Part shown: piece by piece, positions 1 through 64,000 of the stretch
Layout of the letters: each line of letters begins with the position of its first letter
Numbering within the stretch: the first letter of the stretch is position 1
DNA from: Guptibacillus hwajinpoensis
GTDB taxonomy: Bacteria; Bacillota; Bacilli; Bacillales; Guptibacillaceae
NCBI RefSeq assembly: GCF_001039475.1
Contig: NZ_LELK01000001.1
Location: 1,213,735 to 1,277,734 of the forward strand
Direction of reading: 5' to 3'
DNA: 64,000 nucleotides
Position numbers and translations under genes: made by a program
Notes under the pieces: model-generated
Databases searched by the model: none
Seen by the model: only the letters and a program-made list of their open reading frames with translations
Told to the model about the DNA's origin: nothing

Positions 1-330
1 TGCATTATTACCAATCTCTACTTGATCACGAATAACTGCACCTGGCTCAATACGAGCTTGGATTCCTTTAAGATCAAGCATAGGAATAGCTGAGTTGCGA
101 CGATCGTTTTCGACAACGTAGTCTTCAATCTTAGAAGATTCAGACTCAAGTGCTTTCTTGATCTCTTTCCACTCACCAAAAAGAACACCAGTATTACCCG
201 TAATGAAAGACTTTGTGTTGCTACCAAAGTCAATTCCTTCAAGGTTCCCTTTAATATGTACTTTTACAGGAGTTGATTTCTCACTGTTTTGAATAAAGCT
301 AATAATTTCGTTTGCATCCATCATTTTCAT
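1..330 (-). CDS. dapH: DapH, tetrahydrodipicolinate N-acetyltransferase (N-terminal part)
   Basis: Only the first 110 codons are in the window; the gene runs off the left edge. The protein would N-acetylate 2,3,4,5-tetrahydrodipicolinate in the acetylase branch of lysine and diaminopimelate synthesis in the cytosol. The visible part starts [14 protein letters not shown] and continues through [14 protein letters not shown] to the first turns of the left-handed beta-helix ([17 protein letters not shown]), the pattern of the DapH/YkuQ N-terminal domain. The start at 330 is fixed by a strong ribosome binding site, AAAGGAGG, about 8 bases upstream. It lies close to ccpC, as ykuQ lies near ykuM (ccpC) in B. 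subtilis, which supports the call. The C-terminal hexapeptide-repeat domain cannot be checked. Confidence 0.9.
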
Positions 331-430
331 GGTGTATGTTCCTCCTTTAATCATCATGCATGAGCTACAGCTTCAGCATGTTACTCATTTTATCGTACAT
401 GAACGTAATCGTGAAGTCTAATCTTAAAGG

Positions 431-1294
431 CTAATCATTTAACAATTCCATAAATTTCTGCACTTGCTTAAGCTGCATCGCTGTATCATTTGTTAATAAC
501 CACGTATCTCTTTTCAGTGGAGCGCCTTCACGATCTGAAAGCGGAATTCTGAAAAACTCCTTATCATCTTCCGTGATGCTAATCGAAGGCAAGATGGCGT
601 ACCCTATTCCGTTCAATGCCATTTGTTTACACGTTTCGATTTGATCGACTACAATTGTCTTTTTCGGGGGAGCAAAAGACTGCGTTTGCCACCAGGTTTG
701 AATTTCTTGAAAGTAAGTCGAATCGCTTTTGAATTGAATAAAAGGCTTTTCAGTTACCCGAAGCTCCTCAATGGATTGTATCGTAGTATCAACAAGATAC
801 AGTTCATCTGAAAGTAAGTACTGACTCCTCCCTCTCCAATCAGGCTTACCCCTAATAATCCCAACATGTATATCATCTTCGTATAAATAACGTAATATGT
901 CACTGCTCCACCCAGTTACAAGTGATATCTTTACACTTGGATAATGTTCCACGAATTTCTTTAGTACTGCCGGAAGCCAGTATTGTCCGATAATAGAGGC
1001 TACTGCAAGTTTAAGCGTTCCGTGAACTTCTGAGCTAAGTGCAGTTAGGGCTTCGTACACCTTCTCTTCTCTACGCAACGTATCATTAGCAAATGAAATA
1101 ATTCGCTCACCAGCAGGCGTAATCGTAAGACCTTTCTGTGACCTGAGAAAAATTGAAACTCCCCATGTTTTCTCAATGGACTGTAGCCTCTGACTAAGCG
1201 CTGGTTGTGAGACATACAACCGCTCAGCAGCTCTTCGCATATTCTTTTCTTCTGCCAGAATAGAAAGAACGTGATATTCTGAACTCATTTTCAA
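431..1294 (-). CDS. ccpC: CcpC-type LysR transcription regulator
   Basis: A 287-residue LysR-family regulator. The N-terminal winged helix-turn-helix (about residues 4-63) holds the LysR pattern AAERLYVSQPALSQRLQSIE, and the substrate domain (about 90-287) includes GTLKLAVASIIGQYWLPAVL and DQIETCKQMALNGIGYAILP. In B. subtilis CcpC represses the citrate-branch genes citZ and citB and its own gene in response to citrate. The match from memory is strong across the whole length, and dapH and a darB gene lie on either side as in the yku region. The start is a TTG with GGGAG six bases upstream; an ATG two codons further in is possible. A dyad ATAA-N7-TTAT lies upstream at 1328-1342, fitting autoregulation. 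The ykuN/O/P flavodoxin genes usually next to it are absent. Confidence 0.85.
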   Translation of the reverse strand: MKMSSEYHVLSILAEEKNMRRAAERLYVSQPALSQRLQSIEKTWGVSIFLRSQKGLTITPAGERIISFANDTLRREEKVYEALTALSSEVHGTLKLAVASIIGQYWLPAVLKKFVEHYPSVKISLVTGWSSDILRYLYEDDIHVGIIRGKPDWRGRSQYLLSDELYLVDTTIQSIEELRVTEKPFIQFKSDSTYFQEIQTWWQTQSFAPPKKTIVVDQIETCKQMALNGIGYAILPSISITEDDKEFFRIPLSDREGAPLKRDTWLLTNDTAMQLKQVQKFMELLND

Positions 1295-1327
1295 CCACTA
1301 CTCCCTTATCTTCAACTACATTTGTTC

Positions 1328-1342
1328 ATAAGTTATTCTTAT
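1328..1342. promoter_or_regulatory. Candidate CcpC operator (ATAA-N7-TTAT dyad)
   Basis: The bases read ATAA, seven bases, TTAT, with one extra pair inside (ATAAG/CTTAT). This is the dyad described for CcpC binding at citB, citZ and ccpC in B. subtilis. It sits 34 bases before the ccpC start and 82 bases before the divergent TauE/SafE gene, so one site could serve both. Binding is inferred. Confidence 0.5.
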
Positions 1343-1423
1343 CATAAATCATCATTATAATCTAATTTCGTTATGGTTGGAAGAGGAATATACTGTAGGA
1401 AGAACCACAAAAGGATGATGGCA

Positions 1424-2164
1424 ATGGAATGGTTATGGTTATTCGTAATTGGAATTGTGGCAACGTTCATTGGAACGTTGTCTGGAAGCGGTGGCTTGAT
1501 TAATGTTCCTGCTATGATCTTACTTGGTCTTCCTATTCACTCGATCATATCAGCGAATAAATTCTCTAATATGCTCAGTTCTTTTTCAAGTTTTTACGTA
1601 CTGCTTAGACGAAAAGAATTGGCGTTCAAAGAAGCAATGAAAACGGGTCCGATTGCACTTGCTGGAGGTATACTTGGAGGATTATTCGCTTCGTCTCTCT
1701 CGCAACAATCGCTTCAACTGTTCGCAGGTGGAATGCTAATTGTAGCGCTTGGGCTATCTTTTTTAAAGAAGAAAAAAACCAATTATTCCTCAAGAATTGT
1801 TCCTAGCAGAGCTCTACCATTCGTTGGAGTGATTGGTTGGTACGACGGAACGTTTGGACCGGGTCAAGCAACCCTTCAGATGAATCTATTCCGCCATGTT
1901 GGGATCTCCTATCTTGCTTCAATCGGATTAACTAGATTTAATACCTTTTTAAGTTGCACAGGTGCGGTGGTCGTCTACTTCTTCAGTGGCCATTTAAATA
2001 TGATGATTGCAATTCCACTTGCTATTGGCTCAATTACAGGTGCTCAAATTTCAGTCAGGATTGCAGACAAGCTTACACTTGGTCAAGTTAATTGGTTACT
2101 ACGCTCCATGACAATACTTCTCATTTTCCAAGTATGTTATAGCATTTTCACTAAACAATTCTAG
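1424..2164 (+). CDS. TauE/SafE family membrane permease
   Basis: A 246-residue integral membrane protein of the sulfite-exporter TauE/SafE family, used for moving sulfonates, sulfite or other small anions across the cytoplasmic membrane; the substrate cannot be told here. The family signature GTLSGSGGLINVPAMILLG follows the first membrane helix, and a second half-repeat carries GVIGWYDGTFGPGQATL near residue 140. About eight hydrophobic segments are visible. The start is taken at the ATG at 1424 (MEWLWLFVIG), eight bases after AAGGA; an upstream in-frame start would add a polar stretch without a ribosome site. It is divergent from ccpC and is followed 11 bases later by a VOC gene, so the two probably share a transcript ending at the hairpin at 2543-2578. 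Confidence 0.82.
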   Translation: MEWLWLFVIGIVATFIGTLSGSGGLINVPAMILLGLPIHSIISANKFSNMLSSFSSFYVLLRRKELAFKEAMKTGPIALAGGILGGLFASSLSQQSLQLFAGGMLIVALGLSFLKKKKTNYSSRIVPSRALPFVGVIGWYDGTFGPGQATLQMNLFRHVGISYLASIGLTRFNTFLSCTGAVVVYFFSGHLNMMIAIPLAIGSITGAQISVRIADKLTLGQVNWLLRSMTILLIFQVCYSIFTKQF

Positions 2165-2175
2165 GAGTGAGTTAC

Positions 2176-2544
2176 ATGTCTTTACAGTATAAACGCCTAC
2201 ATCACATCCAACTATGCATACCACCCAATCAAGAAGACGTTGCAAGAGATTTCTATATTAATACGCTTGATTTCAAAGAAATTCCCAAACCGGAACAATT
2301 AAAGAAAAACGGTGGTTTCTGGTTAACGGTTGCGAATATTGACATACACATTGGGGTGGAAGAAATGGGGTTACCAGGGAAAAGGCACCCTGCTTTTGAG
2401 GTAGAGGATTTAGAAGAAGCAAGAATGCACCTAGAGAGTAAAGGCGTTTCCTTTCAAGAGGAGACACAAATAGAAGGATATGAAAGGTTCTCTTTCTTTG
2501 ATCCTTTCCGTAATCGAATTGAATTCCTAACACGAATCATTTAA
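2176..2544 (+). CDS. VOC-superfamily (glyoxalase/bleomycin resistance-like) protein
   Basis: A 122-residue single-unit vicinal oxygen chelate protein. It begins with the family's beta strand and first metal ligand (RLHHIQLCIP), has DFYINTLDFKEI, a middle histidine (KRHPAFEVEDLEEA), and ends SFFDPFRNRIEFL, where the late Glu is a usual ligand. Such proteins bind a divalent metal as dimers and act as lyases, dioxygenases or resistance proteins; the substrate is unknown. The start is the ATG at 2176, eight bases after AGGAG; a GTG nine bases earlier lacks proper spacing. It is the second gene of a unit with the TauE/SafE permease. Confidence 0.8.
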   Translation: MSLQYKRLHHIQLCIPPNQEDVARDFYINTLDFKEIPKPEQLKKNGGFWLTVANIDIHIGVEEMGLPGKRHPAFEVEDLEEARMHLESKGVSFQEETQIEGYERFSFFDPFRNRIEFLTRII

Positions 2545-2578
2545 CCCCGGCTCATGAGCGAACCGGGGTTTCTTTTTT
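2543..2578 (+). terminator. Rho-independent terminator after the VOC gene
   Basis: An 8-bp GC-rich stem (AACCCCGG/CCGGGGTT) with a 12-base loop, followed by TTCTTTTTT. The stop codon of the convergent MFS gene lies in the loop. Confidence 0.85.
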
Positions 2579-4078
2579 GGATAGTTTCGGTATGAAAAGA
2601 AGCAATAGGAAACTAAAGAGAGCCAGTATAAATACACCACCGTATACCCATTTAAGTGAAATCGTTAAACCGTTTTGTAAAAGATCGAGTTGCGTTGGAT
2701 CAAGGGACTTCCTTTTCGATTCATTAAGTAATTGATTTGCGGTATTAATGGAAATATCCTTAGCAGTCGCTTTTTCTGTTAAGTAGTGTTGAAGTCTACT
2801 GTTAAGAACTCCGCCAAGCAAAGCTGCTCCAACTGCGCTGCCTAGCGTCCTCATAAACATATTTGTAGCTGTAGCAATTCCTCGCTGTTGCCATGAAACT
2901 GAGCCCTGGATAGCTACAATAAACGTTGTCGATGTTAATCCCATCCCAACTCCAATGAAAAATGAACCCACCCCTGCAAAAATTGGACCTAGTGCAGGCG
3001 TCATAAACAGATAAATAGTAGAGCCAAGTATAAGAGAAATGCCACCGAGCACCGACGTTGTCCTAAAGCCAATTTTGATTACTAGATTACCAGCAGCCGT
3101 TGAAGCAATTGGCCATCCAATCGACATGGTTGTTAATGTAAAGCCTGCTACAATTGGTGAACGCTCCATCACCCCCTGAACAAAGGTAGGTAAAAAGCTT
3201 GAGACACCAATTAAGATCATCCCGGTCGTAAATGTGACAGAGTTTGAAATGGCAATAACAGGACTACTCCAAATACTAAGCGGCATTAAAGGTTCTTTCG
3301 CCTTCTTTTCAACATGAAAAAACAGCGAAATTCCAGCAGTGGATAAAATAATTAATCCTACTATTGGTAACGAAGTCCACTCCCACCGTACACCGCCTTC
3401 TATTAAGACAATCATTAATGCGCTAACCGAAACGAGTAATAAACCCGCTCCTCCGTAATCAATAGACTTTTTCTCCTTATCGATTGTTTCATGCAACAAC
3501 AGCAAAATGCCAATAAGCGATAGAATACCAAGTGGGATATTCATCCAAAACACCCATGACCATTCGATATACTGTACGAATAGACCACCAAGCGCTGGTC
3601 CAGCTATAGCAGAAATACCCCATACGCTTGCTAAATACCCTTGAATCTTCGCCCTTTCTTCCATTGAATACATGTCTCCAACGATTGTAAGGGCAATCGG
3701 TTGAACAGCTCCTGCTCCAACACCTTGAATCAAGCGGTAAATGATGAGCGCTTCCATCGATTCAGCAAATCCGCACAACAGTGAACCTATTAGGAAGACG
3801 ACAATGCCAATGGTATAGATCGGTTTGCGACCGAATAGATCCGAAAGTTTCCCAAAAAGCAAAACCGTTATAGCTGACATAAGAAGATAAGCTGAAAAGA
3901 CCCAACTGAACTTTGAAAATCCCCCAAGATCACCGACAATACCTGGCATCGCTGTAGAAACAATCGTCCCTTCAATAGCAGCCATAAACATACCAATGAT
4001 TATCGCAACAAGGACAAGTGGTCGATTGGTTTCTTTCGTTCTATAACTTTGGACGATTTGCTTTGTTAGCGGTTTCAT
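2552..4078 (-). CDS. MFS multidrug efflux transporter, DHA2 (EmrB/QacA) type
   Basis: A 508-residue major facilitator protein with about 14 hydrophobic segments, as in the 14-helix DHA2 drug:proton antiporters. Motif A appears as GKLSDLFGRKPIYTIG after helix 2, and motif C-like glycines (GPALGGLFVQYIEW) lie in helix 5. It likely pumps lipophilic drugs or cations out of the cytoplasm. The start is the ATG at 4078, nine bases after CGGAG; a TTG three codons upstream overlaps that ribosome site. It follows darB on the same strand but is separated from it by a strong hairpin terminator, so it is probably transcribed on its own. The exact substrate is unknown. Confidence 0.88.
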   Translation of the reverse strand: MKPLTKQIVQSYRTKETNRPLVLVAIIIGMFMAAIEGTIVSTAMPGIVGDLGGFSKFSWVFSAYLLMSAITVLLFGKLSDLFGRKPIYTIGIVVFLIGSLLCGFAESMEALIIYRLIQGVGAGAVQPIALTIVGDMYSMEERAKIQGYLASVWGISAIAGPALGGLFVQYIEWSWVFWMNIPLGILSLIGILLLLHETIDKEKKSIDYGGAGLLLVSVSALMIVLIEGGVRWEWTSLPIVGLIILSTAGISLFFHVEKKAKEPLMPLSIWSSPVIAISNSVTFTTGMILIGVSSFLPTFVQGVMERSPIVAGFTLTTMSIGWPIASTAAGNLVIKIGFRTTSVLGGISLILGSTIYLFMTPALGPIFAGVGSFFIGVGMGLTSTTFIVAIQGSVSWQQRGIATATNMFMRTLGSAVGAALLGGVLNSRLQHYLTEKATAKDISINTANQLLNESKRKSLDPTQLDLLQNGLTISLKWVYGGVFILALFSFLLLLFIPKLSKKETPVRS

Positions 4079-4099
4079 TTTTTTCAACTCCGTATATGT

Positions 4100-4125
4100 A
4101 AAAAACCCGGTCTACGTACCGGGTT
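4100..4125 (-). terminator. Terminator after darB
   Basis: Read on the minus strand, an 8-bp stem (AACCCGGT/ACCGGGTT) with a 6-base loop is followed by a run of six T. It lies 13-38 bases past the darB stop. Confidence 0.88.
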
Positions 4126-4137
4126 AACTTCTTAAGA

Positions 4138-4587
4138 TTACCTAACAGAAGATTCGTGCAAGTACCGATTCACAAATTTCAAAAGCGCTCTTCTTGTTAA
4201 GATTCCTTTGAATATAAACTCATCATCTACAACACACAAAAAGGGATGATCAATCGAAAGCTTTAACCCCTTAAAGAAACCATCTTTCTCGTTAATACAT
4301 GGAATTTCTGTATTCATTACATCTTCGACTACGTACTCACTTAATTTCTCAAATTCAATTCGCTCAATGCCTAGAATAGAATCTAGAATGAGCGGCTGAC
4401 TAATTAATCCTTTTAACCGATACTGAGTATCTAGAACAGGTATAGAAGAATAGCCAGATTTAATTAAAATAAGCATGGCGTGTTCCAATGGGTTAGTAAG
4501 TTGAACATGCGCGACTTTTTCTGCGGAAATGACGAGATCATCAATTCCTGTTTCATACAAATTAGGTAAATCCATATGTTTAGCCAT
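4138..4587 (-). CDS. darB: DarB (CbpB/YkuL), c-di-AMP-binding CBS protein
   Basis: A 149-residue cytosolic protein made of two CBS motifs and nothing else. The first spans roughly residues 15-75 (VAHVQLTNPLEHAMLILIKSG, then SIPVLDTQYRLKGLIS), the second about 85-145. In B. subtilis and Listeria this protein binds cyclic di-AMP; the free form stimulates the (p)ppGpp synthetase Rel and pyruvate carboxylase, linking potassium signalling to the stringent response. Length, CBS pattern and nearness to ccpC and dapH (B. subtilis ykuL-ccpC) support orthology. The start at 4587 has GGGGA eight bases upstream. It has its own terminator. Function is inferred by orthology. Confidence 0.85.
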   Translation of the reverse strand: MAKHMDLPNLYETGIDDLVISAEKVAHVQLTNPLEHAMLILIKSGYSSIPVLDTQYRLKGLISQPLILDSILGIERIEFEKLSEYVVEDVMNTEIPCINEKDGFFKGLKLSIDHPFLCVVDDEFIFKGILTRRALLKFVNRYLHESSVR

Positions 4588-4689
4588 TTAAAACGTCCCC
4601 TCAAGCATAATTCGCTTCGTATTATTTCTGTAATGAAGGTCTTTTATTATAGTAACACGAAAGGGGATTGTCCGTTAACTGTTACTCCA

Positions 4690-5421
4690 TTAATGTTCAT
4701 AAATCATTTTCCGGGTCATGCCCCCATCAACGACAAGGTTCTCTCCCGTCACAAAATCATTTTCAGGATTGGATAAAAAGAGACATGCTCTGCCTATATC
4801 CGACGGTTTACCAACTCTTCTCGATGGGTGCTGTTCGTGATCAATATCACGTAATGATGCATAATCTTCAACTTCAATCCATCCTGGGCTAATGGAATTA
4901 ACAGTAATTTTATCTTTCGAAAGAGAGATGGCAAGCGCATGTGATAGCGCCACAATCCCTCCTTTAGTAGCGGCATATGCTTCACTATTTGGTTCAGACA
5001 TTGAAGCTCTCGTTGATGCTATATTAATGATTGAGCCACCTCCACTCTTTCTCATAAGGGCAGCTGCGCCCCGTGAGCCAAGAAACACACTTCTTAAGTT
5101 CGTATTTATTACGTGGTCCCACTCTTCAACGGAGAGTTCATCCATTTGTTTAAAAGCTGTCAAGCCAGCATTGTTAACAAGAACATCAAGGCGACCGTAT
5201 TTCTCCTCCGTTTGGTTCATTAACTGTTGAATTTGGTCTGGATTACTAACATCTGTAACGATAATATCAGACGTTTCATCCTTCATTAAACTAGCCGTTT
5301 CGTTACATCCAGCTTCGTTTACATCTGCGAGGATTACTTGACTTCCTTTCTCGGAATAAGCAATGGCTACACCTCTCCCAATACCGTGACCAGCTCCTGT
5401 TACAATAACAACTTCCTTCAT
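4690..5421 (-). CDS. Classical short-chain dehydrogenase/reductase
   Basis: A 243-residue SDR oxidoreductase with the NAD(P)-binding motif TGAGHGIGRG at residues 8-17, the structural motif NNAG near residue 86, the catalytic Ser in IINIAST, and YAATK as the Tyr/Lys pair. The C-terminal part contains SPGWIEVE and TGENLVVDGGMTRKM, typical of the glucose-dehydrogenase and ketoacyl-reductase-like SDRs. Its substrate cannot be told from sequence. It starts 12 bases after the corA stop on the same strand, so the two are likely cotranscribed, although no functional link is obvious. Confidence 0.85.
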   Translation of the reverse strand: MKEVVIVTGAGHGIGRGVAIAYSEKGSQVILADVNEAGCNETASLMKDETSDIIVTDVSNPDQIQQLMNQTEEKYGRLDVLVNNAGLTAFKQMDELSVEEWDHVINTNLRSVFLGSRGAAALMRKSGGGSIINIASTRASMSEPNSEAYAATKGGIVALSHALAISLSKDKITVNSISPGWIEVEDYASLRDIDHEQHPSRRVGKPSDIGRACLFLSNPENDFVTGENLVVDGGMTRKMIYEH

Positions 5422-5433
5422 CTATGACTCCTC

Positions 5434-6507
5434 CTAAAACCAGTTTTTACGCTTGAAGTAAACAAGCATAAGACCCGTTATTATAATCATCACAATCCAA
5501 ACCGCAGGGTAACTCCACTGCCAGTCCAATTCTGGCATATTAGTAAAGTTCATCCCATAAATACCTGCAATAAATGTTAAAGGAATGAAGATCGTTGATA
5601 CGATCGTAAGTACTTTCATAATTTCATTCATTTTCATGCTTAAGCTTGAGTAATACACATCAAGTAATCCGTATAGCTGACCTCTAGATGTTTCAACCAT
5701 GTCGTTTGCTTGAACAATATGGTCGTGAATATCCTGTAAATAGAATGAAATGTCTTCCTTTATATACGATACTTTACGATTAATCAATTTATTTACAACT
5801 TCACGAACGGGCCAAACCGTTTTCTTAAGTTGTAAAATTGTATTTTTGTACTCATTGATATCCTGTAAAGAGTGATTATCTGGATTCTCCATAATCATGC
5901 CCTCTAATTCGGCAATCCGATCATCCATCTCATCCATAATGATAAGGTACTGATCAAATATCACATCCAAAAGTGAATAAAAGAGAAAATCAGCCCCTGT
6001 TTTCCTTATTCTTCCTTTGCTCTCCTTTAATTGCAATCGAACGGGATCAAACAAATCACCGTGTTTTTCTTGAAATGTAATCACAGTGTTCTCAGTTAAA
6101 ATAAAGCTTACTTGTTCAATGTCTAAATCAGTACTATTTGGCGCTAAATCGAGCATTTTTACTATGCCAAGTAGGTGATCTTCAAAAAAATCAATCTTTG
6201 GTCTATGTTCCGTATTTAATATATCTTCTGTCGTTAATGGATGTAGACCGACCATCTTGCTAATCTCATCTACTAATTGAACGTTATGTACACCATTTAC
6301 ATTTATCCAAGTTACTTTATCTGAGTGAAATACTTCACTCAATTTCTCCAAAGAAATATCTTCATATTCGTTTAGATCTTGGTCATCAAACTCCACAGCT
6401 GTTACGCTTACTTTCTCTGTTTTCTCTTCACCTATGTAAACAAGAGAGCCTGGAGGCATACCTTTCTTCTGTGTTCGATTTCTTCTAAGTCTTTTACGAA
6501 TTCCCAT
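5434..6507 (-). CDS. corA: CorA-type magnesium/cobalt channel
   Basis: A 357-residue CorA family protein that lets Mg2+ into the cell as a membrane pentamer. The large cytosolic N-terminal domain includes the family stretch HPLTTEDILNTEHRPKIDFF; the C-terminus has two transmembrane helices, the first ending in the selectivity signature YGMNFTNMPEL (GMN). The end is basic (YFKRKNWF). Two starts are possible: ATG at 6507, chosen here, or GTG at 6510, both behind GAGGTGG. It is first in a two-gene unit with the SDR. A second Mg transporter of a different family, mgtE, lies at 43.5-44.8 kb. Confidence 0.92.
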   Translation of the reverse strand: MGIRKRLRRNRTQKKGMPPGSLVYIGEEKTEKVSVTAVEFDDQDLNEYEDISLEKLSEVFHSDKVTWINVNGVHNVQLVDEISKMVGLHPLTTEDILNTEHRPKIDFFEDHLLGIVKMLDLAPNSTDLDIEQVSFILTENTVITFQEKHGDLFDPVRLQLKESKGRIRKTGADFLFYSLLDVIFDQYLIIMDEMDDRIAELEGMIMENPDNHSLQDINEYKNTILQLKKTVWPVREVVNKLINRKVSYIKEDISFYLQDIHDHIVQANDMVETSRGQLYGLLDVYYSSLSMKMNEIMKVLTIVSTIFIPLTFIAGIYGMNFTNMPELDWQWSYPAVWIVMIIITGLMLVYFKRKNWF

Positions 6508-6640
6508 CACTCTTCCACCTCAATTCATTTCTAAAATACCCTATTCTCTTCAATTAGAAACCCTAAACACACTTCCCTTCCGAGATTACGATCAATCCTA
6601 TAATCCAAAGGCTATGTGAGATCATATTTTCGATTTCTCG

Positions 6641-6692
6641 ATTTTTGGCTCATTCGAGTGAAACCTAAGTTTCACTCGAATGAGCCAAAAAT
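6641..6692. repeat. Long perfect inverted repeat (24-bp arms, 4-base loop)
   Basis: Arms 6641-6664 and 6669-6692 are exact reverse complements, beginning ATTTTTGGCTCATTCGAG; the loop is CTAA. No T-run follows on either strand, so it is not a standard terminator. It stands in the space between corA, read away from it, and the small membrane gene. It could be a regulatory hairpin, a protein-binding palindrome or the remnant of a mobile palindrome. Confidence 0.85.
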
Positions 6693-6742
6693 CAACACTG
6701 TTCATTAACATAGACAATTCAAAATGACTCAATAATAATAAA

Positions 6743-6766
6743 ACAAAAAAACCCGCAATGCGGGTT
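6743..6766 (-). terminator. Terminator of the 52-residue membrane protein gene
   Basis: Read on the minus strand, AACCCGCA/TGCGGGTT forms an 8-bp stem with a single-base loop and is followed by seven T. The stop codon of the gene overlaps the upstream arm. Confidence 0.85.
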
Positions 6767-6923
6767 AGAAAACATCCTCTTTTTTAATGATTTCTTCATA
6801 ATGTCGCCATAAAAATTCTCGATCATAATCAGCAGAATCCGTTTTTATCCCATTCCATATGACAACCATAAATAACGCAAGACCTAAAAAAGTAACGAGC
6901 AGTATGAGCATGACTAAGGCCAT
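6765..6923 (-). CDS. Small single-pass membrane protein
   Basis: A 52-residue open frame. It starts MALVMLILLVTFLGLALFMV, a single hydrophobic helix of about 22 residues, followed by a short charged cytosolic tail (SADYDREFLWRHYEEIIKKEDVF). The ribosome site GGGGAGGT lies five bases before the ATG at 6923, and a strong terminator sits on its stop codon, so this is very probably a real single-gene unit. I recognise no family. The amphipathic tail suggests a regulator or anchor for a larger membrane partner, but nothing nearby identifies it. Confidence 0.75.
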   Translation of the reverse strand: MALVMLILLVTFLGLALFMVVIWNGIKTDSADYDREFLWRHYEEIIKKEDVF

Positions 6924-7066
6924 AACCTACCTCCCCAACCTCTTTTCTATCAAGGTATGATTGTCCGAGGTAGTATAGTCCTGGTTAAACACCTAAATTG
7001 GGTTATTCTTTTATCTTGGTGGGTATTGGAGTTAAAAAGGATTCTATAGACAAAGGAGGTGATGAG

Positions 7067-7213
7067 TTGGACCATTCTAGAGAAGATGTTAAACAAATAG
7101 AGGATAAGGCGAAAAATGAGCAGCAACAAGCTGAGAAAGCTAAGAGGGTAATAAAAGATGCTAAGAAAAATGCAAATCCCCAGCGTGAGAACAATGAATT
7201 CCCTTCTACGTAG
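7067..7213 (+). CDS. Small charged helical protein of unknown function
   Basis: A 48-residue frame starting at TTG (7067), seven bases behind a near-perfect ribosome site AAAGGAGG. The product (MDHSREDVKQIEDKAKNE...) is rich in Lys, Glu and Gln with no hydrophobic core, probably one long helix. I recognise no family. The C-terminal residues (about FPST) and the stop codon lie in sequence that resembles the outer end of repeat element A (GTAGACATTGT), so the native 3' end may have been replaced by the insertion. Confidence 0.6.
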   Translation: MDHSREDVKQIEDKAKNEQQQAEKAKRVIKDAKKNANPQRENNEFPST

Positions 7214-7500
7214 ACATTGTCGCTAATAGAGTAGTGGATAAATTCCGCTACTGGATGCTCCAATTAGCTATGTGGCTTTTTATAAAAGATTGTTGCTTTT
7301 GAATCGTATATTGTATAAAAACCAAACTTCGCAAATTGGAGCGGAAGGATGCTCGACTCCTGCGGGACTAGCGGGACAGGTGAGACCCCACAGGAGCGTT
7401 AGCGACGAGGAGGCTCACCGCCCGCCCCGTGGAAAGCGAGCATCCTGGAGCGGAAATTAACCACTTATCTAAAAGCAACAATGTCTATGAAAAGAGCCTT
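7196..7500. repeat. Repeat element A: inverted composite with a full-length unit
   Basis: Two units of the dispersed repeat family lie back to back. A decayed, core-less half unit (about 7196-7290) has a left-type end, GTAGACATTGT; it is joined to a full-length reversed unit (about 7275-7500) that ends AAAAGAGCCT. The full unit carries the GC-rich core, from GGAGCGGAAGGATGCTCGAC at 7338 to CTGGAGCGG near 7453. Both outer ends are of the same (left) type. The left boundary is approximate and no clear target duplication was found. Confidence 0.8.
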
Positions 7501-7524
7501 TAGTATAAAGACTAAATAAACATA

Positions 7525-7563
7525 AAAAAGATGTCCCCTAACATCTAATAGGGACATCTTTTT
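7525..7563 (-). terminator. Bidirectional terminator after the VOC gene
   Basis: A 13-bp stem (AAAAAGATGTCCC / GGGACATCTTTTT) with T-runs on both strands ends just past the VOC stop codon. Confidence 0.88.
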
Positions 7564-7565
7564 AG

Positions 7566-7946
7566 TTACCGTTCAATATTTAATTCAATTAAATTCCCAT
7601 CAGGATCAGAGACAAATAGTTGAGCGAACCCACTTTTACTATAGTAATTTTCGTGTATTTCGATTCCGGTTGATTTCAGCCATTTTAACGTTTCTTCATA
7701 ACTTTTAACCCGAAACGCAAAGTGACCTTCTCTCGATGTTAGTTCATCTGTGCCTCTAAGTGTTGAAGCTTCAGGATAAACGATCAAATGCAATTGCTGA
7801 CTGCCTACTTGATACCAGGCACCAGGGAAATCAAAGGCTGGCCTTTCTATTTCATTTAAGCATAGAATATGACTATAAAAAGATTTCGCTCTATCAAGGT
7901 CCGTTACAGCAAGACTTACATGATGAAGATGATTAATCGCAATCAC
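7566..7946 (-). CDS. VOC-superfamily (glyoxalase-like) protein
   Basis: A 126-residue vicinal oxygen chelate protein. Likely metal ligands are His in INHLHHVSLAV, His in REGHFAFRVKS and Glu in DPDGNLIELNIER, arranged as in glyoxalase I-like and FosB-like folds; DLDRAKSFYSHIL is the usual first helix. The substrate is unknown. The start is GTG at 7946, eight bases after TAGGAG. It overlaps the 3' end of the upstream histidine kinase gene by 14 bases, and the ribosome site is inside the kinase coding region, so the two are translationally coupled. Pairing a sensor kinase with a VOC protein is unusual. Confidence 0.8.
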   Translation of the reverse strand: MIAINHLHHVSLAVTDLDRAKSFYSHILCLNEIERPAFDFPGAWYQVGSQQLHLIVYPEASTLRGTDELTSREGHFAFRVKSYEETLKWLKSTGIEIHENYYSKSGFAQLFVSDPDGNLIELNIER

Positions 7947-9801
7947 TTTTTTCACTCCTAATTCCTATACGATTCTTATTCTGATCCACATGAGATGGTA
8001 GCGTAATTTGGAAGATGGTTCCTATTCCCTGTTTACTACTAACGTCAATGTGCCCTCCGTGCTCTTTTACTACTTTATAACTTACCATTAAACCAAGACC
8101 AGTTCCTTTCTCGGACGTTTGGTAGTATGGTTCTCCAAGTCGATCAATAAGATGAAGCGGAATACCGTCCCCATTGTCTTCAACTTCAATCATCACTTCA
8201 CTTCTCTTATCAGTGAGTGTAACTCGTAAAGTACCGCCAATAGACATAGATTCGATACCATTCTCAATGATATTCGTTAGGACTTGATTAATATGCGATC
8301 GGATGCATTCACAATAGATTTCTGCATCCCCATATACTTCAATCATATCAATACCGCTATCAATAGCCTTCGTAGACAGACGCTCAATCACTTCTTTGAG
8401 AAGTGTGTTCATATTAACAGACTCAAAGGAGGAGAATTCCCGCTTGGATAAAAGAAGAAACTCGTTCACAATTTCCTCTACCTGCTCCATTTCACTGCCA
8501 ACTACTTTTAAGAGTTCTTGATTAACGGAATCGTTCCCAGCTAGAAGCTGCAGAAATCCCTTTATCGTTGAAAGTGGATTTCTTATCTCGTGAGCCACTC
8601 CTGCAGCTAAATCACCAAGAACATGGCTTGTTTCTGTTTTACGCAAGTTTTCTTCAGCGTTTTTCATCTCAGTCACATCACGAATAATGACAAGGTGATG
8701 CCCTGGGTAAATATGATAGCTTAAAGTGAAATTAAACACTTGAGTTTCATTCGTTATAGGATTAATTCGTTTCCCTTCACCACTTCTGCCATATTCTGAT
8801 GAATGATCCCACATAATCTCACATTTATTCTCAAGTTCTGAGTAATGAGAATGAATCACAGAGTTATAATCAATATCAAACATTCGACAGCACGCACGAT
8901 TCAAATTAACAAATATACCTTCTTCATTTAATATAGCCATGCCATCCAGTGCGCCTTCAAATAATCTGCGAAAACGTTCTTCACTTTCTTTTAGTTCAAC
9001 GATCATTTTTTTCGTCTCTGTAATATCACGGTAAATGGTCATGTATAAATTTCCGTATATACTTTTCTTTGAAGTAAATTCAAGATGCTTCTTATTCCCG
9101 CCAGCCATCGTGAATTGAATATCACCTCGTATTTCTCCACGTTCTTCTAATTGTTTTTGAAACGATTTACCGATTGAAACGTTTGTACCTTCGAGGAAAT
9201 CAAATAAATTATATAATTTAATTTCCTCTCGGCTAAGATTAAATAGTTCACAAGCAGCAGGGTTTGCATCAACAATGGAACGATCCTCGTTCCAAATGAT
9301 GATCCCATCAAGAGCACACTCAAATACACTCGTTAATTTCTCTTGGTTCTCCATCATTTTATTAAGAAGATCGGTTTCTAACGTAACGTCTCTTATAATC
9401 GATAAATTCAGGTCTCTATATGCTTGTAGGGTGATAGACAGTTCAACAACCTTACGTTTTCCATTCATCAGAATGATTGGCAGTTTCTCTACAACGTACC
9501 CCTTTTCTTGTAACTCGCTCCTCATCTTCCTAAAGGCTTCTCTTCCTTCAGGAGCTACGTGATACCCAATGATTTTAGTCTTAATTGTTTCTTTATCAAG
9601 CTCGAATATCTCACAACAAGCCTGATTCACTTCAATAAGCGTTCCTTTTTGAGTTGATAATGTCATACCATCTCTCGAATGATTAAAAATATGATGAAGC
9701 TTATAGTTATTTTCAATTAGCTCGGTTTGTAGTTCAGTTGTTTCCTTAGAGCCGTCTTCAATTAAGGAAGAATTCCCTTTTCCTTCTTTTTTATATCCCA
9801 T
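7933..9801 (-). CDS. PAS-domain sensor histidine kinase (sporulation-kinase-like)
   Basis: A 622-residue kinase with no membrane segment or signal peptide, hence probably cytosolic. Three PAS domains span about residues 34-140, 153-262 and 273-378. A HisKA dimerisation helix follows with the phosphorylated His404 in GVAHEIRNPLSTIKGFLQLL, then the HATPase domain with the N box near 505-514, DNGDGI at 542-547 and GTGLGL at 566-571. The H-box type resembles KinA/KinE-like kinases that feed the Spo0A phosphorelay. No response regulator gene is adjacent, which fits an orphan phosphorelay kinase. The start is well defined (AAAGGAGA six bases upstream). Which kinase it corresponds to is not clear. 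Confidence 0.88.
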   Translation of the reverse strand: MGYKKEGKGNSSLIEDGSKETTELQTELIENNYKLHHIFNHSRDGMTLSTQKGTLIEVNQACCEIFELDKETIKTKIIGYHVAPEGREAFRKMRSELQEKGYVVEKLPIILMNGKRKVVELSITLQAYRDLNLSIIRDVTLETDLLNKMMENQEKLTSVFECALDGIIIWNEDRSIVDANPAACELFNLSREEIKLYNLFDFLEGTNVSIGKSFQKQLEERGEIRGDIQFTMAGGNKKHLEFTSKKSIYGNLYMTIYRDITETKKMIVELKESEERFRRLFEGALDGMAILNEEGIFVNLNRACCRMFDIDYNSVIHSHYSELENKCEIMWDHSSEYGRSGEGKRINPITNETQVFNFTLSYHIYPGHHLVIIRDVTEMKNAEENLRKTETSHVLGDLAAGVAHEIRNPLSTIKGFLQLLAGNDSVNQELLKVVGSEMEQVEEIVNEFLLLSKREFSSFESVNMNTLLKEVIERLSTKAIDSGIDMIEVYGDAEIYCECIRSHINQVLTNIIENGIESMSIGGTLRVTLTDKRSEVMIEVEDNGDGIPLHLIDRLGEPYYQTSEKGTGLGLMVSYKVVKEHGGHIDVSSKQGIGTIFQITLPSHVDQNKNRIGIRSEKSDCD

Positions 9802-9984
9802 AGGCGGTCTCCTTTTGGTGTCGTTGACGTAATTATATCATCTCTTTGTTCAAAACCTAAAAAATATCTCTTAGTATTTCGAATATTTACAAATAAGCGA
9901 AGAGTTATCTACACGTAACTAAGTATATACAATCCATGCTTGTACAAAATAATGAATGATTCCATTAACTAAAGGGTGAAGAAG

Positions 9985-10815
9985 ATGAAAAAACTTGCGA
10001 CAGCTCTATTTATGCTCTTACTTCTAACGCTACCTGTACAAGTATCTTCGCAAAACAGCATAAATCAAGTACTCCCTTTGGATGGAGAAGTGAAACTACT
10101 TAAATGGGAGAAAGCAGATGAAATAGTTCCGCGTAAATCGATTTTCACGATCGTTGATGTTGAAAGTGGCAAGTCTTTTCAAGTTCAAAGAAGGGCTGGT
10201 AGTCGGCATGCTGATATTCAACCGTTAACAAACAAAGATACGGAAGTAATGAAAGAAATTTATACAAAGTGGAGTTGGAAGCGCAGAGCTGCTATTGTAA
10301 TCGCTGATGGGCAAATGATAGCCGCCTCCATGAATGGGATGCCACACGGAGCAGGTGCATTAGACAATGGATTCAACGGGCACTTTTGTCTACACTTTCT
10401 AAACAGTACCACACACGGCTCATCTAGTCCTGATCCTGCACACAAACTAATGATACTTAAAGCAGCAGGTAAAATAGAGGAGCATTTAAGTAAACAAAGC
10501 CCCTCTGAAATAGTCGATTCTCTTATGATTGCTATTAATAATTCGGATACCACCCTCTTACGACAAATCGTTCCTTATGAACAGGTAAACTTAAAGTCCC
10601 TTTCTGGCATTCACGTTACGAATTGGAAAGTAATAAAAAGTGAACGATCTAAGAACAATCTATTTCTACATGAGAATGAAACAAAAGTCGAAGTCTATAT
10701 TAAAGAAAGTGGAACGATCACCACCGTCATTACTCTTCCTGCTAAACGCGATCCGCTATCTAGCCGATGGCGAGTTGATATCTCATCACTGCTTCAAATC
10801 GCTAATCAATCTTAA
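9985..10815 (+). CDS. Secreted protein of unknown function with conserved GHFCLHF domain
   Basis: A 276-residue protein with an N-terminal signal peptide (MKKLATALFMLLLLTLPVQVSS). The mature part holds a well conserved-looking block, RRAGSRHADIQPLTNKDT, then RRAAIVIADGQMIAASMNGM, PHGAGALDNGFNGHFCLHFL and NSTTHGSSSPDPAHKLM. I remember such blocks (His, Cys and Asp rich) in secreted or cell-wall proteins of Firmicutes but can assign no reaction; the conserved His and Cys residues suggest an enzyme. The C-terminal 90 residues look like a separate beta domain. The start is the ATG at 9985, six bases after GGGTG. It is followed 13 bases later by the DUF3892 gene, probably in one transcript. Confidence 0.65.
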   Translation: MKKLATALFMLLLLTLPVQVSSQNSINQVLPLDGEVKLLKWEKADEIVPRKSIFTIVDVESGKSFQVQRRAGSRHADIQPLTNKDTEVMKEIYTKWSWKRRAAIVIADGQMIAASMNGMPHGAGALDNGFNGHFCLHFLNSTTHGSSSPDPAHKLMILKAAGKIEEHLSKQSPSEIVDSLMIAINNSDTTLLRQIVPYEQVNLKSLSGIHVTNWKVIKSERSKNNLFLHENETKVEVYIKESGTITTVITLPAKRDPLSSRWRVDISSLLQIANQS

Positions 10816-10828
10816 GGAGATGATAAAC

Positions 10829-11125
10829 ATGGATCGTTTTGATAAAGCTTATCAAAATTATCTTAGCAATGGATCTGGAGGGGAAACACATCTAGAGAAT
10901 ACAGATGGCATGAGGATTACAGCAGTTCGGAAAAATGATGATGGTGACCTCATTGCATTCCAAACAAATACTGGAGAAGAGCTGGATTACCTTCAAGCAT
11001 TAGAAGCAGCAAAAAATGGTTCTCTATCAGGGATAGACGTTTTTCAAAAATACGGACGTGAAATTATTCGAAGCGAACCTGATGGATTAAAAGAAAATAA
11101 CTTGGATTATTTGCCGGAGTTTTAA
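10829..11125 (+). CDS. DUF3892 family protein
   Basis: A 98-residue protein carrying the DUF3892 pattern: ITAVRKNDDGDLIAFQTNTG, a Tyr-x-x-Ala helix (LDYLQALEAAKNGSLSG), and a C-terminus ending RSEPDGLKENNLDYLPEF. The function is unknown; members are small cytosolic proteins of Bacillales. The start is the ATG at 10829 behind AAGGAGAT; a longer upstream reading frame overlaps the preceding gene and has no ribosome site. It is the second gene of a unit with the secreted protein. Its stop codon lies only a few bases before repeat element B. Confidence 0.75.
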   Translation: MDRFDKAYQNYLSNGSGGETHLENTDGMRITAVRKNDDGDLIAFQTNTGEELDYLQALEAAKNGSLSGIDVFQKYGREIIRSEPDGLKENNLDYLPEF

Positions 11126-11126
11126 T

Positions 11127-11316
11127 GTGGTTTGGCTCTATTAGGGTGGGTTAACTTTCGCTCCAGGGTGCTGGTGCTAAGTGTAATTTTTTCAATAACA
11201 ATCATTTAAACAACAGCACATAGCTAATTGGAGCGGAAGGATGCTCGACTCCTGCATCCTGGAGCGGAAATCACCACCCCATATTTTTATAGCAACAATG
11301 TCTACGAAAAGAGCCC
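11127..11316. repeat. Repeat element B: inverted composite with deleted core
   Basis: A decayed forward half (GGCTCTATTAGGG..., CGCTCCAGG at about 11159) is joined to a reversed unit (about 11215-11316) ending CTACGAAAAGAGCCC. Most of the GC-rich core of the reversed unit is missing: GCTCGACTCCTG is joined directly to CATCCTGGAGCGG. TTTAAT occurs at 11121-11126 and again at 11317-11322 and may be the target duplication. It lies between the DUF3892 stop and the hairpin at 11331. Confidence 0.75.
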
Positions 11317-11330
11317 TTTAATAAACCATT

Positions 11331-11366
11331 AAAAAACGGCATCTCGAAATAATCGAGATGCCGTTT
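11331..11366 (-). terminator. Terminator after tRNA-Val
   Basis: A 14-bp stem (AAACGGCATCTCGA / TCGAGATGCCGTTT). The T-run is on the minus strand, 15 bases past the tRNA 3' end. It may also act on the DUF3892 transcript from the other side. Confidence 0.85.
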
Positions 11367-11380
11367 GAATTAGTTATGTA

Positions 11381-11456
11381 TGGTGATCCGTATTGGGCTC
11401 GAACCAACGACCTCTACCCTGTCAAGGTAGCGCTCTCCCAACTGAGCTAACGGATC
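11381..11456 (-). tRNA. tRNA-Val (anticodon GAC)
   Basis: A 76-base cloverleaf on the minus strand. The acceptor stem is GATCCGT/ACGGATC, the D stem GCTC/GAGC with loop AGTTGGGA, the anticodon stem CTACC/GGTAG enclosing TTGACAG (anticodon GAC, reading GUC and GUU), and the T arm GTTGG-TTCGAGC-CCAAT. The discriminator is A and the CCA end is encoded. A sigma-A promoter lies just upstream and a terminator just downstream. Confidence 0.95.
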
Positions 11457-11473
11457 AATTAAAGACATTTATA

Positions 11474-11503
11474 AATATACCCGAGGAATTCAATTTCTGT
11501 CAA
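11474..11503 (-). promoter_or_regulatory. Sigma-A promoter of tRNA-Val
   Basis: Minus strand: a perfect -35 TTGACA (11503-11498), an 18-base spacer and a -10 TATATT (11479-11474). Transcription would start about 10 bases before the tRNA 5' end. Confidence 0.75.
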
Positions 11504-11526
11504 TACTTTCTTGTGAAATAGTACGA

Positions 11527-11549
11527 TAAAGGAGCACTGTATGTGCTCC
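11527..11549 (-). terminator. Weak terminator after the YutG-like gene
   Basis: Stem GGAGCAC/GTGCTCC with a 5-base loop, followed on the minus strand by TTTAT. It lies eight bases past the stop. Confidence 0.55.
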
Positions 11550-11556
11550 CTCTTAA

Positions 11557-12111
11557 CTAACCAATTCTTTCTTCTTTATCTCTTTTCTCACGCTCTTCTT
11601 TATCAAGTGCTTCTTCACGATCTCTTAATCGATGAGCAAGGCGACTTGAAGCATTCGCTGCGATACTAGCAATAAGGTCATCTAAGAAAGTGTGAACGCC
11701 TTTGCCTTCTTTCGTATCAAGTTTCTCGATGATACCGAACTTCTGTTTATCAAGATGACCAAACGTTGTAACGGCAATGCTACCATAGCCAAATACGGCA
11801 CCAAGCGCAATTGTCTCATCTACACCGAATAAACCTTCATCTGTTTCAACAATCGATTGAAGAGGCTCGGATAGCTTTCCTTGTTCAGCAAGCTTGTCCA
11901 GTTCAACTCCAACTAGCACGGCATGCTGAATTTCGCGTTTTGTAAGGACTGCCTCTACACTTTCCGTACAATCAGCCATCGATAAATCTTCTACATATGG
12001 AGATTGCATTTCGAATACAATCTCTGCGATATCCTCAATTGTAACACCACGTTCTTTAATTAGGGCTTTCGCTGCTGCCTCTGTTTCTCTACTATGCACA
12101 CGTTTTCTCAT
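11557..12111 (-). CDS. YutG-like protein of the phosphatidylglycerophosphatase A family
   Basis: A 184-residue cytosolic protein resembling B. subtilis YutG, which is placed in the PgpA family. Key stretches are RGVTIEDIAEIVFEMQ, LTKREIQHAVLVGVELDKLA, PLQSIVETDEGLFGVDETIA and GVHTFLDDLIASIAANASSR. Unlike enteric PgpA it has no obvious membrane helices at its ends, so the phosphatase role is only family-based. The start is the ATG at 12111 with GAGGGGT six bases upstream; the open frame extends 11 codons further without a ribosome site. The C-terminus is a highly charged helix (DKEEREKRDKEERIG). It is divergent from yjcH. Confidence 0.72.
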   Translation of the reverse strand: MRKRVHSRETEAAAKALIKERGVTIEDIAEIVFEMQSPYVEDLSMADCTESVEAVLTKREIQHAVLVGVELDKLAEQGKLSEPLQSIVETDEGLFGVDETIALGAVFGYGSIAVTTFGHLDKQKFGIIEKLDTKEGKGVHTFLDDLIASIAANASSRLAHRLRDREEALDKEEREKRDKEERIG

Positions 12112-12294
12112 GATAGAACCCCTCTCTGTAAACACATAATGCATCTATGTTAGAATCATTATATCACTTACTATTTTTAGATTGTCAAATAAAGTGAAAA
12201 TTTCAACCAATCACATTATAGCAGGTGAATCACCCATTTGCTTGTGAGATAATGACTTATTAGAATTCCTAACAACGATTCAGGAGGCACTGAC

Positions 12295-13017
12295 ATGAAC
12301 AGAGGTACATACAAAGATGAAACAATTTACAGTAATTATCTAAATGAAGAAATTCCATTTCAAGTTTATTTACCTTACAACTATTCACCGCTTTATAAAT
12401 ATTCGTTTTTAATCGCGAATGATGGTAGCGATTACTTTAAACTAGGTAGACTTGGTCGCACAGCTGATGAACTTATTGAAAACGATGAGATTGAAGAACT
12501 AATTATCGTAGGCATTCCATATAAGAGCGTTGAAGATCGTTGGAGAAAATACCATCCAGACGGTGAGCAGAGCGATGATTACTTAAGGTTTCTTGCGAAT
12601 GAACTCGTTCCCTATCTAGATAAGGAATATGCAACTTACCATCTTGGCTACGGTAGAGGGTTAATCGGTGACTCACTTGCAGCAACCGTTGCATTACGAG
12701 CTGCACTTGACTATCCCCGTACATTTGGCAGAGCTATTCTTCATTCACCATTTGTGAATGAAGAAATAATGGAGAAAGTGCAAAAATTCCCTGAACCTGA
12801 GCTGATTGACATTTATCACATCATTGGAACGGAAGAAACGGAAGTTCCGACGACAGATGGTAAGACAAAGAATTTTATTGAGCCAAATCGTGAGCTTAAC
12901 CAAATCATTGATGATAAAGGTTTTGATTATTTTTATGATGAATTCGAGGGTGGTCATCTTTGGAAGCATTGGCAGCCGGACATGAAACGGGCGCTTTTGC
13001 ACATGTTTAAACTGTAA
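12295..13017 (+). CDS. yjcH: YjcH, alpha/beta-hydrolase esterase-like protein
   Basis: A 240-residue protein of the esterase-D-like alpha/beta hydrolase fold. A nucleophile elbow is visible as LIGDSLAATVALRAAL near residue 126, an oxyanion-strand FLIANDGSDYFKLG near 41, and the catalytic His is probably in GGHLWKHWQP near the end. The elbow reads GDSLA rather than the canonical GxSxG. The substrate is unknown. It is followed by yjcG and yjcF in the same direction, the gene order of B. subtilis, which supports orthology. The start ATG has CAGGAGGCACTGAC upstream. Confidence 0.82.
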   Translation: MNRGTYKDETIYSNYLNEEIPFQVYLPYNYSPLYKYSFLIANDGSDYFKLGRLGRTADELIENDEIEELIIVGIPYKSVEDRWRKYHPDGEQSDDYLRFLANELVPYLDKEYATYHLGYGRGLIGDSLAATVALRAALDYPRTFGRAILHSPFVNEEIMEKVQKFPEPELIDIYHIIGTEETEVPTTDGKTKNFIEPNRELNQIIDDKGFDYFYDEFEGGHLWKHWQPDMKRALLHMFKL

Positions 13018-13126
13018 TAGTCTCTACCATTTCTTATTTTTGAATTTTTGGTATAATTATAAATGGAACATTATATGACTCGTCCATCTATGACTATCGA
13101 GTACATCAACCAGGAGGGAATGGAAT

Positions 13127-13642
13127 ATGAAATACGGCATTGCAATTTTCCCATCGAAAAAACTACAAGACGTTGCTAACTCCTACCGTAAACGTTATGA
13201 TCCGCATTATGCGCTCATTCCACCACACTTGACGCTCAGGGAAGGCTTTGATGCAACAGAAGAAGAAATCCAGAAGCTAACACCTGTATTGCACAAGATT
13301 TCTGACGAATCGAAACCATTTTCTTTGCATGTTTATAAAGTTGGATCGTTTAATCCTGTTAATAATGTCATTTACCTTAAAGTAAAGGAAAACGAAGTAC
13401 TAGATGATTTACACCGACAGTTGAATCCAGTAGAAGCATTGTCAGAAAGAGATTATAACTTTGTCCCACACATTACGATCGCTCAAAACCTTTCGGATGA
13501 TGAGCATTCTGACGTATACGGAAGCATGAAGATGAAAGAAGTTAACCATGAAGAATTAATTGATCGATTCCAGCTCTTATATCAGCTTGAAAATGGGATG
13601 TGGACTGTTTTTGAAACGTTCCACCTTGGCAAAGTTCGCTAA
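13127..13642 (+). CDS. yjcG: YjcG, 2H phosphoesterase superfamily protein
   Basis: A 171-residue member of the 2H phosphoesterase (2'-5' RNA ligase-like) family. The two H-x-T/S-x motifs that form the active site are PPHLTLREG near residue 43 and PHITIAQN near 119. Family members cleave or join 2',3'-cyclic phosphates, but YjcG itself has no proven substrate. The length matches the B. subtilis protein. It lies between yjcH and yjcF; its stop codon shares one base with the yjcF start (TAATG), so the two are translationally coupled. Confidence 0.87.
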
Positions 13643-14064
13643 TGATAGTGAAGGTCGTCGAATCTAAGAATGAGCTAGATGATGCATTTACGGTAAGAAA
13701 TACTGTTTTTGTAGAAGAGCAAAAAGTTCCGGCTGAACTTGAAATAGATGAGCACGAAAATGACGCAACTCATTTTGTAGCTTATGATGATCGAACTCCT
13801 GTGGCTGCTGGTCGCATTAGAGTAGTCGATCAAATGGCTAAAGTTGAGCGGATTTGCGTATTAAGTTCTTATCGAAAAACGGGTCTTGGCCAAGAATTAA
13901 TGAGTACAATCGAAGAACAAGCAGAGAAACTGAAGCTCTCCAAAATGAAGCTTAATGCACAATTGTCGGCAGTAGGATTCTACAATAAGCTTGGGTACGA
14001 AACAGTTTCTGGAGAATTTATGGACGCAGGTATCCCCCACGTAACAATGACGAAAGAACTTTGA
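13642..14064 (+). CDS. yjcF: YjcF, GNAT-family acetyltransferase
   Basis: A 140-residue GNAT N-acetyltransferase. Motif A, the acetyl-CoA pyrophosphate loop, is seen as VERICVLSSYRKTGLGQELM (R/Q-x-x-G-x-G/A type), preceded by VAAGRIRVVD and followed by NAQLSAVGFYNKLGYETVSG. The start VFVEEQKVPAELEID region is typical of the ElaA/YjcF subgroup. The acceptor is unknown. It is last in the yjcHGF group and is followed at once by a clear terminator. Confidence 0.88.
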   Translation: MIVKVVESKNELDDAFTVRNTVFVEEQKVPAELEIDEHENDATHFVAYDDRTPVAAGRIRVVDQMAKVERICVLSSYRKTGLGQELMSTIEEQAEKLKLSKMKLNAQLSAVGFYNKLGYETVSGEFMDAGIPHVTMTKEL

Positions 14065-14089
14065 CACTGGTAATCGCCAGTGTCTTTTT
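14063..14089 (+). terminator. Terminator of yjcHGF
   Basis: Stem GACACTGG/CCAGTGTC with a 6-base loop followed by TTTTT; it begins in the yjcF stop codon. Confidence 0.88.
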
Positions 14090-14254
14090 GTATTCTTACA
14101 TCACTTTGGATTATCCAAATACCTTACTCTTACTTCCAGGAGATTTGAATTGGTTCGTTTTTTTTACAACTAGAAAAAGTAAACTACTTTATAATTAATT
14201 CACCTTCCTTTCGCACATGCTAAGAAAGCAAATCGAAACGGAGAAGGTGTTCCT

Positions 14255-14932
14255 TTGAATATTGGATCTATTACGCTTGAGTTACTCGTTGGTTTCGTCG
14301 CGTTATTGATTCTAACAAAAGCTCTAGGTAAAACGCAGATAACCCAAATCACACCTTTCGACTTTATTTCTTCCCTTGTACTTGGAGAACTAGTTGGAAA
14401 TGCCATTTATGATAAGCATGTTAATATCTTTTCAATTATGTATTCCGTTTTCCTTTGGGGCATTTTAATTTACTTTGTTGAATGGATTACTCAAAAATTT
14501 CGCGGCACCAGAGCAATCCTTGAAGGAAGTCCAGCCATTGTCATTCATAACGGTCAAATCAAGCGAGATCAGCTAAAGAAAAACAAACTTGATATCAATC
14601 AACTTCAAAACCTTTTAAGGCAAAAAGACGTCTTCTCTATGCAAGAAATTGAATTTGCTGTACTTGAAACGAATGGAAGCATTAGTGTTCTTAAAAAATC
14701 AGGTTATCAACAAACAACTAGAGAAGATCTGAATCTGAAACCAGAGAGAAGTTATTTAGCATATTCGATTATTTCTGATGGAAAAGTGGATTGGGGGAAT
14801 TTGAAGGAAGCTGGCCTAGATGAAAACTGGCTTAATAAAACCCTAAAAAAACATAAGATCGACCACCCAGAGCAAGTTTTACTACTGGAGTGGAAAGTAG
14901 ATGAAGGGGTCTTTTTGCAGAAAATGGATTAA
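14255..14932 (+). CDS. DUF421 (YetF/YrbG-like) membrane protein
   Basis: A 225-residue protein with three N-terminal hydrophobic segments and a cytosolic C-terminal half, the arrangement of DUF421 proteins (YetF, YkjA, YdfR, YcaP). Family stretches visible are LLILTKALGKTQITQITPFD, FISSLVLGELVGNAIYD and the cytosolic GSPAIVIHNGQIKRDQLKKN followed by LLRQKDVFSMQEIEFAVLET. Some spore formers use such proteins (SpoVA-linked YetF-like) in spore membranes, but that role is not shown here. The start is TTG at 14255 with GGAGAAGGTG upstream. It stands alone on the plus strand. Confidence 0.82.
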   Translation: MNIGSITLELLVGFVALLILTKALGKTQITQITPFDFISSLVLGELVGNAIYDKHVNIFSIMYSVFLWGILIYFVEWITQKFRGTRAILEGSPAIVIHNGQIKRDQLKKNKLDINQLQNLLRQKDVFSMQEIEFAVLETNGSISVLKKSGYQQTTREDLNLKPERSYLAYSIISDGKVDWGNLKEAGLDENWLNKTLKKHKIDHPEQVLLLEWKVDEGVFLQKMD

Positions 14933-14962
14933 TAAAAAAAAGAGCAGATACTTCCTGCTCTT
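14933..14962 (-). terminator. Terminator of the 87-residue protein gene
   Basis: Stem AAGAGCAG/CTGCTCTT with a 7-base loop and an eight-T run on the minus strand; it overlaps the stop codon. Confidence 0.85.
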
Positions 14963-15224
14963 AAAACCAAGAAAATCCTTTTGGTTCATCGTTCTCACTG
15001 GCTTCTTCATTCTGGTCTTTACTTTCACTTTGTTCATTCTCTTCACTTGTATCGTTTGAACTTGGTCCAAAGAAACCCCACGGATCTTTGCGAACATCTC
15101 TAGGTTCCTCTTGTTGTTCTTCTCTTTTGTGGTGATTTCGTTCATCGTGAATAATGACTTCATCTGCTTTAACAATTAATTTATTAACATGAATTACTTT
15201 TGGCTTTCTTTTCTTTTCAGACAT
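14961..15224 (-). CDS. Putative spore protein, acidic, unknown family
   Basis: An 87-residue protein with a basic start (MSEKKRKPKVIHVNKLIVKA), a His-rich middle (IIHDERNHHKREEQQEE), a WGFF patch and a long acidic, Ser/Asn/Glu-rich tail ending KGFSWF. It has no signal peptide. I recognise no family. The start has AAAGGGGGAAGG upstream. A perfect sigma-K -10 sequence (CATAGGATA, 15265-15257) lies 33 bases before the ATG, and the following genes look like coat genes, so a mother-cell coat or crust protein is the best guess. The assignment rests on context and promoter motif only. Confidence 0.6.
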   Translation of the reverse strand: MSEKKRKPKVIHVNKLIVKADEVIIHDERNHHKREEQQEEPRDVRKDPWGFFGPSSNDTSEENEQSESKDQNEEASENDEPKGFSWF

Positions 15225-15256
15225 TCAGTGCCTTCCCCCTTTTTACTAATACACAG

Positions 15257-15265
15257 TATCCTATG
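15257..15265 (-). promoter_or_regulatory. Candidate sigma-K -10 element
   Basis: Minus strand CATAGGATA, a full match to CATANNNTA, 33 bases before the 87-residue gene. The -35 match (AC) was not clear. Confidence 0.45.
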
Positions 15266-15302
15266 CACAGGAATCTCTTTGGGTATGGGCAACTTAGATG
15301 AA

Positions 15303-16214
15303 CTAATAACTGATCGCGATTTGATTGGCGACTCTGATTCGATAATTGTCACTTTGGAAATATACAAATCCTTCGATACTAACCGCCTCTTTGAACTCAG
15401 ATTTAATCGGTATCTGGAAATTGTTAATTCCGATTTGTTCACCAGGCTTTAGCGTGATCGGTTGAAGTGGCGCGACCCATATTTCTCCTTTCTCTTTCGA
15501 TTTATCATACCAATCATGATCAGTGTAAACCCACTGGATTTGTTCGTTAGAATTAGCTCCTCTTGTTTCTGCTTCTTCAATTGAAAAGATTTTCCCTTTC
15601 AATGTCGCTTTCTCAAATGGATTAAAGCGAAAGCATACAATTGGAGTATGAAGATTTGTGTTCCCTCTGTTCTCGATTGTCAAATCCCCTCTAATAATCA
15701 ATAATTTGTTATCACTTAAGATCAGCGACGTATTAAAGTAACCAATGGCATAATTCTCTTCAACCTCTTCATTTTTAATAACATCAAGCTCAATTTCCGG
15801 GGCTGTCATGTACTTTGCTCTTTTTTCTAGCGATTTCACTTTTCCTTTTAAATGATCAAGCATTTTATCTTTTTCATTAATCTCAATTTGCATATCAGCG
15901 AGTAAAGCTTCATAGCTTTTTATTTTAACTTCATATATTTTCTTAGTGTTGTTAGCCACACTGTTCTTTTCGATTTCAATGATTTTCTCTACATTTTCTT
16001 TTGTTTTGGTTTCAAGATCTTGCTGTAACTCTTCTAATTCCTTTTTCAATTGATCCAACTGTTCATCCGTTTCTTTTTTTGAAGATAACTCGGCTTCAAA
16101 CGTTTGAAGTTGATCTTTTGCAAAGATTAACTCTTTCTCAAGCTCTAGCGATTTCTCCTGAAAGAACTTTGTGCGTGAAATCAAACGGGAATAACTTAGC
16201 TTTTCTCCTTGCAT
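15303..16214 (-). CDS. Coiled-coil protein with C-terminal beta domain, unknown
   Basis: A 303-residue protein. Residues about 10-135 are a continuous heptad-rich coiled coil (KETDEQLDQLKKELEELQQD and following); the rest (about 150-303) looks like a beta-rich domain (IIRGDLTIENRGNTNLHTPI, ICFRFNPFEKATLKG, then GEQIGINNFQIPIKSEF). No signal peptide or membrane segment is present. I recognise no family. The start at 16214 has AGGAGGGAGG upstream. It lies between two putative coat genes on the same strand, just after the terminator of the Cys-rich gene, so a structural role on the spore surface is plausible but unproven. Confidence 0.65.
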   Translation of the reverse strand: MQGEKLSYSRLISRTKFFQEKSLELEKELIFAKDQLQTFEAELSSKKETDEQLDQLKKELEELQQDLETKTKENVEKIIEIEKNSVANNTKKIYEVKIKSYEALLADMQIEINEKDKMLDHLKGKVKSLEKRAKYMTAPEIELDVIKNEEVEENYAIGYFNTSLILSDNKLLIIRGDLTIENRGNTNLHTPIVCFRFNPFEKATLKGKIFSIEEAETRGANSNEQIQWVYTDHDWYDKSKEKGEIWVAPLQPITLKPGEQIGINNFQIPIKSEFKEAVSIEGFVYFQSDNYRIRVANQIAISY

Positions 16215-16273
16215 GGATCTTCCTCCCTCCTAACAGAAACTCATCCTCTTTTATATGTATGCTTTTTCATAAC

Positions 16274-16304
16274 AAAAAAGTGCAGGAAATGAAATCCTGC
16301 ACTT
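16274..16304 (-). terminator. Terminator of the Cys-rich spore protein gene
   Basis: Stem AAGTGCAGGA/TCCTGCACTT with a 7-base loop and TTTTTT on the minus strand, just past the stop at 16310. Confidence 0.88.
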
Positions 16305-16309
16305 AACTT

Positions 16310-17491
16310 TTAGTGCTTTTTCTTATACTTAAGGTCATCAAAATTAATACAGTCATCAATTTCAAGTTCGCCATCTTCAACTTCAACCATACCAGAATTA
16401 TAAACTGTTTCTCCCCTATGGTTTAGTAAGTGGACTTCGAACCATTGGTTCTCCTCTTCAACGACAGCTGCAAGTTTAAAGTCACGATGTTTTCCGTGAC
16501 TTGTAACACCAGTACCTTCAATAATGAACTTCAGACCGTCTCCACATTCTTTACACTGCAATGTGTTTTGATCGAAACCTGTTGCTTTATATGTGAAGTT
16601 TCTTTTCCCGTCGCTAGAGTCTGTATCGTAGTAGTTAAATTTCATTCTGCTATCTGCCATGCTGCAATCGGAGCAAATATCAGCATAAAGAGTTATTTTA
16701 CCTGCATCTTCTTCAGAGTCACATTCTCCACTAGCCTCTCCAGAAAGCGTGCAATCACAACTAGGACGCGGGAAGATATCTGGACACTGTTCAGGGAATT
16801 CAACCGGCGGACATTCATGGTAATCGTCATCATCAAAATCCAAATCATTGTTACGAGGTGAGCAGAATTTAGCCATAACTTCGAGCTTTACTTCTGCCTC
16901 TACTTGGATATCAACGCAGAAAATAACTTCTAGTTTAAATGATGTTGGTGAAGGACAATTTAATAATACAGTGCCTGACGGGATGCGGCAAATGATTTTT
17001 GTGATTCTACAATATAAGTCTGTTCCGTTCGGGAAACAAAGAACAAACGATTCGAGTACTGAGGTATTACAATTTACCTCCGTGACAATCTCACCATTTC
17101 GATCGACTACCATAACCTGCATATCTGCTGTAAAGAGAAGATCCACTAATTGTGCATCAGCAAAGCCTCCTCCTCCAGGTAAGGCAACACTCACATCTCT
17201 TTTCTCCCCGATTTGTTCACATAGAAATCCTTCTCCTTCTTCCTCACTCCCAGAGAGTGGGAACAGAGGCGGAGTCTCAGGGGCATTACATACGATACGT
17301 AATGGACGGCGTGATGGATCTCCCATCGCTTTTTCAATACAAGCAATCTGCTCATCAGTAAATTCAATTTCTTTTTTAACTGATAGCTGATCGGTCACCC
17401 AGTCGTATACTTTTTGAACGCGAATGCACTCATCCTGCAAGCTGTTAGTAGCAGTAGGAACTGTGCGTTTTTTATGTGGCTTGTGACCCAT
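16310..17491 (-). CDS. Cys-rich acidic probable spore surface protein
   Basis: A 393-residue protein without signal peptide, rich in Cys, Asp and Glu. The N-terminus is basic (MGHKPHKKR). The middle has beta-strand pairs such as LEVIFCVDIQVEAEVKLEVM; the second half contains dense Cys patches (PSCDCTLSGEASGECD, CSDCS, LQCKECGDG) and an acidic stretch (DLDFDDDDYHECPPVEFPEQ). Cys-rich, self-assembling proteins of this kind are typical of the coat or exosporium of Bacillus spores. I do not recognise a named family. A near-match sigma-K -10 (CATACTATG, with AC 16 bases upstream) precedes it. It is followed by its own terminator. Confidence 0.65.
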   Translation of the reverse strand: MGHKPHKKRTVPTATNSLQDECIRVQKVYDWVTDQLSVKKEIEFTDEQIACIEKAMGDPSRRPLRIVCNAPETPPLFPLSGSEEEGEGFLCEQIGEKRDVSVALPGGGGFADAQLVDLLFTADMQVMVVDRNGEIVTEVNCNTSVLESFVLCFPNGTDLYCRITKIICRIPSGTVLLNCPSPTSFKLEVIFCVDIQVEAEVKLEVMAKFCSPRNNDLDFDDDDYHECPPVEFPEQCPDIFPRPSCDCTLSGEASGECDSEEDAGKITLYADICSDCSMADSRMKFNYYDTDSSDGKRNFTYKATGFDQNTLQCKECGDGLKFIIEGTGVTSHGKHRDFKLAAVVEEENQWFEVHLLNHRGETVYNSGMVEVEDGELEIDDCINFDDLKYKKKH

Positions 17492-17532
17492 ATTGTTCCT
17501 TCCTTTCTTTCACATGATAGGTTGATTCCCTA

Positions 17533-17541
17533 CATAGTATG
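17533..17541 (-). promoter_or_regulatory. Near-match sigma-K -10 element
   Basis: Minus strand CATACTATG (one mismatch to CATANNNTA), with AC 16 bases upstream as in the sigma-K -35, 42 bases before the Cys-rich gene. The plus strand reads CATAGTATG, so a similar match also faces the divergent gene. Confidence 0.35.
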
Positions 17542-17648
17542 GAATGAGCACAGAAATGTAACTAGTAAGGCTGCCCAAATTTCTATGAACTGTAAATCAC
17601 ATGGAGATGAAACTGGGATCTGATTGAAAGAAGGAGAGATGTGTTCCT

Positions 17649-18449
17649 ATGAGTGCAATCTATTGGAAAGGCGTTAAGATATCCACGATAAATAAGGATG
17701 AAAGTAAGATGCTTCAAACTCTATCGCCCTATTGGGGGCTTTTGTTTGAACCAACTAATGGTGAATTAAGAGAAGGGTTAGCACATTATAACGTTTCAAT
17801 TTCAGGGATAACGACAGCTAACTACAATCGACTTCATCATGCGTTAGAACATACTGGATTAGATTTGCAAAACGAATCAAGTCAAGCAGCTGACTTACAT
17901 GTAACAATTCAATCGGATCATGCGATTTCTTATCCTATTTCAATTACGATAAACAACACCACCTACAACCTAAGGCAACCCTCGACTAAGAACAGAGAAC
18001 TTCATTCAATGATCTATGATGGAATTTGGTTACCTGCAAAAGGATCGAGCATCGTGATTCGATTTCATCCGAATTCAAAACGTGACAGTGATAAATGGAT
18101 AAGTTATTTACTTATTCAAGCTTTCCTAAGAAAGTCACTTAAACCTTTGTATAAAGTATCTTTAACAGATTATAGAAAAATTGCAGCCAAAACGATTCAA
18201 CAAATTAATCCTGTGTTTGCTCAAAATCAAGCGATTCAAAAGGTCCCAAATAGTGAATGGCCAGAGTTAGCCCATGTTCCTGCTCATTTGCAAGAAGATG
18301 TTCCAGTTTCAACAAAACCTAAAGAAGAAAATACCATTCAGCCCTTCCAGCCTAAGGAAGACAATAGTGATACGCTTGCATTTAATCCGTTTAAATTTCA
18401 AAACAAATCAAATCGAACATCTGTTATTAATCCGTTTAAAGGCAGGTAA
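17649..18449 (+). CDS. Unknown protein with proline/asparagine-rich tail (possible spore protein)
   Basis: A 266-residue protein without signal peptide or membrane helices. Residues 1-180 look globular (MSAIYWKGVKISTINKDESK..., with many short beta strands and HVTIQSDHAISYPISITINN). The last 75 residues are low complexity, rich in Pro, Asn, Lys and Glu, with two NPFK repeats (AFNPFKFQ and VINPFKGR). I recognise no family. It is divergent from the Cys-rich coat-like gene and shares its promoter region, which suggests expression late in sporulation. The ribosome site (AAGGAGAG) is slightly far from the ATG. Confidence 0.6.
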   Translation: MSAIYWKGVKISTINKDESKMLQTLSPYWGLLFEPTNGELREGLAHYNVSISGITTANYNRLHHALEHTGLDLQNESSQAADLHVTIQSDHAISYPISITINNTTYNLRQPSTKNRELHSMIYDGIWLPAKGSSIVIRFHPNSKRDSDKWISYLLIQAFLRKSLKPLYKVSLTDYRKIAAKTIQQINPVFAQNQAIQKVPNSEWPELAHVPAHLQEDVPVSTKPKEENTIQPFQPKEDNSDTLAFNPFKFQNKSNRTSVINPFKGR

Positions 18450-18522
18450 TCAACCTATACGTCTAAACCTCTAGTCGAATATGCTAACATATGAAAAAAG
18501 TTTGCAAACGTTCAGGAGGTTC

Positions 18523-18669
18523 ATGATGAGAAAGAAAGATTTACAAGCACTTTATAAAGAAGTCAAAAGTCGTCCTAGAGTAGGGAGACCAAAATCAACA
18601 AAAGCAGCAACTAAATCTGGATGTCGATCATGTGGCAAAGTAACATGGAAGCCATCTCGGTCAGAGTAA
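18523..18669 (+). CDS. Small basic protein with one CxxC motif
   Basis: A 48-residue basic protein (MMRKKDLQALYKEVKSRPRV...) with a single Cys pair in SGCRSCGKVTWKP. One CxxC cannot bind zinc alone; it may dimerise or form a disulfide. The ribosome site CAGGAGG fixes the start at 18523 (ATGATG, the second is equally possible). I recognise no family. It follows the NPFK-repeat gene by about 70 bases on the same strand. Repeat element C lies seven bases after its stop. Confidence 0.6.
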   Translation: MMRKKDLQALYKEVKSRPRVGRPKSTKAATKSGCRSCGKVTWKPSRSE

Positions 18670-18676
18670 AATAAAA

Positions 18677-18840
18677 AGGCTCTATTCGTATATAATGCTG
18701 CTGAAAGAGTATGTCAATTTCCGCTCCAGAATGCTCGCTTTCCGCGGGGCGGGCGGTGAGCATTCTTCCGCTCCAATTAGCTAAGTCAGGTTCTATTAAA
18801 AAAAGCCTTTTAAAAGCAACAATCTTTTAGAAAAGAGCCA
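18677..18840. repeat. Repeat element C (164 bp, core partly deleted)
   Basis: It starts AGGCTCTATTCG and ends TTTTAGAAAAGAGCCA. Part of the GC-rich core is kept (GCTCGCTTTCCGCGGGGCGG) but the stretch between two GAGC copies of the full element is missing. Flanks are ATAAAA (18671-18676) and ATAAAG (18841-18846), a likely 6-bp target duplication with one change. It lies between a stop codon and a long palindrome that can act as terminator. Confidence 0.85.
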
Positions 18841-18883
18841 ATAAAGAAACACAAAAGAGACAGTCTCTTTTGTGTTTCTTTAT
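18841..18883. terminator. Long AT-rich palindrome, probable bidirectional terminator
   Basis: Arms of 20 bases (ATAAAGAAACACAAAAGAGA and its exact complement) around CAG, with a C-G pair closing the centre. It lies between convergent genes; each strand ends in a T-rich arm (TTTCTTTAT). Confidence 0.65.
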
Positions 18884-18940
18884 GACAAGCAAAGCTTGAA
18901 TGAGTTTATAGAAATACATATAGCTCTAGCTATTGAATAG

Positions 18941-19663
18941 TTAACGCTTATACCTCTTTGCTTCTTTTACAATTAATTCCTTCATAGCCTTTCTGTGCTT
19001 CTTTTTCACAAGCTGAATTTCTTTTTTTATCGCTACTGCGTTTTTTTTCGTGCCCATATTTTGATGAACACGATACCTTACAATCGGGCTTGCAAGGTAC
19101 TTGAAGTAATGCTTTTGTAGTACTCGAAGCCATAAATCATAATCCTGTGTGAATTGGAGCGATTCGTCAAATAATCCTACTTCGTTAAAAACGGCCATTT
19201 TCAACATGACTGTACAGCCATTTATAGGGCACCCATTTTTCAATTTCCTATAAAATAATAGGCGATCAGGATACTCCATACCGATTGGACCACTCACCGG
19301 AACACTCTTTTCATTAATAAGGATATATGAGGCATAACTTGCAGAAAGGCAATGAGTTTTCATAAAGTTGATTTGCTTCTCAATTTTGTCTGGTTCATAT
19401 ATATCATCTGAACTGAGCCAGCTAAAATAATCTCCTGTAGCTACCTTTATTCCTGAATTTAATGCACTTGCTGTTCCACCGTTTTCTTTTGTAATGTATG
19501 TGATCTGTTGCAAAAAAGGTAGCACTTTTTCCTGATGAATGGTAGAACCATCATTTACTACGATAACCTCAACATTTTTGTATGTTTGATTAAGTGCACT
19601 TCTAATCGATTGATCGATATACGCACAATTGTAAAACGGGATAATGATGGAGACTTTATCCAC
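18941..19663 (-). CDS. Family 2 glycosyltransferase
   Basis: A 240-residue GT2 (GT-A fold) enzyme that would move a sugar from a nucleotide donor to a growing glycan at the inner membrane face. The N-terminal nucleotide-binding part has VSIIIPFYNCAYIDQSI and VIVVNDGS; ENGGTASALNSGI and SWLSSDDIYEPDKIE give the metal-binding region, and FTQDYDLWLRVLQKH is the acceptor-side ED/QDYDLW motif. It is a paralog of the GT2 at 22970-23704. GTG start at 19663, six bases after GGGGGGAG. A perfect sigma-K -10 (CATAAGTTA) lies 32 bases upstream, so late mother-cell expression and a spore-surface glycan role are inferred. Confidence 0.87.
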   Translation of the reverse strand: MDKVSIIIPFYNCAYIDQSIRSALNQTYKNVEVIVVNDGSTIHQEKVLPFLQQITYITKENGGTASALNSGIKVATGDYFSWLSSDDIYEPDKIEKQINFMKTHCLSASYASYILINEKSVPVSGPIGMEYPDRLLFYRKLKNGCPINGCTVMLKMAVFNEVGLFDESLQFTQDYDLWLRVLQKHYFKYLASPIVRYRVHQNMGTKKNAVAIKKEIQLVKKKHRKAMKELIVKEAKRYKR

Positions 19664-19694
19664 CTTCTACTCCCCCCTTGATTTTTACTACTAC

Positions 19695-19703
19695 TAACTT
19701 ATG
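19695..19703 (-). promoter_or_regulatory. Candidate sigma-K -10 element
   Basis: Minus strand CATAAGTTA, a full match to CATANNNTA, 32 bases before the GT2 start. Confidence 0.45.
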
Positions 19704-19822
19704 CATCCAAAGTGAATAATGCATGAGACAATTTGATATATTCCTTAGTTGATATCATCCAAACCAAATACATAATAGAAACATATCTTGGAAGTAGAAA
19801 GTAACAAAGAAAGGATGATAAT

Positions 19823-20578
19823 ATGACTTCTTCCGACTTGATCAAGCCCTTTTTTGTTAATTCAATTGCAAAAAGCGGAACACACCTTCTTCGCCCATTA
19901 CTAGAAGGCGTTCCTAACTTAAAACATGACGCGTTTATTTATCCCGGTCATCTTCATCAGCTGGATGAGCACAGAAAGATCCTTTCCAAATTAAAACCAA
20001 ATCATTTCGCAAATGGTCATCTTTTTCACTCACAAGAGTACGTTCAGATGATAAAACAATTACATCTTAAACAACTTTTTTTATATAGAGATCCACGGGA
20101 TATTGTTGTTTCATATGCTTACTTTTTCATGAGATTTCCTGATCACCCCTATCGCCGTTTCTTTACTGAGAATAATATGTCTGTTAAAGAAAGATGCTCC
20201 TATTTTATTAATGGAAACCTAACCGGAGGGCTAGTAAGACCAAACATTAACAATTGGTATCGAAAGTTTCTTGGCTGGAAAAACGAAGATGGCGTTCTTC
20301 CTATTTCTTATGAATCGCTCGTTCATTCGGATTTCTCTCAAAAAGAACAATTAGCCAGGATCCTTCATTACCTAAATGTTGACAAACAATCACTTGAGAT
20401 TGACAAAGTAATCGAACAAATGCAGCGTAATGCGGATCCCTCTAAGTCTCTGACATATAGAAAAGGGACCTCAGGTGACTGGCAAAAGGAGTTCGATGCG
20501 GATTTGAAGAGTGATTTTAAAACAGTTGCAGGAGACTTGTTAATCGAATTAGGCTATGAAAAAGATAAGAATTGGTAA
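19823..20578 (+). CDS. Sulfotransferase-domain protein (paralog 1)
   Basis: A 251-residue sulfotransferase. The PAPS-binding motifs are present: the 5'-phosphosulfate loop in NSIAKSGTHLLRPLLEG (residues about 12-28) and the 3'-phosphate motif LYRDPRDIVVSYAYFF near residue 88-103; YRKGTSGDWQKEF near the C-terminus is the usual late motif. Such enzymes transfer sulfate from PAPS to a hydroxyl or amine of a sugar or small molecule. The gene is surrounded by glycosyltransferases, so a glycan acceptor is likely. It is a clear paralog of 23874-24653; both begin MTSSDL and end YEK..NW. A good ribosome site (AAAGGATGATAAT) precedes the ATG. Confidence 0.87.
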   Translation: MTSSDLIKPFFVNSIAKSGTHLLRPLLEGVPNLKHDAFIYPGHLHQLDEHRKILSKLKPNHFANGHLFHSQEYVQMIKQLHLKQLFLYRDPRDIVVSYAYFFMRFPDHPYRRFFTENNMSVKERCSYFINGNLTGGLVRPNINNWYRKFLGWKNEDGVLPISYESLVHSDFSQKEQLARILHYLNVDKQSLEIDKVIEQMQRNADPSKSLTYRKGTSGDWQKEFDADLKSDFKTVAGDLLIELGYEKDKNW

Positions 20579-20583
20579 TCGTA

Positions 20584-20617
20584 AAGAAGGCCTGATCTAG
20601 GCAGATCAGGCCTTCTT
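20584..20617. terminator. Bidirectional terminator between sulfotransferase and GT4
   Basis: A 15-bp stem (AAGAAGGCCTGATCT/AGATCAGGCCTTCTT) with a 4-base loop, between two convergent genes. Confidence 0.85.
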
Positions 20618-20642
20618 ATTTGTCATTGGTAGTATAGTAGAT

Positions 20643-21677
20643 CTACTTTCCCTTTGCCATATAAAATTTAAGCGCTTCTTCAAATAGCTGGACACTTCTC
20701 CCCCAGGTCCATTTTTCAGCTTCCTTCTGGCCCTCTTGTGCCAAAACACTTCTTAGCTTTGGTTGTTCAACAAGCGTTGTAACATCCTTGAGGAGTTTAT
20801 TCTCATAGCGGTACGATAAAAGACAATTTTGACCTGGTTTGCAATAATCCATATTTCCACCAGAATAAACGGTAGCAAGGGCAGCACCGCATTTCATTGC
20901 TTCAAGTCCAGGAAGTGAAGCCGTATCATACGTGGATGAACTAACGAATATATCTGCATTATTTAAATGCTGGACAAGCTGTACATCGTTGCTTGGGGTA
21001 ATTGAATTAAAAAGGGGATTTGAATGTATTTTCCGAAGTTTTGGAGATGACCTTAATTCACTCGGTGGGGTAATTAAATTGACTGTCACCTTTGGGTATT
21101 TCTGTTTGACCATAGTCAGCACATCAATTAAATATTCTTGTTCACGATGCCACGAATATCCGCCTTCAGGAATACGTAACATACTAGTCACCTGAAGCCC
21201 TACCGTTGACTTACTGTTGAAATTCCTGAAAACATCACTCACACCTACAGGCACGATCTTCCCTTCAATTCCATGGTTCAAGTTAATAAGCTGTTGCTGC
21301 CAGTTTGAAAGTACAATAAGGTTTTTACTACTATGATAGCTTCTAAAAGATGCCTCATGATCGGATAAAAAAACAGGCTCATAACATAAGCTAATACGAA
21401 CGTGAACGCCTTTCCCGCTATTCGCAGCTTGTTCACAAACATCCGTTAACGTGTAGAAATTCGACACGATAATATCGCCAGTTGGTATATCACTTGACGT
21501 TATCGTTGAGCCTTTGGTCCTGATTACTTTAACATTAACCGGATATTCCACAACACCCTGAGGAGGCATGATAAAGCACACTTCATGCCCTTTAGCAGCT
21601 AATCCATTGGCTAATTCCGAGAGCATCCGTTGAGCCCCTCCTTTACAGAGAGTAATGGCTACAAACATAATTTTCAT
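20643..21677 (-). CDS. Family 4 glycosyltransferase
   Basis: A 344-residue GT-B fold glycosyltransferase. The N-terminal domain opens MKIMFVAITLCKGGAQRMLS, with the glycine-rich acceptor loop; the C-terminal domain has SSSTYDTASLPGLEAMKCGA, the donor-site region of GT4 enzymes, and ends in helices typical of the family. It probably adds a sugar in synthesis of the spore-surface glycan coded around it. The start is set at the ATG at 21677, nine bases after AAGGA; an ATG two codons earlier is possible. It is the last gene of a unit with the two GT2 genes at 21.7-23.7 kb. Confidence 0.85.
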   Translation of the reverse strand: MKIMFVAITLCKGGAQRMLSELANGLAAKGHEVCFIMPPQGVVEYPVNVKVIRTKGSTITSSDIPTGDIIVSNFYTLTDVCEQAANSGKGVHVRISLCYEPVFLSDHEASFRSYHSSKNLIVLSNWQQQLINLNHGIEGKIVPVGVSDVFRNFNSKSTVGLQVTSMLRIPEGGYSWHREQEYLIDVLTMVKQKYPKVTVNLITPPSELRSSPKLRKIHSNPLFNSITPSNDVQLVQHLNNADIFVSSSTYDTASLPGLEAMKCGAALATVYSGGNMDYCKPGQNCLLSYRYENKLLKDVTTLVEQPKLRSVLAQEGQKEAEKWTWGRSVQLFEEALKFYMAKGK

Positions 21678-21713
21678 CACCATTAGTCCTTCCTATCTTG
21701 GTTTTTTCCTAAC

Positions 21714-22928
21714 TTACAATTTCTCTAACCGTTCATAGCACTTTAGAAATAAGTGATATCTTCCTATTTCTTTTAATTGTTTCTTTTCTTCTGATAGGGT
21801 GATTTCTTCTGTAGCTTGAAGCGATTTAGATCTTAGGTTGGTAATAGGCAACTGCTTACTTACCAATCTGCCGATTTCTCTCAGCATAAAGTGAAAATTC
21901 TTTTTTAGTAATGGAAATTTAATTGGATAGTCATGACACAGCTTATTATAAAGAATTAGAATTTGATTGATTTCATGTAAATTAAAAGGGACAGGGAGGA
22001 ACGTTAGGCTGATTACCATTTGATCAACCGCATTATATGTTTCTTGAAAGCGGTAGTAATTTAATTTCGATTCATCTTTAATTCCCTTGAACACAGGATG
22101 TTCTTGATGATAACTAACTAGTTTACGATCTGTCGTGAAAATCGCACCATTCTTATAGAGTCTATATCCCATCTCCAGGTCATCCCAACCATATCCCGGG
22201 TATTCTGTAAATAATCCTACTTCTTCTATGGCTTGCTTTTGAACTGATACATGCCCTGTACCGAATAGCTGCCATGGTATTTGATAATTTAAGAGTTTGT
22301 ATCCATAATTTTTGATGATGATCCTTTTATAAAATTCTTCGTAATCCGTAGGTACAGCAAGGCTTTTATAACTTTGATTAAGAATTTGCAATTTGTTTAT
22401 TAAAGGAATATAAGCTCTTTTATTAAGAAACTCATTATACTTTGCTCTTAATGCTGGCTGGTTTGTTAGAAGTGTTCTAAATTGATCTAACTGTGCGTTC
22501 GAGAAGCCTGGGATTAAAGCCGAATAAAGCTTCTTTATAAATAAAACCCCAGTTACGACTGAGTTCTTTTGCGTTTTATGATAGTGAGAATGAATGGAGA
22601 GAAAATCAGGTTGTACGAGGATTTCTGCATCCAAAAAAATGAGAATCGTTCCAGACGATGCTTTAATCCCAATGTTTCTCGCCGCAGGACGACCTATGTT
22701 CTTTCCGTTATTAATATATTTAAAATTAAATGGAAAATGATAGTCTTTTAATATCTGACTCGTTTGATCCGTCGATCCGTCATCGACCATTATTACTTCG
22801 ACTTTCGAGAGATCAAATTGCTGATTTTCAAGTGAAAAAAGAGTTAACAAATTCTGTGGGTACTTATTATAAGTTGGAATGATTACGCTAATATCAACAG
22901 AATTATTATCATTTTTGATCGTATCCAT
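21714..22928 (-). CDS. Family 2 glycosyltransferase with long C-terminal region
   Basis: A 404-residue protein. Residues 1-250 are a GT2 domain: VDISVIIPTYNKYPQNLLTL, VIMVDDGSTDQTSQIL, ARNIGIKASSGTILIFLDAE (metal-binding DxE in place of DxD) and FTEYPGYGWDDLEMGYRLYK, the galactosyltransferase-like WEDLEMGYR motif. The C-terminal 130 residues have no recognised domain. The WDDxEMGxR pattern resembles enzymes using UDP-Gal or UDP-GalNAc type donors, but the donor is not certain. The start is ATG at 22928; a TTG three codons upstream is too close to the GGGGG ribosome site. Middle gene of the GT2-GT2-GT4 unit. Confidence 0.85.
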   Translation of the reverse strand: MDTIKNDNNSVDISVIIPTYNKYPQNLLTLFSLENQQFDLSKVEVIMVDDGSTDQTSQILKDYHFPFNFKYINNGKNIGRPAARNIGIKASSGTILIFLDAEILVQPDFLSIHSHYHKTQKNSVVTGVLFIKKLYSALIPGFSNAQLDQFRTLLTNQPALRAKYNEFLNKRAYIPLINKLQILNQSYKSLAVPTDYEEFYKRIIIKNYGYKLLNYQIPWQLFGTGHVSVQKQAIEEVGLFTEYPGYGWDDLEMGYRLYKNGAIFTTDRKLVSYHQEHPVFKGIKDESKLNYYRFQETYNAVDQMVISLTFLPVPFNLHEINQILILYNKLCHDYPIKFPLLKKNFHFMLREIGRLVSKQLPITNLRSKSLQATEEITLSEEKKQLKEIGRYHLFLKCYERLEKL

Positions 22929-22969
22929 TAAACTCAATACCCCCTAATTTAACGACTAGATGTCTCTTT

Positions 22970-23704
22970 TTACTCATGATTATTCCCTTCTGAACGTTGA
23001 ATAAGGAGATCAAGTCCATCTTTATATCTTTTCTTTACTATTTCGATCTCCTTCATCTGTTCCTCGTGATGTAGTTGAGAGCCCATTTTTGTGTGTTTCC
23101 GATAGTATAAGAGCGTCTCCTTCAAACCTACAACCTTAGCCACGCTAGCTATCCTCAACCACATATCGTAATCCTGGGTATATTTTAACGCTGGATTAAA
23201 AGTACCAACTTTAGTAAACACTTCTTTCTTTACTAAAACGGTACTTCCATTTATAGGACAACTTTTCTGAAGATGCTTCAAAAAGGCGAGTTTATTATCG
23301 AGAATCACGCCGACATCGCTTCTGATGACTTCGCTTTTCTCATCAATTAAGCTGAAATTCGTATAAACCAGATCCGCATTTGTTCTCTTCATAAACTCAA
23401 CTTGCTTTTCCAATTTCTCAGGATGGAAAACATCGTCTGAACTTAACCAGGCGATGAGTTCACCTGTAGCTACAGGAAGCCCTCTATTTAATGCTGTTGC
23501 CGTTCCACCATTTCTTTTATAGATGTAATGAATGTCTTTCAAAAAAGGCGTTACTAACATTTGATTTGATGTAGAACCATCATCCACTACAATGATTTCA
23601 ACATTAGGATACGTTTGTTTGAGAACGCTACTAATTGCTTGATCAACGTACGAACAATTATAAAATGGAATGATCACACTTACTTTTGGCAATTCAGATT
23701 CCAA
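22970..23704 (-). CDS. Family 2 glycosyltransferase
   Basis: A 244-residue GT2 enzyme and close paralog of 18941-19663. Visible motifs are KVSVIIPFYNCSYVDQAI, IIVVDDGSTSNQM, RNGGTATALNRGLPVATGE, IAWLSSDDVFHPEKLEKQ and YTQDYDMWLRIASVAK. It likely transfers one sugar of the spore glycan. The start used here is a TTG at 23704 behind GAGGGTG, which gives a short N-terminus like that of the paralog; an upstream ATG at 23719 is possible but has no ribosome site. It is the first gene of the GT2-GT2-GT4 unit. A CATA-N4-TA sequence upstream (around 23732) resembles a sigma-K -10 with one extra base. Confidence 0.85.
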   Translation of the reverse strand: MESELPKVSVIIPFYNCSYVDQAISSVLKQTYPNVEIIVVDDGSTSNQMLVTPFLKDIHYIYKRNGGTATALNRGLPVATGELIAWLSSDDVFHPEKLEKQVEFMKRTNADLVYTNFSLIDEKSEVIRSDVGVILDNKLAFLKHLQKSCPINGSTVLVKKEVFTKVGTFNPALKYTQDYDMWLRIASVAKVVGLKETLLYYRKHTKMGSQLHHEEQMKEIEIVKKRYKDGLDLLIQRSEGNNHE

Positions 23705-23843
23705 TATCGACACCCTCATTTCACGGTTAACAATATGCTATTCGTTAACTATTCTGACGAATTATACCAACTTCTACTTAATTCATCATATGTATTAAAA
23801 TCAATCAAGCATAGATACCCCCCCATTAGATGAGACCTATACT

Positions 23844-23873
23844 AAAAAGCGGCATATATCCCCATGCCGCTTT
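23844..23873 (-). terminator. Terminator after the minus-strand sulfotransferase
   Basis: Stem AAAGCGGCAT/ATGCCGCTTT with an 8-base loop and a T-run on the minus strand, directly after the stop. It separates this gene from the GT2-GT2-GT4 unit. Confidence 0.82.
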
Positions 23874-24653
23874 CTACCAATTTAAATTCTTTTCATATTG
23901 AAGCGATACGAGTAATTCGCCTCCATGTTTCTTGAATAATTGTTTAAGTTCTTCGTTAAACTCCTGATTCCAACCACCAATCTTTCCTTTACGATAGGTT
24001 GGTGATGTTTGGGGATTGATGTTCTCTATCATTTTTCTAACCATTACTGGCCTTGTAAATGGCACCTCTTCCTCTCCCCATAGAAACTTAACTAGGCGAT
24101 GAAGTAGTTGTAATCTTTCCTTTTCAGAAGAGACTAGTTCCTCGAACCTAATTGTAAAAACGTCTGATTGCTCCGTCCACTTTGAAAAACTTGTGTACCA
24201 ATCATTAACATTAGGCTGATATGGTTTACTAGGTGTAATCGGTTGCCCACCTTCTATTAGAAATTTCATTCGATCATGATGTGTAAAGCCTTCCTGTTGG
24301 AACGTTTCATATAGTGGATGAATCTTCAACGTTGGAATAAAATACGCGTAAGAGACGATAACATCTCTCGGATCTCTCATCACAAATACCTGCTTCATAT
24401 TTAGCTTTTTAAAAAAAGCATCCCATGTTTGTGAATAAAAAAGATGGCCATTTACAAATTCATTATCGCTTAGAGCTTCAACTCTATCCAACTGAAGCTT
24501 ACCTTGGTATTCATAATGTCCAAACATCCCTTTATCCGGGTGATGCTGCATTCCTGGAATGCCCTGTAATATTTGCTTTACTAAATGAGTCCCGCTTTTC
24601 GGTATTGAATTTAAGACAAATGGTGGAAGGGAACGTAGATCGGAAGAAGTCAT
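23874..24653 (-). CDS. Sulfotransferase-domain protein (paralog 2)
   Basis: A 259-residue sulfotransferase. The PAPS loop is NSIPKSGTHLVKQILQG and the 3'-phosphate motif is FVMRDPRDVIVSYAYF; the late motif is YRKGKIGGWNQEF. It shares MTSSDL at the start and YEKNLNW at the end with the gene at 19823-20578, so the pair comes from a duplication followed by divergence and inversion. The acceptor is probably a sugar of the polysaccharide made by the surrounding genes, but this is inferred. A perfect sigma-K -10 (CATAGAATA) lies 43 bases upstream, and a terminator follows, so it may be its own late mother-cell transcript. Confidence 0.87.
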   Translation of the reverse strand: MTSSDLRSLPPFVLNSIPKSGTHLVKQILQGIPGMQHHPDKGMFGHYEYQGKLQLDRVEALSDNEFVNGHLFYSQTWDAFFKKLNMKQVFVMRDPRDVIVSYAYFIPTLKIHPLYETFQQEGFTHHDRMKFLIEGGQPITPSKPYQPNVNDWYTSFSKWTEQSDVFTIRFEELVSSEKERLQLLHRLVKFLWGEEEVPFTRPVMVRKMIENINPQTSPTYRKGKIGGWNQEFNEELKQLFKKHGGELLVSLQYEKNLNW

Positions 24654-24695
24654 TCCTTACCCTCTCTTTCTTAAAGCTACTAATCGTATGTATGC

Positions 24696-24704
24696 TATTC
24701 TATG
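24696..24704 (-). promoter_or_regulatory. Candidate sigma-K -10 element
   Basis: Minus strand CATAGAATA, a full match to CATANNNTA, 43 bases before the sulfotransferase start. Confidence 0.45.
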
Positions 24705-24747
24705 TATTTCAATCGTTAAATGATTGGACAACGATCCCATTTTTTGA

Positions 24748-24800
24748 AATACCGATTATCACCCCTACAAGGCGCTTTAAGCTGGTGGATAATCGGTATT
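24748..24800. repeat. 13-bp inverted repeat with 27-base loop
   Basis: Arms 24748-24760 (AATACCGATTATC) and 24788-24800 are exact complements. It starts two bases past the epimerase stop on the minus strand. No T-run follows, so it is not a standard terminator; it may be an RNA 3' stem or a protein-binding site. Confidence 0.7.
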
Positions 24801-24802
24801 AC

Positions 24803-25705
24803 TCAGTCATTTTTCCTTGATTGCCTATAATACTGTAAAATATCGACTAAGGAAGAGCGGAATGATTTCACAGGCTTCCACCCTAATTCATATATGTTTT
24901 CATTATTAACGCTAGGTAGTTCCTCTGAAGAATTTGACCTTAATTCTTCTATTAGAATTGGTAGCTCTGTTAACCGTTGATAATGATCGACTACTTCTCC
25001 AAGAGATCTCATTTGTCCAGATCCAATTTCATACAACTTTCCTTTCTTTCCATGCTGAAAAATCAAATCATACGCCCTTACCACGTCTCTTACATCAAGA
25101 AAATCGCGTTTTGCCGATAAATCGTTAATGTGAAGAGAAGGAGTTCCCTTCACCTGTTCTTGACTAGCGATTTCCTCTGCAATAAGAGAACAAATGCCTT
25201 TTGAAGGTCCAGGACCAATCAAATTAGTCGGTTTTGTCATTACAATATCCATATCAAAAAGATGCTCCCAATGTTCTGCTAATTGAACTTGCATCGTTTT
25301 GCTAACACTATAGGGGTGTAGGGGTTTGTCACCCTGATTATATTGGAGAGCAGACCCTACAATAATGATTCTAGATTGATTGTTTAGTCTTCTAACTGTT
25401 TCTAATAGGTAAAGGGTTGAGAGGACATTTCCTTCAATTGATGCAAGAGGAGAGTCCCAGGAATTGTGAACTGAATTAACACCCGCTAGGTGAAGAATAT
25501 AATCAGGTTTTATATTATGGATTATAGACTCTACAGCTTCTCTTTTCGTTAAGTCACAAGCGATGACCTTGACGCCCTGGATGCCGACACCCTTATTCCG
25601 GACAACTGCTGTAACTTCCCACCCTAACTTCTGAAAATGCTGACAAGCACATCTACCAGTGAAACCACTACCTCCAGTTATTAAAAGAGAGGCTGATTGC
25701 CTCAT
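24803..25705 (-). CDS. NAD-dependent sugar epimerase/dehydratase (extended SDR)
   Basis: A 300-residue extended SDR acting on a nucleotide sugar. The NAD(P) loop is TGGSGFTGRCACQHF near the N-terminus, the active-site pair is YSVSKTMQ, and KRDFLDVRDVVRAYDLIFQ is the substrate-domain signature of the GDP-6-deoxymannose reductase and epimerase group. The exact sugar is unknown. The start overlaps the stop of the upstream reductase by four bases (ATGA), showing tight coupling in the wecB-dehydratase-reductase operon. A possible longer N-terminus (MDGCS) is rejected because of the ATGA overlap. Confidence 0.85.
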   Translation of the reverse strand: MRQSASLLITGGSGFTGRCACQHFQKLGWEVTAVVRNKGVGIQGVKVIACDLTKREAVESIIHNIKPDYILHLAGVNSVHNSWDSPLASIEGNVLSTLYLLETVRRLNNQSRIIIVGSALQYNQGDKPLHPYSVSKTMQVQLAEHWEHLFDMDIVMTKPTNLIGPGPSKGICSLIAEEIASQEQVKGTPSLHINDLSAKRDFLDVRDVVRAYDLIFQHGKKGKLYEIGSGQMRSLGEVVDHYQRLTELPILIEELRSNSSEELPSVNNENIYELGWKPVKSFRSSLVDILQYYRQSRKND

Positions 25706-26529
25706 GGAACATCCATCCATTCCTTTAACTCTAGTAACATCTCTTTATATGAGGGAACCGCATAGCGATAATCAGTTCTCGTATTTCTAATTGTCCGATC
25801 TAAAACAATTTCCTCATCGGGATGAATACTAACATCCTCTTTCTTAAATACATCTTGCATCATTCTTAATAAATCATATTTGGAGATTTTCTCTTCACCG
25901 CCAAGATGATACAACCCAGATACATTGTTCTGTAATAGGGTTTCAATAGCTTTTGCGAGTTCAAGCGTAGTGACTCCGTTCCACATCATATTTTTATAAC
26001 CTTTAATCGCACCGGATTGGTTCATGAACCATAACAACAATCCAATTCCATTTTTCTTAAGCTCAGGACCAATAATCGATGTCCTGATTGTAAGATGGTG
26101 ATGGCTTATCACTTCTCCTAGGGCTTTCGTTTTTGCATAGACCGACGTACCATCCTTATAGTCATTCTCGGTGTAATCGCCCTTTTCACCTGAAAACACA
26201 CAGTCTGTACTAATGTGAACGAGTTTACCTCCATAGCTCTCAACTAATGGTGTGAGTTGATGCGGCAAAAGACTATTCACATGAAATGCAGCTGTTTTAT
26301 TATTGTTTGCATTGTCATTCAAAAGGCCAATAGCATTTACCACAACGTCTGGTTTAATCTTCTCGATTACTTCCTCTAATGAACTTTGCATGAGTACATT
26401 TAGATAGATGCCGCGTTTTTCCTTCTGATCACGTGTTGTGTAATAAACATCCCACTCAGGTTTCTGATCAAAATACTTTACGATCATGTGTCCTGCCATT
26501 CCATTTCCGCCGAGAACAAGCAGCTTCAT
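25702..26529 (-). CDS. RmlD/FnlB-like nucleotide-sugar reductase
   Basis: A 275-residue SDR reductase of the RmlD type. It opens MKLLVLGGNGMAGHMIVKYF; HISTDCVFSGEKGDYTENDY is the RmlD-family signature, and YAKTKALGE holds the catalytic Tyr and Lys. It lacks the C-terminal cupin found in CapF, so it matches the shorter FnlB-like reductases that act on UDP-2-acetamido-2,6-dideoxy-hexos-4-ulose. Together with the dehydratase and 2-epimerase upstream it suggests a UDP-L-FucNAc route (CapE/F/G or FnlA/B/C like). It shares one base with the upstream stop (TAATG). The pathway is inferred from the trio. Confidence 0.82.
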   Translation of the reverse strand: MKLLVLGGNGMAGHMIVKYFDQKPEWDVYYTTRDQKEKRGIYLNVLMQSSLEEVIEKIKPDVVVNAIGLLNDNANNNKTAAFHVNSLLPHQLTPLVESYGGKLVHISTDCVFSGEKGDYTENDYKDGTSVYAKTKALGEVISHHHLTIRTSIIGPELKKNGIGLLLWFMNQSGAIKGYKNMMWNGVTTLELAKAIETLLQNNVSGLYHLGGEEKISKYDLLRMMQDVFKKEDVSIHPDEEIVLDRTIRNTRTDYRYAVPSYKEMLLELKEWMDVP

Positions 26530-27515
26530 TAGATAAACCCACCTTTATGAAGCAGCTTCTTCAATTCTTCACGTGACATTAAATTTTCACTAGAAATATA
26601 GTTTTCTAATTCAACTGGTTTGAACTTTGAATAATAATCTTGCAGACCATCCACAGTAATCGAAGGTAGTATCACAAAATATTCTCGGTCATAATACACC
26701 GTACTCTGGCTTTCATATTCAGAAAAAAGGAGTTCATGTAGTTTCTCACCTGGACGAATTCCTAGCACTTCCATATCAACATTTTCTTTACCAGACGCTT
26801 CAATTAATACTGCTGCAAGGTCAACGATTTTACAGGTAGGCATTTTCATTACAAATATCTCTCCACCCCTGCTTTCATATGTCGCCTTAAATAAAAGTTT
26901 AATTGCCTCTTCAATCGTTAAGAAAAAGCGCGTCATCCTCATATCTGTAATACCAACTCTGCCTCTTTCTTCGATCTGATCTTTAAAGACGTGAATCACA
27001 CTACCATTCGTCCCTAATACATTTCCGCCCCGCACGCATACAAATTTCGTTTCGGATTTCAAAACATTCGCATGCGTAATGAGCCTTTCTCCCATTGCCT
27101 TTGTAAATCCATAAAAGTTCGATGGGTTTGCTGCTTTATCGGTAGAGATGTAGACGACTTTTTCAACTTTATTCATTATGGAAGCATCAATAACGTTTTG
27201 CGTTCCGATTACATTCGTTTTCATTGCTTCTAATGGTTGATCTTCACACACCGGAACATGCTTTAATGCAGCAAGATGGAAAACATAATCAACATCTTTC
27301 GTTGCTTCAATTAACCCTTCTTTTTCCTTAATGTCACCGATGATGAATTTCAAATTCTTTTTTTGATGAAATGCTCTCTTCATAGCTACCTGACTTGATT
27401 CATTTCTCGAAAACACTCTTATCTCTTCAGGGTTCTTTTCAAGAAGCTGTTTGACAAGTTCATAGCCCCATGAACCTGTACCTCCTGTAACCAATATGGT
27501 TTTATTATGGAACAA
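26529..27515 (-). CDS. CapE/FnlA-like UDP-GlcNAc 4,6-dehydratase
   Basis: A 328-residue extended SDR of the polysaccharide-biosynthesis (CapD/CapE/FnlA) group. The cofactor loop is ILVTGGTGSWGYELVKQL; the active site is in ISTDKAANPSNFYGFTKAMG with Tyr and Lys; GITDMRMTRFFLTIEEAI and GIRPGEKLHELLFSE are group hallmarks. It removes water from UDP-GlcNAc at C4/C6, in some members with C5 inversion. It is a soluble type, without the membrane helices of the long CapD/PglF forms. The start is TTG at 27515 with AGGAGG eight bases upstream; this ribosome site lies inside the last codons of the 2-epimerase gene. Confidence 0.87.
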   Translation of the reverse strand: MFHNKTILVTGGTGSWGYELVKQLLEKNPEEIRVFSRNESSQVAMKRAFHQKKNLKFIIGDIKEKEGLIEATKDVDYVFHLAALKHVPVCEDQPLEAMKTNVIGTQNVIDASIMNKVEKVVYISTDKAANPSNFYGFTKAMGERLITHANVLKSETKFVCVRGGNVLGTNGSVIHVFKDQIEERGRVGITDMRMTRFFLTIEEAIKLLFKATYESRGGEIFVMKMPTCKIVDLAAVLIEASGKENVDMEVLGIRPGEKLHELLFSEYESQSTVYYDREYFVILPSITVDGLQDYYSKFKPVELENYISSENLMSREELKKLLHKGGFI

Positions 27516-28596
27516 TAGTTAACCCTCCTAATATAAATTTCACAACTTTATCTGATACATCCTCATCGGTATAGCCTTCTGGAAAGCGCCAATCTGTGGA
27601 TTGCTTGATCATGACATTAACGGATCGAACGATATTAGTAGCATTCAGACCAGATACGATATTGCTCCCACATGCGATGGTTTCAGGTCTTTCAGTGGTT
27701 TTGCGTATCGTTACGGTTGGTACTCTGAACAAACAGCATTCTTCCTGGACAGTACCACTATCTGTTATGACACAAGCCGCGTTTTGTTCAAGATGAACAA
27801 AATCAAAAAAGCCAAACGGTTCATGGAACTCTACTAGTGGTTCCATATGAAGTGTGCGATCTATTAGCCTTGAGCTTGTTCTTGGGTGAATGCTGCAAAT
27901 GATTCTCTTTGCATGCGTTTTAGCTAATAAATTTAGCCCTTTTAGAATCTCAGATAGATGGTTTGAATTATCGACATTCTCAGCTCTATGAGCCGTTACC
28001 AAGAAGTAATCTTGCTTCGATAAGTTGAGTTTAGTTAAGATCGTCCTTTCAGAAATCTTCTGTTGATAATGATGAAGTACTTCATAAATTGGATTTCCTG
28101 AAACATAGACTCGATTTGTTGCTACTCCTTCTCTTAAGAGGTTCTCCTTACTCTGTGGTGTATATGGAAGATTGAACGTTGAAATGGCGTCGATCACTCT
28201 CCTGTTTTTCTCTTCCGGGACTGTCCAGTCATAGCATCGATTCCCTGCCTCCATGTGAACGACTGGAATACCCATTCGCTCAGCTAGAATGGCGCTTAGG
28301 GCGCTGTTCGTATCACCAAGCACAAGCACTTTATCGGGTTTTTCTTTAAGAAAGATCTGCTCTAACTCTGAATACATCGTAGCTAGTTGTTCACCGAGCG
28401 TTTGCTTCTTCTTATGAAGCATATAATCTGGTGTACGAATTCCAAGCTCTTCGAAGAAAACATCGCTAAGCGTGTTCGTGAAATTTTGACCGGTATGAAT
28501 AAGAATATGACGATCCGCAAGGTGATCGAGCTTCTTGATAATTAAACTTAAACGGATGATTTCCGGTCTTGTTCCAAGTACTGTTACGATTTTCAT
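27505..28596 (-). CDS. Non-hydrolysing UDP-GlcNAc 2-epimerase family enzyme (WecB/FnlC-like)
   Basis: A 363-residue GT-B-like epimerase. Visible family blocks are VLGTRPEIIRLSLIIKKL at the start, VLVLGDTNSALSAILAERMG, HMEAGNRCYDWTVPEEKNRR, LVTAHRAENVDNSNHL and the UDP-binding VITDSGTVQEECCLF. It interconverts UDP-GlcNAc-type sugars at C2; with the 4,6-dehydratase and reductase that follow it fits the FnlC/CapG step of UDP-L-FucNAc synthesis. It is the first gene of the operon. Start ATG has AAAGGGGAGG upstream. A perfect sigma-K -10 lies 36 bases before it. Its 3' end overlaps the next gene by 11 bases. Confidence 0.87.
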   Translation of the reverse strand: MKIVTVLGTRPEIIRLSLIIKKLDHLADRHILIHTGQNFTNTLSDVFFEELGIRTPDYMLHKKKQTLGEQLATMYSELEQIFLKEKPDKVLVLGDTNSALSAILAERMGIPVVHMEAGNRCYDWTVPEEKNRRVIDAISTFNLPYTPQSKENLLREGVATNRVYVSGNPIYEVLHHYQQKISERTILTKLNLSKQDYFLVTAHRAENVDNSNHLSEILKGLNLLAKTHAKRIICSIHPRTSSRLIDRTLHMEPLVEFHEPFGFFDFVHLEQNAACVITDSGTVQEECCLFRVPTVTIRKTTERPETIACGSNIVSGLNATNIVRSVNVMIKQSTDWRFPEGYTDEDVSDKVVKFILGGLTIVP

Positions 28597-28631
28597 AGTC
28601 CTCCCCTTTCTGTTTACGATTCAAAACGACA

Positions 28632-28640
28632 TATTGTATG
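28632..28640 (-). promoter_or_regulatory. Candidate sigma-K -10 element before the nucleotide-sugar operon
   Basis: Minus strand CATACAATA, a full match, 36 bases before the 2-epimerase gene. An overlapping second full match, CATACCATA, lies five bases further upstream. Confidence 0.5.
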
Positions 28641-28817
28641 GTATGTCATAGATTGGAAGGAGGACATGGACAACTCACTAGATATGTAAGAAAGTGTTAA
28701 TCACCCTAATTTGGTTAGAGTTCATTTGAATGGCATTTCTTCAATAACCTTGTAATCTGTACTAGAAAAGGAAGTAGGTTGTTTTTAAAGATTTTTCCTT
28801 AGTGCATAGATAAAATA

Positions 28818-28849
28818 AAACACCAGTACCTTTGTAAGCACTGGTGTTT
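28818..28849 (-). terminator. Terminator of the CgeB-like gene unit
   Basis: Stem AAACACCAGT/ACTGGTGTTT; on the minus strand it is followed by TATTTTAT. Repeat element D separates it from the stop codon of the gene it serves. Confidence 0.75.
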
Positions 28850-28858
28850 CTTACTTCT

Positions 28859-29011
28859 TGGCTCTTTTAGTAGACATTGTTGCTATAGCAGGTTAATTTC
28901 CGCTCCTACCCGCTTTCCGCGGGACGGGCAGTGAGCATCCTTCCGCTCCAATTAGCGAAGTGTAGTTTTTTATAAAATTATTTCAAAATCAATGAAAAGG
29001 GCAAAGGGCCT
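28859..29011. repeat. Repeat element D (153 bp, core partly deleted) with 6-bp target duplication
   Basis: It starts TGGCTCTTTTAGTAGACATT and ends GGGCCT. The direct repeat ACTTCT flanks it exactly (28853-28858 and 29012-29017). The core has the same GAGC-to-GAGC deletion as element C. Its right end overlaps the stop codon of the CgeB-like gene: the T comes from the target duplication and the AG from the element. Confidence 0.9.
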
Positions 29012-29942
29012 ACTTCTTTCCCTTTTTAACATGATCCTTAATATGTTGGATTAGTTCTTTTGTTCTTGTCACTGTAGAGTGTTTGCTGTGCACCATTTCA
29101 TATCCTTTTCTAGCGATGGAAACTCTCGTCTTTTCATCGTGTAAGTATTCGTTTGCTTTTGCGATAAAATTTGATTCATCGATTGCCACGAAGGTTTCTC
29201 CGTCAATAAATCCGAGGTCAGTTAGTTCGTTTGATGCTGGAGCAAGGAGTAATGTGTTGCAGGCTAACGTTTCAAAGTACTTTAACAAAGGAAAGTGATG
29301 AATGGAATCACAAGTAAGACACATTTTTGCTCGGTTCAGTTCTTTCGCATACCTTTCACCAACAAGCTCATTGTGACTCACGTTTCGGTATCCTGGATGA
29401 GTATGATACGTAAATCCTTTCATCCCTTTCATCTGACGTAATATCTCAGTTCGTAATGGATAAAGATCAGGAATGATTTTCCCCGTCATTAACCAATTTA
29501 TGTTTCTCGAACTACGATAATCTTTAAATACGTCTGTCTGAACATGATGAGGAAACCAGACCATTCGATCAGTGAATTCTGGATACCACTTGAGAAAAGC
29601 ATCCCGATAATGCGTAAAAATAAGAGAGACATTCCCCTTTTCGATCATTCGCTTTCTGCTTGATTTCTTATAATGCAGATCATGCATCATCACACCGATT
29701 GGAATGTTGGTTGTATCGAGCCCTCTTATAAAGGGACAGTAAGTAGGATGATAATCATTTAATAGGATGAAGTCTGGCTGAGTTGGTAGGTTTGTAAGAA
29801 TGTGCTGAATGTTACTATGCTCACGCCAGACGAATAGATTTGTATGTTTACGAAGCTCTAATTCTAGATTGTGACTGCTTTTTTCTAGAAAATTGCTTAA
29901 ATTCTTGGTTATGAATAAAAGTGTAAGCTTATTTTCCTTCAC
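29010..29942 (-). CDS. CgeB-like glycosyltransferase (spore maturation)
   Basis: A 310-residue GT-B-type protein resembling spore maturation protein CgeB. Visible are IGVMMHDLHYKKSSRKR, LIFTHYRDAFLKWYPEFTDR, FPHHVQTDVFKDYRSSRNIN, LMTGKIIPDLYPLRTEIL and a donor-side LKYFETLACNTLLLAPASNE. In B. subtilis cgeB helps build the outermost spore surface under sigma-K and GerE. The start is taken at GTG 29942, nine bases after GAGGAC; the frame is open further upstream but runs through a hairpin terminator at 29975-30006. It forms a unit with the 74-residue gene upstream. Its stop codon TAG is completed by repeat element D. Confidence 0.75.
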   Translation of the reverse strand: MKENKLTLLFITKNLSNFLEKSSHNLELELRKHTNLFVWREHSNIQHILTNLPTQPDFILLNDYHPTYCPFIRGLDTTNIPIGVMMHDLHYKKSSRKRMIEKGNVSLIFTHYRDAFLKWYPEFTDRMVWFPHHVQTDVFKDYRSSRNINWLMTGKIIPDLYPLRTEILRQMKGMKGFTYHTHPGYRNVSHNELVGERYAKELNRAKMCLTCDSIHHFPLLKYFETLACNTLLLAPASNELTDLGFIDGETFVAIDESNFIAKANEYLHDEKTRVSIARKGYEMVHSKHSTVTRTKELIQHIKDHVKKGKK

Positions 29943-29974
29943 ATTATCCACGTCCTCAAAAAAGAGTTTACGAT

Positions 29975-30006
29975 AAAAAATTGAAGGTTCCACCAAGGGA
30001 ACCCTC
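29975..30006 (-). terminator. Intra-operon terminator or attenuator before the CgeB-like gene
   Basis: On the minus strand a 9-bp stem (GAGGGTTCC/GGAACCTTC, one G-T pair) is followed by AATTTTTTA. It lies just past the stop of the 74-residue gene and 33 bases before the chosen start of the CgeB-like gene, so it would lower, not abolish, read-through. Confidence 0.7.
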
Positions 30007-30017
30007 TATACTAAATT

Positions 30018-30242
30018 TTAGTATTCAATTGCATTAATTTTACTTATTGGTACCATACAAGTTAGATTTCCAGCGGAGCTTCCCACTTGATTAAATACAA
30101 CAAAATCTGCTCCGACTTGTCCTACTGTTACACCTATTAGATCAGGTTCTCCTTCTCCATTTTGTGTGTTTAGGATATAAACCGAAGAAAGAACGGTTTT
30201 AGAGTGCATCATACCTACTAATGCAGCACGCATTTTAAGCAT
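30018..30242 (-). CDS. Small putative spore-surface protein (CgeA position)
   Basis: A 74-residue protein starting MLKMRAALVGMMHSKTVLSS. The second half has the pattern LIGVTVGQVGADFVVFNQVG then CMVPISKINAIEY, that is, a G-x-V...G-x-D-x-V...V/I-P-I-x-x-I repeat-strand pattern resembling small Bacillus proteins with DUF2642-like domains; this is a weak recognition. It is directly upstream of the CgeB-like gene, the place cgeA has in B. subtilis, but the sequence is not clearly CgeA. The ribosome site AAAGGAG precedes the ATG. A near-match sigma-K promoter (AC, 17 bases, CATACTATT) lies upstream. Confidence 0.6.
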   Translation of the reverse strand: MLKMRAALVGMMHSKTVLSSVYILNTQNGEGEPDLIGVTVGQVGADFVVFNQVGSSAGNLTCMVPISKINAIEY

Positions 30243-30292
30243 TTCATATCTCCTTTCTATTACAGGCTAGGTTTTTTGCAACCCGCTCTTTA

Positions 30293-30301
30293 AATAGTAT
30301 G
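30293..30301 (-). promoter_or_regulatory. Near-match sigma-K -10 element
   Basis: Minus strand CATACTATT (one mismatch), with AC 17 bases upstream, 51 bases before the 74-residue gene. Confidence 0.35.
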
Positions 30302-30506
30302 TAGTTGCATATCCACTGGTTTGGACAATTACCATAATTTGAATTTTTTATATAAAAATAGTCTTTTATAACACATTTGGGTTAATTAACCATTTTAGGA
30401 AAGATGGTGTAATGACTCATACACCTTACACCAATTTACAATACATTATAGTAAACCTGAAAAAAATGATCAGGTGGACTTTATGTAGAAGGAGGAAATA
30501 GAAATT

Positions 30507-30854
30507 ATGGGAAGTTTATTTCATGATTCAGACTGTTCACCAAAAAGACCAAAACACCATTCGAAATGTGAGGGGTGCGTCTGTCAAATTTTAGACAAAG
30601 CTGCAAACGGTTGGGACTGTAATATGATGAATGGGAATCAAACATTTTATCTTCAAATGAAAGGTACAACAGATTTCATTGACCTTTTCAATAGCTCAAG
30701 AACGCCTACAGAATTTACTTTAATGAATTTTTGCCCTAAAACATGCTGTGCTAAATTTACCTACAATGATTATACTAACCCTTCGTCAACAAGAACTGGA
30801 ATCATCACTTACGATTGTCGCTGTTTATGTGCCATTTCTCCAGTGCCACAATAG
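30507..30854 (+). CDS. CotY/CotZ/ExsY-like spore crust protein
   Basis: A 115-residue Cys-rich protein with the layout of the CotY/CotZ/ExsY family: a His/Cys N-terminal part (HHSKCEGCVCQILDKAANG), a middle strand region with FYLQMKGTTDFIDLF, FCPKTCCAKFTYNDY, and the C-terminal Cys cluster ITYDCRCLCAISPVPQ, comparable to the DLSCFCAIQCL end of ExsY. Ten or so Cys residues suit disulfide-linked two-dimensional lattices in the crust or exosporium base layer. It is shorter than ExsY (about 150), so it may be a diverged member. The ribosome site AAGGAGG precedes the ATG. It sits between the CgeB-like unit and ytdA, both spore-crust genes. Confidence 0.75.
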   Translation: MGSLFHDSDCSPKRPKHHSKCEGCVCQILDKAANGWDCNMMNGNQTFYLQMKGTTDFIDLFNSSRTPTEFTLMNFCPKTCCAKFTYNDYTNPSSTRTGIITYDCRCLCAISPVPQ

Positions 30855-30872
30855 TACGACAATGAACAGTTT

Positions 30873-30899
30873 AAAGGTTGCCTAACGCAACCTTTTTTT
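30873..30899 (+). terminator. Terminator of the CotY/Z-like gene
   Basis: Stem AAAGGTTGC/GCAACCTTT with a 5-base loop followed by TTTT; it may also act on ytdA from the other side. Confidence 0.85.
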
Positions 30900-30900
30900 A

Positions 30901-31704
30901 TTACCTTTCTTTCAACAACCCACACAAGCGTAAATACTCTTCTTCCTTTCCTACATCAAACCTAGCAGCGGAACTCTCTACTGCAAAATAGTTTTCTTCA
31001 GACAGCAATGCTTTAATAGCATCAGTTAGCTGAAGTTCTCCTCCTGAACCAGGTGTAAGTTGGTTTAATGCTTCATAGATCTTACTTGTAAAAACGTATC
31101 GACCGGTGACAGCAAGCTTTGAAGGTGGAGATGATGTTGGCTTTTCGACAATATTTTTTATTTCATACAACCCTTTCGACCGTAACTGTGCATCAATGAC
31201 TCCATAATCTTTCAATAGCTTTGACTCTACTTCTTTGACAGCTAGTACATTCGTTTTATGACTGTTATAAACATCGATTAATTCCTGCAGTGCCGGTTTT
31301 TGATGAGGAATGAACAGATCATCAGGTAGCATGACTGCAAATGGTTCCTTTCCTGTGAAAGGCTTAGCAAGTGAGATGGCGTCTCCAAGTCCTTTCGCAT
31401 GTGACTGACGAACATACTGGATATGCACATTAGGAAGCTTTGTTTTCTCAAGCAAATGCGTTTTGTTTGCGCGCTCCAAAAACGCCTCTAATTCAAGGGA
31501 ATGATCGAAATAATCCATTATTAAGTTTTTTGTTCTTGAGATGATAATGAGAATCTCCTCGATCCCAGATTCGACTGCTTCTTCTACTACATAATGGATA
31601 GCTGGACGACCTCCGATTGGAAACATTTCTTTAGGAATTACTTTTGTAATAGGTAAGCTCCGCGTTCCATAACCAGCTGCTGGAATTACTGCTTTTTTGA
31701 TCAT
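30901..31704 (-). CDS. ytdA: YtdA-like UTP-glucose-1-phosphate uridylyltransferase
   Basis: A 267-residue GalU/GtaB-type nucleotidyltransferase that makes UDP-glucose from UTP and glucose-1-phosphate. The signature AAGYGTRSLPITKVIPKEMF is at the N-terminus; FAVMLPDDLFIP holds the metal-binding Asp, and NIVEKPTSSPPSKLAVTGRY is the typical middle block. Several GtaB paralogs exist in Bacillus; the divergent neighbours ytcA, ytcB and ytcC point to YtdA, the sporulation paralog. Its UDP-glucose would feed the Ugd enzyme next door. It ends close to the CotY/Z-like gene, facing it. Confidence 0.85.
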   Translation of the reverse strand: MIKKAVIPAAGYGTRSLPITKVIPKEMFPIGGRPAIHYVVEEAVESGIEEILIIISRTKNLIMDYFDHSLELEAFLERANKTHLLEKTKLPNVHIQYVRQSHAKGLGDAISLAKPFTGKEPFAVMLPDDLFIPHQKPALQELIDVYNSHKTNVLAVKEVESKLLKDYGVIDAQLRSKGLYEIKNIVEKPTSSPPSKLAVTGRYVFTSKIYEALNQLTPGSGGELQLTDAIKALLSEENYFAVESSAARFDVGKEEEYLRLCGLLKER

Positions 31705-31921
31705 AAGTCCGCTCCTTCCAATTGGCTATTTCAATAACGTATTCACTTCGGAAAACCTCAGAAAGTTGTCTAATGAAAAACAGGCATAATCATTGGCCTT
31801 ATTATGGTATCAATGCCTATTTATCGCCCTCTTATGGCTTTTCACTACACCAACCACTCTACGCCTAATACGATATAGAGATATTGTTAACGGAGCGTCT
31901 GCAATTGGAGGGAAGACTGGA

Positions 31922-33202
31922 ATGGATATATGTATAGTTGGAGCAGGTTATGTAGGACTTACAACCGCAGCGTTGCTTGCAGAACTTGGTCACAGCATTC
32001 ACTGTATTGATAAGGATATTTCAAAAATCAAACTGTTAAATGAGGGAAAGTCTCCGATTCATGAACCTGGATTAGAAGAGTTGTTAAGGAAGAATCAACA
32101 GAATGGAAAATTAATCTTCTCTGATGATCGTGAAGCGTGTTTTCTAAACGCACCTATTCTTTTAATTGCAGTTGGTACGCCTTCGAAACCAAATGGTGAT
32201 ACGAAGCTTACGGCATTAAAAAGTGTGTTTGAGCAGATTTCAAGAAATATCAGTTCTCATAAACTGATCATCATCAAAAGCACTGTGCCCCCAAGCACAA
32301 ATGAATGGCTTCATCAGTACTTGATCAAATCAGGTGTTGATGCAACCTTATTTGACATTGTTTCAAATCCTGAATTTCTAAGAGAAGGATCAGCCGTTTA
32401 TGACTCCTTTCATCCAGATAAAATTGTCATCGGTTCAAGTTCACCTTCTGCAATCGAAACCGTCAAAAAGATATACGAGAAACTAAATGCCCCTTATATC
32501 GAAACCAGCTTAACGGGTGCAGAACTGATGAAATATGCGTCAAATGCATTCCTTGCTACAAAAATCTCATTTATTAATGAGTTTTCACGAATTTGCGATC
32601 AATATGGTGTGGATGTCAATGAAATATCAACTTCGATTGGGATGGATCCGCGCATAGGACCTCACTTCTTGCAATCTGGCCTCGGCTACGGTGGCTCTTG
32701 TTTTCCAAAGGATCTAGATGCACTCGGCTATGCTGCCAGAAAAAGACGAATTAAGACAGATATATTACGTGCTGTCAAAAAAGTAAATGAAGATCAGGTA
32801 GATTATTATATTAATAAACTTGATAAAGAAATACATGGATTAAAAGGAAAGCAGATTACCGTATGGGGACTCACGTTTAAACCTAATACGGATGATACTC
32901 GAGAATCACAGTCAGTCAAACTCTGTGAGAAGCTACTTAAAAGGGGCTGTAGTGTGGTTACGTATGATCCAAAAGTTCAAACAATTCGTATTCCGATCGA
33001 TTTTGCCCCAGATATGTACCAGGCGGCCAAATATTCGCATGCTTTAATCGTAGCAACGGACTGGCAACAATTTAAATCACCAGATTGGTTAAAAGTTAAA
33101 AGAGCAATGATAGGAAACACAATACTTGATGGCCGTAATTGTTTAGATCGCAATGAGGTTATTGCCGCTGGACTGAACTATGTTGGAGTTGGTCGACCAT
33201 GA
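31922..33202 (+). CDS. ytcA: YtcA-like UDP-glucose 6-dehydrogenase
   Basis: A 426-residue UDP-glucose dehydrogenase, oxidising UDP-glucose to UDP-glucuronate with two NAD+. The N-terminal Rossmann loop is ICIVGAGYVGLTTAALLAEL; the catalytic Cys lies in GLGYGGSCFPKDLDAL, and the C-terminal UDP-binding domain starts ITVWGLTFKPNTDDTRES. The start is the ATG at 31922, behind GGAGGG; a 43-codon upstream extension of the open frame (with a hydrophobic stretch) has no ribosome site and is not part of the family. It overlaps ytcB by four bases (ATGA). Confidence 0.9.
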   Translation: MDICIVGAGYVGLTTAALLAELGHSIHCIDKDISKIKLLNEGKSPIHEPGLEELLRKNQQNGKLIFSDDREACFLNAPILLIAVGTPSKPNGDTKLTALKSVFEQISRNISSHKLIIIKSTVPPSTNEWLHQYLIKSGVDATLFDIVSNPEFLREGSAVYDSFHPDKIVIGSSSPSAIETVKKIYEKLNAPYIETSLTGAELMKYASNAFLATKISFINEFSRICDQYGVDVNEISTSIGMDPRIGPHFLQSGLGYGGSCFPKDLDALGYAARKRRIKTDILRAVKKVNEDQVDYYINKLDKEIHGLKGKQITVWGLTFKPNTDDTRESQSVKLCEKLLKRGCSVVTYDPKVQTIRIPIDFAPDMYQAAKYSHALIVATDWQQFKSPDWLKVKRAMIGNTILDGRNCLDRNEVIAAGLNYVGVGRP

Positions 33203-34155
33203 ATATTCTCATAACAGGGATAGCGGGCTTTATCGGCTCTCACCTCGGAGAAGAGCTTCTTGCTCAATCTGATGTGAATGTGATCGGAATTGATCAGGGT
33301 GTTGCTAACGAGCCTCATAAATTTAGAAATATAGAAAACCTTCTACAACACAAACGGTTTCAATTCTATGATCTCGATCTTTTGAGTGATGACTTTCTTC
33401 CTCTTCTGAATGATATTCAAGTCATCTACCACCTAGCTGGTATTCCTGGCGTCAGGTCGAGCTGGGGAGACGAATTTGAAACCTACCTCTTGCATAACGG
33501 TCTAGTGACACAGAAGCTCTTAGAGGCGTGCAGAAGGCTTCCTATTGATAAATTCATCTATATATCTACTTCTTCAGTTTACGGTGAAAAAACAGGAAAA
33601 GTATCTGAAGATATGATGCCTATCCCTCTATCGCCATATGGCATTACAAAGTTAACAGGAGAGCAACTTTGCAGGGTATATCACCACTACTTCGATGTTC
33701 CGGTTGTCGTTTTGCGCTATTTCACAGTATACGGTCCAAGACAACGGCCAGACATGGCGTTTCATCGGTTTATTAAGCAGCTCTTGCTAGATGAGCCTCT
33801 TATCGTTTATGGAGATGGCAAACAAACAAGAGACTTCACTTATGTGAAAGATTGTGTCAAAGCTACCGCTTCTGTAGCTACTGCAGATCATGTCATAGGA
33901 GAAACCATTAATATTGGAGGGAAAGAACGAGCATCTGTTCTTGACGTTATTACCCTTCTTGAACAATTACTTCATAAGAAAGCGAAAATAACATTTGTCG
34001 AAAAAGCAAAGGGGGAACCGGTACAAACTTGGGCAAACATATCGAAAGCTGAAAAGTTATTAAACTATGAACCAACCGTCTCTTTAAAAGAAGGATTGAA
34101 ACATGAAATTGAAGATTTAGAAAAACAATATAAACGAGAGGAGGGTAACAGTTGA
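33199..34155 (+). CDS. ytcB: YtcB-like NAD-dependent nucleotide-sugar epimerase
   Basis: A 318-residue extended SDR. The cofactor loop is ILITGIAGFIGSHLGEELLA, the active-site residues are in STSSVYGEKTGK and YGITKLTGEQL, and VYGPRQRPDMAFHRFIKQLL is typical of UDP-glucuronate and UDP-glucose 4-epimerases. After ytcA the natural substrate is UDP-glucuronate, giving UDP-galacturonate, but a decarboxylating or 4-epimerase activity on UDP-glucose cannot be excluded. It is coupled on both sides: ATGA overlap with ytcA and TTGA overlap with ytcC. Confidence 0.87.
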   Translation: MNILITGIAGFIGSHLGEELLAQSDVNVIGIDQGVANEPHKFRNIENLLQHKRFQFYDLDLLSDDFLPLLNDIQVIYHLAGIPGVRSSWGDEFETYLLHNGLVTQKLLEACRRLPIDKFIYISTSSVYGEKTGKVSEDMMPIPLSPYGITKLTGEQLCRVYHHYFDVPVVVLRYFTVYGPRQRPDMAFHRFIKQLLLDEPLIVYGDGKQTRDFTYVKDCVKATASVATADHVIGETINIGGKERASVLDVITLLEQLLHKKAKITFVEKAKGEPVQTWANISKAEKLLNYEPTVSLKEGLKHEIEDLEKQYKREEGNS

Positions 34156-35477
34156 ATATCGCTTTTATTTGTACTGAAAAGCTCCCTTCTCCTGCGATTA
34201 AAGGGGGTGCCATTCAAATGATGATCGATGGTGTTTTGCCATTTCTAAGTGAAAAGCATAAGATGACGATTTTCTCCGTCAGCGACCCTTCACTTCCAGA
34301 TGTTGAAGAAGGAGAAAACGTGACGTATATTCGTGCACCTCGAAACAAGTACGTTCAACATGTGACTGAAAAACTTGCTGAACAGCCACCATTTGACGTT
34401 ATTCACGTGTTTAACCGTCCAAAAGCGGTTCCTGCATATAAAGCTGCATCTCCAGAAAGTCAATTTGTACTCAGCCTTCATAACGAAATGTTCGCTGAGC
34501 ATAAATTATCTGATGAAGAAGGACATAAGGCCATTGAGGCAGTTTCTTCTATCATGACAGTCAGTCAATATATTAAGGGAACGATCATTAATCGTTTTCC
34601 AGAAGCGAATGATAAAATACACGTCGTCTATTCTGGAGTTGATCTAGCACAGTTTGAGCCGAAGTGGACGAAAGAAGGTCAACGAATTAGTTCACGCCTT
34701 AAAGAGAAATACGGAATATCTAAACACAGCAAAATTATCTTATTTATCGGCAGACTTAGTCAAACGAAAGGACCCCATTTATTGATTCAAGCATTGCCTA
34801 AAATCTTGGAAGCGCATCCTGATGCAGTCCTCGTCATTTGTGGTGGTAAATGGTTTAGTGACAATCGATTAAACGACTATGTTCGAATGCTTCACAAATT
34901 AGCAAAGCCGCTTGGAGATCGTATACGGTTTACGAAGTATATCCCTCACGAAGAAATTCCCCACTCTTATTTACTAGGTGACGTTTTTGTTTGTAGTTCT
35001 CAATGGCAAGAGCCTCTAGCAAGGGTACATTATGAAGCAATGGCTGCCGGAGTTCCACTTATTACAACCAAAAGAGGTGGAAACGCTGAAGTTGTTACAC
35101 ATATGCACAATGGTCTTGTATTAAAGAATTTCAACAATCCTGCTAATTTCTCAGCAGCGATTTGCGACATTTTTAATCATCCAGATAAAGCGATGGAATT
35201 CAGTATTACCGGAAGAAAATTTGTTGAACGAAACCACCAGTTCATTCACGTTGCAGATCGCCTTGAGAAGGTTTATATGATAGCATATGAACAGCTTAGC
35301 AAGCTAGCTCAAGAAAAAACAAACGATTTTGAGTACCAAGATGAACAAAGTGAACCATTAATAGAGGAAGAGATCCATGTTAGTAAAGAGATGGAACTGC
35401 CTCAAACAAAAAAGGTAAAGCCCATTAAATTTGAACCATGGCTTTTTGACAGAACTTATCCAAAAAGAAAGAGATAG
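34152..35477 (+). CDS. ytcC: YtcC/CotSA-like glycosyltransferase family 4
   Basis: A 441-residue GT-B glycosyltransferase. It starts with TEKLPSPAIKGGAIQMMIDG as in CotSA; the donor domain shows IILFIGRLSQTKGPHLLIQA, FVCSSQWQEPLARVHYEAMA and TTKRGGNAEVVTHMHNGLVL. The last 60 residues form a charged tail (EPLIEEEIHVSKEMELPQ...) ending in basic KRKR, absent from many GT4 enzymes and possibly a coat-targeting region. It is paralogous to the gene at 37665-38804. In B. subtilis ytcC belongs to the ytcABC spore-crust glycan operon. TTG start coupled to ytcB; terminator follows the stop. Confidence 0.87.
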   Translation: MNIAFICTEKLPSPAIKGGAIQMMIDGVLPFLSEKHKMTIFSVSDPSLPDVEEGENVTYIRAPRNKYVQHVTEKLAEQPPFDVIHVFNRPKAVPAYKAASPESQFVLSLHNEMFAEHKLSDEEGHKAIEAVSSIMTVSQYIKGTIINRFPEANDKIHVVYSGVDLAQFEPKWTKEGQRISSRLKEKYGISKHSKIILFIGRLSQTKGPHLLIQALPKILEAHPDAVLVICGGKWFSDNRLNDYVRMLHKLAKPLGDRIRFTKYIPHEEIPHSYLLGDVFVCSSQWQEPLARVHYEAMAAGVPLITTKRGGNAEVVTHMHNGLVLKNFNNPANFSAAICDIFNHPDKAMEFSITGRKFVERNHQFIHVADRLEKVYMIAYEQLSKLAQEKTNDFEYQDEQSEPLIEEEIHVSKEMELPQTKKVKPIKFEPWLFDRTYPKRKR

Positions 35478-35504
35478 AACCTTTTCAGGTTCTATCTCTT
35501 TCTT
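35472..35504 (+). terminator. Terminator of ytcABC
   Basis: Stem AGATAGAACC/GGTTCTATCT with a 6-base loop, followed by CTTTCTTT; it begins in the last codons of ytcC. Confidence 0.75.
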
Positions 35505-35507
35505 TGC

Positions 35508-35688
35508 TTACTCGTCTTCGTCTTCGTTGTCTTCCTCTTCTTCTGACTTTTCATCCGTTAGGTCAAACTCAAATTCATGAGTTTCACCGTTGCCAATTCA
35601 AATTTAAAACAACTTCTTCCACCTTATTTGATGCGAATAACTCTTGTAACTTATTCAATACTTCCTCGTGCTTTGCGTTCTCAGACAT
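35508..35688 (-). pseudogene. Frameshifted small acidic protein gene
   Basis: From an ATG at 35688 behind GGTGGTG the frame reads MSENAKHEEVLNKLQELFAS then NKVEEVVLNLNWQR and stops at 35584-35586. A second frame, offset by one base, continues from about 35595 as GNGETHEFEFDLTDEKSEEE and ends at the TAA at 35508 after a long Asp/Glu tail. Together they read as one 60-residue acidic protein broken by one extra base (or two missing) near 35590-35605. Either a real mutation or a sequencing error is possible. The acidic tail and position near the coat operon suggest a small spore protein; no family is recognised. Confidence 0.6.
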
Positions 35689-35784
35689 TCTTACACCACC
35701 ATTAAATTATCTAAAGTTCTTTATATATTTTGAGCTTTTAACATTGGTGTATAGGACAATGTAATGGACTATCTTTTTTTCCAG

Positions 35785-36534
35785 TTAGAAGGAAAGCCAT
35801 GGTTGTGTTCCTGATCCCATTGTTTTAACAAAGAAAACACCCGGTTCTTTCTTGTCTACTTCAAATCCTTCTATTAGAGAATCGTTCTCTTCTTTTACTT
35901 CTTCAATTTCGGCCTCTTCCTTCTCAATTTCAACCTCTTCTTCCACATCGTCAATGTCTATCTCGCTTAACTCCAACTCTGCTTCAAAAATATCCTCTTC
36001 GATTACTTCCTCAACTGGATCACTTTGTTCATCTTTAACTTTTTCTTTCCGAACCTCAAAATGTGTAAAATGCCTATGTGGTTTTGATTTCTTATCAGTA
36101 AGTTTGTGAGGAGTCGTTATTCTTCTCACTGCTAATGCATAATCCTGAATGATCCTTGATTGTTCTGGTTCTCCTGCTACAAGGAGTTCATTTTCTACTT
36201 CCTCAGGTTGTTCCGAAATAATATCATCTGGTTCTACAAATATAACTTCAACTGGTTCCTCGGTTGAAGGAACAACGCTAGTCTCCTTTTCATCAAGTGG
36301 TTGCAAATGAACAGGATATGCTGATCCTTGAGGTAATTCTCTCAGTGTTTGATTAGGTACTGGAGGCGACGACAGAGTAGAAGTTGTATCAACGGTTAGA
36401 ACTTGTTCATCGCTATTTACAATCTTCTCATATTCTGCAAAGCTCCAACCCATTGAGCCTGGCGGGGAGAATTGGAAATCTTCTAAATCAAGCTTCGGGA
36501 TGGTACTGTGGTCTTGTTTTGATGACTGAGCCAT
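35785..36534 (-). CDS. Acidic low-complexity protein in the CotS/CotSA operon
   Basis: A 249-residue protein of very acidic composition, with Glu/Val-rich stretches (EEVEIEKEEAEIEEVKEEND) between about residues 160 and 230. A short basic segment, KKSKPHRHFTHFEVRKEKVK, lies in the middle. It starts MAQSSKQDHSTIPKLDLEDF with PPGSMGWSF nearby and ends GSGTQPWLSF. It has no signal peptide or membrane helix. I recognise no family. Its start is three bases after the stop of the CotS-like gene with GGGAGGG upstream, so it is the third gene of a CotSA-CotS unit. An unfolded coat-matrix or linker protein is a plausible role. Confidence 0.65.
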   Translation of the reverse strand: MAQSSKQDHSTIPKLDLEDFQFSPPGSMGWSFAEYEKIVNSDEQVLTVDTTSTLSSPPVPNQTLRELPQGSAYPVHLQPLDEKETSVVPSTEEPVEVIFVEPDDIISEQPEEVENELLVAGEPEQSRIIQDYALAVRRITTPHKLTDKKSKPHRHFTHFEVRKEKVKDEQSDPVEEVIEEDIFEAELELSEIDIDDVEEEVEIEKEEAEIEEVKEENDSLIEGFEVDKKEPGVFFVKTMGSGTQPWLSF

Positions 36535-36537
36535 TTG

Positions 36538-37644
36538 TTAATTCCCTCCCTTAATTTTATTGTAAATCTTATCAAAATTTAAAAGGAACTCTTCTTTTGA
36601 ATTCTCAACAGACACAACATTTCGAATGTGCATCAAATACTTCTCATCTGACCACGATCGTTTCTGACTAAGGTAATATTTATGAGCAATCGCGCAGAAA
36701 AGGTGAGGAAATTTCAAATCTGTCCAAAGCACTCGATATTCTCCCTCAGATAATGGATATATTATGTCGTAGTTTGTTAGCATCTCTGTTGCCAAATTGA
36801 TATCCCAGACTGCTAGTTTTTTCATTACTTTGTTCATCATAATACGAATATCACGAGAAGGAAGATCTGCATTAACTGAATGGAGATCTTTCATAAAAGC
36901 CTTGCCTTCTACATCAATCATTCGTGCCATTGTGAAGTCTTGCTGACAAAATAATTTTGACTGGAACACATCTTGTATCCATTTCGTAAATTCAGGGCGA
37001 TTTAGTTCAGCAAGTGACTCATTTGCACGAAGTAGCATTTGATCAACATGCTGAAGAAATAAAAGGGAAAAAGCATCTGTTTCATAGTTTGTAGCAAGCT
37101 TTTTATAACCCTCTAATTCTTGTATTTTCCATCTATATAACTTTTGCCATTTATCGATACGACTTCTTTTCTGACTACCTTCTGGTGCCACATAGCCTTT
37201 TGAAGCATGATGGAAATGACCGATAAACTCCATCGTTCTCAATACTTGATTCTTGTCATAATAAAGAAGCGTATCCCCTTCAATATGTTCATATAGCACG
37301 TATGCATGGTCTTCTCCTGATAAACATAAACCATTGTTTATCGTTGGTATTAATTTAGCAATTGGCAAACCATTCTGCTGAAGATGCCAGTGAGCACCTG
37401 CGATATAAAGCATCCTTTCAGGTCGAATAAATTCTTGCCTTAGTATCATTGGACCTTTGTCTGTTTCTACAATCCACTTTGTTCTCCCACTTCTACTAAA
37501 ATGGAGCGAAATGTCTTTAACTTCAATTGGATAGAATTGAAGAACTCTATGCAACTCTTCCAAATGAGGGACAGGTGTTATTTCTTCTCCTTCATTTTCT
37601 AATTCATCCTCATGCTCTTGATCCAAATCGAATTCTTCTTCCAC
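36538..37644 (-). CDS. CotS-family spore coat protein, probable pseudokinase
   Basis: A 368-residue protein of the CotS/aminoglycoside-phosphotransferase fold. Features include TKWIVETDKGPMILRQEF (N-lobe strands with the position of the usual Lys replaced), AYVLYEHIEGDTLLYYD (hinge) and the C-lobe. The catalytic loop that should read H-x-D-x(4)-N is CQQDFTMARMIDV: Asp is kept but His is Gln and Asn is missing, so phosphotransfer seems unlikely. The N-terminal 30 residues are strongly acidic (EEEFDLDQEHEDELENEGEE). CotS of B. subtilis is an inner-coat protein needing CotE. It follows the CotSA-like gene by 20 bases. Confidence 0.8.
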   Translation of the reverse strand: MEEEFDLDQEHEDELENEGEEITPVPHLEELHRVLQFYPIEVKDISLHFSRSGRTKWIVETDKGPMILRQEFIRPERMLYIAGAHWHLQQNGLPIAKLIPTINNGLCLSGEDHAYVLYEHIEGDTLLYYDKNQVLRTMEFIGHFHHASKGYVAPEGSQKRSRIDKWQKLYRWKIQELEGYKKLATNYETDAFSLLFLQHVDQMLLRANESLAELNRPEFTKWIQDVFQSKLFCQQDFTMARMIDVEGKAFMKDLHSVNADLPSRDIRIMMNKVMKKLAVWDINLATEMLTNYDIIYPLSEGEYRVLWTDLKFPHLFCAIAHKYYLSQKRSWSDEKYLMHIRNVVSVENSKEEFLLNFDKIYNKIKGGN

Positions 37645-37664
37645 TTGATTTCCCCTCGATTCTG

Positions 37665-38804
37665 TTAAGTTCTAGCAGCGTTTTCGTATACCGTTTTTAA
37701 ATTACTCGCAACGCTACTCCACCCAAATTGTCCCTCTACGTGAGTACGTCCATTCTTCCCTAGTCGATCACGAGTTCCTTCACTCGATAATAACGAGTTA
37801 ATCGCTTTCGCATAAGCCGTTGGTTCATCAAATTGATGAATAACATGACCATTCTTACCTTCGTTTATTACTTCTGGGTTACCCCCTCGATCACTCGTAA
37901 GAATGGGAAGGCCAGCTGCCATTGCTTCATAGTGCACGCGAGCAAGAGGCTCCTGCCATTGCGAGCAACATACAAAAACATCCGCCATCGAGTAGAGTTT
38001 TGGTATATCTTTAGGTTCTACGAACTTAATAAACGTGATGTTATCTTGGTAAATGGCACCGAGTGTATAAAGGTGTTTAACGTAGTTATTCACGTTATTT
38101 TCACCGAACCATTTTGATCCAATTAACACGAGGTGCGCATCAGGATGTTGTGCAATTATTTCTGGAAGTGAATGCAAAAGAATGTGTGGTCCTTTAACCT
38201 TACTTAGTCTGCCTACGAATAGGACAATTTTTTTATTCGAAAGCTGTAGCTGAGAACGAATCGATTCCCTTAACTGCTTCCCTTTCGCTGTCCATTTTGG
38301 ATGATAGGCAGTTAAGTCAACTCCTGAGTAAACGGTCTGAACCTTCCCTTTTGCTGATGGAAAACGACTTGTAATGGTTTGACCAATATAATCACTAACC
38401 GTTACGATCTTCGAAACGAGCGAAACACACTTTTCTCCTTCTTTATCCGTCATTTTCCCAAGCGCAAACATTTCATTATGGATACTTAAAATGAATCTGC
38501 TACTAGGTGAAGACTCTTTCAATGTTTCAATCCAAAGGGGTCGGTTACACACGTGTATAACGTCAAATTTCTTTGAAGAAATTAGTTTTTTTATTCCTGT
38601 AACATAGTTCTCTTTATTCATTCTTACAAAGTGTACACCGTCAACCGTTTCCGATTGTTCTAAATCTTTATCTTCTATAGAGATGACTGTTACTTGATGA
38701 TGCTTTGCTAACAATTTGGAAACGGCTTCAAGATATATTTGGATTGCCCCACCACGAATGGCTGGTACAGGCAGTTTCTCTGTTGCAATTAACGCAATTA
38801 TCAT
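37665..38804 (-). CDS. CotSA-like glycosyltransferase family 4
   Basis: A 379-residue GT-B glycosyltransferase close to CotSA and to YtcC of this window: IIALIATEKLPVPAIRGGAI at the start, IVLFVGRLSKVKGPHILLHS, FVCCSQWQEPLARVHYEAMA and LTSDRGGNPEVINEGKNGHV. In B. subtilis CotSA is found in the spore coat and its gene neighbours cotS. The acceptor is unknown. The start is the ATG at 38804, six bases after AAAGGAGG; a GTG two codons earlier overlaps that site. First gene of a CotSA-CotS-acidic protein unit. No perfect sigma-K -10 was found in front of it. Confidence 0.85.
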   Translation of the reverse strand: MIIALIATEKLPVPAIRGGAIQIYLEAVSKLLAKHHQVTVISIEDKDLEQSETVDGVHFVRMNKENYVTGIKKLISSKKFDVIHVCNRPLWIETLKESSPSSRFILSIHNEMFALGKMTDKEGEKCVSLVSKIVTVSDYIGQTITSRFPSAKGKVQTVYSGVDLTAYHPKWTAKGKQLRESIRSQLQLSNKKIVLFVGRLSKVKGPHILLHSLPEIIAQHPDAHLVLIGSKWFGENNVNNYVKHLYTLGAIYQDNITFIKFVEPKDIPKLYSMADVFVCCSQWQEPLARVHYEAMAAGLPILTSDRGGNPEVINEGKNGHVIHQFDEPTAYAKAINSLLSSEGTRDRLGKNGRTHVEGQFGWSSVASNLKTVYENAART

Positions 38805-39037
38805 ATTCACCCTCCTTTAATTCCTAAGAACTCGGCTTCTTACTATCTTTAGTAAAGCTAAGTGTCTAGCTAGAAACATCATAGGTGCTTAGAGCATTTT
38901 ACTAGCATGATACGGAGATAAATTAATGGTTGTGCGAGATACCTTGTTCTTTTACTAAAAAGGGCTTAGTCCGCCTTTTCTTCCACTTATTTTCACCAAA
39001 GGTACGCATAATAGTGTGTCATCATACTGCGAAAGAC

Positions 39038-39046
39038 CATAACGTA
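39038..39046 (+). promoter_or_regulatory. Candidate sigma-K -10 element
   Basis: CATAACGTA, a full match to CATANNNTA, 33 to 42 bases before the CotS/CotI-like gene; the -35 is weak. Confidence 0.5.
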
Positions 39047-39070
39047 ATATGAAAAGACTAAAAATGGTAG

Positions 39071-40284
<1,214 letters not shown>

Positions 40285-40285
<1 letters not shown>

Positions 40286-40423
40286 GATTCTTTTCGTATA
40301 CTTTGTTGCTATAAGAGTAGAGGTTGATTTGCGCTCCAGGTGCTCGCTTTCCGCTCCAATCAACTAAGTGAGGTTCTCTATAGAAAAATCTTTTAAAAGC
40401 AACAATCTTTTAGAAAAAATCCT
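40285..40423. repeat. Repeat element E (139 bp, core deleted) with 6-bp target duplication
   Basis: It starts AGATTCTTTTCGTATACTTT and ends TTTTAGAAAAAATCCT. ATCATA flanks it exactly (40279-40284 and 40424-40429). The core was lost between two TTCCGC copies, leaving GCTCGCTTTCCGCTCCAATC. The target duplication covers the first two bases of the upstream stop codon and the element gives the third. Confidence 0.9.
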
Positions 40424-40435
40424 ATCATAAAGACA

Positions 40436-40463
40436 ACAAAAAACCACGGCATAAGCCGTGGTT
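40436..40463 (-). terminator. Terminator of fabI
   Basis: Stem AACCACGGC/GCCGTGGTT with a 4-base loop and six T on the minus strand, eight bases past the fabI stop. Confidence 0.88.
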
Positions 40464-40470
40464 CATTTTG

Positions 40471-41247
40471 TTACGTTGCAATGATATTATAACCGCTATC
40501 CACGTGAATCATCTCACCAGTAATTCCATTAGAAAGATCACTCATTAAGAACAGCGCTGTGTTTCCTACGTCTTCTTTCGTTACAGTACGACGCATAGGC
40601 GATTTTTCTTCAATTTCTTTAATAACAGAATTGAAATCGTTAATGCCTTTTGCAGCAAGTGTACGGATTGGACCAGCTGAAATCGCGTTAACACGAATGT
40701 TATCTTTACCAAGGTCATTCGCAAGGTATTTCACACTTGCGTCAAGAGATGCTTTCGCAACGCCCATCACGTTATAGTTATTAACTACTCGCTCGCCACC
40801 AAGGTATGTCATCGTAAGAATGCTTCCGCCTTCAGATAGAAGTGGACGTGCAGCTTTTGAAACCGCCGTTAGAGAATAAGAGCTAATATTGTGCGCAAGC
40901 ATGAATCCTTCACGCGTTGTTTCCAAGTATTCCCCTTTAAGTTCTTCTGTTTTAGCAAATGCGATACAGTGAGCTAGCCCATGAATCACACCTACTTCTT
41001 CTTTAATCTGTGCAAATGTTGCATCGATTTCTTCGTCGTTTGTAATGTCACACGGCAAGATCACCGAATCATCACGTTCAAGTGTTGCTGCAAGGTCTCG
41101 AACGTTCTTCTCAAGACGCTCACCTGCGTAAGTAAAGATTAATCGGGCACCAGCACTGCTTAGCGCTTGTGCAATTCCCCAGGCAATGCTTCGCTTATTC
41201 GCAACGCCCATTACCACATATGTACGGTTTTCTAGAGACAGGTTCAT
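40471..41247 (-). CDS. fabI: FabI, enoyl-ACP reductase
   Basis: A 258-residue enoyl-[acyl-carrier-protein] reductase of the SDR fold, reducing trans-2-enoyl-ACP with NAD(P)H in fatty acid elongation. Hallmarks are VVMGVANKRSIAWGIAQALS, GLAHCIAFAKTEELKG, MTYLGGERVVNNYNVMGVAK with the Tyr-x6-Lys pair, and ISAGPIRTLAAKGI. This is the B. subtilis FabI type rather than FabL. The start MNLSLEN at 41247, nine bases after AGGAGG, gives the same length as the B. subtilis protein; an ATG two codons earlier is too close to the ribosome site. A FapR-like operator lies 34 bases upstream on the -10 box. Confidence 0.93.
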   Translation of the reverse strand: MNLSLENRTYVVMGVANKRSIAWGIAQALSSAGARLIFTYAGERLEKNVRDLAATLERDDSVILPCDITNDEEIDATFAQIKEEVGVIHGLAHCIAFAKTEELKGEYLETTREGFMLAHNISSYSLTAVSKAARPLLSEGGSILTMTYLGGERVVNNYNVMGVAKASLDASVKYLANDLGKDNIRVNAISAGPIRTLAAKGINDFNSVIKEIEEKSPMRRTVTKEDVGNTALFLMSDLSNGITGEMIHVDSGYNIIAT

Positions 41248-41280
41248 ATCCATGCTCCTCCTCGAATTTATTATTAGTTA

Positions 41281-41297
41281 TTAGCACCACGTACTAA
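41281..41297. promoter_or_regulatory. FapR-like operator of fabI
   Basis: TTAGCACCACGTACTAA, a 17-bp imperfect palindrome close to the FapR consensus TTAGTACCTGNTACTAA. It abuts a -10 like TGTTATAAT on the minus strand (TATAAT at 41302-41297), where bound FapR would block transcription unless malonyl-CoA releases it. Confidence 0.7.
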
Positions 41298-41331
41298 TTA
41301 TAACATGCTTTAGGATATGTATGTGAATTCT

Positions 41332-41484
41332 TTATCCCTTGCTCGTCTGAATATTACGTTTCTCATACGCGCAGGATGGACATTCAAATATCACATTTTG
41401 ATTCGACTGAGCTGTAATCGTCTCTTCCATGTTACATTCCTTATGACATTTAGGACAAATAACGATTGGCGATTCGTTAATCAA
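41332..41484 (-). CDS. Small zinc-ribbon protein
   Basis: A 50-residue protein with two Cys pairs, VICPKCHKEC near the start and FECPSCAYEK near the end, spaced as in a zinc ribbon. The start is TTG at 41484 with AGAGGAAGTG upstream; there is no ATG in front. I know no named family. Such proteins often bind nucleic acid or serve as small subunits. It lies between the Kef-type antiporter terminator and fabI, read in the same direction, upstream of the antiporter terminator by about 70 bases. Confidence 0.6.
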   Translation of the reverse strand: MINESPIVICPKCHKECNMEETITAQSNQNVIFECPSCAYEKRNIQTSKG

Positions 41485-41557
41485 CGCTACACTTCCTCTC
41501 ATCTCTTATGATATGAAGTATCACCTTCCTGTCTTTCATTATTCATATCCTACATAA

Positions 41558-41593
41558 CAAAAGACCTCCCTTATCTCTGTAAGGGAGGTCTTT
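41558..41593 (-). terminator. Terminator of mgtE-yjbQ
   Basis: A 14-bp stem (AAAGACCTCCCTTA/TAAGGGAGGTCTTT) with a 6-base loop, just past the antiporter stop; T-rich on both strands. Confidence 0.88.
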
Positions 41594-41595
41594 CC

Positions 41596-43443
41596 TTAGT
41601 AACTAAGGAGCGTACGTACTTCATCAACGCTTGCAGTACTACCTGTCACAATCAATCTGTCACCGATTCGAAGCTCTGTATCACCATGTGGAACGATTGA
41701 ATCTTTGCCACGGAAAATGCGGACAATGATCGTATCCCCGAGGTAAGGGAAACTTCTTAACGGTACACCGTTGTATTCAACATTGTTCATATTGATTTGA
41801 TAAAGAGCATTCTCTTCTCTTGTAAAGATGTTAACCACACCTGGTGATTCAATAAGAGCCTTTAACAGAGCTTTTGTTGAGAAGAACACTGAGAAAACAT
41901 CAATATTAAGTTCACGTAGCTGATCAGCAATTTCAGTTAATTCAATTCGCGCAATTACTCGTTCAGTACCGTACTCTTTTGCAAATACCGCAATATCGGA
42001 ATTTGTCTCATCGTCACCTGAAGAAATCAGGAGGATATCTGCATCAAACACTTCACTCTTTTTAAGCGTATCAATGCTGTAATCTGATAATTCTGTAACG
42101 CTAAAATGACTGCTTTGCTTCTCAGAATCAACTTTTTCTTGCTTTGTATGGTAAATCGACGTTTCATAGTTCGCCGGATTTAATTCAAGCGAGATCGGAA
42201 GCGTAATTTGATTCGCGCCAATGATAGCAAGCTTCTTTGCGTGCGAACGTTCCTCTGGCTTCGGCATTATTTTCTTAAACAAAATCGGTCCAAGAATACA
42301 ACTAATGATCGCAACTAGAATGAGTGCAGATGAGAACTGTTCATCAATAATATCAATACGTTCACCAATCTCAGCTGCAGCAATAACAAGCGATAAGGTT
42401 GACGTTAGCAACAAGCCTGAACCCATTACCGTCTTCGTATCGTACCACCTCTTCAGAACAACAACTGGCACAAGCTTAGATACGAATAATGCGATTAGTA
42501 GCATTGGAATCAGAACAAGCACCTTAGGTTCCTTGAATAGGGACCATATATCAAGTTCTACCCCTACCATCACAAAGAAAATCGGAATTAAGAAGCCATA
42601 TCCAAATGAATCAAGCTTTTGAACGAGCTCAGTATTGGGTGAGAGTAGAGAGACAAGTGCACCTGCAAGGAAGGCACCTAGAATATTCTCAGCCCCAACA
42701 GTCTCAGATATTCCGACTAACACAATAATTAAGGTGAAAACAGCTCTAGTACCAATTTGGATTGTACCTTTAGACATCGTCTCAATAAATGAGAGGTGTC
42801 TAAAATAAGCACCAAGGAAATAAAGTAGAATCCCGGCTCCAAATAGAATTAGAAGCAGCCACATATTTCCTTCTCCGCCTGAATTTAACGAGACGAAAAT
42901 CGCTAGAAGAATCATTGTTGCAAGGTCAGCGATCACCGCAATGAGAAGGATCGTTTGGCCGATGCTGGATTTCATTATGTTAGCATCTTTAAGCGTTGGT
43001 ACAACTACGCCAAGTGAAATGGTCGAAATAATTAATGTCATGAAAAAGGCATTATCCGTGTATCCGAGTACGACAAAAAGAAGTGATAATGCATACGACA
43101 CAATAAATACGAGTAGAAAAACAATGAACGAAACAAAAACACGGTTTGGTTCAATCTTTCCACTCGGAAGCTTTACTTTTTTCTTTTTACTCGCAAAGAC
43201 AGTAAAGTCAATTTCAAGTCCACTCAAAAACATGAGGAAGATAAAGCCAAGTGTCGACAGTGTATCAAGCCACGTATCTCCTTGAACAAGATTTAACCCA
43301 CTCTGTCCAATGAAGATACCAGCGATGATCTCTGCGACTACAACCGGTAAGAAGTTCAGATTAAAACGGTGTAAAATGAATGGTATGAGAAATGCGATAA
43401 CAACTACAATTACTAGTGATGATACGGATGCACCGTGTTCCAT
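41596..43443 (-). CDS. yjbQ: YjbQ, CPA2 (Kef-type) monovalent cation/proton antiporter
   Basis: A 615-residue membrane antiporter of the Kef/CPA2 family. About 12 membrane helices fill residues 1-390, with FLSGLEIDFTVFASKK, ADLATMILLAIFVSL and GVELDIWSLFKEPKVLVLIP. The C-terminal part has a TrkA-N-like Rossmann domain (KLAIIGANQITLPISLEL on) and a TrkA-C domain at the end (LYQINMNNVEYNGVPLRS through RIGDRLIVTGS), which would bind nucleotides or c-di-AMP-type ligands. Length and neighbours match YjbQ of B. subtilis (614 residues). It likely exchanges K+ or Na+ for protons. It follows mgtE by 30 bases. Confidence 0.88.
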   Translation of the reverse strand: MEHGASVSSLVIVVVIAFLIPFILHRFNLNFLPVVVAEIIAGIFIGQSGLNLVQGDTWLDTLSTLGFIFLMFLSGLEIDFTVFASKKKKVKLPSGKIEPNRVFVSFIVFLLVFIVSYALSLLFVVLGYTDNAFFMTLIISTISLGVVVPTLKDANIMKSSIGQTILLIAVIADLATMILLAIFVSLNSGGEGNMWLLLILFGAGILLYFLGAYFRHLSFIETMSKGTIQIGTRAVFTLIIVLVGISETVGAENILGAFLAGALVSLLSPNTELVQKLDSFGYGFLIPIFFVMVGVELDIWSLFKEPKVLVLIPMLLIALFVSKLVPVVVLKRWYDTKTVMGSGLLLTSTLSLVIAAAEIGERIDIIDEQFSSALILVAIISCILGPILFKKIMPKPEERSHAKKLAIIGANQITLPISLELNPANYETSIYHTKQEKVDSEKQSSHFSVTELSDYSIDTLKKSEVFDADILLISSGDDETNSDIAVFAKEYGTERVIARIELTEIADQLRELNIDVFSVFFSTKALLKALIESPGVVNIFTREENALYQINMNNVEYNGVPLRSFPYLGDTIIVRIFRGKDSIVPHGDTELRIGDRLIVTGSTASVDEVRTLLSY

Positions 43444-43473
43444 GTCTTTCCTCCTTCAAAACGACTGCATTGC

Positions 43474-44835
43474 CTACACAAGGTGGCTCATAAATGCTGT
43501 CGCCATTCCAAAATAAATAAGAATACTTATAATATCATTAATCGTTGTTATAAAAGGACCTGAAGCCACTGCAGGGTCTATATTCAACTTGTGCATTAAG
43601 AGCGGCACAAGAGCACCTGCGAGCGTTGCAACAATCAGTGTACATAATAACGAAAATCCAACAAGCATGCCAAGGAAAAAGGTTCCCTTCCACAAAAAGA
43701 TAATAATCGTAACGAGAACACCGCACGTTGCACCGGTTATAAGACCTGTTCCTGCTTCTCTTACAATTAAAGCCCACTTGCTATTCTCCTCATAGTCACC
43801 TGTAGCAATTCCTCGCACAACTACGGCTAATGCCTGAGTGCCTGTATTTCCAGCCATTCCTGCAATTAGCGGAATAAATACGGCTAACAAAGCCACTTTA
43901 TCAAGCGTTGCTTCAAATTGACCAATTAAACTCGCTGTTAACATCCCAAGGAATAATAAAATAATAAGCCAAGGTAATCTCTTCCTTGCTGAGGAGAATG
44001 GATTGCGATCAAGCGTCCCATCGTCTGAAATTGCTGCGAGTTTTGAGTAATCCTCGGATGCTTCTTCTTCAATAACATCAACGATATCATCATGTGTAAT
44101 GATACCCAACAAATGATTCTGGAAATCAAGAACGGGTAATGCAAGAAAATCGTAGTCTCTCATTATTCTTGCTGCTTCCTCCTGATCTTCACCGACGGAA
44201 ACAGAAACAACGCGTTCGTTCATGATATCTTCAATCAATGTATCTTCCTCAGCAATTATTAAATCTCTAAGAGATATGACACCGACGAGCCTTTTTTGCT
44301 GATCTAGAACGAATATATAATAGATGGTTTCAGCTTCTGGAGCTTCTTGCCTTAGAATTTGCATCGCGCGCTTCACTGTCTGATGAGCTCTAATTGATAC
44401 AAACTCAGTTGTCATAATACTTCCAGCTGTTTTCTCCTCATAATGAAGCAGTTCTTTAATTTCATCAGCCGCGTCATCATCCATAATGGTGAGGTAGCTT
44501 GCAATTTGCTCTGGGTTTAATTCATTTAGAACGTCAACGGCATCATCAGCGTACATTTCTGCAAGCATCTTAGCTGCATAGGTCGGTTCCATTTCTGAGA
44601 TATATTCTTCCTGCTCCTCAATGTCAAAGTTCTGGAAAATCTCAGCCATTTCACTCGGTGATAAGTAGGTGTACACAAGCATTCTTATATCTTCTGCAAC
44701 GGTTAAAAAGAATTGCGACTGTTCATATGGATGGATATCGAGAAATAACTCACGAAATGAATCAATTCTTTCTTGATCTAAGTGGTGGATTAATGCTTCG
44801 TACAAAGCTTGAGTTTCTTGCTCCTGGTGAGCCAC
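43474..44835 (-). CDS. mgtE: MgtE magnesium channel
   Basis: A 453-residue MgtE-type Mg2+ channel. In order: the N domain (residues about 1-120, with helical repeats such as AEMYADDAVDVLNELNPEQI), two CBS domains (about 125-250, with VSIRAHQTVKRAMQILRQEA and VLDFQNHLLGIITHDDIVDV), a plug helix, and five membrane helices at the C-terminus with LIAGMAGNTGTQALAVVVRG as the pore motif. The N and CBS domains close the pore when cytosolic Mg is high. Start is GTG at 44835 with GGGAGGTG upstream; the open frame extends into repeat element F but without a ribosome site. No M-box leader was recognised. Confidence 0.93.
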   Translation of the reverse strand: MAHQEQETQALYEALIHHLDQERIDSFRELFLDIHPYEQSQFFLTVAEDIRMLVYTYLSPSEMAEIFQNFDIEEQEEYISEMEPTYAAKMLAEMYADDAVDVLNELNPEQIASYLTIMDDDAADEIKELLHYEEKTAGSIMTTEFVSIRAHQTVKRAMQILRQEAPEAETIYYIFVLDQQKRLVGVISLRDLIIAEEDTLIEDIMNERVVSVSVGEDQEEAARIMRDYDFLALPVLDFQNHLLGIITHDDIVDVIEEEASEDYSKLAAISDDGTLDRNPFSSARKRLPWLIILLFLGMLTASLIGQFEATLDKVALLAVFIPLIAGMAGNTGTQALAVVVRGIATGDYEENSKWALIVREAGTGLITGATCGVLVTIIIFLWKGTFFLGMLVGFSLLCTLIVATLAGALVPLLMHKLNIDPAVASGPFITTINDIISILIYFGMATAFMSHLV

Positions 44836-44864
44836 TCTGCACACCTCCCTGATGTTTTTTAACA

Positions 44865-45087
44865 AGGCTCTTTTCGTAAACATTGTTGCTATAGGAGTTG
44901 GTTAATTTCCGCTCCAGGATGCTCGCTTTCCGCGGGGCGGGCGGTGAGCCTCCTCGTCGCTAACGCTCCTGCGGGGTCTCACCTGTCCCGCTAATCCCGC
45001 AGGAGTCGAGCATCCTTCCGCTCCAATCACTAAGTGTGGTTTTTTCAACATTTGTATCAACAGCAACAACCTTTTAGAAAAGAGCCT
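44865..45087. repeat. Repeat element F (223 bp, full length) with 6-bp target duplication
   Basis: The most complete copy. It starts AGGCTCTTTTCGTAAACATT and ends TTTTAGAAAAGAGCCT; the outer 25 bases are imperfect inverted repeats. The GC-rich core runs from TTTCCGCTCCAGGATGCTCG to CGAGCATCCTTCCGCTCC with nested complementary parts (CCTGCGGGG/CCCGCAGG). TTAACA flanks it (44859-44864 and 45088-45093). It sits between the divergent genes mgtE and the RodA-like gene. Confidence 0.92.
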
Positions 45088-45140
45088 TTAACAAAGTGAT
45101 CATAAATGCTCAAATATAGCTATTTCATTTCTCTTAATAA

Positions 45141-45176
45141 TTCGATAAACTTCCCAATAGATAGTTCGATAAACTT
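45141..45176. repeat. Direct repeat TTCGATAAACTT x2 upstream of the RodA-like gene
   Basis: TTCGATAAACTT occurs at 45141-45152 and 45165-45176, 24 bases apart, about 160-190 bases before the gene. It may be a paired protein-binding site. The rest of 45094-45334 is AT-rich with no other clear signal. Confidence 0.5.
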
Positions 45177-45334
45177 TCTTATCACACAATAAAGTAAAAT
45201 TACCTTCCTATCTTAGTCGGTGTGCAGTTATTTTGTCAAAAATAAATACATTAACCGATTTGCAAAAGGAAGGATTTCAGATAAGATAGGGAATGTGATG
45301 GCTAGTAACGCTTTTCTTTAGAAAGGATTATATC

Positions 45335-46519
45335 ATGAACAATGACAATCAAACACCTTGGCAACAAATAGATTTCACTCTTTTGTTCTTTGTATTTCTC
45401 CTGATGTGTATCAGCACTATCTCAATCTATAGTGCACAAGCGTCACTTCCAGGTGAGTTAAAAAACTTTAATTTCGCAGGAAGACAGTTAACCTGGTACT
45501 TCATCGGGGCATTTGTTCTTTCTCTTACGCTCGTTATCGATTTCGATCGCTTTAAACAGTTATCTTGGTACTTATACGGTTTTGGTGTATTTCTTCTTAT
45601 CCTACTTGCCATAATGCCTGAATACATAGGAAGCTATCAAATCGCTCCTGTTACTAATGGAGCTAAAAGCTGGTTTGTGCTTCCTGGCCTAGGTAGTGTT
45701 CAACCTTCAGAATTTATGAAGATTTTCTTGATTATCACCATCGCTTCAACAAGTGTGAGTCATCATGAAAAACATCAAACCAAAACCATCCAAACTGATT
45801 TACTTCTTCTATCGAAAATATTCGGTATCGCAGCACTTCCGCTGCTCATTGTCATGGCTCAACCAGACCTTGGGACCGCAATGGTTTTTACAGCGATCGT
45901 CGTTAGTATTACTCTCGTTTCAGGTGTTCGCTGGCGGTTGCTCTCACTACTAAGTTTGATGGGTGTTGCAGGCATAGCATCATTCGTCTTTATCTTCTTC
46001 AAGTTCCCTGCATTTTTTAAAGAATATCTTCTTGATGACTACCAGCTAGCTCGTTTCTATGGCTGGCTCGCACCTGAAGAATATGCAGATGCAGGATACC
46101 AGGCTACAAAAGCGATCCTCGCTATTGGATCCGGGAAGCTTGAAGGAAAAGGCTATTCTGATGGAACAGTTTATTTCCCTGAAGCGCACACAGATTTTAT
46201 TTTCGCGGTTATTGGTGAAGAATTCGGTTTTATTGGCGCCAGTGTGACGATTTCAATCTTCTTCCTTCTAGTATATCGAATGATTCATACGGCTCTTGAA
46301 AGCAATGAGTCCTTTGGAAGCTACCTATGTGCTGGGGTTATTGGAATGCTAACTTTCCAGGTGTTTCAGAACATCGGCATGACAATACGAATTCTACCGA
46401 TTACAGGAATTCCCCTTCCTTTCGTAAGCTACGGAGGAAGCGCACTATTAACTTATATGATTGCTGTTGGACTCGTATTAAACGTCCGCTCACGTACAAA
46501 AACATATATGTTCGAATAA
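45335..46519 (+). CDS. RodA/FtsW/SpoVE-family peptidoglycan glycosyltransferase
   Basis: A 394-residue SEDS protein with about 10 membrane helices, polymerising lipid II into glycan strands. Seen are LTLVIDFDRFKQLSWYLYGF, GAKSWFVLPGLGSVQPSEFMKI, MAQPDLGTAMVF with the key Asp, AIGSGKLEGKGYSDGTVYFP, EAHTDFIFAVIGEEFGFIG and RILPITGIPLPFVSYGGSAL. It looks more like RodA than FtsW, and B. subtilis has extra copies such as YlaO and YwcF. Which one this is cannot be told, so no symbol is given. The ribosome site GAAAGGA precedes the ATG and a terminator follows the stop. Confidence 0.88.
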   Translation: MNNDNQTPWQQIDFTLLFFVFLLMCISTISIYSAQASLPGELKNFNFAGRQLTWYFIGAFVLSLTLVIDFDRFKQLSWYLYGFGVFLLILLAIMPEYIGSYQIAPVTNGAKSWFVLPGLGSVQPSEFMKIFLIITIASTSVSHHEKHQTKTIQTDLLLLSKIFGIAALPLLIVMAQPDLGTAMVFTAIVVSITLVSGVRWRLLSLLSLMGVAGIASFVFIFFKFPAFFKEYLLDDYQLARFYGWLAPEEYADAGYQATKAILAIGSGKLEGKGYSDGTVYFPEAHTDFIFAVIGEEFGFIGASVTISIFFLLVYRMIHTALESNESFGSYLCAGVIGMLTFQVFQNIGMTIRILPITGIPLPFVSYGGSALLTYMIAVGLVLNVRSRTKTYMFE

Positions 46520-46546
46520 CCTGCCTCTGGGCAGGTTATTTATTTA
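46516..46546 (+). terminator. Terminator of the RodA-like gene
   Basis: Stem ATAACCTGCC/GGCAGGTTAT with a 4-base loop, then TTATTTATTT. Confidence 0.8.
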
Positions 46547-46636
46547 TGTTGTACAAGTAATACAGATGATACTTTTCATTCGATTAGGGAAGAGATAATA
46601 ATCTAACACTGCATAACGATAAAGGAGGACGTTGGA

Positions 46637-47371
46637 TTGTACGATGTTATTGGGGATATTCACGGTTGTTACGATGAGCTGGTCTCTCTTACAAAACGTC
46701 TTGATTACGAATGGAAGAGCGGAATACCGGTTCATCCATATGGAAGAAAGCTTGTTTTCTTAGGTGATTTAACGGATCGTGGCCCAGATTCTATCTCAGT
46801 CATGAATGTCGTATTTGAACTTGTGAAAACTGAGCAGGCCTATTACTGTCCTGGAAACCACTGTAATAAATTGTACAGGTATATGCTTGGGAGAAACGTT
46901 CAACAAAAGCATGGCCTTGAAACAACAGTAGAAGAATTAAATAAACTTTCTGAACCTGAACGAGAAGAGATTTATGAGAACTTTATCTCCCTTTATGAAA
47001 ACGCGCCACTTTATTTATCCCTTGATGATGGAAACCTTATCGTAGCTCATGCAGGAATTCCAGAACACTTTATAGGTGAGACAGGTAAAAAAGTGAGGAC
47101 ATTCGTACTGTATGGTGATATCACAGGTGAATCACATCCAAATGGGATGCCTGTAAGAAAAGATTGGGCTACTAACTATAAAGGTGCTTCCATGATTGTT
47201 TATGGTCATACGCCTGTAGTCGAACCAAGATGGATTAACCACACTGTTAACGTCGATACAGGCTGCGTTTTTGGTGGTAAACTCACTGCAATTAGCTATC
47301 CAGAGTTGAAAACAACCTCAGTTACTTCATCCATGCCTTATGTGCAAGAAAAGTTTACTTCTTTTGAATAA
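46637..47371 (+). CDS. prpE: PrpE, bis(5'-nucleosyl)-tetraphosphatase / phosphatase
   Basis: A 244-residue metallophosphatase of the PPP-like PrpE family that splits Ap4A-type nucleotides symmetrically; in B. subtilis it also affects spore germination. Metal motifs are [26 protein letters not shown] and [12 protein letters not shown], followed by [10 protein letters not shown] and [13 protein letters not shown] start at 46637, eight bases after AAAGGAGG. It converges on yjbO, and the two reading frames overlap by 17 bases at their 3' ends. The place beside yjbO matches B. subtilis. Confidence 0.9.
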
Positions 47372-48245
47372 GCCTCTTCATGTCTTCTGGTGGATCCGCT
47401 TCAAACCTTATCGTTTCTTCAAGAAAAGGATGATAGAACTCAAGCTTCGCGCTATGCAGTGCCTGTCTTGTAATTAGCTCTCTTGATCCTCCGTACAAAT
47501 CATCACCTAGTAGAGGATGACCAATGGAAGCCATATGAACACGGATTTGATGCGTTCTGCCCGTTTGTAACGCTAACTGTAGTAAGGAGTAAGAATCGTA
47601 ACGTTCGCTTACGTTGTAATTCGTTACAGCATGTTGACCATCAGGTCGAACAGTTCGCTCAATAATGCTTCCTTCACGTCGACCAATTGGTGCATTCACT
47701 TCGCCATTCCCAATTACAGCACCATGGACTAAGGCAAGATACATACGCTTCATCTCTTTACTACGCTGCTGCTTTGATAAGAGATCGTGAGCAAATCGAT
47801 GCTTCGCAAATAACACTAAACCTGACGTATCTCGATCGAGCCGATTAACAGGATGAATGGTTCGATTGAGATCCATTTTTTTATAGTAGTATAGGACGGC
47901 CTGGGCAAGTGAACCAACAGAATGCCGTGAAGGAATGGTTGGCAGGTTCGCTTGTTTATTTACTAAAAGATAATGGTCATCTTCATAAATGATGTGTAGC
48001 GGAAGATCCAGAGGACTCATGCTCTCGCTTATTTCTTCATCAGGAAATGTAATTTCAACGTTATCTCCCTCGTTTAGAATGGTACGAACATTACTACTTA
48101 CCCCATTCACGCAAATTCGTCCACCTTTAAATTTAATATCCGTCAGCATACTTCTAGATAAGGATTTTCCTTGTAAAAGATACTCCCTTACAATCATTCC
48201 CTCCTCTTCTTCCTTTACAATCCAATTCATCATGAGAGAAGACAT
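47355..48245 (-). CDS. yjbO: YjbO, RluA/RluD-family pseudouridine synthase
   Basis: A 296-residue pseudouridine synthase. An S4-like RNA-binding part (about 12-75: [20 protein letters not shown]) comes before the catalytic domain with the HRLDRDTSG-type active site, seen as [20 protein letters not shown] with the catalytic Asp. [27 protein letters not shown] follows. It modifies uridines in rRNA or tRNA; the exact site is unknown. It lies upstream of no other gene on its strand and converges on prpE, as in B. subtilis. The ribosome site (AAAGGG) is modest. Confidence 0.88.
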
Positions 48246-48278
48246 TTAACTCAGCCCTTTCTTTACCTTGATCTCAAA

Positions 48279-48314
48279 TAAAAAACAGTACAGTTCATCC
48301 TGTGAACAGTACTG
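48279..48314 (-). terminator. Terminator of yjbL-yjbM-nadF
   Basis: A 12-bp stem with one mismatch (CAGTACAGTTCA/TGAACAGTACTG), 5-base loop and TTTTTT on the minus strand, eight bases past the nadF stop. Confidence 0.82.
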
Positions 48315-48321
48315 CTTCCAA

Positions 48322-49122
48322 TTAATACTCATCGTCGACAAAAGACTCCTTTACTCTCTTCCAGAAAGGAAACGGTCGAAAACGAGCGAATCTCACTTTT
48401 TCTTCTGCCACTCTGTACTGAATGGATTTTACATCCTTTTGCAACAAGAATAAATGGTCAATTGTGATTTGAAAGTCAGCATCATTAACTGGTCGAAGCA
48501 AGCACGTATGATGCTGTGGCAGAACGAGCGGTGATCCGACTGTTCGAAAGACACGGTTATTAATCGATGCCATCTCAGAAAGCTGAATGGACGGAAGTGC
48601 AGGATGAATAATCGCCCCCCCTAGCGCTTTGTTGTACGCCGTACTACCAGAAGGTGTTGAGATACAAAGACCGTCTCCTCTGAACGTTTCAAATAAATCA
48701 CCTTTAATCTCCACATTCATGACAAGAGAGCCTTCCACACTTTTTACTGTACATTCATTGAGAGCTAGATAACGATTCTCTTTTGAGCTATTGAGGTAGC
48801 GTACCGTCACTTCTAATAAAGGATACTCTACAATTTGGAATGGCGTTCTAGCAATATGAATCACAAGCTTCTCTACTTCTTCTGGTGTCCAGTCCGCATA
48901 GAAACCAAGATGCCCAGTATGTACACCAACAAATGCTGTTTCAGCAAGTCGATCCTGATAGTGATGGAAGGCGTGTAGGAGCGTACCATCTCCCCCTACT
49001 GAGATCACAATATCCGGCTCTGCTTCATCATAATCCAGATCGAAATCACGCAGATAATTTTTAATACGCTGCTGAAGCTGATTGGAAGTTTGATCCCCTT
49101 TTGACTTAACTGCAAATTTCAA
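48322..49122 (-). CDS. nadF: NAD kinase
   Basis: A 266-residue NAD kinase (YjbN, PpnK), making NADP+ from NAD+ with ATP or polyphosphate. Motifs: [18 protein letters not shown] (GGDG), [29 protein letters not shown] (NE/D) and [20 protein letters not shown]. Start is TTG at 49122 ([11 protein letters not shown]), six bases after GAGGTG, which gives exactly the B. subtilis length; the frame is open another 44 codons upstream but that overlaps yjbM. It lies 20 bases after yjbM, in a unit yjbL-yjbM-nadF. Confidence 0.93.
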
Positions 49123-49141
49123 TTTAGGCACCTCGTCTATT

Positions 49142-49786
49142 TTAGTTTTCAGCTTTCTTTTTTTCATTTTCTTTCTTTTGCATAAAAACTTTCTGAGCTT
49201 CCTTAATTTCAACACGAATTTCGGACATCTCATCATCAAGTTTAGAGGCAGCAATCGCTGCGCGCTGAAGTCGCTTTTGAACCTCTTCGGGAATGTTTTT
49301 ATTGTATTTGTAGTTTAGCGAATGCTCGATTGTTGCCCAGAAATTCATAGCAAGCGTTCTAATTTGAATTTCCACTAGGAGCATTTGCTCACCCATAATC
49401 GTTTGAACAGGATATTGTACCACTACATGATAAGAACGGTATCCACTTTCCTTTTGGTTGGTCACATAGTCACGTTCTTCAACAATATCGAAATCTTTTC
49501 GACCACGAAGGTGATGAATGACTTTATTAATATCTTCAACAAACTGACACATCACTCGTACGCCTGCAATATCATGCATTTCTTCTTGCAACCTATTCAT
49601 AGCAATTTGTTTTCTTTTTGCCTTATCAAGAATACTTGGAATTGGCTTTACTCGTCCTGTAACGAATTCCACAGGAGTGTGATCATCCGCTTTCTCAAAC
49701 TGTTCGCGAATTCCTTTCAGTTTCACTTTCAACTCATTTACAGCCTGTTTGTAAGGTGCTAAAAATTCTTCCCAATTTTTACTCAT
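49142..49786 (-). CDS. yjbM: YjbM (SasB/RelQ), small alarmone synthetase
   Basis: A 214-residue single-domain (p)ppGpp synthetase. It has the RelA/SpoT synthetase fold only: [59 protein letters not shown] and [20 protein letters not shown] with the catalytic Glu-x-Gln motif. It forms tetramers, is activated by pppGpp in B. subtilis, and makes alarmones from ATP and GTP/GDP. The C-terminal tail is very basic ([11 protein letters not shown]). It lies between yjbL and nadF, the B. subtilis order. DarB at the other side of the window may act on the main Rel enzyme. Confidence 0.93.
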
Positions 49787-49809
49787 CCAACCACCACCGA
49801 CAATATCTA

Positions 49810-50190
49810 TTATGAGGCTGTTAGAAATGCTTTCTCAACAGCTTGATTCATTTCTTCTCCATAATTGGAGTTATCTTTAATATTCTCAACTAAGTAGGAT
49901 AGTTCCTCTTTCATTTCTATAAGTTCCAGAGAATTCCCACCCTCTGAGCTAGCAAATACTGTTAGATCATTGGTTAGAATATTGTTAAGCATTGGCCAAG
50001 CTTCTTCTTGGAAGCGGATATATGAATACCCTTCCCCTCCGTCAAGCAAGTAAACGAATGATAATGAATCTGAATCCACTAACATATTTCCTGTTGCTGT
50101 ATAGGTAGCCAAATCGACTTTCTCGTTTAGACTAAACGTTAGCGTATCTTCTGTTAATTCCCCTGATATGATGTAGTATTGTTCTGACAC
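49810..50190 (-). CDS. yjbL: YjbL-like UPF0738 family protein
   Basis: A 126-residue cytosolic protein in the place of B. subtilis yjbL, next to yjbM and divergent from yjbK. It has YTATGNMLVDSDSLSFVYLL, EGYSYIRFQEEAWPMLNNIL and GNSLELIEMKEELSYLVENI, which I match to the UPF0738 family from memory. The function is unknown. The start is GTG at 50190, five bases after AGGAGAGGTC; a longer frame from 50229 has no ribosome site. It is the first gene of the yjbL-yjbM-nadF unit. Confidence 0.78.
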   Translation of the reverse strand: MSEQYYIISGELTEDTLTFSLNEKVDLATYTATGNMLVDSDSLSFVYLLDGGEGYSYIRFQEEAWPMLNNILTNDLTVFASSEGGNSLELIEMKEELSYLVENIKDNSNYGEEMNQAVEKAFLTAS

Positions 50191-50331
50191 AATGACCTCT
50201 CCTCTCTCTGTATATCCTCTATGTATCACTTACTAGTTTATCACACAGCGCAGGGTGATTTCATCGTTGTTGTCCTAGATACGTACATATGCCATAATTC
50301 TCTTATGATGAGGCGAATGGAGGATTAAGAG

Positions 50332-50910
50332 ATGTCACAAGAAGTTGAAATTGAATTTAAAAACATGCTTACAAAAGAAGAATACCATACCCTATTAACC
50401 GCCTATGAATTAGGTGAAGAGGATATTAAAACGCAAACAAATGACTATTTCGATACGAAAGGGTTTCTCCTGCGTGAAAAAGGAGCGGCACTCAGAGTTA
50501 GGAATAAAAATAATACGCTCTTCTTAACGCTAAAAGAACCTGCAAGTGAGGGGTTACTCGAAACACACCAGTCCATTACTCAAGATACATACGATTTCAT
50601 TAAGTCAAAAGGACAACTGCCTGCTGGAGAAGTTCAAGATCAGCTTTATAATCTCGGCATCCATACTGAATTAGTTCATCTTGGAAGTCTAACCACACAC
50701 CGAGCTGAACGAACCATTGATTCAGGATTGCTTGTTCTTGATCACAGCGAGTATCTTAATAGAGAAGATTTCGAACTTGAGTTTGAAGTAACGAACTATG
50801 AAGAAGGAAAGCACGCTTTTCACGACCTTCTAAACCAGCATCACATTAAAGAACGCAACGCGAAAAACAAAATACTTCGATTCTTTCTTGCATCACAAGA
50901 ACAGGGCTAA
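50332..50910 (+). CDS. yjbK: YjbK, CYTH-domain phosphatase-like protein
   Basis: A 192-residue CYTH (triphosphate tunnel metalloenzyme) protein. It begins with the family signature VEIEFKN (E-x-E-x-K type), then TNDYFDTKGFLLREKGAALR with basic triphosphate-binding residues, LFLTLKEPASEGLLETHQSI and LLVLDHSEYLNREDFELEFE. It would bind and hydrolyse inorganic triphosphate or nucleoside triphosphates with Mg or Mn. Its place opposite yjbL/yjbM matches B. subtilis. The ribosome site GGAGGATTAAG precedes the ATG; a terminator follows. Confidence 0.9.
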   Translation: MSQEVEIEFKNMLTKEEYHTLLTAYELGEEDIKTQTNDYFDTKGFLLREKGAALRVRNKNNTLFLTLKEPASEGLLETHQSITQDTYDFIKSKGQLPAGEVQDQLYNLGIHTELVHLGSLTTHRAERTIDSGLLVLDHSEYLNREDFELEFEVTNYEEGKHAFHDLLNQHHIKERNAKNKILRFFLASQEQG

Positions 50911-50926
50911 ACAGCTCTGTTTTTTT
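50901..50926 (+). terminator. Terminator of yjbK
   Basis: Stem ACAGGGCT/AGCTCTGT (one G-T pair), 4-base loop and seven T, overlapping the stop codon. Confidence 0.85.
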
Positions 50927-51026
50927 AGTTTACCAATCATTTCAAATCGGATTATTTGCTGTTATGTAGGGAGGTTGCTAAAATGAACATGAAATAAGGT
51001 TTTACTTTCCAAAGGGGAAAAGTACT

Positions 51027-51422
51027 ATGAAGCATAATATGTATGATCATTTAGGCGGATCACAGTTAGAACAACTCGTGACTGCTTTTTATAATCGCGT
51101 TTCACAACATCCCGAATTAAAAACAATATTTCCAGATGATTTAACTGAAACGGCAAGAAAACAAACTCAATTCCTAACCCAATTTCTTGGAGGACCTCCT
51201 CTATATTCTGAAGAACATGGGCATCCTATGTTAAGAGCAAGACATCTTCCATTCGAAATTACGCCTCGTAGAGCAACTGCTTGGCTAGCGTGTATGGAAG
51301 AAGCAATGGATGAGGTGGAATTAGAGAAAGAACTTAAAGAACACCTATTAACAAGATTGACGTTCACAGCCCATCATATGGTTAACACTGGTGATCGGGA
51401 AGAGAAAGGAGAATCGAATTGA
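51027..51422 (+). CDS. yjbI: YjbI, group II truncated hemoglobin
   Basis: A 131-residue 2-over-2 globin binding heme and O2. Typical residues are visible: FPDDLTETARKQTQFLTQFL (helix E), GGPPLYSEEHGHPMLRARHL with the proximal His in ARHLPFEI, and TAWLACMEEAMDEV with the conserved Trp of group II. Gram-positive members, often beside spxH, are linked to oxidative or nitrosative stress protection. The start ATG has AAAGGGGAAAA upstream. It overlaps the following spxH start by four bases (TTGA), so both proteins are made together. Confidence 0.92.
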   Translation: MKHNMYDHLGGSQLEQLVTAFYNRVSQHPELKTIFPDDLTETARKQTQFLTQFLGGPPLYSEEHGHPMLRARHLPFEITPRRATAWLACMEEAMDEVELEKELKEHLLTRLTFTAHHMVNTGDREEKGESN

Positions 51423-52339
51423 CACCGAATGTAGTTGGTTCCTATTGCGATTCTTACAATCCAAACGGACAAACCGATACAGCCTGTTCAGCTCCATCTC
51501 AAAAGGGCAAGCCTATCGAAATCTATTCATTTATAGATCCGCTCTGTCCTGACTGCTGGGGGCTTGAACCCAACATTAAGAAATTACATCTCGAATACGG
51601 ACATACTTTCCGATTAAGACACTTAATCGGTGGAAATATTCAAACATTTAATTCGTTTAAAAGAAAGAATGAAGGTATCAAAACACATGCGGACGTTGCA
51701 CAACGTTGGGAGCGCACCGCTAGCCGCTCTGGAATGTCCTGTGACGGTGATTTATGGTATGAAGACCCAATGGACACCCCTTATATCGCAGCGATCGCTA
51801 TTAAGGCTGCAGAGCTTCAGGGAAAGCTTCCCGGTTTTCGATATCTTAGAAAAATGCGAGAGCTTCTCTTTATCAAGAAACAAAACATGACAAAGGAAGA
51901 AAACCTTATTCAAGCAGCAAGAGAAACAGGTCTCGATGTAGATGAATTCAAAAAGGATCTCCAATCTCAAGCAGCTGTGAAAGCATTACAATGTGATTTG
52001 AAAATTTCCACTGAGATGGAAGTTGAAGAACTTCCTACACTTGTTTTCTTTAATGAGAATATTGAAGAAGAAGGTCTTAAAATTACAGGTGTGTATGACT
52101 ATGAAGTTTATGTTCGTATTCTCACCGAAATGCTGAAAACAAAGCCAGAACCTAAACCACTTCCGTCACTTGAAGAGTTCATGAGTCTCTATCAATTCGT
52201 CGCAACAAAAGAAGTTGCCGTTGTGTATGATTTAACATGTGAAGAAGCAGACGCAGAAATGAAAAAGCTTGCCCTTAAGCAGAGGGTAGAAAAAGTACCC
52301 GTTAAACACGGATGTTTCTGGCGTACGATTAACGCATAA
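51419..52339 (+). CDS. spxH: SpxH (YjbH), adaptor for Spx proteolysis
   Basis: A 306-residue DsbA/thioredoxin-fold adaptor that delivers Spx to ClpXP. The conserved redox pair is in IDPLCPDCWGLEPNI (Cys43, Cys46). A His/Cys-containing N-terminal tail (SYCDSYNPNGQTDTACSAPS) is typical of the zinc-binding region of this family. RLRHLIGGNIQTFNSFKR and EVEELPTLVFFNENI follow. TTG start coupled to yjbI through a 4-base overlap, with AAAGGAGAAT upstream. Its target spx lies at 57.8-58.2 kb in the same window. Confidence 0.92.
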   Translation: MTPNVVGSYCDSYNPNGQTDTACSAPSQKGKPIEIYSFIDPLCPDCWGLEPNIKKLHLEYGHTFRLRHLIGGNIQTFNSFKRKNEGIKTHADVAQRWERTASRSGMSCDGDLWYEDPMDTPYIAAIAIKAAELQGKLPGFRYLRKMRELLFIKKQNMTKEENLIQAARETGLDVDEFKKDLQSQAAVKALQCDLKISTEMEVEELPTLVFFNENIEEEGLKITGVYDYEVYVRILTEMLKTKPEPKPLPSLEEFMSLYQFVATKEVAVVYDLTCEEADAEMKKLALKQRVEKVPVKHGCFWRTINA

Positions 52340-52354
52340 AAACGCATATAGAAT

Positions 52355-52394
52355 AGAAAGGGGAACGGAATTCTTATTCTGTTCCCCTTTCTAT
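52355..52394 (+). terminator. Terminator of yjbI-spxH
   Basis: A long stem (AGAAAGGGGAAC.GAAT / ATTC.GTTCCCCTTTCT) with a short loop, shortly after the spxH stop. Confidence 0.82.
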
Positions 52395-52469
52395 CTCTAG
52401 CGATTGTCATTTCTCTAGCAGCATACACTCAAAAAAAGCGACATACGTTTAAGATGAGGAGGTAAGTAT

Positions 52470-52649
52470 ATGCAACGAATCTTATTATTCCTAAGTGTTG
52501 CCTTTGTTGCTGTTAGCTTTGTTCTCTTCATCATGAGCCTACTTAAATTTATCCCGACGATTGTTGGGGCGGCTCTATTATTTGTTTCCATCCTGTTTAC
52601 CGTCAGTCTCTTTAATACAAGAAATCAATTCCGTGGGTTCGATCAATAG
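52470..52649 (+). CDS. Small two-helix membrane protein (yizD position)
   Basis: A 59-residue protein with two hydrophobic segments (ILLFLSVAFVAVSFVLFIMS and FIPTIVGAALLFVSILFTVS) and a short polar end, NTRNQFRGFDQ. The ribosome site GAGGAGGTAAGTAT lies before the ATG at 52470 and a hairpin terminator directly after the stop, so it is surely expressed. It lies between spxH and pepF, where B. subtilis has the small gene yizD; I cannot confirm sequence similarity to that protein. The function is unknown. Confidence 0.78.
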   Translation: MQRILLFLSVAFVAVSFVLFIMSLLKFIPTIVGAALLFVSILFTVSLFNTRNQFRGFDQ

Positions 52650-52680
52650 AAATGCCTTCTCCGAAGTGGAGAAGGCATTT
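52650..52680. terminator. Bidirectional terminator between small membrane gene and pepF
   Basis: A 13-bp stem (AAATGCCTTCTCC/GGAGAAGGCATTT) with a 5-base loop. It serves the small gene and, past repeat element G, pepF. Confidence 0.85.
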
Positions 52681-52690
52681 GTTTTATTCA

Positions 52691-52804
52691 AGTGTCTCTT
52701 TTCTAAAAATGGTTGCTTTTGTAACAATTATTGAATAAAGAACCACACTCTGCTGATTGGAGCGGAAATCACCCCACTATAGCTACCAATGGTACAAAAA
52801 GAGC
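52691..52804. repeat. Repeat element G (114 bp, no core) with target duplication
   Basis: Reversed copy. Its low end AGTGTCTCTTTTCTAAAAAT corresponds to the right terminus and its high end ACAAAAAGAGC to the left one. The whole core is missing, leaving one copy of the GGAGCGGAAAT box. TATTCA(A) flanks it (52685-52691 and 52805-52811). Its end completes the stop codon TAG of pepF: TA from the target duplication, G from the element. Confidence 0.85.
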
Positions 52805-54618
52805 TATTCAAATAGAAGACTTTCCATTTCATCAAGAATGGACTCAAACACATCAAGCGCATCGCTAACTGGCTTTGATGACGTCATATCGACTCCAGCT
52901 TTTTTCAGTACTTCAATTGGATAATCTGAACTTCCGGCTTTCAAGAAGTCAATATACCGCTTCACAGCTTCGTCACCTTCATCAAGAATCTGATTAGAAA
53001 GAGAAGCAGCCGCACTAAATCCAGTTGCATACTGGAAAACATAATAGTTGTAATAGAAGTGTGGGATACGTGCCCACTCGATCGCAATTTCCTCATCAAT
53101 AACGAGATCTTCCCCAAAGTATTTTTTATTCAAATCATAATAAATGCTTGAAAGAAGATCTGGTGTTAAAGGTTCTCCATCTTGAGCTTTCTTATGAATC
53201 GCGTGCTCAAACTCCGCAAACATTGTCTGCCTGAATACCGTGCCACGGAATCCTTCAAGAAAATGATTCAACAAATAAAGCTTTTCTTTCTTATCGCTTG
53301 TATTCTCAAGTAAATAATGGTTAAGAAGTGATTCATTCGTCGTAGATGCTACTTCAGCTACGAAGATTGAATAATTCGCATAAGGATAGGGCTGGTTCTC
53401 TCTTGTATAATAGCTGTGCACAGAATGGCCGAACTCGTGAGCAAGCGTAAATAGATTGTTCACATTATCCTGCCAGTTCATAAGAATATAAGGGCGTGTT
53501 CCGAATGTGCCGGATGAATAGGCACCGCTTCGCTTCCCAACATTCTCTTGTATATCTACCCAGCGATTGGAGAACCCTTCTTCAAGAATTCCTTGATACT
53601 CTTCACCAAGTGGTGTTAATCCCTTTAGAATATAGTTCTTCGCTTCCTCATAGGAAACTTCCATTTTCACTTCAGGTACAAGTGGCGTATACAAGTCATA
53701 CATATGAATTTCATCTAGCCCGAGTGCTTTCTTTCGCAAGTTCACATAGCGATGAAGCAAGTCTAAGCGGCTATTAACGGTTTCCACAAGATTATCGTAT
53801 ACATCCTCAGGAATATTGTTGTTATCGAGCGCCGCCTGTCTTGCAGAATCATAATGCCTCACATCCGCATTGTAGTTATCGCGCTTCACTGTTCCACTTA
53901 ACGTGCTCGCAAACGTATTCTTGAACTTGTCATACGTTTCATAAACAGCTTTAAATGCATCTTTACGTACTCGTCGGTCACTGCTTTCAAGAAAGCGGAT
54001 ATAGCGTCCGTGAGTTACTTCCACTTCTTCCCCATTCTCATCCTTGATCGTTGGGAACTTCATGTCAGCATTGTTAAGCATACCAAATGTGTTGCTAGAA
54101 CTATTGGTCACATCACTCACACCTGCAAGAATAGCTTCTTCCTCTTTAGAAAGAACGTGTGGACGTTGGCGGTTAATTTCATCAAGAGCATGAGCATATA
54201 GCTCCAATTCTTTCTTTTCCTTCAAAAATTGCTGAATTTTCTCTTCAGGTAGACTTAGGATTTCAGGTACAACAAAAGCAAGGGCACTACTCACCTGTGT
54301 GGCTAAATTTGCTGCACGATCATTCAATCCCTGGTAATGGGAATTTGTTGTATCCTGATCGTAGCGCATATGCGCATATGTATAAAGTTTTCCTAGCTTA
54401 ATCGTAATTTCATCCTGCTTCTGTAAAGCTTGATATAACGTTTCTGCAGATTCACCAATTTTACCTTTGTATTGTTCCATATCAGGAAGCAGACTTTTAA
54501 TTTCTGTAAACCCTTCATCCCACTTCTCATCATTCTCATAAATGGCTTCTAAATCCCAAGTATCTTCAACTGGAATATCCTCACGTTTAGGCAAAGCATT
54601 TACTTTTTTCTCTTCCAT
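52804..54618 (-). CDS. pepF: PepF, oligoendopeptidase F
   Basis: A 604-residue M3 metallopeptidase (YjbG) that cuts peptides of about 7 to 17 residues in the cytosol. The zinc site is NLFTLAHEFGHSVHSYYTRE (HExxH) with the third ligand in FVAEVASTTNESLLNHYLLE. The N-terminal half has the oligopeptidase F helices (DTWDLEAIYENDEKWDE onward). The start is ATG at 54618 with GGAGGTG eight bases upstream; the frame is open 11 codons further but without a ribosome site. Neighbours coiA and spxH match B. subtilis. The stop codon is completed by repeat element G. Confidence 0.93.
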   Translation of the reverse strand: MEEKKVNALPKREDIPVEDTWDLEAIYENDEKWDEGFTEIKSLLPDMEQYKGKIGESAETLYQALQKQDEITIKLGKLYTYAHMRYDQDTTNSHYQGLNDRAANLATQVSSALAFVVPEILSLPEEKIQQFLKEKKELELYAHALDEINRQRPHVLSKEEEAILAGVSDVTNSSSNTFGMLNNADMKFPTIKDENGEEVEVTHGRYIRFLESSDRRVRKDAFKAVYETYDKFKNTFASTLSGTVKRDNYNADVRHYDSARQAALDNNNIPEDVYDNLVETVNSRLDLLHRYVNLRKKALGLDEIHMYDLYTPLVPEVKMEVSYEEAKNYILKGLTPLGEEYQGILEEGFSNRWVDIQENVGKRSGAYSSGTFGTRPYILMNWQDNVNNLFTLAHEFGHSVHSYYTRENQPYPYANYSIFVAEVASTTNESLLNHYLLENTSDKKEKLYLLNHFLEGFRGTVFRQTMFAEFEHAIHKKAQDGEPLTPDLLSSIYYDLNKKYFGEDLVIDEEIAIEWARIPHFYYNYYVFQYATGFSAAASLSNQILDEGDEAVKRYIDFLKAGSSDYPIEVLKKAGVDMTSSKPVSDALDVFESILDEMESLLFE

Positions 54619-54713
54619 CGATAAGACACCTCCATCAAATAATAACGTCACACTTTTTATCGTACCATATTCTACATATAATTCTTACAATTTCGCTCGA
54701 CAATCCTTGCAAC

Positions 54714-55892
54714 TCATTGAAGTCTTCTTAATATAGCCAAATCTAATTCATAACAACGATCAATATCTCTATTCATTTGCGGCTGGTAAAGCTTTTCATA
54801 TCGTTCATTATCCCTTTCTTTTACTACTTTTAACCGGATTAGTTGATTCAAATATCCTTTCAATGCCAAAGCCTCATTAGACCGTTTTTCTCCAATTGAT
54901 GTCCTTACTTGTATTAAGTTAATTGAAATAACCTGTTGGAAGGAGCGCAGGATGGTATCGAAGGTGAATTGATTTCCAATGGAGACTGTAGGCAAGAAAC
55001 ACACAAGAACCCAAGTTTGCCATAGGTATGGTGGGGTTGAAAGCCAGTAGTTGTATGGTGAGAGAATACCTGCTTCACAGGGGAACATGCGGGTACTGTA
55101 ACCTTTGGAGTAAAGTAACTTTCGAAGATAGAAATAAGCGAAAGATTTTTCACCATGAGGATTTTGACGCCAAATGCGCTTTTGTTTAAGCCAGAGTGAA
55201 GTGTGGTCAATCGAGTTGACTGATTTAGGAGGAGAAACTAGAAGATTCGAGAGTGTAAGGCTAGATGAAGGGTAATAAGAAGTGGAACAAACGGTTTTCG
55301 TAGGAGTTAAAGTATAGAAGATGGTGACGAAGGCGAATTTCTGTTGTTCGGGACAATAATAGGTAAGCATTGGATTACCATTTGCATAGTGGACCGCACT
55401 CCATTCCATTGCACTAATGGATTGAATTGATCGGTATTTGCTTTTGTAACGCACGGCACCAAATATCCAGCGAACATCGTAACCTAATGAATCATAATCA
55501 GTTGTTCGTTGTCTAAGAGTGCGATCATCGATAGAAGAGCATTGGTATTCAATGGCGATTCGCCTTGAAGGAAGCAGAAGATCCGGGCGCTGTTTCGAAG
55601 AATGTAAGTAGTATTCTAACTTCACATCGAGGTTTTCTTTCTTTACCCATTCATAAAGCTGTTTTTTGCCAGAAAGGTGATAATTTGATTCTCGTTCCCA
55701 ATTACCAATACAGAAGTCACTAACGTGATGGGAAAAATGCCATACTCTTTTCTCGCCCAATTTCATTATGACTCTTTCTTTACAAGTAGGACAGAAATAC
55801 TGCAAATTTCTTAGCTTGCGTAAATCTTTTAAGACATGGTTAGGATCTGCGAGATTAAAAAGTGTTCCATCCTTTAAGTGCGCCGTAAGCAT
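54714..55892 (-). CDS. coiA: CoiA-like competence protein (YjbF)
   Basis: A 392-residue CoiA family protein, required in Streptococcus for DNA recombination during transformation. The N-terminal part holds a Cys/His zinc-like motif (YFCPTCKERVIMKLGEKRVW HFSHH), then a nuclease-like core: KKQLYEWVKKENLDVKLEYY, HSSKQRPDLLLPSRRIAIEY with the PD-(D/E)xK-type Asp and Glu-x-Gln (IEYQCSSI), and RQRTTDYDSLGYDVRWIFG. The C-terminal 200 residues are less recognisable. It is adjacent to mecA as in B. subtilis. It has no terminator of its own before pepF, about 95 bases away. Confidence 0.87.
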   Translation of the reverse strand: MLTAHLKDGTLFNLADPNHVLKDLRKLRNLQYFCPTCKERVIMKLGEKRVWHFSHHVSDFCIGNWERESNYHLSGKKQLYEWVKKENLDVKLEYYLHSSKQRPDLLLPSRRIAIEYQCSSIDDRTLRQRTTDYDSLGYDVRWIFGAVRYKSKYRSIQSISAMEWSAVHYANGNPMLTYYCPEQQKFAFVTIFYTLTPTKTVCSTSYYPSSSLTLSNLLVSPPKSVNSIDHTSLWLKQKRIWRQNPHGEKSFAYFYLRKLLYSKGYSTRMFPCEAGILSPYNYWLSTPPYLWQTWVLVCFLPTVSIGNQFTFDTILRSFQQVISINLIQVRTSIGEKRSNEALALKGYLNQLIRLKVVKERDNERYEKLYQPQMNRDIDRCYELDLAILRRLQ

Positions 55893-55960
55893 TACAACAC
55901 CTCTCTTTCATTTGTACTTAAAATGACATTCTCTATTTTTTTCTTAAATCCTTTTTTAAA

Positions 55961-56090
55961 ATGGCTTTTTTCGTAGGTATTGTTGCTATAGCTGGTTAAT
56001 TTCCGCTCCAGGATGCTCGCTTCAATTAGCGAAGTGTGGTGTTTAAACAAAAAAAATCAGGAATAACAACCTTTAAGAAAAGGCTTTTTC
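55961..56090. repeat. Repeat element H (about 130 bp, core deleted)
   Basis: It starts TGGCTTTTTTCGTAGGTATT and ends near GAAAAGGCT. GGATGCTCGCTT is joined directly to CAATTAGCGAAG, so the core and the right GGAGCGG box are gone. The left flank is TTAAAA; no clear duplication at the right, so the right boundary is uncertain. It lies between coiA and the mecA terminator. Confidence 0.75.
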
Positions 56091-56096
56091 TAAATA

Positions 56097-56126
56097 GAAA
56101 AAAAGCCGATTTCAAATGAAATCGGC
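56097..56126 (-). terminator. Terminator of mecA
   Basis: Stem GCCGATTTC/GAAATCGGC with a 4-base loop, then eight T on the minus strand, seven bases past the stop. Confidence 0.88.
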
Positions 56127-56132
56127 CCGGAC

Positions 56133-56816
56133 TTATAAGAGTGGAAAGTGTCCGCGGAGTTGTTCAAGAGCTTGCTCAGAGAGAATCTCCTTACCGTATT
56201 CTTGTATGCGGTGAAGTGTCAGTTCTGTTTCATATCCATATTCCAACAGCTGACTCAATCGGTTGTCCTGCTCTTCTTCTATTAATGATTCATCAAAGAC
56301 AACGTGGAGATAATAACGGTCCTCAAAATGGTACAAGCCATTCTCAACACCTGTTGGATCAAACCCGTGTGATAATGAAATCACATCTTCAAAGTCTCTA
56401 AATCCAATCATAAAGGAAAGCTCTTCTCCCTCAATCGGTTCAGGTTCATCTTCTGGATCATAGTTATTTTGAAGGGCAAACTTATCATCAAGAATTTTAT
56501 CCATATTCTCATCAAGGGGAAGATCAAGCTGCTTTTCTTCTGAGATTGGAAGTTCGAGTTTAGATCCGTCGTTTGACATCTGAGCACGAGTTACAATGAT
56601 TTCAAGTCCCTTTTCAAGAGCTTGAACTTGTATCCAGAGAGGACCTTCAAGTGAAAATTGTTCTCTTTGATGTGCTTCATCCATCATCTCCCAGAACAAC
56701 TCTTCGCCTCTTTCTCTATCGTACCAGATCTCTTCACGATCGAATCCTCTATTTTCAATATCTCTATACGTAATGAAGAATTTTAATGTATTCGCGTTGA
56801 CGCGTTCAATTTCCAT
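56133..56816 (-). CDS. mecA: MecA adaptor of ClpC
   Basis: A 227-residue adaptor that targets ComK and other proteins to ClpCP. The N-terminal domain (MEIERVNANTLKFFITYRDI, EEIWYDRERGEELFWEMMDE) binds substrates; an acidic linker (DEPEPIEGEE) leads to the C-terminal ClpC-binding domain (EELSFMIGFRDFEDVISLSH, YHFEDRYYLHVVFDE). The length is close to the B. subtilis protein (218). It neighbours coiA and yjbE/spx as expected. The ATG has GGAGGGAG upstream. Confidence 0.93.
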   Translation of the reverse strand: MEIERVNANTLKFFITYRDIENRGFDREEIWYDRERGEELFWEMMDEAHQREQFSLEGPLWIQVQALEKGLEIIVTRAQMSNDGSKLELPISEEKQLDLPLDENMDKILDDKFALQNNYDPEDEPEPIEGEELSFMIGFRDFEDVISLSHGFDPTGVENGLYHFEDRYYLHVVFDESLIEEEQDNRLSQLLEYGYETELTLHRIQEYGKEILSEQALEQLRGHFPLL

Positions 56817-57083
56817 GTGTACTCTCTCCCTCCTGTTTGTGTAACCGGAAGGCTATTCCCTCTGGGATACTCCTAATTTTCTCTTTCCCTTAAGCGACTG
56901 TACTTAATCGCTTTTCTCTTGTAATACCATTCTATGATAAACCTTCTCAGAATGGAAATAAAAAATCGTTTGATTTTTTCACTCATATTAAACCATATAC
57001 ACAATATATTTATTTATGTGTATAGCTTGCCCCAAAGTGCTCCTGTCATAAGATTAAAAATTCGCTAACCGGGAGTGGATTCC

Positions 57084-57761
57084 TTGCTTAATATAGAAAC
57101 TTTAACATCGATCCTTTTCATTATCGGTATTGACATTGTGCTTGGGGGTGACAATGCCGTTGTCATAGCCCTTGCCTGCAGAAACCTCCCCGAGTCACAT
57201 CGTGGTAAAGCGATTATGATTGGAACAGCCCTCGCTGTTGGACTTAGAATAGCACTAACCATAGTAGCTGTCTATTTATTAATGCTCCCTTTCTTATTAA
57301 TTGTTGGTAGTCTATTCCTGTTGTACATTTCCTTTAAGCTTGTAATCGATAGTGAAAGCAGCGAAACAGTTCATTCTAAGTTTTCATTTTGGGGCGCTAT
57401 ACGAACAATCGTACTTGCAGACTTAATAATGGGGCTAGATAACGTGCTTGCCATTGCTGGGGCTTCAGAAGGAAAACTACCACTCGTCGTCTTTGGATTA
57501 TTGATCTCTATCCCTATTATCGTATGGGGCAGTAAGATGATCATGCATGCTCTGGACCATTTTCCTATTTTAATTTATATCGGTGCAGGAATTCTCGCGT
57601 TAACATCTGGAAGAATGTTAACGAGTGCATCCGAATTAAAATCGTTTTTCCACATGTATCCCTCAATGGAATGGTTCATTCAATTCACTTTCTTACTAGT
57701 CGTCATTGCTGGAGGCTGGATCGTTAGAAAATTAAAAAGAAATACCATTTACATCCAATAA
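57084..57761 (+). CDS. yjbE: YjbE, TerC-family membrane protein
   Basis: A 225-residue TerC family protein with seven or so membrane helices. The two acidic metal-binding motifs are ILFIIGIDIVLGGDNAVVIA and TIVLADLIMGLDNVLAIAGA, repeated in the two halves, as in the Mn2+ exporters/metallators MeeF and MeeY. It probably moves Mn2+ out of the cell. The start is taken at TTG 57084, eight bases after GGGAG; a GTG at 57075 overlaps that site. It lies between mecA and spx, as in B. subtilis. No manganese (yybP-ykoY) riboswitch could be recognised in the 270 bases upstream. Confidence 0.85.
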   Translation: MLNIETLTSILFIIGIDIVLGGDNAVVIALACRNLPESHRGKAIMIGTALAVGLRIALTIVAVYLLMLPFLLIVGSLFLLYISFKLVIDSESSETVHSKFSFWGAIRTIVLADLIMGLDNVLAIAGASEGKLPLVVFGLLISIPIIVWGSKMIMHALDHFPILIYIGAGILALTSGRMLTSASELKSFFHMYPSMEWFIQFTFLLVVIAGGWIVRKLKRNTIYIQ

Positions 57762-57774
57762 GTTAGTATCAAAC

Positions 57775-57809
57775 AAAAAACTTCTACAGGAACTCCTGTA
57801 GAAGTTTTT
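57775..57809. terminator. Bidirectional terminator between yjbE and spx
   Basis: A 15-bp stem (AAAACTTCTACAGGA/TCCTGTAGAAGTTTT) with a 2-base loop, with T-runs on both strands, between convergent genes. Confidence 0.9.
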
Positions 57810-57811
57810 AA

Positions 57812-58207
57812 TTAGTTAGCAAGACGCTGAGCCTCTTGAAGTTGGAATGTACGAACTTTGCGAGGTAGAAAACGACGAATTTCGTCTTCATTATAACCAA
57901 CCTGTAGTCGCTTTTCATCCAAAATAATCGGACGACGAAGCAATCCAGGGTGCTCACTAATAAGTTCAAATAATTCTTGGAGTGATACTGAATCTAGATT
58001 CAAGTTCAATTCCTGGAATGTTTTCGAGCGAGTTGATATAATTTCATCTGTTCCGTCTTCAGTCATTCGAAGAATTTCTTTCACTTCTTCAATTGTAAGA
58101 GGTTCTGAAAAAATATTGCGCTCTGTAAATGGAATGTCGTGCTCCTGCAACCATGCTTTCGCTTTACGGCAAGATGTGCAACTCGGAGATGTATAGAGTG
58201 TTACCAT
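57812..58207 (-). CDS. spx: Spx, redox-sensing RNA polymerase-binding regulator
   Basis: A 131-residue ArsC-fold regulator with the same length as B. subtilis Spx. The redox switch is Cys10/Cys13 in [16 protein letters not shown]; the alpha-CTD contact region includes [15 protein letters not shown], and [20 protein letters not shown] and the terminal ClpXP tag ...QEAQRLAN are conserved. The start is ATG at 58207 behind GAAAGGAG; the frame extends 21 codons upstream without a site. Its adaptor SpxH is coded at 51.4-52.3 kb. Here spx is separated from yjbC by an RND pump operon. Confidence 0.95.
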
Positions 58208-58327
58208 AAGGAATTGCTCCTTTCTATAAATAAACGTCATTCTTACATTAGAAAAATTATCTTTACACAATTTGTATTATACTACAATTCCTATAAAATA
58301 AATAGGGGATGACAAAATTTACATAAA

Positions 58328-58349
58328 AGTTATACAATAGTTATACAAT
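58328..58349. repeat. Tandem 11-bp direct repeat AGTTATACAAT x2
   Basis: Two exact copies (58328-58338 and 58339-58349) in the spx / RND-operon divergent region. Each contains a -10-like TATACAAT; TTTACA 18 bases before the second copy could be its -35. A regulator binding site is possible. Confidence 0.5.
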
Positions 58350-58495
58350 TCCTGTTCGAATCTCTACCTCCTATATACCCCTTGCTTCCCCTTTCAAACC
58401 TACATTGTTTAATAATGTTTGATTTTACATGCTATTTAAGAATTGCTTCACATGATACCATTCGTAAGAGAGACACTAATTATGAGGTGAAATTA

Positions 58496-59698
58496 ATGAA
58501 AAAAACCATCTTGCTTGCGGGCATGCTTGTGTTTGCAAGCGCTTGTACAACACAAGAAATTACTAATGAAGAAACAGCTAACGAAGCTATACCTGTTGAA
58601 ACAACTGCAGTTAAGCAGATGAATTTAACTGATGAACTTGAATTAACAGGACAAGCTACACCTGGTGTTACGATTCCACTTGTCGCACCGTCTCCACTAG
58701 AAGTAAATGAAATCAATGTCACAGTTGGTAGTACTGTCGAAAAAGGCGATCTCCTTGTCGCCTTAGATGATACAACGGCTAGAGAAAATGTCGCACAACT
58801 TACAAATGCTGTGAACGAACTCCAAAATGCAGTCGATCAAGCAAAAGAACTGTCACAGCAAGCTGAAAAAAGCGCACAGGAATTGAAAGATCTCCAAACA
58901 GACCTTAACGCATCACTTGAACGGTCAAAGCAGCTACTTAACGAACTTGATTCAGAAGAGGTTACCGCTGCAGATGTTCTGAAAGAGAGTCTTGAAGTAA
59001 CGATTAAGCAGGCTCAACTATCTCAAGCAGCCGCTCAGGTACCTTCAATGTCTGCTGGAAACGTTACACAGTTAGAAACACAGCTGTCAGAAACAAAAGC
59101 CAGCTTAAATCAAGCTAGAGATGTTCTAAATGCTACTACAATTGAATCACCAATTAACGGCGTCGTATCACAAATAAATACAGAAGAAAATGCCACAGCC
59201 GTTCCTAGTACACCTATTGCAGTAATTGTTAATCTCACACCTATACATGCTGCTTTTCAAGTGAATAGCTTTCAGATCTCACAATTAGAAAAGGAACAAG
59301 AAGTGAACGTTACATTTGATGGTGTTGAGGGATCATTCGAAGGAAAGTTAACTGCTATCCCACCTACAGCAAACGAACAAACTGGTTCATTCTTAGTTGA
59401 GATACCAATTGAGAATAAGGATGGAAAAATCAAAGGTGGCATGAAAGCAACGGCTACCGTGAATACGAATAAAATTGAGAATGCAATTGTCATTCCTAAA
59501 GAATCTGTCATCTACGGTGATAAAGAGAACTACGTCTACGTTCCTGAAGGTACAAAAGTTAAAAAAGTGGAAGTTGAGCTTGGAGCAGAGTCAGGTGAAA
59601 ACATCCAGATTACAAGCGGTCTTTCTAAAGGAGATACCGTAATCACGCAAGGAAAAGATCGCTTGAACGATGCATCCGAAATCCAGGTAAAGAAGTGA
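58496..59698 (+). CDS. RND efflux adaptor (membrane fusion) lipoprotein
   Basis: A 400-residue membrane-fusion protein with a lipoprotein signal (MKKTILLAGMLVFASACTTQ; lipobox ASAC), so it is anchored to the outer face of the membrane. Domains in order: a barrel-sandwich half (EVNEINVTVGSTVEKGDLLV), a long coiled coil (about 95-215: QLTNAVNELQNAVDQAKELS), the second sandwich half (ATTIESPINGVVSQINTEEN), a beta-barrel and the membrane-proximal end. It works with the RND pump coded 10 bases downstream. ATG start with GAGGTG upstream. Adaptors in Gram-positive RND systems are less common but known. Confidence 0.87.
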   Translation: MKKTILLAGMLVFASACTTQEITNEETANEAIPVETTAVKQMNLTDELELTGQATPGVTIPLVAPSPLEVNEINVTVGSTVEKGDLLVALDDTTARENVAQLTNAVNELQNAVDQAKELSQQAEKSAQELKDLQTDLNASLERSKQLLNELDSEEVTAADVLKESLEVTIKQAQLSQAAAQVPSMSAGNVTQLETQLSETKASLNQARDVLNATTIESPINGVVSQINTEENATAVPSTPIAVIVNLTPIHAAFQVNSFQISQLEKEQEVNVTFDGVEGSFEGKLTAIPPTANEQTGSFLVEIPIENKDGKIKGGMKATATVNTNKIENAIVIPKESVIYGDKENYVYVPEGTKVKKVEVELGAESGENIQITSGLSKGDTVITQGKDRLNDASEIQVKK

Positions 59699-59708
59699 GT
59701 TGAAATAA

Positions 59709-62700
59709 ATGAATATAGCTAAACTTTCTGTTTTCCGACCAATTGCAATGGGAATGGTTATTATCTTCATTCTCATTATCGGAACGGTATCTCTTCGGAA
59801 TATGCCGGTAGATTTATTCCCTGACCTAACCTTTCCAGTTGCTGCTGTTACCGTTACCTATGACGGAGCTGGTCCTGAAGAAGTAGAGAATTTACTCGCT
59901 TCTCCGCTTGAAAATGTAATGGGTACGCTCCCTAATGTTGAAAGCATTTCGTCTGTTTCTCGAAATGGAGGTGCGCTCATTCTTGTCTCCTTTGAATGGG
60001 GAACGGATATGGATTTTGCCACCTTAAATATGAGGGAACAAATCGATGCGGTTAGAGATTCTCTACCTTCTGAGGTACCTATTCCTAAGGTGTTAAGATT
60101 TAATCCAAGTGATATCCCAATTATGCAACTTGGCGTAGCCGGATCGGAAGAAGATTTAACAGAAGTAAAGAAAATTATTGAAGATCAAATTAAACCTTCT
60201 CTTGATTCCGTGCCTGGTGTTGCTGCAGTAACAATAGAAGGACAGCTCGAGAAAGAAATCAGACTAACAGCTGACCCGGATAAACTTAGTCAATATGGCG
60301 TTACATTAACGCACTTGCAACAGCTAATTGGCTCCGAAAACCTTAATATCCCTAGTGGATCAATTGAAACGGAAAACAAAAATCTACCGCTCCGTGTGAC
60401 CGGTGAATTTGAATCCGTTGAAGACTTGAAAAATCTTTCAGTTCCTACTGAGAGCGGAACGGTTAAACTCAGTCAACTTGTTGATATCAATGAAACAATG
60501 AAGCCTGCAATTCAAGAAAGTTATTTGAATGGTGAACCAGCCATCGGATTTTCGATTCAAAAACAATCTGGCTCGAATACAGTTAGTGTAGTAAACGACA
60601 TTAATGAGAAACTCGAAGAGATTCAGCCTTCCCTTCCAAATGATATGGAAATTAAAACGGTTTTTGATCAAGCGAAATTTATTAACCAATCGATCAGCGC
60701 TGTTGTATGGAATATTATCATTGGAAGCATCCTTGCTGCTGCTGTTCTTTATCTGTTCTTACGTAATATCCGTAGTACGCTCATTATTGGTCTTTCCATT
60801 CCAATTTCCATCGTCGGTGCATTTATCTTAATGTATTTTTCTGGACAAACGATTAACCTTCTCACCCTTGGAGGTCTTGCTTTAGGTGTCGGAATGATGG
60901 TCGATAACTCCATCGTTATATTAGAAAATATATATCGATTAAGACAAGAAGGTAAATCACTTAAAAACGCTGCAGTTGAAGGTACGAAAGAAGTAGGTAG
61001 TGCCATCATTGCATCTACACTCACAACTGTTGTTGTTTTCTTACCTATTGTATTTGTAACAGGTCTTGCAGCACAGCTTTTCAAACCTTTAGCACTAGCT
61101 GTTACATATTCTTTAATTGCTTCACTGTTTACCGCCTTAATTATCGTTCCACTACTTTCATCTCTTCTGATGAATCGGAACGAATCAAAGTCAATTTTTC
61201 AAGTTCGATTCGATCGCGTTAATAACTGGTACAGACGCGTTCTAGATAAAACGTTAAAACACCCTAAGAAAACTGTCGGGTTTACTGTTTTGTTACTCGC
61301 ATTATCTGCAGCAGGTACTCCCTTCATTGGAACAGAGTTTCTTCCTGCACAGGACCAGAGTTTTGTTAATATTTCAGCAAACCTACCTGCTGGAAGCTCA
61401 CTTGAAGCTACTGAAGATGTTACCGAAGAAATTAACAAAATACTTGAGGATGTAGAAGAAGTTGAACTTTCTTATCTCACAGCAGGTGGGACGGATAACT
61501 TTAGTGTAGGAGCTGGAAGTCAGACAAATCGGGCTACCTATAGTGTTCTTCTCGTTCCAATTAGTGAACGAGAGAAATCCGACCTTGAAGTAGCTGAAAC
61601 AATAAGAAAAAATGTCAAAACGATTCCTAACGCCGATATTTCCGTCTCAGCAAGTGATTCTGGATTTAGTGCGGATCCGATTGCAATAAATATTATCGGA
61701 CCAGATCTTGATGTTCTGAAAGAACTGTCTGATGACGTATTGGAGAGCATCTCTGAAGTTGAAGGGGTTCGGGAACCCGTTTCGAGTATTGAATCCAATA
61801 ATCCTGAAGTTCAGATTCTAATTGATCGAGAAAAAGCATCAAGTTACGGCATTGGTAGTTCGCAAATTTCAACTGCCATCTCTAATGCTACGAGAGGTCT
61901 TGTCGCTAGTAACCTTGCGCGAGATGGGAATCAGCTTGATATTCGCTTAACAGTGGATGATAAGTTCACAGATTCTTTGGATTCACTTGAAAATCTCCTA
62001 GTCGAAGCACAGACAGGGCAAAAAGTCCCTCTTTCTGCAGTTGCTGAAATAAAGCGAGGATTAGGTCCATCTGAAATTACTAGGACAGATCGTTTACGAC
62101 AAGTGGAAATAACAGCTAGCCTTCTAAATCGAGATCTTGGTACTGTCACAGATGAAATTAGAGCCAAACTTGTAAAGGACGTTCCTTTACCTGGTAATGC
62201 TTACAAAATTACATTTGGCGGGCAGGACGAGCAGATGAACGATGCATTCTTTAAACTCTCAGGTGCCCTAGCACTTGCAATTGTTCTTGTGTATATGGTG
62301 ATGGCTGGACAATTTGAATCATTCTTATATCCATTCATTATTATGTTCTCTGTTCCATTAACAGCTATTGGGATTATCTTTGGATTACTAATTTCATTCC
62401 AACCTTTAGGAGTTGGATCGCTAATTGGAATGCTTATCTTAACAGGAATAGTTGTTAACAATGCCATCGTGCTCGTTGATTATATTAATCAGCTCAGAGA
62501 AACTGGTATGGATACGCGTTCAGCTATATTAGAAGCTGGACCCATTAGACTTAGACCGATCCTTATGACGGCTCTAACGACAATCCTCGGGCTTGTGCCA
62601 CTCTCTCTTGGATTTGGAGAAGGTACAGAAATCCAACAGCCTATGGCCATTGTTATTGTATTTGGACTTAGTGTTGCAACCTTTATTACGTTAGTATTTA

Positions 62701-62774
62701 TACCAGTCGTTTATTATTTGATTGATCAACGTCGTCAAAAGCGTCAAGATAAGAAAAAGGAAATAGAAGCATAA
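59709..62774 (+). CDS. RND-family efflux transporter (SwrC-like)
   Basis: A 1021-residue RND/AcrB-type proton-driven transporter with 12 predicted helices and two large extracytoplasmic loops. Characteristic parts are NIAKLSVFRPIAMGMVIIFI, PEEVENLLASPLENVMGTLP, LGGLALGVGMMVDNSIVILE with the proton-relay Asp region of helix 4, and GMLILTGIVVNNAIVLVDYI in helix 10. SwrC of B. subtilis (about 1065 residues) exports surfactin and gives drug tolerance; similar use is possible but not shown. It is the second gene of a two-gene unit with its adaptor. A strong terminator follows. Confidence 0.9.
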   Translation: MNIAKLSVFRPIAMGMVIIFILIIGTVSLRNMPVDLFPDLTFPVAAVTVTYDGAGPEEVENLLASPLENVMGTLPNVESISSVSRNGGALILVSFEWGTDMDFATLNMREQIDAVRDSLPSEVPIPKVLRFNPSDIPIMQLGVAGSEEDLTEVKKIIEDQIKPSLDSVPGVAAVTIEGQLEKEIRLTADPDKLSQYGVTLTHLQQLIGSENLNIPSGSIETENKNLPLRVTGEFESVEDLKNLSVPTESGTVKLSQLVDINETMKPAIQESYLNGEPAIGFSIQKQSGSNTVSVVNDINEKLEEIQPSLPNDMEIKTVFDQAKFINQSISAVVWNIIIGSILAAAVLYLFLRNIRSTLIIGLSIPISIVGAFILMYFSGQTINLLTLGGLALGVGMMVDNSIVILENIYRLRQEGKSLKNAAVEGTKEVGSAIIASTLTTVVVFLPIVFVTGLAAQLFKPLALAVTYSLIASLFTALIIVPLLSSLLMNRNESKSIFQVRFDRVNNWYRRVLDKTLKHPKKTVGFTVLLLALSAAGTPFIGTEFLPAQDQSFVNISANLPAGSSLEATEDVTEEINKILEDVEEVELSYLTAGGTDNFSVGAGSQTNRATYSVLLVPISEREKSDLEVAETIRKNVKTIPNADISVSASDSGFSADPIAINIIGPDLDVLKELSDDVLESISEVEGVREPVSSIESNNPEVQILIDREKASSYGIGSSQISTAISNATRGLVASNLARDGNQLDIRLTVDDKFTDSLDSLENLLVEAQTGQKVPLSAVAEIKRGLGPSEITRTDRLRQVEITASLLNRDLGTVTDEIRAKLVKDVPLPGNAYKITFGGQDEQMNDAFFKLSGALALAIVLVYMVMAGQFESFLYPFIIMFSVPLTAIGIIFGLLISFQPLGVGSLIGMLILTGIVVNNAIVLVDYINQLRETGMDTRSAILEAGPIRLRPILMTALTTILGLVPLSLGFGEGTEIQQPMAIVIVFGLSVATFITLVFIPVVYYLIDQRRQKRQDKKKEIEA

Positions 62775-62775
62775 A

Positions 62776-62806
62776 AAAAAGAAAGCCGTTTGGCTTTCTT
62801 TTTTTA
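62776..62806. terminator. Terminator of the RND operon, shared with a small minus-strand gene
   Basis: Stem AAAGAAAGCC/GGCTTTCTTT with a 4-base loop and T-runs on both strands. Confidence 0.87.
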
Positions 62807-62932
62807 TGCGGAAGTTTTCGTATTGGAGGCGGGTTCTTTAGAAGACTGCGGTTTCCAGCTTTTCCATCGTTTCTTAAACAAATCCTTCAACCAATCACGC
62901 TTCTTTTTCTTTTTCTTTTCACGATTTTTCAT
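62804..62932 (-). CDS. Small, very basic peptide gene
   Basis: A 42-residue frame with seven consecutive Lys/Glu-Lys residues near the start (MKNREKKKKKKRDWLKDLFK), two Trp, and a Ser/Thr-rich end. The ribosome site CAGGAGGG lies nine bases before the ATG and a terminator overlaps the stop, which argues for real expression. I know no family. It lies about 30 bases after yjbC on the same strand and may be cotranscribed with it. It could be a nucleic-acid-binding or membrane-surface peptide. Confidence 0.55.
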   Translation of the reverse strand: MKNREKKKKKKRDWLKDLFKKRWKSWKPQSSKEPASNTKTSA

Positions 62933-62965
62933 TAGAAGCTTCCCTCCTGTTAGAAAACAGAAATC

Positions 62966-63529
62966 TTAATCTTCTACTAACTCATGCGTTTCTTTAAGAC
63001 TTAGAACTTCTTCCACAGGCTGATAAGATTCACCATACAACTGCTTGTCCTTGTATGCATGAATTTCTTGGTACGTATGCTTCATAGCCTCGTAAACCTC
63101 TTTTTCACCGGCTTCACTCGGCGACCAATATAGAATTTCCATTTCATTGATTTCATTTGTTGCGAGAGAACGTCTGCGATATCCTATTGACTTCGCATGC
63201 TTGAAACCTTCTCTTAAATAAAAGCGCTGTCTTTTTTCTGTATCCGTCTCTTCATAATCTACAGGTTCTACTTCAAGAATGATTGGTTTGTTCTTTTCTT
63301 TCAATTTCTCAATCAATTTCTTTCCTAGCCCTTGACCTCTGGCATCACTGGAAACGAAAATATAATCCACGAATATGAAATCAGGCAAATCGGCGTACAT
63401 TAATACATGATTGGGACCTTCATCCTTATTGTAAATATGACCCTTCTCACTTAATAACAAATCCATATGCTCTTTAGATTTCATTTCTTCAATGGGGAAA
63501 TATTGCTTCAGCTTCTCATACCAGTTCAT
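62966..63529 (-). CDS. yjbC: YjbC, GNAT-family acetyltransferase
   Basis: A 187-residue protein with a GNAT fold: IFVDYIFVSSDARGQGLGKK LIEKL (motif A with R-G-Q-G-L-G for acetyl-CoA) and FYLREGFKHAKSIGYRRRSL. In B. subtilis yjbC and spx form a stress-induced unit; here they are separated by the RND operon, more than 4.7 kb apart. The start is ATG at 63529 behind AAAGGAG; the frame is open 10 codons further without a site. Its substrate is unknown. Confidence 0.85.
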   Translation of the reverse strand: MNWYEKLKQYFPIEEMKSKEHMDLLLSEKGHIYNKDEGPNHVLMYADLPDFIFVDYIFVSSDARGQGLGKKLIEKLKEKNKPIILEVEPVDYEETDTEKRQRFYLREGFKHAKSIGYRRRSLATNEINEMEILYWSPSEAGEKEVYEAMKHTYQEIHAYKDKQLYGESYQPVEEVLSLKETHELVED

Positions 63530-63701
63530 TGATCTACTCCTTTTAAATGTATTCATCATTATTATTATAACACATTTATCCAGTAAAATAGTGCTATGCT
63601 CTAGTGTTCTTTGTTAATTTTCCCTCTTTTCACCTAAGTAAACATTCAACAAATTGTATAAAATACTAATATTGGTGTGTATCAATAAGATCAATAAAAC
63701 A

Positions 63702-63728
63702 GAAAAAACCGCCTCAAAGTGAGGCGGT
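63702..63728 (-). terminator. Terminator of the DUF4015-like gene
   Basis: Stem ACCGCCTC/GAGGCGGT with a 5-base loop, then six T on the minus strand, 13 bases past the stop. Confidence 0.87.
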
Positions 63729-63740
63729 CTATGCTTATCA

Positions 63741-64000
63741 TTAAGGTGTATAATCAACATTTCTCGTGTAACTGTTACTTGCATCCCATAGAAGGAATTC
63801 ATCAATACCATTATCGTTCAATGCTTTAATTTGCGCCTCAACTTCAGCTTTACCATAGTTTAAATAATTCCCACTACCAAGATAACTTGCTGTAAAGTCT
63901 TGAATCCATGGTCTACTTGTAGGAGCTTCTTCAAGATCACCTAATACTTTATTCTCAACTTTAGCGTATTCGTTTACCAAGTTATAAGGCTCTAAATCCG
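63741..64000 (-). CDS. C-terminal end of a DUF4015-like putative glycoside hydrolase
   Basis: Only the last 86 codons are in the window; the gene runs off the right edge. The visible part includes TSRPWIQDFTASYLGSGN, EVEAQIKALNDNGIDEFLLW and DASNSYTRNVDYTP. The RPWIQDFT block and the closing WDASN are features I associate with the DUF4015 putative glycosidase domain (TIM-barrel, GH13-like), often on secreted cell-wall or sugar-degrading proteins. Substrate and signal peptide cannot be judged from this end. It has its own terminator. Confidence 0.7.
   Translation of the reverse strand, partial: DLEPYNLVNEYAKVENKVLGDLEEAPTSRPWIQDFTASYLGSGNYLNYGKAEVEAQIKALNDNGIDEFLLWDASNSYTRNVDYTP

Follow-up and report, generated by a model that had tools for sequence, protein, structure and literature searches.

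What would a bacterium use two sulfotransferases (STs) for, when their genes stand around glycosyltransferase (GT) genes and between loci for spore-coat proteins? The initial annotation of this DNA proposed a sulfated spore glycan made by a duplicated pair of enzymes. The stretch analysed (64 kb in all, here the window) holds both ORFs where that annotation had placed them, in opposite orientation and with three GT genes between them, all on the reverse strand:

19823..20578, forward strand: ST-A, PAPS-type sulfotransferase, 251 aa (PF00685, 56.3 bits)
23874..24653, reverse strand: ST-B, PAPS-type sulfotransferase, 259 aa (PF00685, 59.5 bits)

Both scores exceed the curated Pfam cut-off of 22 bits, and a search of the 4.26-Mb genome found no other PF00685 match; NCBIfam models at E <= 0.001 matched neither protein. 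They are 39% identical to each other (102 of 264 alignment columns, E = 7e-60). The PAPS-binding motifs had been described as intact, and KSGTH and RDPRD..VSYAYF are indeed found in each, as are NGHL and RKGxxGxW; we take KSGT to be the PAPS-binding loop and RDPRD..VS the 3'-phosphate region. Residues K19, H70, R93, S101, R221, K222 and G223 of ST-B are invariant in 11 aligned family proteins. By sequence, both are intact PF00685 sulfotransferases. Among PDB sequences, ST-A matches the SULT 5x2b (E 5e-8), and ST-B matches mouse SULT1E1 (1aqu, E 1e-7). The fold was tested on ST-B, whose AlphaFold2 model (pLDDT 85.4) has SULT7A1 (5x2b) as its best Foldseek match, with TM values of 0.56-0.64 for most of the 50 matches listed and E down to 7e-9; as modelled, the fold of ST-B is SULT-like. 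Cytosolic SULTs (SULT1E1, SULT7A1) have much in common with the pair: PF00685, the P-loop KSGT, a THL-like His, RDPRD..VS, RKGxxGxW and, for the ST-B model, the fold. The SULT-type catalytic His, that of NGHL, is aligned and invariant, but the Lys that stands before THL in SULTs is Asn here, identity is ~16-20% among the matches listed in the Foldseek table, and ST-A and ST-B are bacterial and linked to glycan genes. Animal Golgi carbohydrate sulfotransferases are expected to share reaction and donor with them, but ST-A and ST-B are short, soluble and bacterial, and the 50 matches listed for the ST-B fold are SULT-type or a sulfotransferase named S4.

Are the two genes the product of a local duplication, as was concluded from their identical starts and ends? 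The motifs are shared, but they do not carry this conclusion. The MTSSDL start common to both is absent from the orthologs of either gene; being peculiar to this genome, it is uninformative on an old duplication. The C-terminal YE..W is kept in 11/11 aligned family members. ST-B lies nearer to the sulfotransferases encoded in sat-permease-cysC operons, with which it clusters, than to ST-A. A first tree covered 60 of the 61 family rows (the fragment L100 omitted). A second tree (47/61 rows, 14/61 being omitted as fragments and long branches) served for an AU test of one exclusive group of ST-A and ST-B orthologs; the group was taken from the duplication claim, but the test was run once the first tree was known. 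It rejected this group (p = 8e-5, log-likelihood 50.9 lower), and with it a recent tandem duplicate pair. Because of this rejection, ST-A and ST-B are, on the evidence of the tree, old paralogs and not the outcome of a recent local duplication. It is possible that they act on two positions or two sugars, as was first suggested; the lone ST-A orthologs of three loci (L003, L004, L072) suggest that this enzyme may use a separate acceptor.

Which sugars could the enzymes meet? The genes next to them are those of a glycan cluster:

18941..19663, reverse strand: GT2 glycosyltransferase, divergent from ST-A (PF00535)
20643..21683, reverse strand: GT4-type glycosyltransferase (PF00534)
21714..22937, reverse strand: GT2 glycosyltransferase (PF00535)
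22970..23719, reverse strand: GT2 glycosyltransferase adjoining ST-B (PF00535)
24803..25720, reverse strand: sugar-nucleotide reductase/epimerase (SDR; PF01370)
25702..26529, reverse strand: RmlD-like sugar-nucleotide reductase (PF04321)
26529..27515, reverse strand: UDP-GlcNAc 4,6-dehydratase, PseB/FnlA/CapE type (PF02719)
27505..28596, reverse strand: UDP-GlcNAc 2-epimerase, WecB (TIGR00236, 287.8 bits, cut-off 210)
29010..29996, reverse strand: glycosyltransferase (Glyco_trans_1_2; PF13524, 64 bits), presumably CgeB-like
30018..30242, reverse strand: 74-aa ORF immediately preceding the 29010..29996 GT gene

Among solved chains, the SDR is closest to 2pk3, a GDP-6-deoxy-D-lyxo-4-hexulose reductase, and the 4,6-dehydratase to 6bwc, 2gn4, 4j2o and CapE. 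None of the cluster proteins scanned with Pfam and NCBIfam profiles is a flippase, a polymerase or a protein of chain-length control or export, and PAPS-supply genes are absent from the 64-kb window. On one side the cluster is flanked by a coat gene of the BMQ_0737 family, on the other by ytcABC-, cotS- and cotI-like genes:

16310..17491, reverse strand: spore-coat morphogen, BMQ_0737 family (NF052457, 137.9 bits, cut-off 71)
30901..31704, reverse strand: UTP-glucose-1-phosphate uridylyltransferase type, YtdA-like (TIGR01099, 305.1 bits, below the cut-off of 326.8)
31793..35477, forward strand: three genes, for a UDP-sugar dehydrogenase (TIGR03026, above cut-off), an epimerase (PF01370) and a GT4 (PF00534), which we take from gene order to be ytcA-ytcB-ytcC
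36538..37644, reverse strand: CotS-family spore-coat protein (TIGR02906, 285.1 bits, cut-off 172.7)
39071..40285, forward strand: spore-coat kinase CotI (NF053880, 585.7 bits, cut-off 550)

Linkage to coat loci is thus seen in three curated spore-coat families (NF052457, TIGR02906, NF053880), each above its cut-off; the BMQ_0737 family also passes in L030, L082 and L083. On the scale of genomes, spoIVA is present in 38 of 39 with an ST vs 268 of 398 in the class sample; a genome with a distant ST (G262) has no spoIVA match.

But when would such a cluster be expressed? Ortholog alignments brought out a rare, promoter-like signature, TGTCCA-N19-21-CATANNNT, with three copies in the window and an imperfect relative before ST-A:

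24697..24730, reverse strand: signature match 43 nt ahead of the ST-B start, a candidate late-sporulation promoter
28638..28672, reverse strand: signature match 41 nt ahead of the first gene of the sugar-nucleotide operon
30294..30327, reverse strand: signature match before the 74-aa ORF
19758..19789, forward strand: candidate ST-A promoter, imperfect, CCAAACC-N17-CATATCTTG (score 10 of 12)

Since the signature was first noticed in these alignments, its statistics are partly circular: 3 copies in the window vs 0.09 expected; 12 in the 4.26-Mb genome vs 5 for a reversed control; 13 of 18 sites in 950 kb of loci no more than 120 nt ahead of a gene (0/3 for the reversed signature); and a score of at least 10 before 21/61 ST genes vs 28/667 other genes, or before 12/48 ST genes outside the signature-defining set. 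One genomic copy lies 35 nt before a gerPA-family ORF. The ST-B site recurs before the ST-B orthologs of L005, L006, L008 and L071 and is missing before those of L030 and L031; in the latter two loci the -10 part of the sugar-nucleotide operon site is kept (in an alignment judged by eye), and the full signature precedes the orthologs of the GT2 gene at 18941..19663, which itself has CATAAGTTA 40 nt before its start. The score of the ST-A candidate is matched by 8% of shuffles, and the evidence for a promoter of ST-A's own is weak. The 74-aa ORF and an 85-aa ORF, both behind the signature, match no family in Pfam or NCBIfam. More generally, CATANNNT[AG] stands 30-56 nt before 6/23 cluster genes vs 1/32 others (p = 0.017). 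An earlier, plain -35/-10 search for sigma-K sites (AC, 14-17 nt, CATANNNTA, one mismatch) before 24 genes at 15-41 kb did no better than chance, with 4 matches vs 3.2 in shuffles; it was the longer signature, noticed afterwards, that stood out. There was no sign of sigma-70 control: the scan of 18.4-31 kb yielded 36 candidate sites vs 40.6 in shuffles. As judged from these motifs, the glycan cluster with its STs seems to be turned on late in sporulation.

Do relatives of the two enzymes keep similar company? Across Bacilli, 47 ST loci were counted (L007 and L009 were omitted as repeats of the L031 and L030 places). GT genes occur in 25 of them, at least two of four sugar(-nucleotide) genes in 20, a Sat, CysC or SLC13 permease gene in 20, and Sat or CysC in 18; in 12, the three lone ST-A orthologs included, genes labelled as GT, sugar or PAPS genes are absent. 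Six genomes carry sat-SLC13-cysC-ST operons (L032-L037; Pfam names from L033, the rest by BLAST). In L005, L006, L008 and L071 the ST-B ortholog stays with the whole sugar cluster, which ends in a Sat gene. In L040, cysC, permease, Sat, GTs, sugar genes and an ST lie in a single stretch. ST and GT2 are even fused, in proteins of 662 aa (G193) and 680 aa (G391). G006 and G008 have an ST, but nothing in them matches this cluster's 4,6-dehydratase or its GT4; G007 has the cluster without an ST.

Taken together, the coat-gene flanks, the shared signature, the linkage to PAPS, GT and sugar genes, the fusions and the co-occurrence with spoIVA are best explained if ST-A and ST-B are PAPS-dependent, SULT-fold enzymes that sulfate sugars of a spore-surface (coat or crust) glycan made late by the mother cell, and this is probably what they do. 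The proposal of a sulfated spore glycan thus gains from the genomic context; it is the duplication argument beside it that was wrong in detail. How might the pathway run? Sigma-K-type promoters, probably helped by GerE, would start transcription of the cluster genes in the mother cell. WecB, the 4,6-dehydratase, the RmlD-like reductase and the SDR would, by their family names and known pathways, supply 6-deoxy-HexNAc nucleotide sugars, perhaps UDP-L-RhaNAc or UDP-L-QuiNAc. The GT2 and GT4 enzymes would assemble the glycan in the mother-cell cytosol, so that no flippase or polymerase would be needed. Sat and CysC would make PAPS, here probably from a sat-permease-cysC operon elsewhere in the genome (L103); in relatives this operon ends in a sulfotransferase gene, and a search of the genome's own copy for an ST remnant found none (best tblastn E = 0.35). 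With PAPS as donor, each ST would then sulfate a hydroxyl of the glycan as it grows, with the His of NGHL, by alignment to SULTs, as the base. The likely gain would be a negatively charged, hydrophilic spore surface.

Could the substrate instead be a small molecule, or a coat protein that is sulfated on tyrosine for example, at a locus that merely gathers spore-surface genes? Their closest solved relatives and the fold match are small-molecule SULTs, the ST-A orthologs of L003, L004 and L072 lie apart from GT genes, and the 12 loci bare of labelled partners fit such a role as well. The fusions with GT2, the GT genes in more than half of the loci and the retention of ST-B orthologs with the whole sugar cluster nevertheless make it unlikely. 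Do growing cells use the cluster to make a sulfated capsule or exopolysaccharide, with spore genes as neighbours by coincidence? WecB, 4,6-dehydratase and GT2 families are frequent in capsule clusters, and the NCBIfam names of the cluster enzymes fit them; however, the lack of export and polymerization proteins among those scanned, the coat genes on both sides, the signature shared with the gerPA-family gene and spoIVA in nearly all ST genomes speak for a spore product, and we consider a capsule quite improbable. That ST-A, ST-B or both have ceased to work as sulfotransferases is hardly credible: relatives do include shortened or interrupted copies (an ORF of 180 aa in L037, two pieces in G005), but neither ST-A nor ST-B is truncated, and the PAPS and His motifs that both retain do not vary within the aligned family.

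How does this locus compare with the closest known systems? In Bacillus subtilis, ytdA-ytcABC and other genes contribute to the morphology of the crust and to surface properties (PMC7439481); the available portion of that account does not mention sulfate. The likeness extends over the ytdA-ytcABC, sps, yfn and cge loci and cotS/cotI, with ytc-, cotS- and cotI-like genes flanking the cluster here. Bacillus subtilis, among 14 control genomes, has no PF00685 match. Exosporium genes of the B. cereus group are under SigK and GerE, a control that is predicted here from sequence, and the accessible part of the exosporium account names no sulfotransferase. No paper among those listed in the literature searches dealt with a sulfated spore glycan, which is no proof of absence as non-open-access papers lay outside their reach.

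Predicted STs inside an apparent late-sporulation sugar-coat cluster suggest that the surface sugars of some bacterial spores are sulfated. How spores stick, clump and encounter phages and hosts is governed by the charge and the sugars of their surface. If true, a sulfated glycan with sulfate-activation genes of its own would be a new chemistry of the spore surface, it would explain the doubled sat/cysC sets of some Bacilli, and short soluble glycan sulfotransferases with natural GT fusions would offer a means to make sulfated sugars. Is such sulfation widespread and overlooked, brought about by a movable late-sporulation module of ST, GT and PAPS-supply genes (sat, permease, cysC) that varies between species like a serotype locus? 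The chances of this are about even.

Are the two genes real sulfotransferases (STs), and what would they act on? Both members of the pair claimed in the initial annotation are present as described, ST-A and ST-B each scoring above the Pfam PF00685 cut-off, and a profile search of the genome gave no third copy. Along the window they lie in this order:

16310-17491, BMQ_0737-family spore-coat morphogen
next, a GT2 glycosyltransferase (GT)
19823-20578 (+), ST-A
next, a GT4 and two GT2 genes
23874-24653 (-), ST-B
between 24803 and 28596 (-), SDR, RmlD-like reductase, PseB/FnlA-type 4,6-dehydratase and WecB (the four sugar-nucleotide genes)
next, a Glyco_trans_1_2 glycosyltransferase and a GalU-type gene
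next, a UDP-sugar dehydrogenase, an epimerase and a GT4
next, a CotS-family gene, followed by a GT4 gene and CotI

The scan of the cluster proteins turned up neither a flippase nor a polymerase nor an export protein. Past 30.9 kb the gene order resembles that of the B. subtilis ytdA-ytcABC/cotS/cotI region. Excerpts of PMC7439481 name ytdA-ytcABC among crust morphology and surface property genes. ST-A and ST-B are 39% identical, and by sequence their best solved relatives are the 5x2b sulfotransferase (SULT7A1 in the fold table) and mouse SULT1E1 (1aqu), respectively. The AlphaFold2 model of ST-B, built from 11 aligned proteins, has a mean pLDDT of 85.4 and a pTM of 0.82, and this predicted fold is matched by SULT structures with PAP among the best 50 of 78 matches at E <= 0.001. 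The alignments keep the P-loop Lys, the NGHL His (aligned with the His of the SULT motif THL), the RDPRD..VS region and RKG, whose roles are known from the SULT literature. ST-A and ST-B are real sulfotransferases, and their most likely predicted role is sulfating a spore-surface glycan; what the analysis shows are families, motifs, fold, linkage, fusions and tree. For the sulfated spore glycan proposed initially, enzymes, linkage and fusions speak in favour, the sulfate itself on spores being a prediction; we infer expression timing, acceptor sugar, PAPS source and the role of each enzyme.

A scan of named genomes gave seven ST loci, in Pseudalkalibacillus salsuginis, Bacillus sp. Marseille-Q3570 and three Alkalihalobacillus (Alkalihalobacillus algicola is now Guptibacillus algicola, of the window's genus). 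ST matches occur in 12 of 15 genus and family genomes, 22 of 299 in the order sample and 15 of 398 in the class sample, together 39 different genomes. Up to 20 kb was read around each of 46 other places, which with the window makes 47 loci, those of sister species not being independent. A GT gene is present in 25 of them, two or more of the four sugar-nucleotide genes in 20 (in L081 and L093 via weak SDR matches alone) and a PAPS-supply gene (sat, SLC13 permease or cysC) in 20; 35 have any of these and 12 none. Since the window's genome holds two cysC genes, we estimate the chance of one in a random 20 kb at about 1%. Within genus and family, ST and the 4,6-dehydratase cluster occur together in 10 of the 15 genomes, ST without the cluster in G006 and G008, the cluster without ST in G007, and neither in G004 and G014. 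The strongest direct pointer to sugar as the substrate of a family member comes from G193 (662 aa) and G391 (680 aa), where a GT2 and an ST domain are joined in a single protein. Two other ORFs, of 421 aa (L092 in G494, L094 in G581), have a C-terminal ST domain; the N-terminal part of the L092 ORF, the one scanned, has no Pfam family. spoIVA (PF09547) was matched in 38 of the 39 ST genomes versus 268 of 398 class-sample genomes, and in 15 of 15 ST genomes of that sample; G262, the one ST genome lacking a match, carries a distant ST.

Where does the sulfate donor come from? In six genus members (L032-L037) sat, SLC13 permease, cysC and ST are consecutive. The window's genome has its relatives' sat-permease-cysC operon at L103 (G000:C7:350000-366000) without an ST gene; a search there found no ST remnant, and the 238-aa gene next after the operon resembles, by eye, the gene behind ST in L033. 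Another sat-cysC pair lies separately at L104. sat closes the glycan cluster with an ST-B ortholog in L005, L006, L008 and L071, and in L040 cysC, permease and sat stand ahead of GTs, sugar genes and ST. In genomes whose ST belongs to the PAPS operon, ytc-like genes (L117, G009) or a coat gene (L119, G003) are found next to the glycan cluster. Broken or shortened ST copies were seen as two pieces in L040 (G005) and a 180-aa ORF in L037 (G008).

In the tree, ST-A and five orthologs form one group (100/100), and ST-B falls inside a 12-row group (100/100) that includes five PAPS-operon STs. The pair had been taken for a duplication, yet an exclusive group of the 13 ST-A and ST-B orthologs is 50.9 log units worse and rejected (AU p = 8e-5). 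The split therefore predates the cluster in its current form, and it seems that STs can pass between PAPS operons and glycan clusters. P. salsuginis, Q3570 and G176 each have a solitary ST-A ortholog, apart from the ST-B cluster.

When would these genes be expressed? A plain sigma-K scan, tried first, did no better than chance; ortholog alignments then revealed TGTCCA about 20 nt upstream of CATANNNT. TGTCCAA in reverse resembles the GerE box. The window has three copies of this signature against 0.09 expected, and the genome 12 against 5 for a reversed control:

43 nt ahead of the ST-B start
41 nt ahead of wecB
51 nt ahead of a 74-aa ORF
35 nt ahead of a gerPA/gerPF-family ORF (PF10676, 30.4 bits, cut-off 27.3; L109/L110 pair)
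51 nt ahead of an 85-aa ORF without family (same pair)
47 nt ahead of a reading frame that seems spurious (L106)

The remaining genome copies are not at comparable pre-gene positions. The two listed copies at L109 and L110 (G000:C9) are about 3 kb from each other. Across 950 kb of loci, selected around STs and several of them used in defining the signature, 13 of 18 sites lie within 120 nt ahead of a gene start (reversed control 0 of 3), before seven ST genes, five glycan genes and one other. With the 13 defining STs omitted, 12 of 48 ST genes score at least 10, some of these 12 being closely related, versus 28 of 667 other genes. A CATANNNT[AG] box stands 30-56 nt before the start of 6 of 23 cluster genes (16310, 18941, ST-A, ST-B, wecB and cotI) versus 1 of 32 others (p = 0.017). 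Outside the window, the loci show it for 15 of 58 STs versus 39 of 673. A similar pattern, CAC-N16-CATATGTTA, is seen in SigK promoters that were mapped for exosporium genes in B. thuringiensis (excerpts of PMC4750369); in those of PMC517825, 14-16 nt separate longer -35 and -10 blocks. We regard late mother-cell expression as likely in the case of ST-B and of the sugar operon, and for ST-A as a possibility; the ST-B orthologs in L030 and L031, which have no signature site, count against it.

Genes past the cluster (FabI, antiporter, MgtE) in G002 and G010 are 98% identical to the window's, whereas the four STs of their clusters show 35-43% identity and the GT and sugar genes 48-87%. Judged by these identities (L039 in G002 and L041 in G010 against the window's 40471-46519 flank), the glycan locus is evolving far faster than its flank, as is typical of surface-sugar loci, and we read it as a fast-changing, serotype-like spore-sugar locus. 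The 74-aa ORF (30018-30242, -) with the signature upstream belongs to no known family and could possibly encode a small spore-surface protein; by eye, the DNA upstream of the next gene is similar in L030 and L031.
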